A DNA stretch of 34,658 bases, taken from positions 1-34,658 of IMG/VR virus record IMGVR_UViG_3300025000_001225, one strand, 5' to 3'. The stretch comes from a virus. The notes beneath the pieces are model-generated. The model was given only the letters and a program-made list of their open reading frames with translations. It had not been told where the DNA came from and did no database searches. This document shows positions 1 through 34,658 of this stretch, piece by piece. The position numbers were made by a program, and so were the translations under genes. Positions within the stretch are counted from its first letter, which is position 1. Each line of letters starts with the position of its first letter.

Positions 1-2
1 AC

Positions 3-239
3 GGCATACTGACAGAAAAGTTTGTAGAGGGTAACTATAAAATCGAAGAACATACTATGCAGGGCGGCACTAAAAAAGCTCCAATTGTGGCCACCTTGGA
101 AACTCTAAGAAAAGACATATTGGCATACTCTGATCGCCTTTGTCTGAACCCCAAATCTCTGGAAACTGTAACCGCTGATACCGGAAAAAATAAATCAAAA
201 CTGGCATCGGTACTAAGTGAGCTCAGCAAAGAAGTATAA
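3..239 (+). CDS. terS: Terminase small subunit, P27-like, 5' truncated by window edge
   Basis: The reading frame is open from base 3 and stops at 239, so only the C-terminal ~78 residues are seen. They include [19 protein letters not shown] and a Lys-rich tail, as in the last helices of P27-type small terminases. Small terminase recognises phage DNA and loads it onto the large subunit. The large-terminase GTG at 217 lies inside this gene's 3' end, so the two are translationally coupled. The family call rests mainly on position before terL and on the tail pattern. The DNA-binding N-terminus is outside the window. Confidence 0.75.
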
Positions 240-1980
240 AAACTTTGATATTGTTATGGAGTATGCCAATAGCATTATTGAAGAAAGAAAAATAGCATGT
301 AAAGAATTAATTCAAGGATGTCAAAGGTTTTTAGGTGATCTAAATAATCCTGTATATGAATTCAAGCCTAAAGATGCTGAATTTGTAATTGGAATAATTG
401 AAAAAATATTTGTTCACCAAAAAGGTGAGGATATGCAAGGTTACCCATTACGAGGTAAGCCTTTTTTATTGGAACCATGGCAAAAATTTGTTGTCTATAA
501 TTTACTAGGATTCTTTCATAAAGGTACTATCCTAAGAAAGTATAAAGAAGCGTTTTTAATGCTTGCTCGAAAAAACGGTAAAACTCCGTTTATGAGTGCC
601 TTGGCTTTGGGTTTGGGATTACTTGAAAGAAAATCAGGGGCAGAAATAGTTGTTGTCGGTGCTTTACTTAAACAAGCACTTCAAGGTTTTAATTTTCTTC
701 TTTATAACCTACAACAAATGGGAGAAGAAAAAAACTTCCGTATTTTGGACAATAACCAAGAACACAGTATTAGTGGTGAATTGGGCGATGGTTATATACG
801 TATTGAAACTATTGCCGGTAACAGTGACCGCATGGACAGCTTAAATACACTTATTCAAATTTTGGACGAATTGCATTTATATAAAAATGCAAGCCAATAC
901 AACACCATTAAAGAATCTGGAAAAGCTTATAGGAATAGTCTATGTATTGGGATAACTACGGCTGGTGATGATATGACCAGCTTTTGTTATCAGCGTTTGC
1001 AATATTGTCAAAAAATTGTAAATGGAACTATAAAAGATGATCAGTTGTTTGCTTTTATCGCTAAAGCTGATGAAGACGAAAACGGGGAAGTAGATTATAC
1101 TAATCCAATTGAACACGAAAAGGCTAATCCAAACTATAATGTTTCTGTGTCTGCTCAAGAGTTAATGAATGATGCTCTTCAAGCACAAAATGACCCACAG
1201 CAAAGAAAATCATTTTTAGCAAAATCATTAAACAAGTATACTGCAGCCATGAAAGCTTATTTCAATATCGATGTATTTAAAAATTCTGATCGTAAATATA
1301 GTTGGACCTTAGAGGAACTAGCTAAGCTTCCAATTGTCTGGTATGGTGGAGGCGACTTATCCAAGATGCACGATTTGACTGCTTCCGCTTTACATGGTAC
1401 ATTGCACGGGTTTAAGGCACCTTGGAAAAATAATGAATCAATTAATGTGGACATTGCAATAACTCACGCATGGTTCCCGATTGTGGCAGCGCACAGAAAA
1501 GCCGATGAGGATAATATACCGCTGTTTGGTTGGAAAGATGACGGTTGGTTAACAATGTGTAACACTCCTACAGTTAATTACAGCGATATTATTAACTGGT
1601 TTGTGAGGATGAAAAAGCTTGGTTTTAAAATTAAAGAGGTTGGATTTGATAAAAAGTTTGGTAGAGAATTTTTTCTAGGCATGAAAAGCCAGGGTTTTAG
1701 GATAGTTGACCAACCACAATATCATTACAAAAAATCAGAAGGATTTAGGCGTATTGAAAAAGCAGCAAACGACGGGAACTTTTATTATTTACATTCCCAA
1801 GCATATGAGTATTGCGTACAAAACGTTCTAGGTATTGAGAAAACCGATGATATGATCCAGTACGAAAAGGTTATGCCGAACCTAAGAATTGATATTTTTG
1901 ACGCTGATGTATTTGCGGTTGTAAGAATGCTTGAAAACCTTGAAAAAAGTCAAAAGGCTAAAGGCTGGCTGGATGATTAA
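217..1980 (+). CDS. terL: Terminase large subunit (ATPase and nuclease)
   Basis: 587 residues, a normal length for phage large terminases. It is the motor that pumps DNA into the prohead and cuts it. The Walker A-like motif ARKNGKT is at about residues 116-122 and the Walker B with catalytic Glu is ILDEL at about 215-219 (D217, E218). The C-terminal RNase H-like nuclease has candidate acidic residues D380 (GGGDLS), D478 (VGFDKK) and D562/D564 (IFDADVF). The GTG start at 217 overlaps the small-subunit gene by 23 bases. The first part of the gene is AT-rich compared with the tail genes. Family identity is very likely. Confidence 0.96.
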
Positions 1981-2029
1981 AATAATAAATTCGAGAACTC
2001 CCCTGTCAGATATCTAAGGAGGTATCTTG

Positions 2030-3217
2030 ATGACTAAAAAACGTAACAAACATACAAGAGCACCAACACTAGCACCAGCACAGAAAAGGACAACCTCTTG
2101 GTTATGCTCTGTTGATGCCTATAATGTTTTAACTACTGGCCAATACACAAGGTTAGCTGATTGTCCAGAGGTTAGAATGTGCGCCCATGTTTACGCTGAT
2201 CTGATAAGCAGTATGACATTATATCTGATGCAGAATACAGCCCAGGGCGATGTAAGGGTAAAGAATGAACTATCCCGCAAACTGGATATTGAACCTAACC
2301 GATTAATGAACCGGAAAGCGTTTATATATAACCTGGTATGGACTTTGTTATTGCCGGGCAATGGCAATCAGGTTACATATCCGCGGTACTCTGGTGAATA
2401 CCTGGATAATCTTGAACCGCTTAAGCCGTCCCAGGTAAGCTTTGTTGATACGGCAGACGGGTATTTAATTCTCTATGGTGGAAAGACATTTAATCCAGAT
2501 GAAGTTTTACACTTTGTTATCAACCCGGATCCTGAGCGTCCCTGGGTAGGGACTGGCTTTAGGGCAGTCCTAAAAGATGTGTTAAAGGGACTTAAGCAGG
2601 CTGGTACAACAAAGCAAGCCCTCATGGAAAGCCCGGCACCGTCGATTATTGTTAAGGTAGATGGCTTAACTGAGGAATTTGCAAGTGTTGAAGGCAGAAC
2701 GAAGTTGTCGAAGCAGTACTTTGATGCTAGTGAAAATGGTATGCCGTGGTTTATCCCTGCAGATGCTTTTGACGTTACATCAGTAAAACCTCTGACACTT
2801 AACGATCTGGCACTTGCTAAAAACCTGGAGATTGATAAAAGGGTGGTAGCCGGGATATTCGGTGTACCTCCTTTTTTAGTTGGTGTTGGTGATTTTAAAG
2901 CCGATGAATACAATAATTTTATTGGTTCGCGTATTATGTCTGTTGCTAAAAACATTGAGCAGGAAATGACCCGCAAGACTTTGTATTCTCCCGATCTGTA
3001 TTGGCGGTTTAATCCAAGGAGTCTCTATTCCTACAGCCTGACCGATATTATTGATGCTGGTTCTGCTATGGTTGACCGCATGGCAATGCGCCGTAATGAA
3101 TGGCGAGATTGGATTGGCATGGCACCGGATAGTGAAATGGATGAGTTGCTTGCACTTGAAAATTATGTACCAGCTAATATGTTGGGGCAGCAAAGCAAAC
3201 TGAACGGAGGCAAATAA
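2030..3217 (+). CDS. Phage portal protein, HK97 family
   Basis: About 395 residues. The portal forms the dodecameric ring at one capsid vertex through which DNA enters and leaves, and to which the tail docks. HK97-type portal signatures include the N-terminal 'ADLISSMTLYL' region, 'LLLPGNGNQVTYP', 'VLHFVINPDPERPWVGTGF' and the C-terminal 'WRDWIGMAP' segment. A TTG at 2027 is in frame directly before the ATG at 2030. I chose the ATG because AAGGAGG (2016-2022) sits 7 bases before it but only 4 before the TTG. It follows terL by about 50 bases and precedes the protease and capsid, the usual order. Confidence 0.94.
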   Translation: MTKKRNKHTRAPTLAPAQKRTTSWLCSVDAYNVLTTGQYTRLADCPEVRMCAHVYADLISSMTLYLMQNTAQGDVRVKNELSRKLDIEPNRLMNRKAFIYNLVWTLLLPGNGNQVTYPRYSGEYLDNLEPLKPSQVSFVDTADGYLILYGGKTFNPDEVLHFVINPDPERPWVGTGFRAVLKDVLKGLKQAGTTKQALMESPAPSIIVKVDGLTEEFASVEGRTKLSKQYFDASENGMPWFIPADAFDVTSVKPLTLNDLALAKNLEIDKRVVAGIFGVPPFLVGVGDFKADEYNNFIGSRIMSVAKNIEQEMTRKTLYSPDLYWRFNPRSLYSYSLTDIIDAGSAMVDRMAMRRNEWRDWIGMAPDSEMDELLALENYVPANMLGQQSKLNGGK

Positions 3218-3221
3218 GGCG

Positions 3222-3452
3222 ATGGAATTGGAAAAAATGAGCGAATTAGAATTTGTCATAAAGACAGCGATAAAAACCAAACAAAGCCTTGACTTACTTA
3301 TTAAAATGCCAGGGTTTGAATCTCCTGAAATGATTGTTAACCCAGCCGAAAACTTAGAAAAGAAACTTGAGTATTACAAGAACGCCTATGACGATAATCT
3401 TGAGCATAAGAATGCCAAAGGTATCAAGATTATTGGCTATACGTTTTGTTAA
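3222..3452 (+). CDS. Small phage protein of unknown function
   Basis: 76 residues, rich in Lys and Glu and probably helical ('ENLEKKLEYYKNAYDD'). The ATG at 3222 is preceded by GGAGGC at the end of the portal gene, so it is in the same operon with a 4-base gap. I recognise no family. Its place between portal and protease suggests a small head-assembly or accessory protein, but nothing in the sequence shows a function. Confidence 0.7.
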   Translation: MELEKMSELEFVIKTAIKTKQSLDLLIKMPGFESPEMIVNPAENLEKKLEYYKNAYDDNLEHKNAKGIKIIGYTFC

Positions 3453-3472
3453 AGAAAAATTCCTGAACGGGG

Positions 3473-3793
3473 GTGGTGAAAATAACTGACGAAGTAAAGA
3501 GAATGGATGTTAAGGAATTTAGAGAAATGGGACTGCTCGTAGAGTTGAACAGAACATTTCTTCACCCACTAGGGCTGGCCTTGGAAGTAGTTGTAGATGA
3601 TGACGGAACTGAAAAGCTAGGAGGCATATGGGATTATAGAGATGATCCGGAGGGTATCGTTTACGGTAATCCTTTGCCTGTTGATAAAGTCAATAAGGCC
3701 AGGGAATTCATTAAACAAAAGCATAGACAGAGAGCTAAGGTGTTGGGCTTTGTCTACCAGGAAGTGGGTGGTGAAAAATTAACAGAAACATAA
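3473..3793 (+). CDS. Conserved-looking phage protein of unknown function
   Basis: 106 residues, soluble, with no membrane segment or clear catalytic motif. Notable stretches are 'LHPLGLALEVVVDDDGTEK', 'GGIWDYRDDPEGIVYG' and a basic helix near the C-terminus. Two tandem GTG codons (3473 and 3476) follow GAACGGGG, and either could be the start. The 3' end overlaps the open frame of the prohead protease by about 15 bases, so the two genes look coupled. It could be a small head-region accessory protein. No function can be assigned from sequence alone. Confidence 0.72.
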   Translation: MVKITDEVKRMDVKEFREMGLLVELNRTFLHPLGLALEVVVDDDGTEKLGGIWDYRDDPEGIVYGNPLPVDKVNKAREFIKQKHRQRAKVLGFVYQEVGGEKLTET

Positions 3794-4353
3794 GGCAGGC
3801 CCGGAGCCTACCAACGCAATTCCGTGCAGCCGAAAATGACGGAGATAGATTCATTGAAGGATACTTCGCCGTATTTGGTGGAGTGTATGAGCTTTGGCCT
3901 GGAGCAACAGAAAGTATAGACCCGACAGCTTTTGACGGTGCCCTGTCTGATGATATCAGGGCATTGATTGATCATGAAACAAGGCTGGTGCTGGGAAGAA
4001 ATAAGGCCGGTACCTTGGAGCTTAAAATTGATGCTAGGGGGCTTTGGGGCAGGGTAAAAATTAACCCCTCCGATCAGGATGCTATGAACCTTTACGCAAG
4101 GGTTGAGCGCGGCGACGTTGACCAGTGCAGCTTTGGTTTTGACATTATTAAAGAGGATACAGACTGGCGCGAGGACGGCAGCGTACACTGGACAATCGAA
4201 AAAGTCAAGCTCTATGAGGTATCCGTGGTAACCTTCCCGGCCTATGAAGACACTTCCGTAGCTGCAAGAAAAAAAGATTTTGAACAAGTTAAAGCCCGTC
4301 AAGCGCAAGCATGGCGGGAAAGTATGAAAGCGAGGTTAAAAAAATGGCATTAA
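3778..4353 (+). CDS. Prohead protease (HK97 type), likely non-ATG start
   Basis: Serine protease that cleaves the scaffolding domain of the capsid during head maturation. Family features are 'FIEGYFAVFGGVYELWPGA' near the N-terminus, the 'LIDHET' His (D-H motif), 'KVKLYEVSVVTFPAY' and the C-terminal acidic/basic tail. The first conventional start in frame is the GTG at 3883, but the family-like segment 'RQARSLPTQFRAAENDG' and the IEGYFAVF motif lie upstream of it. The frame is open back to a TGA at 3772, and the only plausible starts there are ATT 3778 or ATA 3790. ATT 3778 follows GGTGGTGAAAA. I used 3778. The product is certain in family, the start is not. The gene overlaps the capsid gene by 10 bases. 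Confidence 0.85.
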   Translation: MNRNIRQARSLPTQFRAAENDGDRFIEGYFAVFGGVYELWPGATESIDPTAFDGALSDDIRALIDHETRLVLGRNKAGTLELKIDARGLWGRVKINPSDQDAMNLYARVERGDVDQCSFGFDIIKEDTDWREDGSVHWTIEKVKLYEVSVVTFPAYEDTSVAARKKDFEQVKARQAQAWRESMKARLKKWH

Positions 4354-6020
4354 AGCAATTAATTCTGAGTAAGCGCATTGCCGGACTAAAAAATCAGCTA
4401 GAAGAACTTCGAAAAAAAGACGCTGAGTTCGGCACCAGGACAGCAGAATTACAAAAACGTGAAGCAGAACTCGAAGCTGCTGTAAACGAAATCACAGACG
4501 AGACACCGGAGGCTGACCGAACTATTGTTGATGAGTCTGTTGCAGCTTTTGAAACCGACCAGCAAACACTTGAAGCTGACCAGTTAGCTAACGATGAAGC
4601 TAAGAAAAAATTGGAAGAAGAAATCCAAACCTTGCAAAAGGAACTGGATGAAATAGATAGCAGGGCAAAAACTCCTCCACCGGCGACACCTCCGAAAACG
4701 GAACAAAGAAAGGATGAGCAACACATGAGCAATCGTATGAAATTTTTAGGTGCTCTTACCCCGGAGCAGCGCAGCGCATTCATTGAACGTGATGACGTTA
4801 AGGACTTCTTAGTTAGAGTCCGCGACTTTAAAGGACAGCAGAGGGCTATTACAGGAGCAGAGTTAACTATCCCCGAGGTAGTGTTGGATTTACTTAGGGA
4901 CAACCTGCACCGCTACAGTAAATTAATCACCAGAGTAAACTTAAAGCCGGTACCTGGTAAAGCCCGTCAAAATGTAGCTGGTACAATCCCAGAAGCTATC
5001 TGGACAGAAACAGTTGGCAGTTTGAATGAATTAGCTTTGCTATTTAACCAGGTTGAGGTGGATGGCTATAAAATTGGTGGATTTGTTCCTGTTCCAAATT
5101 CAACTATGGAGGATAGCGATCTTAATCTTGCAAATGAAATTTTAGATGTACTTGGTCAGGCAATCGGTTATGCGATTGATAAGGCTATCTTGTTTGGTAC
5201 TGGTGCCAAAATGCCTGTTGGTACTGCTACCCGCTTGGCTCAGACCTCACAGCCAGCTTATTGGGGAACACATGCTCCCGCCTGGACTGACCTGCACAGC
5301 ACTAATATACAAAAAATCGACCCGTCCAACATGACTGCCGCAGAATTTTTTGCAGCTCTAACGCTGAAGCTATTTATTGCCAAACCAAATTACAGCAACG
5401 GCGAGAGATGGTGGGTAATGAACAGTAATACCTACGCTGTTATCCTATCAAAGAGTATTACCTTTAACGCCGCTGGTGCTCTTGTTGCTACAGCAAACAA
5501 AACTATGCCCATTATTGGCGGTGATGTAGTTATCCTTGAATTTATGGCCGACAATGACATTATTGGTGGCTATGGCTCGCTTTATCTGCTGGCAGAACGT
5601 GCAGGAAGTCAACTTGCATCATCCGATCAAGTAAAATTTATTGAGGACCAGACTGTATTTAAAGGCACGGCCCGTTATGATGGTATGCCGGTTGTTGGTG
5701 AGGGTTTTGTTATGGTTAATATTGCTAACACTGCACCGACAACTACCGTAGCCTTTGCGTCGGATATTGCCAATACAGTAGCAACTCCTAGAGCATTGCC
5801 GATTGCAGGTTCCTACACCGGAGCGCAGAGCGTTGCTTTGACTTGTGCAACTGTTGGAGCCACTATCTACTATACCGTTGACGGCAGTACCCCGGACGCT
5901 ACTAAGACTGCTTATAATGGACCGATTGCTGTAGCTGCAACTGCAACCATTAAAGCAATTGCAATTAAAGCCGGTCTGACCAATTCAGCTGTTCTGAGTG
6001 CGGCTTATACTATCAGTTAG
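4344..6020 (+). CDS. HK97-type major capsid protein with N-terminal delta domain and C-terminal CHB_HEX-like domain
   Basis: About 558 residues. Residues 1 to about 115 are a charged coiled coil (delta/scaffold domain) ending in a Pro-Thr-rich linker, presumably removed by the protease encoded just upstream. The HK97 fold follows, roughly residues 130-450, with 'GTIPEAIWTETVGSLNELAL' and 'LNLANEILDVLGQAIGYAID'. The last ~95 residues (about 465-558) are an added Ig-like domain with 'GATIYYTVDGSTPD' and 'ATATIKAIAIKAG', the pattern of chitobiase/hexosaminidase C-terminal domains. An in-frame ATG at 4311 exists. I chose 4344 (MALKQL) because it matches the usual N-terminus and has GAGG upstream. 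The extra domain would sit on the capsid surface. Confidence 0.93.
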   Translation: MALKQLILSKRIAGLKNQLEELRKKDAEFGTRTAELQKREAELEAAVNEITDETPEADRTIVDESVAAFETDQQTLEADQLANDEAKKKLEEEIQTLQKELDEIDSRAKTPPPATPPKTEQRKDEQHMSNRMKFLGALTPEQRSAFIERDDVKDFLVRVRDFKGQQRAITGAELTIPEVVLDLLRDNLHRYSKLITRVNLKPVPGKARQNVAGTIPEAIWTETVGSLNELALLFNQVEVDGYKIGGFVPVPNSTMEDSDLNLANEILDVLGQAIGYAIDKAILFGTGAKMPVGTATRLAQTSQPAYWGTHAPAWTDLHSTNIQKIDPSNMTAAEFFAALTLKLFIAKPNYSNGERWWVMNSNTYAVILSKSITFNAAGALVATANKTMPIIGGDVVILEFMADNDIIGGYGSLYLLAERAGSQLASSDQVKFIEDQTVFKGTARYDGMPVVGEGFVMVNIANTAPTTTVAFASDIANTVATPRALPIAGSYTGAQSVALTCATVGATIYYTVDGSTPDATKTAYNGPIAVAATATIKAIAIKAGLTNSAVLSAAYTIS

Positions 6021-6031
6021 GATGTGAACAG

Positions 6032-6286
6032 ATGAAGGCGACAGTTAAAATTTACTTTGTCGGTTTTGATCGGGAGTTCAAGCCAGGTGAAACTGTTGAT
6101 CTTCCGTTGGATAAGATTGAGCAACTTAATAGCGCTGGGTTGGGGACCATCCTTGAGGTTGATGAGGTTGATGAGTGGCCTAAGCAAGTTGGCGGCGGAT
6201 ACTACGAATTGTCTAATGGTGAAAAAGTAAGAGGTAAAGACGTAGCTATTGCAGCTCAAGCCGAAATCGAGGCATCTGGCAGTTAG
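6032..6286 (+). CDS. Small head-region protein, unknown function
   Basis: 84 residues, acidic. It starts 'MKATVKIYFVGFDREFKPGE' and has repeated Val-Asp-Glu in 'LEVDEVDEW'. It is 11 bases after the capsid stop, with AGGATG before the ATG, so it belongs to the head operon. Small beta-rich proteins here are often head-completion or decoration proteins, but I do not recognise this one. It has no Cys and no membrane helix. Confidence 0.7.
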   Translation: MKATVKIYFVGFDREFKPGETVDLPLDKIEQLNSAGLGTILEVDEVDEWPKQVGGGYYELSNGEKVRGKDVAIAAQAEIEASGS

Positions 6287-6299
6287 GGGGGGGTGAGAT

Positions 6300-6728
6300 A
6301 TGGATACCGCTACGGTAACGTCCCTTGTTAAAGAGAGACTGGGAATAAAAACAGCGGCAAGAGACACATACCTGACTGCCATATCCGACGGCGTGATAAA
6401 AGAACTGGAGGATGAAAAAGGGTTGGTCCTGGATGGGGCTAACTCCTATCATCTTCTTTTTGTTGTTGATTACGCTACATGGCGGTACCAGAGCCGGGAT
6501 AAAGATACAGGTATGCCGAGGCACCTGCAGTATCGGCTACATAGCCTATATATCCATGTTGGATCTTCTAGGCTCAGGGTAGATGCTATTAAAATAGTAA
6601 CGGTATTGCCTGATATACCTGTTGCTTATACGGTATATGTCCTACCTGACAGTAGTAAACAAATGTATATTGATGGAGTATGGGCATTGGTTAGCCTGGT
6701 TGACGGTACATGGGTGGTGGTAGTATGA
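6300..6728 (+). CDS. Head-tail connector / adaptor-like protein
   Basis: 142 residues. The N-terminal helical part ('LVKERLGIKTAARDTYLTAI', 'GVIKELEDEKGL', 'DYATWRYQSRDK') looks like HK97 gp6/SPP1 gp15 adaptors that ring the portal. The C-terminal half is beta-rich ('IKIVTVLPDIPVAYTVYVL'), longer than a minimal adaptor. GGGGGG-type RBS lies just before the ATG at 6300. The next gene starts inside its 3' end. Assignment is by position, size and the DYATWRYQ-type helix rather than by a catalytic motif. Confidence 0.65.
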   Translation: MDTATVTSLVKERLGIKTAARDTYLTAISDGVIKELEDEKGLVLDGANSYHLLFVVDYATWRYQSRDKDTGMPRHLQYRLHSLYIHVGSSRLRVDAIKIVTVLPDIPVAYTVYVLPDSSKQMYIDGVWALVSLVDGTWVVVV

Positions 6729-7030
6729 CATATGACAACGAATTAACTCTTATTAGCCAGACCTACACAGAGGATGAAATAGGCAATCAGATACCAGCAG
6801 AGACGGAGACCGTTGTACTGTGCGGGGTAAAATCCATTGGCCGTACTGAGTTTTATAACGCTGCTGCAACTGGATTACGTCCTGAGGTTATTTTTGTTGT
6901 CCATGGGTATGAGTATAACGGAGAGCAGAAAGTAATTTTTGAAGGTGTTGGCTACGAGGTTATGCGTTCATATGCAATAGATTTTGAGGAAACAGAGATT
7001 ACCTGTCAGAAAATGATTGGGGTGGTGTAA
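6725..7030 (+). CDS. Head-tail joining / head closure protein
   Basis: About 101 residues, 'MTYDNELTLISQTYTEDEIG' to 'ITCQKMIGVV'. The pattern of an N-terminal beta strand, 'DEIGNQIPAETETVVLCGVKS', and the 'EFYNAAATGLRPEVIFVVH' strand pair is typical of the short head-closure proteins (SPP1 gp16-like/Phage_H_T_join). An in-frame ATG at 6710 exists. I chose 6725 because GGTGGTGG sits just upstream. It overlaps the preceding gene by 4 bases and the next ATG overlaps its stop codon (TAATG). Confidence 0.75.
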   Translation: MTYDNELTLISQTYTEDEIGNQIPAETETVVLCGVKSIGRTEFYNAAATGLRPEVIFVVHGYEYNGEQKVIFEGVGYEVMRSYAIDFEETEITCQKMIGVV

Positions 7031-7779
7031 TGGCTGAATTTAATTTTGAGCTTAACAGCGCATTGGGTGGCTTTAGGACAGCGGCCCGTTATGACACAGA
7101 CGCAGAAAAATGGCTGACCGATTCGGCTATGTGGGTTAAGAATACAGTCGGGATATATGTGCCTGTTAGCGATACGGACCCCATACCTAGTAAATCAATA
7201 GGAGTAGTCACGGTTGCTATTGACATTGGTACCGCAACTGGCGGCAGCAAAACAACCATCGTAGATACTACACAGAACTTTGAAGCAAACATGCTTGCCG
7301 GTGATATCGTGCGGGTAAACGTCGGCGGCATAGATTACTACCGTACTGTTGCCAGCAATACAGCGGACACGATAACTATATCTACCCTGCCTGGTGCTCC
7401 TGCAAGTGCCATTCTTGGTAATCCAGGCGTGGAGGAAGTTACCGTAACCTGTGTGACTGATGGTATCGGAGGCAATGAATACACGGCCGAGATTATAGAA
7501 GCACCTGGGACAGACGATAATCTGAGCGCTTCGCTGACAGGACTTGTTTTGACGGTATACCTCGGAAAGACTGGCGGCGTACTTGATAACGCAAAAAATA
7601 CTGCTACAGCAGTAGCAGAAGCAATCGACCAAATACCGGAATTTATAGCGACAATGACAGGCTCCGGTGGTGTGATGCCGGTAACGGTTGAATCAGTAGA
7701 ATTTACCGGGGGCGTTGCTGTTGTAACGGTTACGGCAGGATCGAAATATGAAATAAAATGGAATACAGTCCATGGCTGA
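7030..7779 (+). CDS. Decoration- or neck-like phage structural protein
   Basis: 249 residues, strongly beta-rich with many Thr/Val/Gly. The N-terminal ~50 residues ('AARYDTDAEKWLTDSAMW', 'VGIYVPVSDTDPIPSK') resemble the N-terminus of the tail-tip protein at 15831-16682 ('TAVYDANIAQWM', 'SGIWVPLQLN'). The middle has 'ADTITISTLPGAP', and the C-terminal half has 'GIGGNEYTAEIIEAPG' and 'VTVESVEFTGGVAVVTVTAG', repeated Ig-like strands. Such an insertion between head closure and the gp10-like protein is unusual. It may be a head- or neck-bound decoration or fibre protein. No enzyme motif is visible. Confidence 0.7.
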   Translation: MAEFNFELNSALGGFRTAARYDTDAEKWLTDSAMWVKNTVGIYVPVSDTDPIPSKSIGVVTVAIDIGTATGGSKTTIVDTTQNFEANMLAGDIVRVNVGGIDYYRTVASNTADTITISTLPGAPASAILGNPGVEEVTVTCVTDGIGGNEYTAEIIEAPGTDDNLSASLTGLVLTVYLGKTGGVLDNAKNTATAVAEAIDQIPEFIATMTGSGGVMPVTVESVEFTGGVAVVTVTAGSKYEIKWNTVHG

Positions 7780-8152
7780 TATTAATATAGATGATTTTGC
7801 CCGTGAAATGACCGATATGATCCGTGAGTATACCGAAGATGTCAGCGCTGCCATAGATGCCGAGGTTGATAATACAGCAATAAAGGTACTAAAAGAGGTC
7901 AAACGCTTGGCCCGCAAACGCTCCGGAGAATATGCCCGAACGTTCGTAATAACAAACAAATCCCTTCCAGGTAACCGGAAATACGTTGTCTGGAATAAAA
8001 AGCACTATCGCCGGGTGCATTTGTTGGAATATGGCCATGCAAAGGTTGGAGGCGGCAGGGTTAGGGCATACCCACACCTTGACCCGGCACATCGAAGGTA
8101 TGGACTGACCATGCCGGACAGGATTAAGCGAATTATTGAGAATGGAGGGTAA
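7772..8152 (+). CDS. HK97 gp10-like tail completion protein
   Basis: 126 residues. The N-terminal acidic helix is followed by 'KRLARKRSGEYARTFVI', 'YVVWNKKHYRRVHLLEYGHA' and 'HLDPAHRRYGLTMPDRIKRI'. This Lys/Arg-rich stretch, LLEYGH motif and HxDPA segment are the hallmark of the HK97 gp10 family, which completes the tail end that joins the head. It overlaps the previous gene by 8 bases, as is typical of coupled morphogenesis genes. Confidence 0.88.
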   Translation: MADINIDDFAREMTDMIREYTEDVSAAIDAEVDNTAIKVLKEVKRLARKRSGEYARTFVITNKSLPGNRKYVVWNKKHYRRVHLLEYGHAKVGGGRVRAYPHLDPAHRRYGLTMPDRIKRIIENGG

Positions 8153-8154
8153 GT

Positions 8155-8466
8155 ATGTTTTGGCGTAAATTTTTCAAGAAGAAACCAAAGAACAATACCA
8201 ACTCTTTGGCTATTGATTTGCAAATAAAGTCGTGTAGAGATTGTGGCAAGCACAATAAAGGTGTTGAGATATATGACCTTTTTAACTGGGAAACTGTTTT
8301 TAAGGCAATTGGCTATGACAAAAAAACTGAGGAGATTTTAGTTTCCGAAGATCAGCTTATGCGGATTATTCAAATGGTTAACCCGGCACAAAGGGTAAGA
8401 AAAATTAAGCTTATTAGTCAGGATGAATTGATAAACAGGAAGTGTGGCAAGCATGACGCAAGCTGA
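8155..8466 (+). CDS. Small basic protein with Cys pair, unknown function
   Basis: 103 residues. It has a basic N-terminus 'MFWRKFFKKKPKNNTN', a CRDC motif at about residues 28-31 and a further Cys near the C-terminus (RKCGKHD). The rest is a mixed alpha/beta region with many Lys and Ile. It sits two bases after the gp10-like gene and overlaps the next gene. Its AT-rich, Lys-rich composition differs from the neighbouring Thr/Ala-rich structural genes and hints at a later insertion into the head-tail operon. No family recognised. Confidence 0.65.
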   Translation: MFWRKFFKKKPKNNTNSLAIDLQIKSCRDCGKHNKGVEIYDLFNWETVFKAIGYDKKTEEILVSEDQLMRIIQMVNPAQRVRKIKLISQDELINRKCGKHDAS

Positions 8467-8773
8467 GTTATTCGCGGCACTAAAAACGCTTGGTCTGCCG
8501 ATTGCCTATGGTAGTTTTATAACGGTACAACTGCCCCCATTCATAACGTACCAATTCGCCAGCAACGATGATCTGTTTGCTGACAATAAAAACGCTATCG
8601 CCGCTGATAATTTTCAGATTGAGTTATACACCGCGACAAAGGACTTGGCCCGTGAAAAGCTACTGCAGGACAAGCTAAAATCCCTAAATCTACCGTATTC
8701 TAAGCTTGAAACCTGGATTGATGAGGAAAAAATGTATCAAATTTTGTACGAAATACAAATTACAGGAGGCTAG
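8453..8773 (+). CDS. Tail completion / minor tail protein
   Basis: 106 residues from the ATG at 8453 (GTG 8444 is an in-frame alternative). The sequence pattern 'LKTLGLPIAYGSF', 'PPFITYQFASNDDLFADNK', 'NFQIELYTATKD' and 'YSKLETWIDEEKMYQILYEI' is that of the tail terminator/gp11-like proteins that cap the tail tube in Firmicutes siphophages. It lies just before the major tail protein, the expected place. The overlap with the upstream Cys-pair gene suggests coupled translation. Confidence 0.78.
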   Translation: MTQAELFAALKTLGLPIAYGSFITVQLPPFITYQFASNDDLFADNKNAIAADNFQIELYTATKDLAREKLLQDKLKSLNLPYSKLETWIDEEKMYQILYEIQITGG

Positions 8774-8776
8774 AAA

Positions 8777-9670
8777 ATGTCAAAAGAAAAGGCTGTGGTT
8801 GGTGTAGATCAGCTACATTATGCACTCGTAACCTCTGACACTTCTGCAGCAGCACTTTGGCAGGCAGCGGTGCCGGTACTTGGTGTTACTGAAATTATGA
8901 TAAACCCGAATGGTGCAGTAGCAAGTCTATTTGCTGATAATGGGGTAGCTGTTACCGCTAACAGTATCGGAGAGATTGACGCGAGTATTAAGACAGCAGA
9001 TTTAAGCCCGGTAGAACGTGCTATTATGCTTGGTCATACAAGGACGGGCGGCGTAACAATCTATAACGGCGAGGATATATCTCCTGAACTGGCTATCGGC
9101 TTTAGAACTGCCCTGTCCGATGGTACATACGGATACGTGTGGTTACTCAAAGGCAAATTTGCCGAAGGTCAGGAAACTATTACAACAAAGGCTGGCACTA
9201 CCAACTTCCAAGTTCCCACGCTGTCGGGGAAATTCTCCCTCTTGAATTACAACGGCGACTGGAAACGTACCACAAGGGCAGACGATCCGGACTTTGTTGC
9301 TGCTACCGGAACCAACTGGTTTACTAACGGACCGCTTGGCACAACTGACGCAACACCACCCACTGCTACTTGTGTACCGGCTGATGCCGCTGCAAGTGTA
9401 GCCGTTACCACAAATGTTGTAGTTACTTTTAGTGAGGCTATTCAGGTTAGTGGTATTACCGCCGCTAACTTCCTACTGATGAAAGCGACTGACGGTACTG
9501 TTGTGGCCGGTGCCTTGACCTATGACAGCACCCACAAAGTTATAACGTTTGACCCCACTGCAAATCTTTCCGCAGCTACAGCATATATTTTTGTGGTTAC
9601 CACTAATGTCAAGGATCTCGCAGGAAATGCTTTGGCCGCACCACTCGTTATTAACTTTACTACATCTTAA
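8777..9670 (+). CDS. Major tail tube protein with C-terminal Big_5/SbsA-like Ig domain
   Basis: 297 residues. About residues 1-190 are the tail tube domain ('YALVTSDTSAAALWQAAVPV', 'MINPNGAVASLFADNGVAV', 'LSPVERAIMLGH'), which polymerises into the tail tube. Residues ~193-297 begin 'DATPPTATCVPADAAASVAV' and contain 'VVVTFSEAIQVSGITAANF' and 'ATAYIFVVTTNVKDLAGNAL', the pattern of bacterial Ig-like Big_5 domains. Such C-terminal additions are known to decorate tail tubes. AGGAGG lies 9 bases before the ATG. Confidence 0.92.
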   Translation: MSKEKAVVGVDQLHYALVTSDTSAAALWQAAVPVLGVTEIMINPNGAVASLFADNGVAVTANSIGEIDASIKTADLSPVERAIMLGHTRTGGVTIYNGEDISPELAIGFRTALSDGTYGYVWLLKGKFAEGQETITTKAGTTNFQVPTLSGKFSLLNYNGDWKRTTRADDPDFVAATGTNWFTNGPLGTTDATPPTATCVPADAAASVAVTTNVVVTFSEAIQVSGITAANFLLMKATDGTVVAGALTYDSTHKVITFDPTANLSAATAYIFVVTTNVKDLAGNALAAPLVINFTTS

Positions 9671-9677
9671 GCTATCC

Positions 9678-9696
9678 GGGCGGCCCAGTGTCGCCC
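9678..9696 (+). terminator. Short GC hairpin after the major tail gene
   Basis: GGGCG (9678-9682) can pair with CGCCC (9692-9696) around a 9-base loop, in the gap between the major tail gene and the chaperone gene. No T run follows, so it may be an mRNA-processing or attenuating hairpin rather than a true terminator. Such hairpins often follow highly expressed tail genes. Confidence 0.3.
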
Positions 9697-9728
9697 AATA
9701 CATAACTAAATCTTAGGGAGGCAATACC

Positions 9729-10115
9729 GTGAAACAGCCAGTAATAAAAGCTCCTACCATCAACCTTGAAGGTAAAGAGTATACTGCTAGAAAAAGAAAA
9801 ATGAAACAACTAAGACTATACGGCAAAAGCTTAAAAGAGATTACTCCAATTATTAAGCCTATATTTGAACTAAAATCAATTACAAGCGCAAATGCAATGG
9901 AAGTCATTGGAGATATTTTAGAATCTCTTGGAGAAGAAGACATCTTAAATAAATGCGCCGAGTTTATTGCAGTTACGATTAATAACAAAGAAGTAACGGC
10001 AGAGTTAATTTTAGAACAAATGGACGCCGAAGATTTAATATCGACGCTAATACAATGCAGTATCTATATCAGAACTTTCGTGGACATGAAACTTGAGCAA
10101 ATCCCAAACGCATAA
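9729..10115 (+). CDS. Tail assembly chaperone, short (G-type) product
   Basis: 128 residues from a GTG start preceded by GGGAGGC. Basic N-terminal half ('KEYTARKRKMKQLRLYGK') and acidic C-terminal helices ('LILEQMDAEDLISTLIQCSI'). Position between major tail protein and tape measure is the classic G/GT chaperone slot. The G protein coats the tape measure during tail assembly. The frame ends at TAA 10113-10115 a few bases after a CCCAAAC slip site, and a long open -1 frame continues downstream (see the following entries). Confidence 0.87.
   Translation: MKQPVIKAPTINLEGKEYTARKRKMKQLRLYGKSLKEITPIIKPIFELKSITSANAMEVIGDILESLGEEDILNKCAEFIAVTINNKEVTAELILEQMDAEDLISTLIQCSIYIRTFVDMKLEQIPNA
10103..10109 (+). 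other. Predicted -1 ribosomal slippage site CCCAAAC
   Basis: CCCAAAC is aligned as C-CCA-AAC with the chaperone reading frame, the canonical X-XXY-YYZ form. Slipping back one base re-pairs CCA to CCC and AAC to AAA. A strong stem-loop starts about 4 bases downstream at 10114. In the -1 frame translation continues with CGC ATA AAC to a stop at 10318. Confidence 0.85.
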
Positions 10116-10318
10116 ACGACGGTCCGAAGTTTGAATTAGATTTTTATCAGACCGTCGTTTTTTATTATCTACAAGCAGCTAGGGCTTGGGGATGGACCCA
10201 GGAGCAGGTTGACGAAACTGATATAAATCATTTTTTCGATCTGGTTACCGTTGCCATTCTTACATCGGATGAGGATAAGCCGAAGAAAGTTTATGCGGAT
10301 CAGGTTGGTCTTTTCTAA
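10109..10318 (+). CDS. Tail assembly chaperone, frameshift extension (T part of GT)
   Basis: In the -1 frame the codons after the slip site read CGC ATA AAC and continue for 69 residues to TAA at 10316-10318, giving a predicted GT fusion of about 196 residues. The segment contains 'FELDFYQTVVFYYLQAARAW' and 'INHFFDLVTVAIL', the typical hydrophobic helical T domain that binds tail tube subunits. It has no start codon or RBS of its own near its beginning, which supports expression by frameshift. The tape-measure RBS AAGGAGGTGAT begins at its stop codon. Confidence 0.85.
   Translation, partial: RINDGPKFELDFYQTVVFYYLQAARAWGWTQEQVDETDINHFFDLVTVAILTSDEDKPKKVYADQVGLF
10114..10163 (+). terminator. 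Stem-loop 3' of slip site, terminator-like
   Basis: AAACGACGGTC (10114-10124) pairs perfectly with GACCGTCGTTT (10150-10160), an 11-bp stem with a 25-base loop, followed by a T run to about 10163. In shape it is an intrinsic terminator, but it lies inside the frameshift-extension coding region. It can serve as the frameshift stimulator and may also reduce downstream transcription when ribosomes do not follow. Confidence 0.7.
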
Positions 10319-10330
10319 GGAGGTGATAAT

Positions 10331-13300
10331 TTGGCGGAAACTATACGGGGTATAAATATAGTTATTGGAGCAGAAACGCAGGCCTTAACCGCTGCACTTG
10401 CTGACGTAAACACAGCAAGCAGGAATATAAGCGGTGAATTAAGACACGTACAGAATCTCTTAAGGATGGACCCTGGCAATACTACGCTTATTTCGCAGCA
10501 GCAGGAATTGCTTGGGCAAGCAGTAGAGAATACAAGGGAGAGGCTTGAACGTCTTCGCGCCGCACAAGCACAAGTTACTGAACAATTTCAGCGCGGCGAA
10601 ATAACAGCAGGTCAGTACAGGGCTTTTGAAAGAGAACTACAAAGCGCGGAGATAAATTTAAACCGTTTCGAAAACAGGTTAGAGCAAACACAGGATACAG
10701 CGGACAGCCTTAGCGACACTCTGCAAAACACTGGCGAAAAAGCTAAGGGCATCGGGGAGAAAATGTCCCTGGCGATAACGGCACCTATCGCTGCTGCTGG
10801 TGCTGTAATGCTCAAGGGTGCAATAGATGCTGAAACGGCCACCGGAAAACTTCAGGCCCAGCTAGGTATCACCGCCGAAGAAGCCGCAAGCCTTGGAGAT
10901 GTTGCGCAGGAAGTCTGGAAGTCTGGCTTTGGGGAAAATATCGAAGAAGCCACGGAAGCAATAAAAACAGTCAGATTAAACATGGGTATCCTGGTTGAGG
11001 GAGAACTGCAGGCTGTTGCCCAGGGTGCCATGACCATTGCCGATGTTTTTGAGCAAGATGTATCGGTGGTAACTGCTTCGGCGGGTGTCGTGATGAAAAA
11101 TTTCGGTATCTCCGGTCAAGATGCTCTTGATATTTTGACGGTAGGTTTTCAAAAAGGTGGAGATTTTTCAGGAGAGCTACTCGATACGATGCGAGAATAC
11201 GCCCCACAATTCGCTGCTATGGGATTTACCGCTGATCAGGCAATGGCAACGCTCATTGCAGGTGCTGAGCAAGGGGCGTTTAACCTTGACAAAATAGGTG
11301 ACGCTGCAAAAGAAAGTTTTCTCAGGCTAAAGGATGGTAGCACTGGATCGCAAGAAGCATTTAAAACTCTTGGATTAGATACTAACAAAATGGCGGCTGA
11401 CATAGCTGGCGGTGGAGAAAAGGCAAACGCCGCATTTCAAGCAACGCTACTGGCTATATCAGCACTAGAGGATCCGGTAGCCCGTGATAGGGCATCCATA
11501 GCTCTGTTTGGCACTACAGTAGAAGATTTGGGGCAAGGTGTAGTATTAGCTATGGCCGAAGGCGTTAAAGGCCTTGATGATTTCCAGGGTGCCACTGCCG
11601 AAGCCACAGAGGCCATGCGTAATAACAATCCAGGATTGGCGCTGACGACTGCCATGCGTGATCTGCAGGCCGCAATCGGTCCGGCACTCCTACCGCTAGC
11701 TGATATTATTACAAACACAGTTGTACCAGCAGTAAAATCTATGGCCGATTGGTTTAACGAAATGTCACCTGCAGGTCAAACTACTGTCCTTGCAATAACT
11801 GGAGTTGCTGCTGCTTTAGGTCCATTACTTATGGTGCTAGGCCCTATTGTTTCAGTTGCTACCAGTGTGGTAGGGGCGCTTGGGGCCATAAGCGCCGCCA
11901 TGGCCGGTGGGGCTACTGGAGTAGCCATTTTAACTACGGCATTCCCGGCACTGGGTACTGCACTTGCTGTTATAACCGGACCAATCGGCCTTACTGTGGC
12001 AGCACTAGCTGCTCTAGGGATTGCTGGATATTCTATATATGAAGCATTGTCAGAGGATGCGCTACCTGCAGTTAATTTATTTGGTGAAGGGGTTAGTGAA
12101 GCCACTGAAAAAGCAGTTGGTGGTTTTCTTGATCTTAATGATAAAGCAATAACTGCATTAAATCAACTTAATTGGTCTGGACAAGCAGTAACCAGCGAGA
12201 TGGCTAACGGCATTGTTTCGACTTTCGGGCAAATGAAAAACCAAGTAGTCGCAGGATTACAACAGCAACACAATGAGGCGCTTGGCGAAATGCAGAAGTA
12301 TTTTACTGATAGTGCTGCCCTTACGGACACAGAAGAAGCAGCGATTTTAACAAAGATAGCAACTAGCTACGAAGAAAAAAAGACTGCTATTTCAGACGGT
12401 GAGGAAGCAATTAAACAGATTCTAACTGCGGCATCAGCAGAGAAACGTGCTCTAACTGAGCAAGAAAAAGCCGAAATAAACCGCATACAGTATGAAATGG
12501 TTTCCAATGGGGTTAATGTCCTATCTCAAAATGAAGTTGAAGCTAAAGTTATAATGGAACGCATGAAAGCACAGGCCGGAGAAATATCTGCACAGCAGGC
12601 CGTTGAAGTTGTACAAAATGCTAGCAAACAAAAAGATGATGCGGTAAAGGTGGCCAATGAGCAGTATGACAAAACGCTTGCATGGATAGTTAAGCAGCGT
12701 GATGAGACAGGTTCCATATCAAAAGAGCAGGCCGATAAACTAATTACAGAAGCAACAAGGCAAAGAGACGACACTGTTAATAAAGCTTATGATATGCACA
12801 ATCAGGTGGTTGAAGCAGCTAAGAAGCAAGCCGGTGAGCATGTTAATCAAGTAAATTGGGAAACTGGTGAGGTTCTTTCAAAGTGGGAAGTTTTCAAAAA
12901 TAACTCACGGAATCAATGGAACACCATGATTACAGACGTTGAAAATGCCTGGAATAATATGAAAAACAGTGCAGTTCAACAGGCTGAAGCCTTAAAAGTT
13001 GGCGCCACTAATAAATTAGGAGAGCTTTGGGATTATATTAAATCAGTCCCAAGCCAGGCGGATCAGTGGGGCAAAGACATAATCCAAGGTTTAATAAACG
13101 GTATAACCTCCAAGTTACAAGCCGCTAAAAATGCCGCTTTATCTGTAGGACGAAACATTAAAGACGCCATAACAGGATTTTTTGATATGAAAAGCCCTTC
13201 TAAAGTTACTGAAGAACTAGGTAAATATATTTCCGAGGGCCTGGCTAAAGGCATCGAAAAAGGCACTTCTGATGCTGAAAAAGCAGCGCAAAAACTGTCT

Positions 13301-15019
13301 CAGGTAGTACAAAGCGCAGTATCCACTGTATTGGGTGACTTAGATAAAACTTTCCAGTTACAAACGGCAAAATTAGAACTTGAAATACTGTCCGGCGGCG
13401 CCAATCTAACCGAGACTCAGCGCCTGGAAGATGAACTGAAAAAGCTCCAACTTCAATATGACCAGTCCGCTGAAAAACTGGAAGCACTAAACGCCGTATA
13501 CGAAACAGCAAAAGATAAGCTTAGCGAGAATAGCGAAGCCGTGAAGGATTACAAGCAACAGCTAGAACTTGCAAAAATAGCACACGAAAAACTAGGTATT
13601 GAAATATCTAACAATCGTTTCGCTCAAGAAAAGGCCGCTATTGAGGAAAATATCAGTGTACTACAGGAAATGTCCGACGCGGCCAAAGAAACCTATGAGG
13701 AAACCTTAAAAGCCGCCACCGATGCATATAGAAAAGCCGAGGATTTAAGTAAAGAAAGCATTAATCTTGCCAAAGATGAACGCGACGAAAAAATACAAGC
13801 GGCCAAAGATTATGCCGATGAGCAAAAAGAGTATTACCAGGGAATATATGATGCGGCTAAAGAAACCTACGACAATATAATAGAATCCGCTGAAAGCTAC
13901 AGGGACAGTGAACTATCGGCCCTACAAAGCCAATTAGATACTATTAATGATGAGGAAAGCCAACGGGACAAGGATTCAGAACGCAGTCAGCTAGAATTAG
14001 CTGTTGCTAAGGCCCGTACCACCAAGGACAGGACCAAGGCCGAAGCTGATTTGGCCGAGTGGTTACGAAAGCAAGAAGTTGAAGCCAAGAAAGAAAGCCT
14101 TAAAGCTCAGATGGACAAAGTTAAGGCAGACTACGTAGAAAAAGAAAGAATAGCCAAAAACGATTTAAGTCGCGCCGAACAAAGATACCAGGATGATACT
14201 AGAAACCTTGATCGTGAGACTGAAAATAAATTAGCTATAATTGAAAGCCAGTATCAACAAAAATTATCTATGGCAAAAACCGACCTGGCTAATATAAAAA
14301 AAATCTACGATGAAGAAGAACTGAAGGCTAAGGCCACTTTTCAGGCAATAACCGGCTATGCTATCGAAAGATATGACGCTGAAAAGAAAAAGCAGGATGA
14401 ACTTAAAAAGAATCTAAATGACTATTACACTGAACTTGCCCAGCTCAGCAATGAGTATGAACGTCAAAAAGCAGCAGGCAATATGGCAGCGGCTAACGCG
14501 GCCCATGAGAAGGCAAACCAAATCAGAGATGAAGCTGGAATATCTAGTATGTATGACAGAACTACCGGGGCGGTACTTACAGCACCCAAGACTAACGCCA
14601 CCACTAACAACAAATCCAGCGCGACATCGAGCAGTAGTTCTGGCGGTCAAAGCTATACAACATATAACGGTAGATATGGTTACTGGAATAATTTTGGAGA
14701 GTTTACAGAAGTACCGAAATATGCAACCGGTGCTATTGCTACACAACCGACAATGGGTATCTTTGGTGACGTGCCGGAGGCTATTATGCCACTTGCAAAA
14801 CTGCCAGCACTGATGACCGAGGCGCTAATTGGTGCAGTCCGGTCCCTTAGTACAGCGCAGCCGGCAATGGCTGGTGCAGGTACAGGTGCTGTAGCAAATT
14901 CATATAGCTTTAGCTTCACTGGGCCGATCAGCGTAAGAGATGATGGCGACATAATCCAAATCAGCCGGGAATTATATAATCTATCGCAAAACGCAAGTAG
15001 AGTAAGAGGGGTGAAGTAA
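10331..15019 (+). CDS. Tail tape measure protein
   Basis: 1562 residues, the longest gene of the window. It sets tail length and is ejected with the DNA. The N-terminal region has coiled coil ('RNISGELRHVQNLLRMDPGN') followed by a TP901-type core. Residues about 485-570 are strongly hydrophobic and alanine/glycine-rich, likely membrane-spanning segments. The second half has long charged coiled coils (about residues 1000-1400) and the typical 'MKSPSKVTEELGKYISEGLA' motif. TTG start at 10331 with AAGGAGGTGAT upstream. The C-terminus ends 'ISVRDDGDIIQISRELYNLS', the usual tape-measure terminus. Confidence 0.95.
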   Translation: MAETIRGINIVIGAETQALTAALADVNTASRNISGELRHVQNLLRMDPGNTTLISQQQELLGQAVENTRERLERLRAAQAQVTEQFQRGEITAGQYRAFERELQSAEINLNRFENRLEQTQDTADSLSDTLQNTGEKAKGIGEKMSLAITAPIAAAGAVMLKGAIDAETATGKLQAQLGITAEEAASLGDVAQEVWKSGFGENIEEATEAIKTVRLNMGILVEGELQAVAQGAMTIADVFEQDVSVVTASAGVVMKNFGISGQDALDILTVGFQKGGDFSGELLDTMREYAPQFAAMGFTADQAMATLIAGAEQGAFNLDKIGDAAKESFLRLKDGSTGSQEAFKTLGLDTNKMAADIAGGGEKANAAFQATLLAISALEDPVARDRASIALFGTTVEDLGQGVVLAMAEGVKGLDDFQGATAEATEAMRNNNPGLALTTAMRDLQAAIGPALLPLADIITNTVVPAVKSMADWFNEMSPAGQTTVLAITGVAAALGPLLMVLGPIVSVATSVVGALGAISAAMAGGATGVAILTTAFPALGTALAVITGPIGLTVAALAALGIAGYSIYEALSEDALPAVNLFGEGVSEATEKAVGGFLDLNDKAITALNQLNWSGQAVTSEMANGIVSTFGQMKNQVVAGLQQQHNEALGEMQKYFTDSAALTDTEEAAILTKIATSYEEKKTAISDGEEAIKQILTAASAEKRALTEQEKAEINRIQYEMVSNGVNVLSQNEVEAKVIMERMKAQAGEISAQQAVEVVQNASKQKDDAVKVANEQYDKTLAWIVKQRDETGSISKEQADKLITEATRQRDDTVNKAYDMHNQVVEAAKKQAGEHVNQVNWETGEVLSKWEVFKNNSRNQWNTMITDVENAWNNMKNSAVQQAEALKVGATNKLGELWDYIKSVPSQADQWGKDIIQGLINGITSKLQAAKNAALSVGRNIKDAITGFFDMKSPSKVTEELGKYISEGLAKGIEKGTSDAEKAAQKLSQVVQSAVSTVLGDLDKTFQLQTAKLELEILSGGANLTETQRLEDELKKLQLQYDQSAEKLEALNAVYETAKDKLSENSEAVKDYKQQLELAKIAHEKLGIEISNNRFAQEKAAIEENISVLQEMSDAAKETYEETLKAATDAYRKAEDLSKESINLAKDERDEKIQAAKDYADEQKEYYQGIYDAAKETYDNIIESAESYRDSELSALQSQLDTINDEESQRDKDSERSQLELAVAKARTTKDRTKAEADLAEWLRKQEVEAKKESLKAQMDKVKADYVEKERIAKNDLSRAEQRYQDDTRNLDRETENKLAIIESQYQQKLSMAKTDLANIKKIYDEEELKAKATFQAITGYAIERYDAEKKKQDELKKNLNDYYTELAQLSNEYERQKAAGNMAAANAAHEKANQIRDEAGISSMYDRTTGAVLTAPKTNATTNNKSSATSSSSSGGQSYTTYNGRYGYWNNFGEFTEVPKYATGAIATQPTMGIFGDVPEAIMPLAKLPALMTEALIGAVRSLSTAQPAMAGAGTGAVANSYSFSFTGPISVRDDGDIIQISRELYNLSQNASRVRGVK

Positions 15020-15020
15020 A

Positions 15021-15830
15021 TTGCTTGGCTTCACTTTCAACGGTCAAAACTCAGGAAATTTCGGAATTGTTATGCGCTCAAAAAACCGTCAATTACTGCC
15101 GCAAACTGCCGACAACCTGGAAGAAATACCGGGGCGTGATGGCAGTATTTTATTTCCCGGTAGTCTGCAGGACCGGCTAATCGAGGTTGACTGCTCTTTC
15201 GTTGAAACTTCAATTCCGAATTTGCGTAAAAGAGCCCGGCAAATGGCCGCATGGCTATATACTTCTACCTGGGCAGATTTGATTTTTGACGATGAGCCAG
15301 ATCTAAAATACAGTGCCAGGGTAGCTAATCAGCTAGATTTAGTCAGCACGGTATCGCTAGGCACATTTACCTTGCAGTTTCGTTGCTTGCCGTTGGCGTT
15401 ATCGGTTGAACAGTTTGGATTTTTTGAGGTTATAGGCAGTGGTACTTTTTCAATACAAAACAACGGCACACGCGAAACATTACCAGTTATCACTATATCA
15501 GCTATTGATTTAGGCGACAGCGGTATGGACAGATCTGTAGATGTGACTGGGGTTTTTGACCCAACAGAAACAATGGTTGCTACACTGACAGACCCAGAAC
15601 TGACTATTGGTAGTAAAACAATCAAATATACGGGATCGCTGACAGCAGGTCAAAGTATCGTTATAGACTCAGAAAAATTTCAGGCATACAAGGGAGAAAC
15701 AAACGTCCTAAATAGTATCTCAGGTGAGTTCCCGGTGCTTGAAATAGGAGAAAACACCGTAGCACTAACCTATGACACAAGCACAATAGGCGGGGTAGTG
15801 GAAATTAGGTATAGAGAGAGGTGGTTGTAG
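15021..15830 (+). CDS. Distal tail protein (Dit)
   Basis: 269 residues. The N-terminus 'GFTFNGQNSGNFGIVMRSKN', then 'DNLEEIPGRDGSILFPG' and 'LRKRARQMAAWLYTSTWADL', is the SPP1 gp19.1/TP901 Dit pattern. Dit forms the hexameric hub joining tail tube and tail tip. The C-terminal half is a galectin-like beta domain with 'IKYTGSLTAGQSIVIDSEKF'. TTG start one base after the tape-measure stop region with GAGGGGTG upstream. It stands between tape measure and tail tip genes as expected. Confidence 0.92.
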   Translation: MLGFTFNGQNSGNFGIVMRSKNRQLLPQTADNLEEIPGRDGSILFPGSLQDRLIEVDCSFVETSIPNLRKRARQMAAWLYTSTWADLIFDDEPDLKYSARVANQLDLVSTVSLGTFTLQFRCLPLALSVEQFGFFEVIGSGTFSIQNNGTRETLPVITISAIDLGDSGMDRSVDVTGVFDPTETMVATLTDPELTIGSKTIKYTGSLTAGQSIVIDSEKFQAYKGETNVLNSISGEFPVLEIGENTVALTYDTSTIGGVVEIRYRERWL

Positions 15831-16682
15831 GTGGCGAATTTTACCCAGGCGCTTAATACTGATCTAAACAGTAAACTAACGACGGCGGTATATGACGCTA
15901 ATATAGCACAGTGGATGCAGAAAACGCAGAATCATGTTCAAAATTCGTCTGGTATCTGGGTCCCGCTACAGCTAAACGCAAACGGGAATCTGAAAGCGGC
16001 GGTTAGTGAAGCATTGCCAGTGGGTAATAATAATATCGGAGATGTGGATATTGCATCTGCCACGACTTTAGAAAGTAGGTTGGGAGCCCTAACCGATGCA
16101 GCAATAGTGGACCCGACTGTAAGTGCAGCGGTTATTTCGCTTCTAAAAGGACTTCTCAAGCAGCACCAGGGCAACGGTTCGGTAAAGGATCAGGCGGATG
16201 TTGTTGACCGGGCAGCCAGGGTGTTGGGTAAAATCACTGCCGATGATTCTGCCTTAGCTCAATTAGGTGCACTTGCTGCAGTTGCCGTAACAGATCCAAC
16301 CGCTGCAGCAAGTGTTATAGCCCTCTTAAAAGGACTCTTAAAACAACTCCAGGGAAGTGGTACCGGAGCCCAAAACATTTCTCTAATTAGCAGTATTGAA
16401 ACAATTAATACCACCCCTGTTGTAGGCGTAAAAACTGTAACGGCAACTGCCGCAGAGGTGTTTGCCGGAGCCTCTGCGAAATCCAACAGGCGCAAACTAA
16501 GCATTAAAAATGAGGACCCCATCCTAAGATTTAGAATTGGTCCTTCATCTGTTACTCAGCAGACTGGTTACCCTGTAGAGCCTGGCGCTACTGTGGTATT
16601 TCAATTCGATCCGGCTGCAGCTGTTCCAATTTATGCTATTTCAGAGGGGGTAAATATCACTGTTGCAGTTCTCGAAATATGA
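15831..16682 (+). CDS. Tail-tip/baseplate structural protein with internal repeat
   Basis: 283 residues, GTG start with GAGGTGGT upstream. The N-terminal ~50 residues ('TTAVYDANIAQWMQKTQNHV', 'GIWVPLQLNANGNLK') resemble those of the protein at 7030-7779. Two similar alpha repeats follow, 'LGALTDAAIVDPTVSAAVIS' and 'LGALAAVAVTDPTAAASVIA', each ending in LLKGLLKQ-HQG or LQG. The C-terminal beta domain ends 'AAVPIYAISEGVNITVAVLEI'. A decayed copy of this C-terminal domain is found just downstream. Function is probably attachment or assembly at the tail tip. No enzyme motif. Confidence 0.72.
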   Translation: MANFTQALNTDLNSKLTTAVYDANIAQWMQKTQNHVQNSSGIWVPLQLNANGNLKAAVSEALPVGNNNIGDVDIASATTLESRLGALTDAAIVDPTVSAAVISLLKGLLKQHQGNGSVKDQADVVDRAARVLGKITADDSALAQLGALAAVAVTDPTAAASVIALLKGLLKQLQGSGTGAQNISLISSIETINTTPVVGVKTVTATAAEVFAGASAKSNRRKLSIKNEDPILRFRIGPSSVTQQTGYPVEPGATVVFQFDPAAAVPIYAISEGVNITVAVLEI

Positions 16683-16700
16683 TAGGTGGTGTGAAAGTAA

Positions 16701-16858
16701 TTGAATAAATACATTAAGAAAACAGGGGTTGAGGGAGAAAGAGTGACCCGATTGAACCAGGGGCAGTCGTGATAATTATGTTTGACCCTGCTATATCAGT
16801 ACCCATATATGCGATATCGGAAGGGGCAAGCTTGAAAGTATCTATAACGGAGGGATAG
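16701..16858 (+). pseudogene. Decayed partial duplicate of the preceding tail-tip gene
   Basis: TTG at 16701 with AGGTGGTG upstream opens a frame that stops at TGA about 16770. In the next frame the codons read 'DPIEPGAVVIIMFDPAISVP' then 'IYAISEGASLKVSITEG' and stop at 16858. This matches the end of the gene at 15831-16682 (PVEPGATVVFQFDPAAAVPIYAISEG). It is a remnant with a frameshift and without the two helical repeats. The stop region doubles as the RBS area for the gene at 16861. Confidence 0.7.
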
Positions 16859-16860
16859 TC

Positions 16861-17073
16861 ATGACCCATGTAATAACAGAAAGTATAGACGGGACTACGA
16901 CCATTAGAGTTAGCTTTTCTGACGAAGGTGTCATATTGACCGGCGAAACATCAGTTAAAGGCGACGAATCTGCTGCGTTAAATTATCTGCCGACATTTGA
17001 GGCAGATTTGCGCCGGAACTTCGCTGACCAATTTCCGGCTCCTGAAATGCCGGCTGTAGAGGAGGAAGTGTAA
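16861..17073 (+). CDS. Small acidic protein upstream of the lectin-like gene
   Basis: 70 residues, acidic, 'MTHVITESIDGTTTIRVSFS' to a Glu-rich end. Beta-rich first half, then 'ALNYLPTFEADLRRNFADQF'. GGAGGG lies 6 bases before the ATG and its TAA directly abuts the ATG of the next gene (17074). It may be a chaperone or attachment partner of the C-type-lectin-like protein, but only the tight coupling supports this. Confidence 0.65.
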   Translation: MTHVITESIDGTTTIRVSFSDEGVILTGETSVKGDESAALNYLPTFEADLRRNFADQFPAPEMPAVEEEV

Positions 17074-18261
17074 ATGAAATACATCAGCGGCCCATATACA
17101 CAAGGGCAGTTGCTTGACAACATACACAAAATTGAAATGGCCCTTACTCAGAGATTTAAACGCGACGGTGTTATAACTGACGCTGCAGAGCAGAAGTCAT
17201 GGCGTGATAGAGTGCTTGAGGCTTCGCTGGGAAGAAACACTGTAATGTACGATGACCAGGGCAACCCTTCGATGATGGTAGTTTTCCCGCTACAGACTGA
17301 GGCTGATCTGCTCACCGGAGCCAGTAGCAACCCCCATCCGGCATTTTTGGTCAATGGAGCAACTAAACCGCAACTATACATCTCCAAGTACCAATGCTTT
17401 ACGACAGGTGCAGGAGCAACTCTCCGTGCATCAAGTCTCAAACATCAAGACCCCGCAAATACCATTACGTTTGACAACGCTTTGCTGGCCTGCAATCAAA
17501 AAGGTGTAGGATGGCACCTGATGACCAACGCTGAGTGGGCGGCCATTGCATTGTGGTGCAAGAAACAGGGATTCTGGCCGAGGGGAAATAACTCATACGG
17601 CAAAGACTATGCCATCAACTCAGAAAAGGGCATACCTGGTTATTTTTCTAGTAATAATATTGCCCGCGTGTTAACCGGTTCCGGGCCCATGGCCTGGTCT
17701 CATGACGGCGGTCCGTTTGGTATTTATGACCTCAACGGTAATGTTAATGAATGGGTCAGCGGACTGCGGCTAAATGAAGGCGAAATTCAAATATTGCAAA
17801 ACAATAACGCCGCCGATAATACTAAAGATCAGAGTGCGGTAAGCGCAGAATGGAAAGCCATACTACAGGACGGTACATTAGTTGCCCCTGGCACTGCTGA
17901 CACATTAAAATACGACAGTACCGGTGCTGATAGCGGATCGAGTGCTGATGTAGGTGATATTAGGCTAAACACTGCGATCACTAACATTCTGACCAACTCA
18001 TATGCTAGCAACACTTTTCAGACAACCGCTGCCGCAGACGGGATAACAGCGCCTAATCTTTTAAAACTGCTTGGCCTATTCCCTGTAGACTCAGATCACG
18101 GTGGAGATAATCACTATATGAGAAACTCTGGAGAGCGTCTCTCGATCCGGGGTGGGGGCTGGGGCGGCACGTCCGTCGCCGGGGTGTTCAACTTGTACCT
18201 GGGTTACCCCCGTTCGGGTGCGATCGGCGACATCGGCTTCCGCTGTGCGTTCGTAGCTTAG
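17074..18261 (+). CDS. C-type-lectin/FGE-fold protein, DGR target-like
   Basis: 395 residues. The central region has 'WHLMTNAEWAAIALWCKKQG' and 'PFGIYDLNGNVNEWVSGLRL', the formylglycine-generating-enzyme/C-type-lectin pattern seen in receptor-binding and DGR-diversified proteins. The C-terminus from about residue 359 is 'RGGGWGGTSVAGVFNLYLGY' then 'PRSGAIGDIGFRCAF', matching the variable-region layout RGG-W-GVF-L-PRS-IGFR. Ggc/tac/atc/gac/gtc codons fill positions where a template repeat would carry AAC. The N-terminal part probably anchors it to the tail. It most likely binds host surface receptors. No reverse transcriptase or template repeat is visible in the window. Downstream come a hairpin, an HNH relic and a damaged gene start. 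Confidence 0.85.
   Translation: MKYISGPYTQGQLLDNIHKIEMALTQRFKRDGVITDAAEQKSWRDRVLEASLGRNTVMYDDQGNPSMMVVFPLQTEADLLTGASSNPHPAFLVNGATKPQLYISKYQCFTTGAGATLRASSLKHQDPANTITFDNALLACNQKGVGWHLMTNAEWAAIALWCKKQGFWPRGNNSYGKDYAINSEKGIPGYFSSNNIARVLTGSGPMAWSHDGGPFGIYDLNGNVNEWVSGLRLNEGEIQILQNNNAADNTKDQSAVSAEWKAILQDGTLVAPGTADTLKYDSTGADSGSSADVGDIRLNTAITNILTNSYASNTFQTTAAADGITAPNLLKLLGLFPVDSDHGGDNHYMRNSGERLSIRGGGWGGTSVAGVFNLYLGYPRSGAIGDIGFRCAFVA
18140..18260 (+). repeat. DGR-like variable region (VR)
   Basis: The 105 bases 18146-18250 contain only 8 adenines, against roughly 25-35% in neighbouring sequence, and the stretch is GC-rich. Candidate diversified codons (NNC) are G362, G364, G365, S367, V368, N373, Y375, Y378, I384, G385 and D386, fitting adenine mutagenesis of AAC codons. 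Invariant scaffold codons keep normal usage. The GC-rich end 18230-18250 occupies the place of the IMH element. Confidence 0.7.
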
Positions 18262-18270
18262 AAAACAGAA

Positions 18271-18290
18271 GGAGGGTTATCTGACCCTCC
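18271..18290. other. Perfect 7-bp hairpin after the VR gene
   Basis: GGAGGGT (18271-18277) pairs with ACCCTCC (18284-18290) around a 6-base loop, 9 bases after the stop codon. In BPP-1-type DGRs a GC-rich cruciform 3' of the VR stimulates homing, which this could be. It could equally be a terminator for either strand, since both flanks are T-rich. Confidence 0.55.
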
Positions 18291-18371
18291 TTAGTCACTC
18301 TTTATTCTATGTGTTATTTTTCTATGACAATCGGCACAAAGTAATTGTAAATTTGTTACGGAAGAAACTAT
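18291..18371 (-). pseudogene. C-terminal relic of an HNH endonuclease-type protein
   Basis: On the minus strand 26 codons read 'IVSSVTNLQLLCADCHRKIT' then 'HRIKSD' and stop (TAA at 18291-18293). 'NLQLLCADCH' is the CxxCH end of HNH nuclease domains. A stop codon (18372-18374) lies directly upstream and no start is present, so only the tail of a former gene remains. It may derive from a homing endonuclease, an HNH-bearing RT or another mobile gene. It does not by itself prove a former DGR RT. Confidence 0.6.
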
Positions 18372-18392
18372 TTAATAGTTTGGTATTTGTGC

Positions 18393-18401
18393 GGGGGGGG
18401 G
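18393..18401. repeat. Run of nine G (possible slippage or error site)
   Basis: Nine consecutive G residues directly before AAGTGAT and the disturbed start of the tail endopeptidase gene. Such a run is prone to slippage and to sequencing error. It may be the footprint of the rearrangement that left the HNH relic. Confidence 0.8.
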
Positions 18402-18466
18402 AAGTGATATAAATAAATCACCTCGTAGTTTTCGATAAACTTGAAACGAACTTTACTGGTTACGGA

Positions 18467-21400
18467 TTGGCGATCTTGGAAAATGCTAAGGAAATAAAAA
18501 TACACGAAAAAATAAACGGCGAATACGAACTGTCTTTCCAGATATCCGTCACTGATGAAAAATTCCAGTATGTCCAGGAAGAAAATATCATCAAAGAGCC
18601 TGACGGGCAGTTATTTGTTATCCGGGAAATAGATACGGCCCGGAACGGTTCAAAACTGATGGCAACCGTCGTGTGTGAGCATGTCTTTTTCCTTGCCATA
18701 GACGAATATCACTTGGAGGTAGTCCTTCAAAGCGCTACGGCAGAACAGGCAATGACAGCGGCTTTCGCCGGGACACCGTACACCGTCGTAACAGTGGAAC
18801 CGATAACGTTGGCAGACATTGAGCTACTCGACACTAACCCCATAGTGGTAACTAATGAGATAATCAAACAATGTGGCGGGGAACTGCACCGAAATAACTT
18901 CAGTGTATCGCTGCTGAACAGGTTAGGCGCAGACAACGGGGTGCAGTTTCGTTACCGCAAAAACTTAAAAAATATCAAGCGAAACGTCAATACCAAAAGC
19001 CTTGTTACTCGCTTAATCCCGCTTGGTAAGGACGATCTAAGCATTTCATCCATAAATGGCGGTGTAGAATACATCGACAGTCAGTACATCGGTAATTATC
19101 GCCGTCCAAAATATTCAGTCATGCGCTGGCCGGAGATCGACGATGAGAACGAATTGCTTGCAAAAGCGCAGGAGTATTTAGCCAAGGCAGATGTGCCGGA
19201 AGTCAGCTATGAGGTTGATGTAGTAGAGTTGAAGGCACTTGCTGAATACGGAAACTTAGAATCGTTTTCGATAGGCGACGACATAACTATTATTGACGAG
19301 GAATTAAGCGTAAATGTAAAAGCCCGTATCGTAGACTATGAGCGATACCCAAAAGAACCCCGGAAATCAAGAGTAGTTATAGCCAACTTCCGACAAGGAT
19401 TGGAAGACCTGCAAGCAGAACTTAAAGCCGCTAAAGATAAGGTAGATGGTTTTACCACAATGGCCGGAAGGGTTAGGGCACCGTGGCTTGAAGGTATTAT
19501 TAATATCCTGCAAAATCAGCTTCTAGCCTCCGGAAGCTATACCTCTGCTCAGGTCATTGAGGGAAAAGGTTTGCTTTTAGAAAATACTAATGTTGATAGT
19601 CAAGATTATGGGGCTTTGTATTTGGGGCCAGGGATATTTGCTATTTCCAGCGCCAAAGACTATGCCGGTAAATGGATCTGGCGTACATTCGGAACCGGTA
19701 AAGGATTCACTGCCGATGAAATGAATACTGGTCTACTTAGATCGGCAGTAGTTCAGATCGGCCCTGACAGCACTTATGCCCAAAACTACAACCCGGCAAC
19801 AAAAGCAAATACCTTTAGGCAAGCAACGCAGCCCACCGCCATAGCAGTAGGTGATATTTGGTTTAATACCGCAGACAAGAACAAGCAGTATCGCTGGAGC
19901 GGTACTGCTTGGGATCCTGTCAGGGATACCGACATAGATGCTTTAAATAATTTTGTTAACACTACTTACCCGGCTGATTTTGCCTATCTTGAGGGTTTGA
20001 TCGACGGGAATATCACGACATGGTTTTACGCCTACACTCCGACATTGGAAAACATCCCGGCAAGCGACTGGACAACCAGCACCGAAAAGGACAACCACCT
20101 TGGCGACTTATTTTATGACAGCACTACTGGCTATGCCTACAGGTTTGTCTACGATGATAGCGTCTATAGCTGGCAACTTATCCCGGATACCGACGTTGCA
20201 ATAGCTTTGGCCCTAGCACAACAAGCCCAAGATACCGCCGATGGTAAGCGCAGGGTGTTTTTAGTGCAACCTGCACCTCCGTATGATATTGGCGATTTAT
20301 GGTCAGGTGGCCCGACCGGGGATATAGAAAGATGTGTCATTGCGAAGCTTGCTGGGCAAAGTTATTCCTCCGCTGATTGGGAGTTGGCGGCAAAGTACAC
20401 CGACGATACCAGGGCAAATGAGGCAATGGCAGCGGTCAACGCGGCTTCTGTAGCGGCGGCCAATGCGATTACAGCAGCTGCCGGAGCACAGGCCACAGCA
20501 GACGGAAAGGTTACTACTTTTTTTCAACCTGAACCGCCAAATCCGGAAGATGAAGGCGACTTGTGGATTGATACCAATGACGGAAATAAAATTTATCGCT
20601 CAAACGGTACTTATTGGGTACCGGCACAGGATAGTGGCATATCGCAAGCAATCGTAGCGGCGGCTGATGCTCAGAGTATTGCTGATAGGAAGATAGTTAC
20701 GTTTTATCAGGACACCGAGCCAGCAGTAGCTTCCTACGGTGATCTTTGGTTTGACACGAACGATGGGAATAAACCATACCGGTATTATGGTATGGAGCGA
20801 AGCATTGATACCACTGGAGCGTATGATCCCAATGATGCAATAAACTGGGTGGCTGTTCAGGATAGCAAGGCGGCTAACAGTGTGCAGCAAGCGGAAAATT
20901 ATAACGGCGTTGTTATTGATTCTGCAAATGGGGTTGTTGTAACCCGTGGCGATAATAAAGTAAGGGTTATCCTAAACGCCACGGGTGGAATTAAGATTCA
21001 GCAGTTAATTAACGGTGTGTGGGTTGATATGCTTTACGCTGACACTGACGGCAGCCTGACACTGGCAAGTAAAATTAAGATTGGTACCGGGGAGAATGTC
21101 TGTAAGGCAGACGAAAACGGTTTATATCTTGGTAGTGATACATTTAGTAGTGCTCCGTTTAGAGTTTCTCCAACAGGCCAGGTAATTGCCACTGATGGAA
21201 GTTTCAAGGGTGACGTTGACTGCGAGAGCTTGAAAATTAATACCGTTGATGTGCTAGAACAACTTTATTTGTTAGCAAAAAGCATATCAGCAGGAACATT
21301 AAAGACTGGCATTGGTGGCATAACAAAAGTTGAAGGCGACATTGTGTTAGGCCCTGGCAGTACGATTAGTTGGGACAGCATAACCGACAAAGAAAATGTT

Positions 21401-21694
21401 GTTGAGAAGTCCGGTACTGATTATACTTACCTGCAAAAAGACAAGATTTATAGCCCTATAATTGAAGGTGGCAGTATCATAAGTAATACTACTATTGATG
21501 TTGGGACTGATGTTCATATTGGAAGAAAATTATATATGAATCCAGGCAGTTTTACTTCTGATATAATGTTTACTTCCGGTGATGCGAAAATATATGGTGA
21601 TCCGGCGGCAGACGCTGTACATTTATCCGCCCCTGGTGGTGTATATGCAGGAACCCAGAGATTAGATCAGCCTATTGTTGCAAAATTTGGTTGA
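18467..21694 (+). CDS. Prophage tail endopeptidase / tail-tip (Tal-like) protein
   Basis: 1075 residues from TTG 18467, the first normal start codon, but without a good RBS. The frame is open back to TAA 18410-18412, and the translated upstream part 'INHLVVFDKLETNFTGYG' matches the usual N-terminus of the family, so the true start is probably near 18413 (ATA) after GGGAAGTGAT. Residues 1 to about 320 are the tail endopeptidase (Prophage_tail) domain. Beyond ~450 are several 'GDLWFDTNDGNKPYRY' modules separated by Ala-rich linkers ('AVNAASVAAANAITAAAGAQ'), which look like carbohydrate-binding or adhesion repeats. The C-terminus is beta-rich ('GSIISNTTIDVGTDVHIG') like a fibre tip. It likely forms the tip spike that contacts the host. 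Confidence 0.85.
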   Translation: MAILENAKEIKIHEKINGEYELSFQISVTDEKFQYVQEENIIKEPDGQLFVIREIDTARNGSKLMATVVCEHVFFLAIDEYHLEVVLQSATAEQAMTAAFAGTPYTVVTVEPITLADIELLDTNPIVVTNEIIKQCGGELHRNNFSVSLLNRLGADNGVQFRYRKNLKNIKRNVNTKSLVTRLIPLGKDDLSISSINGGVEYIDSQYIGNYRRPKYSVMRWPEIDDENELLAKAQEYLAKADVPEVSYEVDVVELKALAEYGNLESFSIGDDITIIDEELSVNVKARIVDYERYPKEPRKSRVVIANFRQGLEDLQAELKAAKDKVDGFTTMAGRVRAPWLEGIINILQNQLLASGSYTSAQVIEGKGLLLENTNVDSQDYGALYLGPGIFAISSAKDYAGKWIWRTFGTGKGFTADEMNTGLLRSAVVQIGPDSTYAQNYNPATKANTFRQATQPTAIAVGDIWFNTADKNKQYRWSGTAWDPVRDTDIDALNNFVNTTYPADFAYLEGLIDGNITTWFYAYTPTLENIPASDWTTSTEKDNHLGDLFYDSTTGYAYRFVYDDSVYSWQLIPDTDVAIALALAQQAQDTADGKRRVFLVQPAPPYDIGDLWSGGPTGDIERCVIAKLAGQSYSSADWELAAKYTDDTRANEAMAAVNAASVAAANAITAAAGAQATADGKVTTFFQPEPPNPEDEGDLWIDTNDGNKIYRSNGTYWVPAQDSGISQAIVAAADAQSIADRKIVTFYQDTEPAVASYGDLWFDTNDGNKPYRYYGMERSIDTTGAYDPNDAINWVAVQDSKAANSVQQAENYNGVVIDSANGVVVTRGDNKVRVILNATGGIKIQQLINGVWVDMLYADTDGSLTLASKIKIGTGENVCKADENGLYLGSDTFSSAPFRVSPTGQVIATDGSFKGDVDCESLKINTVDVLEQLYLLAKSISAGTLKTGIGGITKVEGDIVLGPGSTISWDSITDKENVVEKSGTDYTYLQKDKIYSPIIEGGSIISNTTIDVGTDVHIGRKLYMNPGSFTSDIMFTSGDAKIYGDPAADAVHLSAPGGVYAGTQRLDQPIVAKFG

Positions 21695-21698
21695 TTAA

Positions 21699-22229
21699 TT
21701 ACGGTTCGCGGTAATATTTTGAATGTATCCATGTTCTACCTAAATAAATTTTAACATCATCTTTGCTTATATTTATTTGTTCATCAATTCCATTTAATTG
21801 GTATATTATTATGTTTTTAGTTTTATCATATCCATATTGTGCCTTATTAAAATCTTTATGATCATAAAATTTAGTTCCATAGTCATTTCTATCAAAATAC
21901 GTTACACCATCAATTATCATAGCTTTAAGTCCATTGAAAGTAGTTTCAGTAACATTGTCCTGGTTTTCAGGAGTAGCAGTAGCAGTTTGCTGCTGCTGAC
22001 CACTCATAACAACCACTGAATTGCTGGCAGAATCCCATTCCACCTTAGCTCCCAAAGCCTCAGCCAGTGGCCGGGCAGGCACCAAAGTCCGGCCATTAAT
22101 AATCTGAGGCGGTACGTCGGAGTGGATTTCCTGACCGTTTACAAATAGTTTAATCGGGCTACCTGCAAATGCAAATGTAGCAGTGGCCAAAATTAGACCA
22201 GCGGCAAAACTAGCAATGATTTTTTTCAA
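21699..22229 (-). CDS. Secreted copper-amine-oxidase-N-like domain protein (moron)
   Basis: 176 residues from the TTG at 22229, preceded by AAGGAGG with 8-base spacing. An upstream in-frame start would add about 18 residues and break the signal peptide. N-terminal signal peptide 'KKIIASFAAGLILATATFAF' followed by 'FVNGQEIHSDVPPQIINGRT' and 'PARPLAEALGAKVEW', the copper amine oxidase N-terminal (stalk) domain common in Clostridia. The C-terminal half has no catalytic motif. Oriented against the late genes, it ends 5 bases from the tail gene and has its own promoter, so it is a lysogenic-conversion-type cargo gene, perhaps acting at the cell wall. Confidence 0.75.
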   Translation of the reverse strand: MKKIIASFAAGLILATATFAFAGSPIKLFVNGQEIHSDVPPQIINGRTLVPARPLAEALGAKVEWDSASNSVVVMSGQQQQTATATPENQDNVTETTFNGLKAMIIDGVTYFDRNDYGTKFYDHKDFNKAQYGYDKTKNIIIYQLNGIDEQINISKDDVKIYLGRTWIHSKYYREP

Positions 22230-22254
22230 TACAAAGACCTCCTTTTTGAAGTGT

Positions 22255-22283
22255 ATTTTATCACAGGAAAACTTGTTCGACAA
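22255..22283 (-). promoter_or_regulatory. Candidate promoter for the moron gene
   Basis: On the minus strand TTGTCG (22278-22283) is spaced 17 bases from TAAAAT (22255-22260), a fair sigma-A-type promoter, about 25 bases before the TTG start at 22229. It would let the gene be expressed independently of the late operon. Confidence 0.45.
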
Positions 22284-22310
22284 ATAATAGAATCGAAAGG
22301 GGAATTTACT

Positions 22311-22748
22311 ATGCAGACTGCATTAGAAAAACGTGTTGAGCAACTTGAAAAGGAAGTGGCTGAACTAAAAAGACAAGTCCAGCCGAATATTAAAGAAGTT
22401 TCTAAGGAGCTTTATCGGAAGCTGCAATCTTATAGTAGAATTGTTCCGGACAATATTACCGGGAATTTGGCTAATGGAATTATTGCCGAAACTATTACCG
22501 GGGCCTTAGCACCTAGCGTAATCGTTGCCGAAAGTCACGGTAAAATAAGTTTCAACGATGAAAATATTTTCATTAGCGACGATATGAAGGAAGTATCCTA
22601 TGAAGTAGCTCGTAAGGTACACTACGACATATCTAAAGTATTATGCGAATACAATCTTACCATTCGTCAAGCAGCCAGGGCATTAGATTTAGCTAAAACA
22701 GGTATTATTGACCGTCACCTAATACCCAAAATAAATAAAACAACTTAG
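22311..22748 (+). CDS. Unknown protein with N-terminal coiled coil and HTH-like C-terminus
   Basis: 145 residues from the ATG at 22311 (AAAGGGGA upstream). The N-terminal ~30 residues are a coiled coil ('LEKRVEQLEKEVAELKRQVQ'). The C-terminal 'YDISKVLCEYNLTIRQAARA' then LDLAKTGIIDRHL looks like a small helix-turn-helix. The middle has a 'ITGNLANGIIAETITGALAP' stretch. The last four codons overlap the convergent Zn-ribbon gene. It may be a regulator, but this is inference. Confidence 0.6.
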   Translation: MQTALEKRVEQLEKEVAELKRQVQPNIKEVSKELYRKLQSYSRIVPDNITGNLANGIIAETITGALAPSVIVAESHGKISFNDENIFISDDMKEVSYEVARKVHYDISKVLCEYNLTIRQAARALDLAKTGIIDRHLIPKINKTT

Positions 22749-22975
22749 ACTAATTTATAATCCCAGTGTTTAATTTCGTTCCCTATATCATCAGTAGTAA
22801 CAAGTCCTTCTGCTGCGGTTAAAAGTATATCATGTACTTTTTTTAATGCTTCAAGGTTGCTTTGCGGAAATTGTTTTTCGCAATTAGGACATGCCAGAGA
22901 TTCTTTTTTGACTAAGTTTTCTGTAGAAATAGTAAAACTTTCCTGACAATCAAAGCATGTAAACTTAATTTTCAA
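22745..22975 (-). CDS. Small zinc-ribbon protein
   Basis: 76 residues from a TTG at 22975 with AAGGAGG upstream. Two Cys pairs, CFDC (about residues 7-10) and CPNC (about 28-31), form a likely zinc ribbon. The C-terminal half is a helix 'NLEALKKVHDILLTAAEGLV'. It is convergent to the gene at 22311 with a 4-base overlap. Its function is unknown. Like the moron gene it is on the minus strand, so it may be expressed in the lysogen. Confidence 0.6.
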   Translation of the reverse strand: MKIKFTCFDCQESFTISTENLVKKESLACPNCEKQFPQSNLEALKKVHDILLTAAEGLVTTDDIGNEIKHWDYKLV

Positions 22976-23086
22976 AGTATACACCTCCTTTCCTCCAAAA
23001 ATAGTCACGACAATGCTATTTTCGACGGACTGGAGGTGTCTCCTTTAAAAAAGAATGTCGAAATATATGAAAGGAGGAATTATTAA

Positions 23087-23311
23087 ATGCCTAAAGTTTT
23101 AAATGAAAGTGCGGAAATAATCCAGGATAATGGTGTGTTTAGGGTTAGAAAAACTACTATCCAGGAAGAAGAACTAACCAGCGAGAGAATCTACAGAATC
23201 CTGATTGAACTGGAAAGCAGAAGGACGAACCTGAAAACCGAACTGACCAGGATTGACGGAGAAATTGCAAGATACGAAGATCTGCTGGTTAAAGTTAAAA
23301 GTGCTGTTTAA
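23087..23311 (+). CDS. Small coiled-coil protein before the protease gene
   Basis: 74 residues, GAAAGGAGG before the ATG. N-terminal beta-rich part 'PKVLNESAEIIQDNGVFRVR', then a coiled coil 'LIELESRRTNLKTELTRIDG'. Its TAA overlaps the ATG of the subtilase (ATAATG), so they are coupled and the two products may interact. No family assigned. Confidence 0.65.
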   Translation: MPKVLNESAEIIQDNGVFRVRKTTIQEEELTSERIYRILIELESRRTNLKTELTRIDGEIARYEDLLVKVKSAV

Positions 23312-25272
23312 TGTCCAGTGAGTCTAAACGATACTTTGTTAAGTTTGACAACGTCTCAGACGCTGCTTTGATTGAATCTGTTGGTGGCAAAGTGAGACAC
23401 GACTATGCTAACATGCCGGAACTGCTTTCCGCAGAGTTAACTGAAGAACAGGTTAATTTATTAAACCAAAATCCAGCAATTAAAAGTATTAATTCGGTTA
23501 GTGCTGGCCGAGGGTCTTCTCAATCTATGGATTGGGGTTACAGTAAGACAAAAGTTGATTCATACTACAGGCAGATTTACACTGGTAAGAATGTAAAAAT
23601 AGGAATGGTAGACAGTGGTATTGAAGTCCACGAAGATCTGCCTTATGTGTCAGGATGGATAGATTATATAAATGACTATACCTATCAATATGATGATCAA
23701 GGTCACGGCACATTTGGTGCAGGTATAATTTCAGGACAAGATAATACGGTTGGTTACATTGGAGTTGCGCCTGATGTACAATTATATGGGGCAAAAGTTC
23801 TTGATAATACTAACTTTGGGTGGGTAGATGATTTTGTTGCTGGCATTGACTGGTGTATCTCTCAGAGCGTCCACATAATCAATTTACCACTTTCAACAGC
23901 AGACGGTGATTATGATCAAGATTTAGTTGATGCCTGCAGACGTGCTTATAATGCAGGAATAATAGTTGTTAGTTGCTCTGGAAATGGAACATACTCCTCA
24001 GAAACAAAAACATGGAGCAATGTAGGTATTTCTACCGTTCAGTGTCCGGCTTCTGATTATTCATGTGTTGCTGTAGGTGCAACTACTACAGCAAATGCTA
24101 GAGCATCCTTTTCGGACTATGGTGATGGGCTTGATGTCGTAGCACCTGGGGAATATGTTGTAAGCTGTGATGAGTCAAGTTATGGTGGGTACAAAGTCGC
24201 AAGCGGTACTTCCTATGCAGCCGCTTATGTAACTGGTCATTTAGCCTGTTTAAAAGAGAAATATCCTTCGTATTCCCGTAGTCAGCTAGTAAATAAATTA
24301 TTGAATAATTGCCTCAATTTAGGAGATTCATATCAGTATGGGTACGGGTTAGTGCAAGCTGAACCTTTGGGTAATTTCTTAGAAAACGAGCCCAGCGTTA
24401 CCAGTAGGATTGATGCAGGATTTAATTTAGATTGGACTAGCATCCCGTATACAGAATATTATTATTTATATTATAAGAAAGCTGGCGATGTATCATGGAC
24501 AAGAAAAACTGCTTTAACATCACAATATACAGCAGAAAATCTTGCCTATGGTTATGCTTATAGTTTTTATGTTGAAGCTTATAGAAGATATCTCAACAAC
24601 GGAGATACTTATTCGATTTTGATTGCTACATCTAATACACAAATCGCAACAGTAAATCCTTGTCCACCAACATTATCTTTAGTGAGTAAAACAGATAATT
24701 CAATTACTGTTCAGGTTGATTTAGTGAGTGGGATTGCAGAAGGGGATGTAGTATACATTTCACCATCTGGGGATCAATCATCAATTGAAACTTCGCCTGG
24801 AGGACAAGTAACATTTACTGGATTAACTTCGGGAATAGAGTATACATTACACGCAAAATCATGGGTTACTGGCGGGGATGGTTCGAGGGTTTACTCTCTG
24901 GCTAATGGCCCTTCTATTTATGTTACGCCAGGAATAGCTAGACCGTCCGATTTTTGCTGGACAACTCCAAAAAATCAAGGCGATCCTGCAACGAATTTGA
25001 CCGATGACGAGTGGAATGCGCTGTGTGCTAAAATCAACGATTTCAGGGAGTATAAGAGTTATGCAGATTCATCGTTTACGGCGGCAATTACCGGCAATAC
25101 GTTTTATGCAAGCCAGTTTAACCAGGCCCGCAATGCAATATTGCCGATGAGTGGGGCAGGATTGCCCGTTACGAAAGTTGGTGTTTCTGGTGTTGTTAAT
25201 CCTAGCGATGCTGACGATGTTCGTGCCAGCGACTTGAATGCTTTAGTTAGTTGTTTGAATGCTATTTTATAG
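23311..25272 (+). CDS. Subtilisin-like serine protease (S8) with tail-like C-terminus
   Basis: 653 residues. The catalytic triad is visible: D101 (GMVDSGIE), H132 (DDQGHGTFG) and S301 (ASGTSYAAAYVTGH), with oxyanion N225 (SCSGNG). Residues 1-70 resemble a short I9-type propeptide. There is no signal peptide, so it is not exported as a normal secreted subtilase. Residues ~370-545 hold two fibronectin-III-like segments ('PSVTSRIDAGFNLDWTSI', 'YTLHAKSWVTGGDGS'), and the last ~95 residues ('WTTPKNQGDPATNLTDDEW', 'NQARNAILPMSGAG') resemble phage tail-fibre ends. It may be a virion-carried protease that digests host surface protein, or act during lysis. Confidence 0.85.
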   Translation: MSSESKRYFVKFDNVSDAALIESVGGKVRHDYANMPELLSAELTEEQVNLLNQNPAIKSINSVSAGRGSSQSMDWGYSKTKVDSYYRQIYTGKNVKIGMVDSGIEVHEDLPYVSGWIDYINDYTYQYDDQGHGTFGAGIISGQDNTVGYIGVAPDVQLYGAKVLDNTNFGWVDDFVAGIDWCISQSVHIINLPLSTADGDYDQDLVDACRRAYNAGIIVVSCSGNGTYSSETKTWSNVGISTVQCPASDYSCVAVGATTTANARASFSDYGDGLDVVAPGEYVVSCDESSYGGYKVASGTSYAAAYVTGHLACLKEKYPSYSRSQLVNKLLNNCLNLGDSYQYGYGLVQAEPLGNFLENEPSVTSRIDAGFNLDWTSIPYTEYYYLYYKKAGDVSWTRKTALTSQYTAENLAYGYAYSFYVEAYRRYLNNGDTYSILIATSNTQIATVNPCPPTLSLVSKTDNSITVQVDLVSGIAEGDVVYISPSGDQSSIETSPGGQVTFTGLTSGIEYTLHAKSWVTGGDGSRVYSLANGPSIYVTPGIARPSDFCWTTPKNQGDPATNLTDDEWNALCAKINDFREYKSYADSSFTAAITGNTFYASQFNQARNAILPMSGAGLPVTKVGVSGVVNPSDADDVRASDLNALVSCLNAIL

Positions 25273-25285
25273 GCACAGGTAAAAG

Positions 25286-25349
25286 GTATACAAAAAGTAT
25301 ACAAGTATACCTATGTATACCTCAGCAATATCAAGGCATGAAAGTATAC
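25286..25349. repeat. Five GTATAC palindromes before the lysis genes
   Basis: GTATAC at 25286, 25297, 25305, 25315 and 25344, in the non-coding gap between the protease and the holin. The clustering of a 6-base self-complementary word is far above chance and suggests binding sites or processing signals controlling the lysis genes. Confidence 0.7.
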
Positions 25350-25397
25350 CGCCAAAGGGGCGGTTATTTTATTTTGGTTACCGGGAGGTGCAAGATT

Positions 25398-25811
25398 GTG
25401 GAAAACTCTTTTAAAACTTTAGTAGGGGTAAGCGGCGCGGCCGTGTCTTTTTTCTTCGGCGGTTGGAGCACGTTACTGGGTATTTTGCTGGCCTTTGTGG
25501 TCATGGATTACCTAAGCGGTATGGTAGCTGCTGCTATCGAAGGAGTGCTGAGTAGCTCAGTCGGGCTTAAGGGTATAGCCCGCAAGGTATTTATTTTCGG
25601 AATGGTGGCAGTAGCCCACCTGGTTGATACGGCCATTGCAGACGGTCATGTTTTTAGGGATGCAACGATATTTTTCTACCTGGCCAATGAGCTGCTGAGT
25701 ATCGTTGAAAATTCCGGCAGGATTGGGTTGCCGGTGCCGGATCTGATTAAGCAGGCGGTTGATATTTTGAAAGGTAAATCCGGAGGCAAGGAGGAAAAGA
25801 AGAATGTATGA
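25398..25811 (+). CDS. Phage holin (phi29/toxin-secretion type)
   Basis: 137 residues. The open frame reaches back to 25251 but the start is set at GTG 25398 because GGGAGGTG precedes it and the N-terminus then reads 'ENSFKTLVGVSGAAVSFFFG'. Three hydrophobic segments follow ('WSTLLGILLAFVVMDYLSGM', 'KVFIFGMVAVAHLVDTAIA', 'IFFYLANELLSIVENSG'). The DYLSG motif and 'GLKGIARK' are typical of Bacteriophage_holin_4 members. The charged C-terminus is Lys-Glu rich. It makes the membrane hole that releases the amidase encoded downstream, which overlaps by 8 bases. Confidence 0.88.
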   Translation: MENSFKTLVGVSGAAVSFFFGGWSTLLGILLAFVVMDYLSGMVAAAIEGVLSSSVGLKGIARKVFIFGMVAVAHLVDTAIADGHVFRDATIFFYLANELLSIVENSGRIGLPVPDLIKQAVDILKGKSGGKEEKKNV

Positions 25812-26550
25812 AGGAACTATTGACCCGGGGCATGGCGGAACGGATCCGGGAGCTTTAGGTAAAAACGGCACTCACGAAGCAGATGTAAATTTGATTGTGG
25901 CGAAATTGACCGGTGATATGTTAGAGGAATCAGGTCAGTTTGAAATTAGCTATACCAGGACAACTGATGTTAGATTGGGCGCCACCTTAAATGCTGATTT
26001 AAGCGCCAGGGCCGGCAAAGCTACCGAAGCCAAAGCTGATTTCTTTATTAGCATACATTGTAATTCGGCAGTTGACCGGTCAGCTCACGGCCTTGAAGTT
26101 TATACTGCACGCGGCAATACAAGGGCTGATGCTCTCGCTACAAGCGTTATTTCAAGCCTGGAGGTAGCACTGCCGGAATTGACAGCCAGGAAAGATATGT
26201 CTGACGGCGACCCGGACAAAGAAGCCAATTTTGCTGTCCTGACACAAACTAAAATGCCTGCAATACTGGTAGAGATAGCTTTTATATCGAACCCGACAGA
26301 AGAAAAATTGCTTACCAGTCCTGAGTTTCAAAAGAGAGTTGCCAGGGCTATAGCTGATGGCGTGCTGAATTATTATGGCATAGCCATTCCGGTACCGGTG
26401 GCAGGCCCGGAGCAATGGAAGATTGACATTATGGAGCAGGCTAAGAAAGCCGGTCTAATCGCTGGGGACCACGACCCCAATGACCCGGCGCCTAAGTGGT
26501 TTGTTTGTAAGGTGGCTCTAAACACATTAAAAGAAAGTGCTTTAGTTTAG
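25804..26550 (+). CDS. N-acetylmuramoyl-L-alanine amidase (endolysin)
   Basis: 248 residues. Amidase_3 fold: DPGHGG with H10, E25, H85 (SIHCNS) and catalytic E157 (LVEIAFIS). These are the zinc ligands and catalytic Glu. It cuts peptidoglycan between the sugar and the peptide stem. The C-terminal ~45 residues after the catalytic domain ('EQWKIDIMEQAKKAGLIAGD') probably form a short helical wall-binding region. Starts inside the holin end, a classic holin-endolysin cassette. No signal peptide, as expected for holin-dependent release. Confidence 0.94.
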   Translation: MYEGTIDPGHGGTDPGALGKNGTHEADVNLIVAKLTGDMLEESGQFEISYTRTTDVRLGATLNADLSARAGKATEAKADFFISIHCNSAVDRSAHGLEVYTARGNTRADALATSVISSLEVALPELTARKDMSDGDPDKEANFAVLTQTKMPAILVEIAFISNPTEEKLLTSPEFQKRVARAIADGVLNYYGIAIPVPVAGPEQWKIDIMEQAKKAGLIAGDHDPNDPAPKWFVCKVALNTLKESALV

Positions 26551-26574
26551 CCCTTGCCATGCGCTGGGGCTTTA
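26549..26574 (+). terminator. Weak hairpin after amidase
   Basis: AGCCC (26549-26553) can pair with GGGCT (26567-26571) and is followed by TTT and A residues. Short stem with a 13-base loop, so only a weak candidate terminator. Confidence 0.3.
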
Positions 26575-26596
26575 AAAATATCGGGGGGTATGAGAG

Positions 26597-26767
26597 ATGT
26601 CAAAATTTAAGTCAAGAAAGTTTTGGATGGCAGTTGTAGCTGCTGTCGTAGCGATCGCTAATGAAGGATTAGGCTTAAACATTCCCGGCGAAGCGATTCT
26701 GGCTGCAGCCGGTATCGTGACGGCCTACATTTTTGGTGAAGCCTATGTTGACGGAAAGAAAGCTTAA
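26597..26767 (+). CDS. Small membrane protein (second holin-like)
   Basis: 56 residues, ATG at 26597 after a GGGGGG-rich RBS. Basic N-terminus 'MSKFKSRKFWMAVVAAVVAI' followed by a second hydrophobic segment 'AILAAAGIVTAYIFGEAYVD' and a Lys-rich end. Two helices and size fit a small holin or antiholin. It stands between the amidase and the lysis terminator. Confidence 0.75.
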   Translation: MSKFKSRKFWMAVVAAVVAIANEGLGLNIPGEAILAAAGIVTAYIFGEAYVDGKKA

Positions 26768-26783
26768 AAATATTACTACCGAA

Positions 26784-26817
26784 GCCCTGGCCCATGTGGT
26801 CGGGGTTTTTTTATTTT
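26784..26817 (+). terminator. Likely rho-independent terminator of the lysis operon
   Basis: CCCTGGCC (from 26785) pairs with GGTCGGGG (to about 26805) around CATGT, with one mismatch and one G-T pair, followed by a run of T residues (26806-26812). A good end for the late operon. Confidence 0.7.
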
Positions 26818-26969
26818 GCCCTGAAATATTAATATATTCTGCTTGCCAGCAATTTAGCACGACAATATTGGCCCGCTAAAAACGTAACCCAGTACATAAC
26901 CTAGTGTATATAAGTCAACCCGATACATAGAGCAGTGCAAAACCCAATCTTTAACCCGGAGGTGTAAAA
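26818..26969. other. Non-coding gap with repeated CCCRRTACATA words
   Basis: About 150 bases without a gene. It holds CCCAGTACATAACCT (26888-26902) and a second weaker copy CCCGATACATAG (from about 26919). A similar word, CCCAATACATAACTA, is at 9694-9708. It probably contains the promoter for the following FtsK module. I see no strong -35/-10 pair. GGAGGTG leads into the gene at 26970. Confidence 0.4.
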
Positions 26970-27170
26970 ATGATATTTGGTTTTTTAGCCTTAGGCGGCT
27001 TGACCATTTTAAGCCGGTTCTTTATCGACCGGGGCGGTAAGGTAGTCCTAAAAACCTGGACTAAGAGGGATTTTATTTCTACCGTGTTGTGGACGCTGTA
27101 TATAGTTATGGTTTGTTATTTCCAGTGGTGGCCAGCGGTAGCCAATGTATTTATAGGAGGCGCTAAATGA
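26970..27170 (+). CDS. Small membrane protein upstream of the FtsK gene
   Basis: 66 residues with two hydrophobic segments, 'MIFGFLALGGLTILSRFFI' and 'STVLWTLYIVMVCYFQWWPA', and a basic loop between (KVVLKTWTKRD). CCCGGAGGTG lies just before the ATG. Its stop overlaps the ATG of the FtsK-like gene (27167), so the two are coupled. It may anchor the ATPase at the membrane as in conjugation modules. Confidence 0.65.
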   Translation: MIFGFLALGGLTILSRFFIDRGGKVVLKTWTKRDFISTVLWTLYIVMVCYFQWWPAVANVFIGGAK

Positions 27171-28510
27171 GTATATTTGAGTACACGGAAAACAGCTCCA
27201 GGGGCGGCAATCCCTACGACATAGGAGCATCCCTGGGAACGATTATCTATGACAGCCTGGTTTGCTTTTATAAGTTAGGCGAGAATCTTTATATCAGTCT
27301 TACCAATAATCAACTACCTAAAATAATTGATGAAGTTTTTCTTAATACTGGTATTGTTACCAGGGCGCCATTTCAAAACAGAATCCTAAGGCCGATTCTT
27401 AAGGAGCGAAAAGAGAAAAAATCTGGTGAAGGTGTTCAAATCGGATGGGATCATATTTATTGTCTTCCTCCGGGCCTGTGTGTCGATGATTTTCTTAAAA
27501 TTCAAATGGAATTAGAAATGGCGACTAATTCAGAAGTTAATTTTGAGGACGTCAATGGTCTGCTCATTATGAGTATTTTTACTAATCAGCTACCAAAAAG
27601 AATAACAGCTTTGACAGGCCATGAAAAATGGAATTTCCCATTAGAGTGTAACAAATATGATTTGCCTATAATCATAGGTGAATCTAGGCAGGGGCTAGAG
27701 ATTATTGACCTTGCGGCAGCCCCACATGTTCTGGTAGCCGGTGAGACTGGTGGAGGAAAATCAAATATGCTTTGGCTGTTTCTCCTAACACTTGCCCAGT
27801 ATTCAACCTGTTACGTCATTGACTTAAAACAGGTAGAATTTCAGCCAGCCAGAGGTTTGGTTACCATGGCCGATACCTTAGGCGAAGCTGTTTATGTGCT
27901 GGAAGAACTTGAAATTGAAATGCGGCGCAGGATGGCATTATTTAAGCAGGTGAATGTCAGGAATATTAAAGAATTCAATGCTGTAGTTCCAAACGAACAC
28001 CGGCTAGGCTATATCAGTGTGCTGGTCGATGAACTCTCTCAGCTCTCTCCGGATGTGGTCAAGAGAGATCACCCGGAGTATAAAGGCAGGCAGAAAGCTC
28101 ATGTACATTTAACGAATCTGATGTGTTTAGCCAGGGCACTGGGTATTCATTTGGTCCTTTGTACCCAACGGCCTGACAGAACCATCGTGTCAGGCCAAGA
28201 GAAGGCAAATTGCCCAGTAAAAATATGCTTTAGGGCTGACCAGGTGACTTGTGAAATAGTATTCGGAAAAGGTTACTATAAATGTTCTATACTTCCTAAA
28301 ATACCCGGTAGGTGTGTACTAAAAATAGATTCGGAAAAGGAAATCCAGGTCTATGAAATGGTAATAAAGACCAGTCCAAGGCTTTTAAAATTCGACGATG
28401 AACCGGTTTCGGATGTAGATGGTAAACCGGTTCCGGACGTAGACGATAAACCGGTACTTAAACCAGTATCCGACTTAATCCAAACACCCCGGCAAGAATT
28501 AATCCCATAG
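27167..28510 (+). CDS. FtsK/SpoIIIE-type DNA translocase ATPase
   Basis: 447 residues. Walker A GETGGGKS at residues 192-199 and Walker B LVDEL at 286-290 (D288/E289), followed by 'LVLCTQRPDRTIVSGQEKAN', the typical sensor/arginine region. The family pumps double-stranded DNA and, in ICEs and plasmids, couples the relaxosome to transfer. It starts inside the small membrane gene and is followed by a replication-relaxation-like gene. The C-terminus carries a 'PVSDVDGKPVPDVDDKPV' tandem repeat encoded by repeated ACCGGT-containing DNA. Confidence 0.85.
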   Translation: MSIFEYTENSSRGGNPYDIGASLGTIIYDSLVCFYKLGENLYISLTNNQLPKIIDEVFLNTGIVTRAPFQNRILRPILKERKEKKSGEGVQIGWDHIYCLPPGLCVDDFLKIQMELEMATNSEVNFEDVNGLLIMSIFTNQLPKRITALTGHEKWNFPLECNKYDLPIIIGESRQGLEIIDLAAAPHVLVAGETGGGKSNMLWLFLLTLAQYSTCYVIDLKQVEFQPARGLVTMADTLGEAVYVLEELEIEMRRRMALFKQVNVRNIKEFNAVVPNEHRLGYISVLVDELSQLSPDVVKRDHPEYKGRQKAHVHLTNLMCLARALGIHLVLCTQRPDRTIVSGQEKANCPVKICFRADQVTCEIVFGKGYYKCSILPKIPGRCVLKIDSEKEIQVYEMVIKTSPRLLKFDDEPVSDVDGKPVPDVDDKPVLKPVSDLIQTPRQELIP

Positions 28511-28525
28511 AAAGGTTGTGATGGC

Positions 28526-29302
28526 TTGTCTTTAGACGCTTCAGGCCAGGAAAATAAGACCGACCAAAGGGAGGTTAAAAGGGCCGAATTTGATTCGGGT
28601 AGTGCAGGGAATGGGTGTGGGAAAGGGAGACTAAAACAAATTGGGAAAAAACGCCAAAATAATATTTGTTCGTTAGTTGACGAATTAGCTGTTTTGTCCA
28701 GGGAGCAGGTGCAGATGCTAGTCTTTGGCCCCGGTGATTACTATGCGAAGAAGTGCAGGGAAACGCTGCTGAAACTGGTTAAGCGAGAGGAATTAAGCCG
28801 GGGCAGGACGTCTTTGACTGACAGTTACGTTTACTGGCAAAGGGGCAAGAAGCCTACACAGATAGACCACATCTTACTGCTGAACTGGGTTTATGTTGCT
28901 GTCAGTAAAGCACCTAACTGGTGGATTTTAAAGGACTGGCAGACCAAGGGCATTAAGTGTGGTAATATCCTGGTGCCGGATGGGTTTATGGTCCTTAAGA
29001 ATACCGAAAAGGATAAAGCTTATCCGTTTTACATCGAGGCGCAAAGAATAGACAATAAGTCTGTATTTGATAAGGTTAAGAAATACACTGACTATTTCAT
29101 GTCGGGCGAATGGCATACACCGGAGTGGTCAGGCGGTAAGCAGTTTGCCGGTATCCTGGTGATTACAGATGGCTTTGATACTGATAAAAGGCGACTAGAG
29201 GGAATTATCCAGAAGGAAAATTCTAAGAATCTCCGGTTTACTGTAGCCACGATAGATGAGTTAATTAATAATTTTCAAGGGGTGATCTTAAAACATGAGT
29301 AA
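28526..29302 (+). CDS. Replication-relaxation-like protein (Replic_Relax family)
   Basis: 258 residues, TTG start. A winged-helix-like region ('LVDELAVLSREQVQMLVFGP', 'LLKLVKREELSRGR') is followed by a PD-(D/E)xK-like core: 'VPDGFMVL' and 'AYPFYIEAQRIDNKS'. This is the plan of Replic_Relax proteins of plasmids and ICE-like elements, thought to act in replication initiation and DNA relaxation. It is 15 bases after the FtsK gene. The start is not well fixed, with only a weak RBS. It could also act as a DNA-packaging or processing nuclease. Confidence 0.75.
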   Translation: MSLDASGQENKTDQREVKRAEFDSGSAGNGCGKGRLKQIGKKRQNNICSLVDELAVLSREQVQMLVFGPGDYYAKKCRETLLKLVKREELSRGRTSLTDSYVYWQRGKKPTQIDHILLLNWVYVAVSKAPNWWILKDWQTKGIKCGNILVPDGFMVLKNTEKDKAYPFYIEAQRIDNKSVFDKVKKYTDYFMSGEWHTPEWSGGKQFAGILVITDGFDTDKRRLEGIIQKENSKNLRFTVATIDELINNFQGVILKHE

Positions 29303-29489
29303 GGCTATGCGTGTGGGAAAATTTATCGGTAAAGAGATAGGGGCTGCCATAGGCAAGAAAGCCTGCTGGACTGATAAAAAAAAGCCTGCTAGACGGGATG
29401 AATACGAGTTCCAGCAAATAAATATTCACCCCGATGACCAGCCTAAAAGTAGGTTTGAAAAGATATTTGGGTTTAGGTCCTGGAAGTAG
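29295..29489 (+). CDS. Small basic protein, last gene of the module
   Basis: 64 residues, very basic ('GAAIGKKACWTDKKKPARRD'), Gly-rich start. Overlaps the end of the replication-relaxation gene. It could be a DNA-binding helper of the module. No family recognised. Confidence 0.6.
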   Translation: MSKAMRVGKFIGKEIGAAIGKKACWTDKKKPARRDEYEFQQINIHPDDQPKSRFEKIFGFRSWK

Positions 29490-29557
29490 TATATAGATAG
29501 AAAACGATTCCATTAGAAAGATACACGAAAGGCACAAAGACCGCTTAGATAAGTTTT

Positions 29558-29584
29558 CAGTATCGGTCAATTTGACCGATACTG
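29558..29584. repeat. Perfect 27-base palindrome
   Basis: CAGTATCGGTCAA (29558-29570), one central T, then TTGACCGATACTG (29572-29584). No T run follows, so it is not an ordinary terminator. It lies right after the FtsK/replication module and just before the putative attP, where a replication origin, nick site or recombinase/regulator site would be expected. Confidence 0.85.
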
Positions 29585-29619
29585 ATGGAAGAAATAGCAC
29601 ACCATTTCCTTAATCCGAA

Positions 29620-29860
29620 GGTAACAAAAAGGTAACGCAATCTTGAAAAAGGTTGTAAATTGGAAAGAAAAATGTTACAGTAAATATATTGGAAAACCCT
29701 TATTCTACGCGGCATCGTGGCCTTTCGTTAAAATCGCTACAGAGTAAAACAGTATGTTACAGGTGCTGTCAGTGCAGCTATAAAGCCCTTAATTTAAAGG
29801 GTTCGGGAGTGTTTCTTGTCTGCAGTGGTAACGAAAAGGTAACATTGGATTTTAGGTAAC
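29620..29860. other. Putative attP with integrase arm-type repeats
   Basis: GGTAAC occurs at 29620, 29631, 29827, 29838 and 29855. Two of these are pairs spaced exactly 11 bases apart (GGTAAC-AAAAA-GGTAAC and GGTAAC-GAAAA-GGTAAC), one at each end of about 200 bases of non-coding DNA next to the integrase. This is the layout of arm-type binding sites flanking a core. A possible core lies in between (29670-29820), but I cannot fix it from one sequence. The interval otherwise has no gene. Confidence 0.6.
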
Positions 29861-31069
29861 CTAGATACCTCTCATTAGTTCACTGAACTTTTGTGAGGTA
29901 TCTTTTTTTACTGTCTTCGTAACATGTAGGTATATATTACGGGTTGTACTGTCGTTACTGTGCCCCAATCTTTGCATTATAGCTTCCAGGCTGGCCCCGG
30001 CTTCAGCTAATAGTGATGTATGTGTATGCCGAAGGGAATGAGGCGTTAACTTTTCGTTTAGCTCTGCTAACTTAAGTAATCGTTTCATTCTCATTTCTAT
30101 CCTGCGCGGAGATATTGGATAACCGGGATGTTTTAAAGTGTTTATAAAAACAAAATCCTCGTCATGGTAATTATCCCGTCTTTTTAATTCGTTTTGTATT
30201 TGCTGAAGTTGTTTTAAGTCATCTATAACTTCGGGATCTATGTCAATGGTCCGAATAGATTTCCTCGTCTTTGGCGTTAATAATACATATTCCGGTGAGT
30301 TGTTTGGGTTATAATATGTTTTTGTTATTCTAACTGTGTTTTCGTTAAAATCTATATCAGACCATTTTAACGAACATAACTCTCCTACCCTCATCCCGGA
30401 AAAAGATAATAATCTGAATATTTCACGATCAAATTCTAAACCTTTTTTTTCAGTTATCTTTAGAAACAGTGCTAATTCTTCTTTTTCCAAAAATTTTGGT
30501 ATCTCCCCTTGCTCAATTTCCTGCACTGATACTGCTATTCTTGGTACTACTGCATATGTTGCAGGGTTTTCAGCAATAATTTTTTCCTTTACAGCTTTTT
30601 TAAATATCATACTTCCGGTAGCGTGCGTACCTCTTATTGTTTGGTTGCTATAACCTTTAGTGGCTTTTAGATCGTTAAGAGCTTCTTGATATTTGACACC
30701 AGTAATATCTCTTATTTTTAAATATTCAAAATATGGTAATAGTTTAGCTATTTCATCTTTTCTAATACGAACTGTGCTTATTTTTACCTTGCCGGAATTT
30801 TTATAAGTCTCTAACCACAAGACTGAAAAATCTTTGAAGGTAATGTTAGACTCCTGGATTAGTGTTTTGCCCTGTGCTAAATCAGTAACGATTAGTGCAG
30901 CCGCTTGTTCTGCTGCTTTTTTAGTTTTAAAGCCGCCTTTCTTCTTTTGCTTCCTCCTACCATTCTTCGGATCAGTTCCAATATCCAATATATAGGACCA
31001 GGTTGCCCCACAGGTGCATTTTTTAGCATCTTTGGGGCACTTACAGTTTGGTTTGTAGAAATGGGGCAT
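29861..31069 (-). CDS. int: Tyrosine recombinase integrase
   Basis: 402 residues with full catalytic set: R227 (SGMRVGE), K267, H344 and R347 (HSLRH), H370 (LGHSND) and Y380 (NIYLHV). The N-terminus has a Cys cluster (C9, C11, C18, C20), followed by an AP2-like arm-binding domain ('TDPKNGRRKQKKKGGFKTKK') and a SAM-like core-binding domain. It inserts and excises the phage genome. The GAGGTGAT RBS lies 5 bases before the ATG. The gene follows the Cys-rich gene on the same strand with an 84-base gap, so it may share the SOS-type promoter. Confidence 0.95.
   Translation of the reverse strand: MPHFYKPNCKCPKDAKKCTCGATWSYILDIGTDPKNGRRKQKKKGGFKTKKAAEQAAALIVTDLAQGKTLIQESNITFKDFSVLWLETYKNSGKVKISTVRIRKDEIAKLLPYFEYLKIRDITGVKYQEALNDLKATKGYSNQTIRGTHATGSMIFKKAVKEKIIAENPATYAVVPRIAVSVQEIEQGEIPKFLEKEELALFLKITEKKGLEFDREIFRLLSFSGMRVGELCSLKWSDIDFNENTVRITKTYYNPNNSPEYVLLTPKTRKSIRTIDIDPEVIDDLKQLQQIQNELKRRDNYHDEDFVFINTLKHPGYPISPRRIEMRMKRLLKLAELNEKLTPHSLRHTHTSLLAEAGASLEAIMQRLGHSNDSTTRNIYLHVTKTVKKDTSQKFSELMRGI
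29863..29909 (+). terminator. Terminator overlapping the integrase 3' end
   Basis: AGATACCTC (29863-29871) pairs perfectly with GAGGTATCT (29895-29903), and a T run follows on the + strand. It would stop transcription coming from the replication module before it enters the integrase antisense. The left arm covers the integrase stop codon. Confidence 0.6.
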
Positions 31070-31153
31070 GTATTATCACCTCAATCTTTATATACAAAAA
31101 CCCTCGGATCATTTCCGGGGTCTCTGTTTATGTCTTTGAACAAGCAATTATTA

Positions 31154-31342
31154 TTATTTGTTATTAGGGCATTCTTCTATACAATGCTTGTCCATGCCAA
31201 GGCAGCAAATATTCTCAGTTTTTCTTTTGCACGGTCTCTGGGAATTAGGACATTTTTTCGAATTGATTAGTTGAAATATTGGTTCTTTTGATGTAATTAT
31301 TTCTGCTACTCCTAGTGGTAAATGCGCATAGTAACACTCCAT
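31154..31342 (-). CDS. Small Cys-rich protein driven by an SOS-type promoter
   Basis: 62 residues with seven Cys, including a CC pair ('ENICCLGMDKHC') and 'IEECPNNK' at the end. Some Cys spacing suggests metal binding. ATG at 31342, with AAGGGGG somewhat far upstream. The promoter directly before it contains a LexA-type box, so the gene should be switched on after DNA damage. It lies between repressor and integrase, both on the same strand, so it could be an antirepressor or anti-Xre factor. No known family recognised. Confidence 0.6.
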   Translation of the reverse strand: MECYYAHLPLGVAEIITSKEPIFQLINSKKCPNSQRPCKRKTENICCLGMDKHCIEECPNNK

Positions 31343-31369
31343 TGTGGCCGCATCCCCCTTTTTGATTGC

Positions 31370-31442
31370 GATAACATTATACTACAGAACATATGTTCTT
31401 ACAAGTCAATATTTATCATTTGCTTGTATGATAATGTTATTA
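31370..31442. repeat. Inverted repeats flanking the SOS box region
   Basis: ATAACATTAT (31371-31380) is repeated inverted as ATAATGTTAT (31431-31440), and the flanking TACA bases also match. The left arm overlaps the -10 of the SOS promoter. It may be an operator for another regulator. Confidence 0.5.
31376..31404 (-). promoter_or_regulatory. Promoter with embedded LexA-type SOS box
   Basis: On the minus strand TTGTAA (31399-31404) and TATAAT (31376-31381) are 17 bases apart. The 14-base palindrome AGAACATATGTTCT (31386-31399) fills the spacer and contains the GAAC-N4-GTTC core (31387-31398) of Firmicutes LexA/DinR boxes. The promoter drives the Cys-rich gene and perhaps the integrase. Confidence 0.7.
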
Positions 31443-31466
31443 CGTTTACAGGAGTGCGTAAACAGG

Positions 31467-31832
31467 TTATTTTACTGGTTTTTTATACCTTTTTCGAGTT
31501 TCTTCGACAATTCTAAGGGCAGATTCTAACACTTCGCGTTGAACTTCAGGAGATAAGCCTTTTCTGGCGAATTCTTCTTCCAAAGTTATTTCTGCTATAT
31601 CATCGAATTTTGAATCGTTGGGGACAGGGAGCTTATTGCCATGTATGAGATAGTCAGTGGATACGTTGAAGAAATTAGATAATATTCCGATGGATTTAAC
31701 GTCTGGTTCTGTGCGTCCAATCTCCCAATTGGCAAGCGTTGCACGGACCAATCCTGTCAATTCAGCTACTTGTTTTTGTGTTAACCCCTTTTCTTCCCTT
31801 ATACTTTTTAATCTACTTGCAATTGTGCTCAT
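31467..31832 (-). CDS. Xre-family lysogeny repressor (CI-like) without peptidase domain
   Basis: 121 residues from the ATG at 31832 (two codons with no RBS would precede it in the longer frame). N-terminal HTH 'LKSIREEKGLTQKQVAELTG' and 'RATLANWEIGRTEPDVKSIG'. The C-terminal half is a charged helical tail ending in basic residues. There is no S24/LexA-like self-cleaving domain, so RecA cannot trigger it directly. It is divergent from the early operon with four operator-like sites in and near the gap, and so probably represses that operon. Confidence 0.88.
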   Translation of the reverse strand: MSTIASRLKSIREEKGLTQKQVAELTGLVRATLANWEIGRTEPDVKSIGILSNFFNVSTDYLIHGNKLPVPNDSKFDDIAEITLEEEFARKGLSPEVQREVLESALRIVEETRKRYKKPVK

Positions 31833-31886
31833 ATGCCACACCTCACAGCATTATTATATAATGTTTGTGCTGGATTTAAAACTAAT

Positions 31887-31965
31887 GTGCTAAAACAGCA
31901 AGTATTTTTTATAAAACGCTTGACAGTGCTAAAACAGCACTATATAATAAGTGCTAAGATAGCAC
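31887..31965 (+). promoter_or_regulatory. Early rightward promoter with three operator sites
   Basis: A near-perfect promoter: TTGACA (31920-31925), 17-base spacer, TATAAT (31943-31948). Operators are GTGCTAAAACAGCA(A) (31887-31901), GTGCTAAAACAGCAC (31926-31940, inside the spacer) and GTGCTAAGATAGCAC (31951-31965, at the start site). Repressor bound to the last two would block the promoter directly. Confidence 0.85.
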
Positions 31966-31983
31966 AAAGCGAGGTGAACCAAC

Positions 31984-32214
31984 ATGAACGAACGCCTTCT
32001 AGGGGCGAGAACCGAAAAAGGTATGACACAGGAACAGATAGCAAATGAGGTAGGTATTGATAGATCAACCTATGCCCACTACGAAAGAGGGCGAAATCCT
32101 CATCTTGATACAGCTATCAAAATTGCACAAGTAGTAGGAAAATCTGTTGAGTATCTTTTTTTGTCCAATAATGTGCTAAAACAGCACAAAGAAAGGATTG
32201 AATCTGCTTCCTAA
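31984..32214 (+). CDS. Xre/Cro-like regulator
   Basis: 76 residues, ATG after GCGAGGTG. HTH 'LLGARTEKGMTQEQIANEVG' and 'DRSTYAHYERGRNPHLDTAI', the normal Cro-like XRE unit. It is the first gene of the early operon, and an operator copy (32173-32187) lies in its 3' end. It probably acts as the lytic switch protein. It overlaps the start of the next HTH gene. Confidence 0.88.
   Translation: MNERLLGARTEKGMTQEQIANEVGIDRSTYAHYERGRNPHLDTAIKIAQVVGKSVEYLFLSNNVLKQHKERIESAS
32173..32187 (+). promoter_or_regulatory. Fourth operator inside the Cro-like gene
   Basis: GTGCTAAAACAGCAC, identical to the site in the early promoter spacer, about 190 bases downstream and within coding sequence. It could support DNA looping or block elongation. 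Confidence 0.75.
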
Positions 32215-32434
32215 CATGAAAACTAATGGTAGCAGCACTGGAGATAAAGTCAAAAAAGCCGTCAAAGAATCAGGTATGACTCAGCCGGAAGTAGCAGAAA
32301 AAGCAGGTGTATCAAAGGACCATTTACACAAGGTAAAGCAAGAAATGACACCTGTATCGGTAAAGTTTCTGGCCCGGATTGCACCTGTCGTTAAAAAGCC
32401 ACTTGAATGGTTTTTAAAACGTAACGGAAAGTGA
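32198..32434 (+). CDS. Second small HTH protein
   Basis: 78 residues from TTG 32198 (ATG 32216 is a weaker alternative). Core 'VKESGMTQPEVAEKAGVSKD' and 'LHKVKQEMTPVSVKFLARI' is an XRE-like helix-turn-helix. It overlaps the preceding Cro-like gene by 17 bases. Probably a second regulator of the early operon. Confidence 0.78.
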   Translation: MNLLPNMKTNGSSTGDKVKKAVKESGMTQPEVAEKAGVSKDHLHKVKQEMTPVSVKFLARIAPVVKKPLEWFLKRNGK

Positions 32435-32444
32435 GGTGAAACCA

Positions 32445-32678
32445 TTGCCACCAAAAGCCTATACCAAAGAAACATTACCAGATATTTTAACCGCGCAACA
32501 CATATCAGACTATCTTAGTATTTCCCGTCGAAGGGTGTATGAACTATTCCAATTAAAACCGGAGGCCGGTGGGATTCCTAATCTTGACATTGGAGCTTCT
32601 AAGCGTGTTGATAAGCAGGATTTCCTTAACTGGATTGATGCGCGTAAGCAGGCTAAAGCGAAAAAATCGGCAAGTTAA
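32445..32678 (+). CDS. Excisionase-like HTH_17 (AlpA/MerR-type) protein
   Basis: About 77 residues from TTG 32445 (GTG 32436 is an alternative). 'LTAQHISDYLSISRRRVYEL' is the excisionase-type HTH, followed by 'DIGASKRVDKQDFLNWIDAR', the wing and the typical DFxxW end. Such proteins direct excision with a tyrosine integrase or act as regulators. GAGGTGAAACCA precedes it. It could be the Xis partner of the integrase encoded on the other strand. Confidence 0.78.
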   Translation: MPPKAYTKETLPDILTAQHISDYLSISRRRVYELFQLKPEAGGIPNLDIGASKRVDKQDFLNWIDARKQAKAKKSAS

Positions 32679-32692
32679 AGGCGGTGCTGCAG

Positions 32693-32917
32693 ATGAATAT
32701 CTACAGACAGGCCCGGATAAAGGCAGGATTTCGAAGTAGGTTAGAGGCAGCGGAGAAAATATTCATCGGAGAGAAAACGCTTGCTCGTATTGAAGCAGGT
32801 AAGCGAACACCAACCCCTGACGAAGTGGCAGTGCTGGCTAAAGCCTACGGTCGGGAGGTTGCCTGTCGGTACTGCAGCAGTTGTCCAGTTAAAAATTATA
32901 TCCAAGTGGCCGAGTAA
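32693..32917 (+). CDS. Third small HTH protein with Cys cluster
   Basis: 74 residues from the ATG at 32693, after AAGGCGGTG. 'RQARIKAGFRSRLEAAEKIF' and 'GEKTLARIEAGKRTPTPDEV' is an XRE HTH. The C-terminal 'ACRYCSSCPVKNYI' adds a CxxC-x-x-C, probably metal binding. Such C-terminal Cys additions are found in several small phage HTH proteins. A GTG at 32684 is an in-frame alternative start. Confidence 0.75.
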   Translation: MNIYRQARIKAGFRSRLEAAEKIFIGEKTLARIEAGKRTPTPDEVAVLAKAYGREVACRYCSSCPVKNYIQVAE

Positions 32918-32928
32918 CCGGGCCACTT
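32904..32928. other. Perfect 8-bp hairpin at the end of the HTH gene
   Basis: AAGTGGCC (32904-32911) and GGCCACTT (32921-32928) flank a 9-base loop that holds the TAA stop. No T run follows on the + strand, so it is a weak terminator candidate or an mRNA-stability element. Confidence 0.5.
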
Positions 32929-33061
32929 AAAAAATAGACTTTCATGCTAGAAGCAAATAACTCCCTAGAATATGTGTATGTTATGAAATGGATTTTATGA
33001 CAGAAGGAGGTGAAAAGTAAGTTAGCCGATTACCAAAAAATATGAAAAGGTGGTTAAAACT

Positions 33062-33628
33062 ATGAGATTAGTTGACGTACAAAAAATGGGCCAAAAAGAA
33101 AAAACCCTTGCCATTGAAGTAGTTGAACTACTCGCAAGCAGGGGTGTAACAGTAGGCCAACTGAAAGATGCTTTAAGTGCTGCAAAGGTTGCTCTCGATT
33201 TCGTTGAGATTGATAATTTTGATCCTTACCAAATTGCTAAGAAATTTAACTTATCAAATTATGTGGCAGTAGATTACCAAGGTAAATTGGTTTACTGTAC
33301 TAAATGCCACGGACACTATCACCCTGTTAATAAAGAATGTCCTTACTGTGCTACTAAATCGGCAAATGCCGCGCCTATTGACAGGGAAGAGCTTAGTCAA
33401 ATATTCAAAGGATATCAACCGGCAATTGATTGCGTAGAAGCTACTTTTAAGCGTCACGAAGGAATTGAAACAGTTATTGTAAACCCTGATAGTTGGGTTG
33501 GTAAAGAACTGTTAACGCAAACCGGCAGAATCATTGACTTAAGAAGAGACGTAATGCGTCTGGAATCTACTATCAGTATATTGGCTTCTCAACTACTAGA
33601 GGGGATGCCTAACGTCACCGAAAAGTAA
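33062..33628 (+). CDS. Zinc-ribbon early phage protein, unknown function
   Basis: 188 residues from the ATG at 33062 (AAAAGGTGG upstream). A tiny frame ends at this ATG (ATGA). N-terminal helices 'LAIEVVELLASRGVTVGQLK' are followed by a ribbon CTKCHGHYHPVNKECPYC and a long C-terminal region including a coiled coil. It may be a replication or regulatory protein. No specific family recognised. The minus-strand gene overlaps its last 33 bases. Confidence 0.7.
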   Translation: MRLVDVQKMGQKEKTLAIEVVELLASRGVTVGQLKDALSAAKVALDFVEIDNFDPYQIAKKFNLSNYVAVDYQGKLVYCTKCHGHYHPVNKECPYCATKSANAAPIDREELSQIFKGYQPAIDCVEATFKRHEGIETVIVNPDSWVGKELLTQTGRIIDLRRDVMRLESTISILASQLLEGMPNVTEK

Positions 33629-33955
33629 TTCAACTTCTCCGTACGATGATTTAAAATCATTGAAATTATTTTTAATCCAGCGATGGTCTTCGTGAGTATT
33701 AATACTCTTCATAAGTTCATTGGAAAATAAATGGAAACAATGAAACAAATCATCTAGCTTAATATTTTTTAGCTTAACGTAATTGCAGGAGTAAATAGCA
33801 TAAGCAGAGCTGATGTACGAATTAGCTATAGACAGATAGCCGATGATAATTGAATTATCTTTCTCGGTCGAATCTAATTCGCGCATAGCATCACAAGCAC
33901 TAAAAAAACCAAGGCTTACTGTAACCATAAAACTTTTCCTAAAATGTTTATCCAA
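33596..33955 (-). CDS. Antisense small unknown protein (moron-like)
   Basis: 119 residues from a TTG at 33955 with GGGAGGTG upstream. The upstream part of the open frame lacks an RBS. Helical and Phe/Ser-rich ('KSFMVTVSLGFFSACDAMRE', 'LDDLFHCFHLFSNELMKSI'). AT-rich relative to its surroundings and on the opposite strand in an early operon, it looks like inserted cargo. It shares 33 bases with the end of the zinc-ribbon gene. Function unknown. It may be an anti-phage or host-modulating factor, but nothing shows this directly. Confidence 0.55.
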   Translation of the reverse strand: MDKHFRKSFMVTVSLGFFSACDAMRELDSTEKDNSIIIGYLSIANSYISSAYAIYSCNYVKLKNIKLDDLFHCFHLFSNELMKSINTHEDHRWIKNNFNDFKSSYGEVELLFGDVRHPL

Positions 33956-34034
33956 ATATCTCACCTCCCTTCCGTGTATGGTAGTCTGGACAACTAACCA
34001 TTCGACATGGAGGGAGAAAATTCCTTGAAAGGTG

Positions 34035-34658
34035 GTGTATGAGATAGAGAATTTAGCAGTAGTCAGACTCACAATAGCCGAACAGAAACATGATTTATTT
34101 GTAAAAGATTACCGTAACCAGAGGGTTATTACTTTGAAAGAAGTTGATACTCTCCATTGTCGGGTAGATGGTACAGCAAGAAGAAACTTTAACGATAACC
34201 GTAAACATTTCATCGAAGGCGAAGACTTCTTCGTACGGAATTCGTACGAAGCAAAAACGGAGTTTGGTATTACGGCTCCAAACGGCCTTACCCTTCTTAC
34301 CGAATCTGGCTATCTAATGCTAGTAAAATCCTTCACCGACGATTTGGCCTGGCAGGTACAACGCCAGCTAGTAAAACACTACTTCAGGGGTAAGGTTTCA
34401 AGTAAGCCGACTAAATTCCCTTGGGCCGACGATATGAACAAAGCCCTACGCCAAGATGCAAAGCTGACCAAAGACTTATCCAAGGTGGCCAGTATTAGAC
34501 TGAGGGCCAGCACACTTCGGCAGGTGCAGGGAAATACCGGCCACAACTACAGCGAGTTAATTGCCATACTCGAAGCCGATGCCGACGCTCAAGAACGTAA
34601 GATAGCAGAATCCGAAGCCCGAGCAGAACAGAAACGCATCGAAACCGAAGCCAAAGCG
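34035..34658 (+). CDS. ORF6N-domain antirepressor, 3' cut by window edge
   Basis: 208 residues are visible and the frame is still open at the window end. GTG start at 34035 (or GTG 34032) after GAAAGG. ORF6N signature: 'RVITLKEVDTLHCRVDGTAR', 'RNFNDNRKHFIEGEDFFVRN' and 'NGLTLLTESGYLMLVKSFTD'. The visible C-terminal part is a charged coiled coil. Antirepressors of this class antagonise the lysogeny repressor and sit in the early operon. Confidence 0.85.
   Translation, partial: MYEIENLAVVRLTIAEQKHDLFVKDYRNQRVITLKEVDTLHCRVDGTARRNFNDNRKHFIEGEDFFVRNSYEAKTEFGITAPNGLTLLTESGYLMLVKSFTDDLAWQVQRQLVKHYFRGKVSSKPTKFPWADDMNKALRQDAKLTKDLSKVASIRLRASTLRQVQGNTGHNYSELIAILEADADAQERKIAESEARAEQKRIETEAKA

Follow-up and report, generated by a model that had tools for sequence, protein, structure and literature searches.

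The window analysed here is the whole linear IMG/VR record IMGVR_UViG_3300025000_001225 (34,658 nt), which starts at the terminase large gene and stops just past repressor and excisionase-like genes, with the early region lying outside the record. Among its tail genes is an intact ORF encoding the variable protein (VP) of a diversity-generating retroelement (DGR), and the features of this locus are collected in Table 1. DGRs are mutation-making cassettes that rewrite a phage tail protein and so enable phages to bind new hosts.

Table 1. Features of the VP locus in the window (positions of the record)
Feature	Position	Strand	Remarks
Distal tail protein (Dit), upstream neighbour	15021-15830	+	also in sister prophage L186
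Gene whose C-terminal half co-travels with VP	15831-16682	+	62-75% identity in several relatives
Small gene co-travelling with VP in relatives	16870-17073	+	
DGR variable protein (VP), TaqVP-like, FGE-type C-type lectin fold	17074-18261	+	395 aa
Variable region (VR), adenine-depleted	18134-18251	+	limits from homology to relatives' VR/TR pairs
Ten programmed codons, span	18157-18231	+	G362, G364, G365, V368, Y375, G377, Y378, G382, I384, D386; all NNY, no Asn
205 bases, slot of Avd-TR-RT in syntenic sisters	18262-18466	.	no similarity to RT, Avd or TR
9-bp hairpin right behind VP stop	18269-18292	+	6-nt loop TATCTG, or 4-nt ATCT with a T.G pair; not of the GRNA-loop type
Tal / prophage endopeptidase tail protein, downstream neighbour	18467-21694	+	also in sister prophage L186

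Several other features of the window were recorded. The stretch 18393-18467 contains a run of 9 G and an in-frame TAA at 18410, and Tal seemingly starts at an ATA codon at 18413 (INHLVVFDK...), 5' of the first TTG at 18467. The head protease (3780-4353) has no ATG, GTG or TTG ahead of 3883 and its frame is open earlier, which makes an ATT or ATA start plausible; the idea of a dead prophage with a frameshifted head protease was dropped because the gene order is normal. A copper-amine-oxidase N-domain ORF lies on the minus strand (21699-22283) within the structural/lysis region, and a similar-looking ORF, as judged by eye, follows Tal on the minus strand of the sister prophage L186 (10763-11704). 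Moreover, a protease of the subtilase family (S8), possibly carrying a fibronectin III domain, is encoded between Tal and the holin (23311-25272), and an FtsK/SpoIIIE-like protein with an adjacent replication-relaxation-type initiator, a plasmid-like pair in a phage, is found beside the integrase (27167-29302). An RNA family scan and a tRNA search of the window were both empty.

The only Pfam domain detected in the VP was the FGE-sulfatase/sulfatase-modifying-factor domain (2e-8), a name that by itself would suit a common FGE-like tail protein whose end is GC-rich and which has no DGR history. Among solved structures, TaqVP (5vf4) showed whole-length homology to the VP, with E-values of 8e-66 in a single-sequence phmmer search and 1.5e-114 with the family profile. 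An AlphaFold model of the VP, built with 30 relatives as input, reached a mean pLDDT of 94.5 and matched TaqVP with a Z of 54.3 over 355 residues (rmsd 1.7 A); other FGE-fold proteins were more distant, with a Z of 13.3 for Treponema TvpA and of about 11 for Mtd from phage BPP-1. The C-type-lectin/FGE fold that an earlier note had proposed from the sequence was thus borne out, as was its reading of the C-terminus as IGFRCAF, since the protein closes with IGFRCAFVA. It has been reported that D348 and N351 of TaqVP are the equivalents of S333 and C336 of hFGE (PMC6328139); this catalytic Ser/Cys pair is also absent from the VP, in which the aligned residues are the glycines G362 and G365.

TaqVP belongs to the DGR of a Thermus aquaticus prophage (PMC6328139). 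It is about 40% identical to the VP over the whole length, has the same FGE-type C-type lectin fold and a C-terminal VR, and the cassette that encodes it is ordered VP-avd-TR-rt, as in relatives of the window. However, avd, the template repeat (TR) and rt adjoin the gene in T. aquaticus, whereas none of them is present in the window. Mtd of the Bordetella phage BPP-1 is likewise a phage tail target with a C-terminal VR and the C-type lectin fold, but it is distant in sequence, has extra trimerisation domains and is part of an intact DGR with a GRNA-loop hairpin. The gene is a genuine DGR variable protein of the TaqVP group.

Within the VR, bases 18146-18250 comprise 8 A, 24 T, 31 C and 42 G, and this is the lowest A count of any 105-base segment of the record, confirming the adenine depletion noted earlier: 8 A or fewer occur in only 5 of the 34,554 such segments (starts 18146-18150), and 8 T or fewer in none. 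The GC content of this region (69.5%) is also the maximum of the contig, which has 42.7% overall. Programmed columns were taken from 29 distinct TRs of relatives, so that they are judged against the relatives' templates rather than the window phage's own; ten columns have AAY in at least 62% of these TRs, and the next highest reaches 34%. All ten window codons at these columns are NNY and none encodes Asn, and outside them the window residue equals the template consensus at 14 of 18 positions. Compared with the share of NNY codons in the gene itself (57%), the pattern has p = 0.004, which alone is not overwhelming. The earlier note had assigned NNC codons to all of the candidate diversified positions; the programmed pattern is NNY instead, with GGT at both G377 and G382, and the TCC listed there encodes S367, a framework residue outside the programmed columns.

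The comparison with related phages that the earlier note had suggested found differences enriched at programmed codon bases. Between the window and its closest relative, L030, 14 of 20 programmed first and second bases differ, compared with 21 of 64 other VR bases (Fisher 0.0037), and similar enrichment was obtained against L005, L003 and L020. This concentration of differences between VPs at programmed bases reinforces the NNY codon pattern and, together with the TaqVP homology and the ten NNY columns, upholds the assignment of the gene as a DGR target. The 3' end of the VR, TTCCGCTGTGCGTTCGTA, differs from the 3' ends of relatives, although the proper reference for an IMH is the phage's own TR. 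No obvious erosion could be found in the VR.

Dozens of VP homologues were identified in IMG/VR and bacterial genomes, and most of them are followed directly, on the same strand, by Avd, a template repeat and a DGR reverse transcriptase (RT). Relatives with 50-70% identity to the window VP bear intact VP-Avd-TR-RT cassettes, and in every intact relative found the RT lies about 1-3 kb downstream of the VP. The DGR is plainly alive in one group of relatives (L050, L051, L052, L054, L057 and L058), in which the gene bodies are identical and the VRs are 11-23 bases apart, differing from their own templates almost only at template adenines. The reading of the window gene as a protein with no DGR history is already refuted by the VR/TR pairs of relatives, and the whole-fold TaqVP homology and the programmed-column statistics also speak against it; its probability is negligible. 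Two further arrangements were observed among the relatives. In L053 (4652-6308), the VP runs past the usual stop and is followed by an RT without Avd, which looks like VR/TR recombination or assembly collapse of a repeat. A CRISPR-array-like sequence is present at the contig end behind the DGR RT of L002 (13821-14622), where the prophage seems to adjoin the host CRISPR locus.

The machinery found next to VP in these relatives could not be detected in the window. Searches of this incomplete record with PF00078 and with the family HMM on six frames revealed no RT, and no template repeat or second copy of the VR was found on either strand when mismatches at template adenines were allowed freely, in agreement with the earlier note, which had seen neither; tblastn of the window with the Avd of L002 was also negative. 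The gene order of the window is Big_5 protein, tape measure, Dit, the genes at 15831 and 16870, VP, Tal and the minus-strand copper-amine-oxidase-domain ORF. The order in L186 (prophage G036) is a Big_5-like Ig-domain gene, a small gene, tape measure, Dit, small genes, VP, Avd, TR, RT, Tal and a minus-strand gene, with the cassette (Avd 6018-6401, TR from 6423, RT 6727-7797) placed exactly between VP and Tal; all 18 differences between its VR and TR are at template adenines. In the IMG/VR phage L045, VP-Avd-TR-RT is likewise flanked by a Dit-like gene on one side and a Dit/Tal pair on the other. The VP-Tal gap of the window contains only non-coding bases with no resemblance to any of the three components, and deletion of Avd-TR-RT would be the simplest reading of this slot from the gene orders. 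Because the VP of L186 is only about 51% identical to that of the window, the deletion is inferred rather than observed in a near-identical pair. A search for a sister phage with Dit as bait found none and one with Tal as bait gave repeat-domain matches only, and since no near-identical sister was found the breakpoints cannot be placed.

It has been reported that a GC-rich hairpin whose 4-base loop reads GRNA lies just past the VR in phage DGR targets (PMC3240598, Guo et al. 2011), and that in BPP-1 a change in the loop or two added bases reduce homing to near background (PMC3240598). No canonical GRNA-loop hairpin was found downstream of the window VR, and the hairpin that does follow the VP may be a weak terminator. 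Among the loci compared, the GRNA hairpin is present in 16 of 27 with an RT and 1 of 12 without one (Fisher 0.004), as called by a one-mismatch rule with an arbitrary threshold set by us, which 11 of the 27 intact systems fail. Given this threshold and these failures, the absence of the hairpin is no more than supporting evidence for an orphan target.

Loss of the RT is common and recurrent across this VP family. Only residues 280-355 of the RT (the last ~75) are left in L005 (11216-11443), beginning 31 bases past the last aligned VP codon, inside the hairpin remains, and a similar RT fossil (residues 279-349 only) lies right after the VP in L064 (2371-2583). In L003 (1456-1860), the template behind VP and Avd breaks off after about 29 bases and no RT comes next, and the cassette of L208 (7613-8710) is apparently complete and has a TGA inside an otherwise full-length DGR RT (QY*LRQ). 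The closest VP, L030 (70-73% identity; 73% over 323 columns), is encoded by a Desulfoscipio prophage in a 2.8-Mb MAG. No Avd, TR or RT was found in this prophage, and the rest of the MAG contains no template and no DGR RT; the one RT in the MAG was rejected as a supplier in trans because its sequence is group II-intron-like. When RT-negative status was mapped onto a tree of VP bodies, 8 changes were required, at least 6 of them forced by well-supported branches; some RT-negative calls come from contigs that end within a few kb, and 10-16 kb of downstream sequence is available for L003, L006, L012, L013, L030, L038, L039 and the window. The record of L012 (G011; IMGVR_UViG_3300035041_000009; 52,637 bp) is probably a complete genome, as it has 127-bp exact terminal repeats; a DGR-type VP is present in this record, and RT and TR are absent from all of it.

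We put the probability at roughly 65% that the window gene is an orphan DGR target whose machinery has been deleted in cis and whose VR is now frozen. In this reading, the VP is the variable protein with which a temperate siphophage, whose hosts are probably Bacillota, faces its receptor, and it is the target of a TaqVP/BPP-1-type DGR. The codon pattern and the templates of relatives show that adenine-mutagenic retrohoming from a template wrote its VR at some earlier time. Synteny suggests that the window lineage later lost the Avd-TR-RT block present in its sisters between VP and Tal, and the same deletion would have taken any canonical target-site hairpin. The VR is most likely frozen at present as one fixed receptor-binding variant, and change would be left only to ordinary mutation or to recombination with DGR-bearing relatives. 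As the VR has no obvious erosion, either the loss was recent or diversification goes on from elsewhere.

Remote diversification, in which RT, Avd and a matching TR would reside in the early region, the host chromosome or a co-resident prophage and home in trans, is considered unlikely. Because the linear record runs only from terminase large to repressor and excisionase, a distant RT could sit in the unseen early region, and both the clean programmed pattern kept in the VR and the published targets more than 370 kb from the RT in Pseudogulbenkiania (PMC3521204) would agree with such an arrangement. Further support came from the RT-less L006 and L012, otherwise unrelated phages of one metagenome with a common 1.2-kb VP module, whose VRs differ at 17 of 20 programmed bases and 2 of 64 others. 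On the other hand, the VR of L006 is identical to that of L221 (IMGVR_UViG_3300035104_000006) despite 6% divergence of the gene bodies, with 0/120 differences in the VR and 0/524 in the 3' flank. This argues that the RT-less VR of L006 is not mutating fast and set back the use of L006 and L012 as proof of activity in trans; the identity may be due to freezing of the VR or to recombination at the 3' end. Other observations also count against a remote source: the RT adjoins the VP in all intact relatives, the L030 genome offers neither a DGR RT nor a TR, and the GRNA hairpin is missing from the window. The VR/TR framework of the window was unmatched in IMG/VR by exact-pattern searches, and a search with the VR DNA in 398 genomes of the phylum of the L030 host and 113 of its class found diverged VP/TR only (about 70-77%). 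Of the three options raised in the earlier note, machinery elsewhere in the phage, in the host, or lost, loss is thus favoured, not proven, by the filled slots of L186 and L045, the short VP-RT distance in intact relatives and the DGR-free MAG of L030.

It is improbable that the VP never stood beside a DGR in this phage and that recombination with a DGR-bearing phage brought in a module (half of the 15831 gene, the 16870 gene and VP) but not Avd-TR-RT. The VP module does move among unrelated phages: that of L030 is flanked by connector genes on one side and the tail tube gene on the other, with no RT, and L012 and L006 have little else in common, the only sequence shared by G011 (L012) and G005 of the same metagenome being the 1.2-kb VP module (86%) and a 486-bp piece. 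However, the order in the window, with Dit before, Tal after and then the minus-strand copper-amine-oxidase-domain ORF, is the same as in the cassette-complete L186. For the family as a whole, RT-less VPs might be satellite targets, that is, VP-only phages rewritten in trans by the DGRs of co-resident prophages or hosts. This is hinted at by the VRs of L006 and L012, which differ almost only at programmed bases, and we hold it to be doubtful.

Targets with a decayed RT are already on record, and the window is a decayed case of the same sort: in Pseudogulbenkiania sp. NH8B, distal DGR targets accompany a mutated RT (PMC3521204). That genome resembles the window in having target genes with a decayed neighbouring RT, and differs in that a second working RT was found in it, whereas none is known for the window phage. 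New here are a slot that is cleanly empty when set against a sister prophage, repeated loss within a single family of VPs, and an orphan VP in a phage genome that is apparently complete; our literature search was short, and earlier reports of such phage orphans may exist. Surveys keyed on the RT miss orphan targets of this sort. Preferring the orphan reading, we note that the alternatives of a retained and frozen protein or borrowed machinery are directly testable, as the target and the pattern expected in its template have now been named, along with a complete phage genome lacking the RT. These findings suggest that phages repeatedly retain a DGR-made receptor-binding protein and discard the mutagenic machinery, or depend on the machinery of others.
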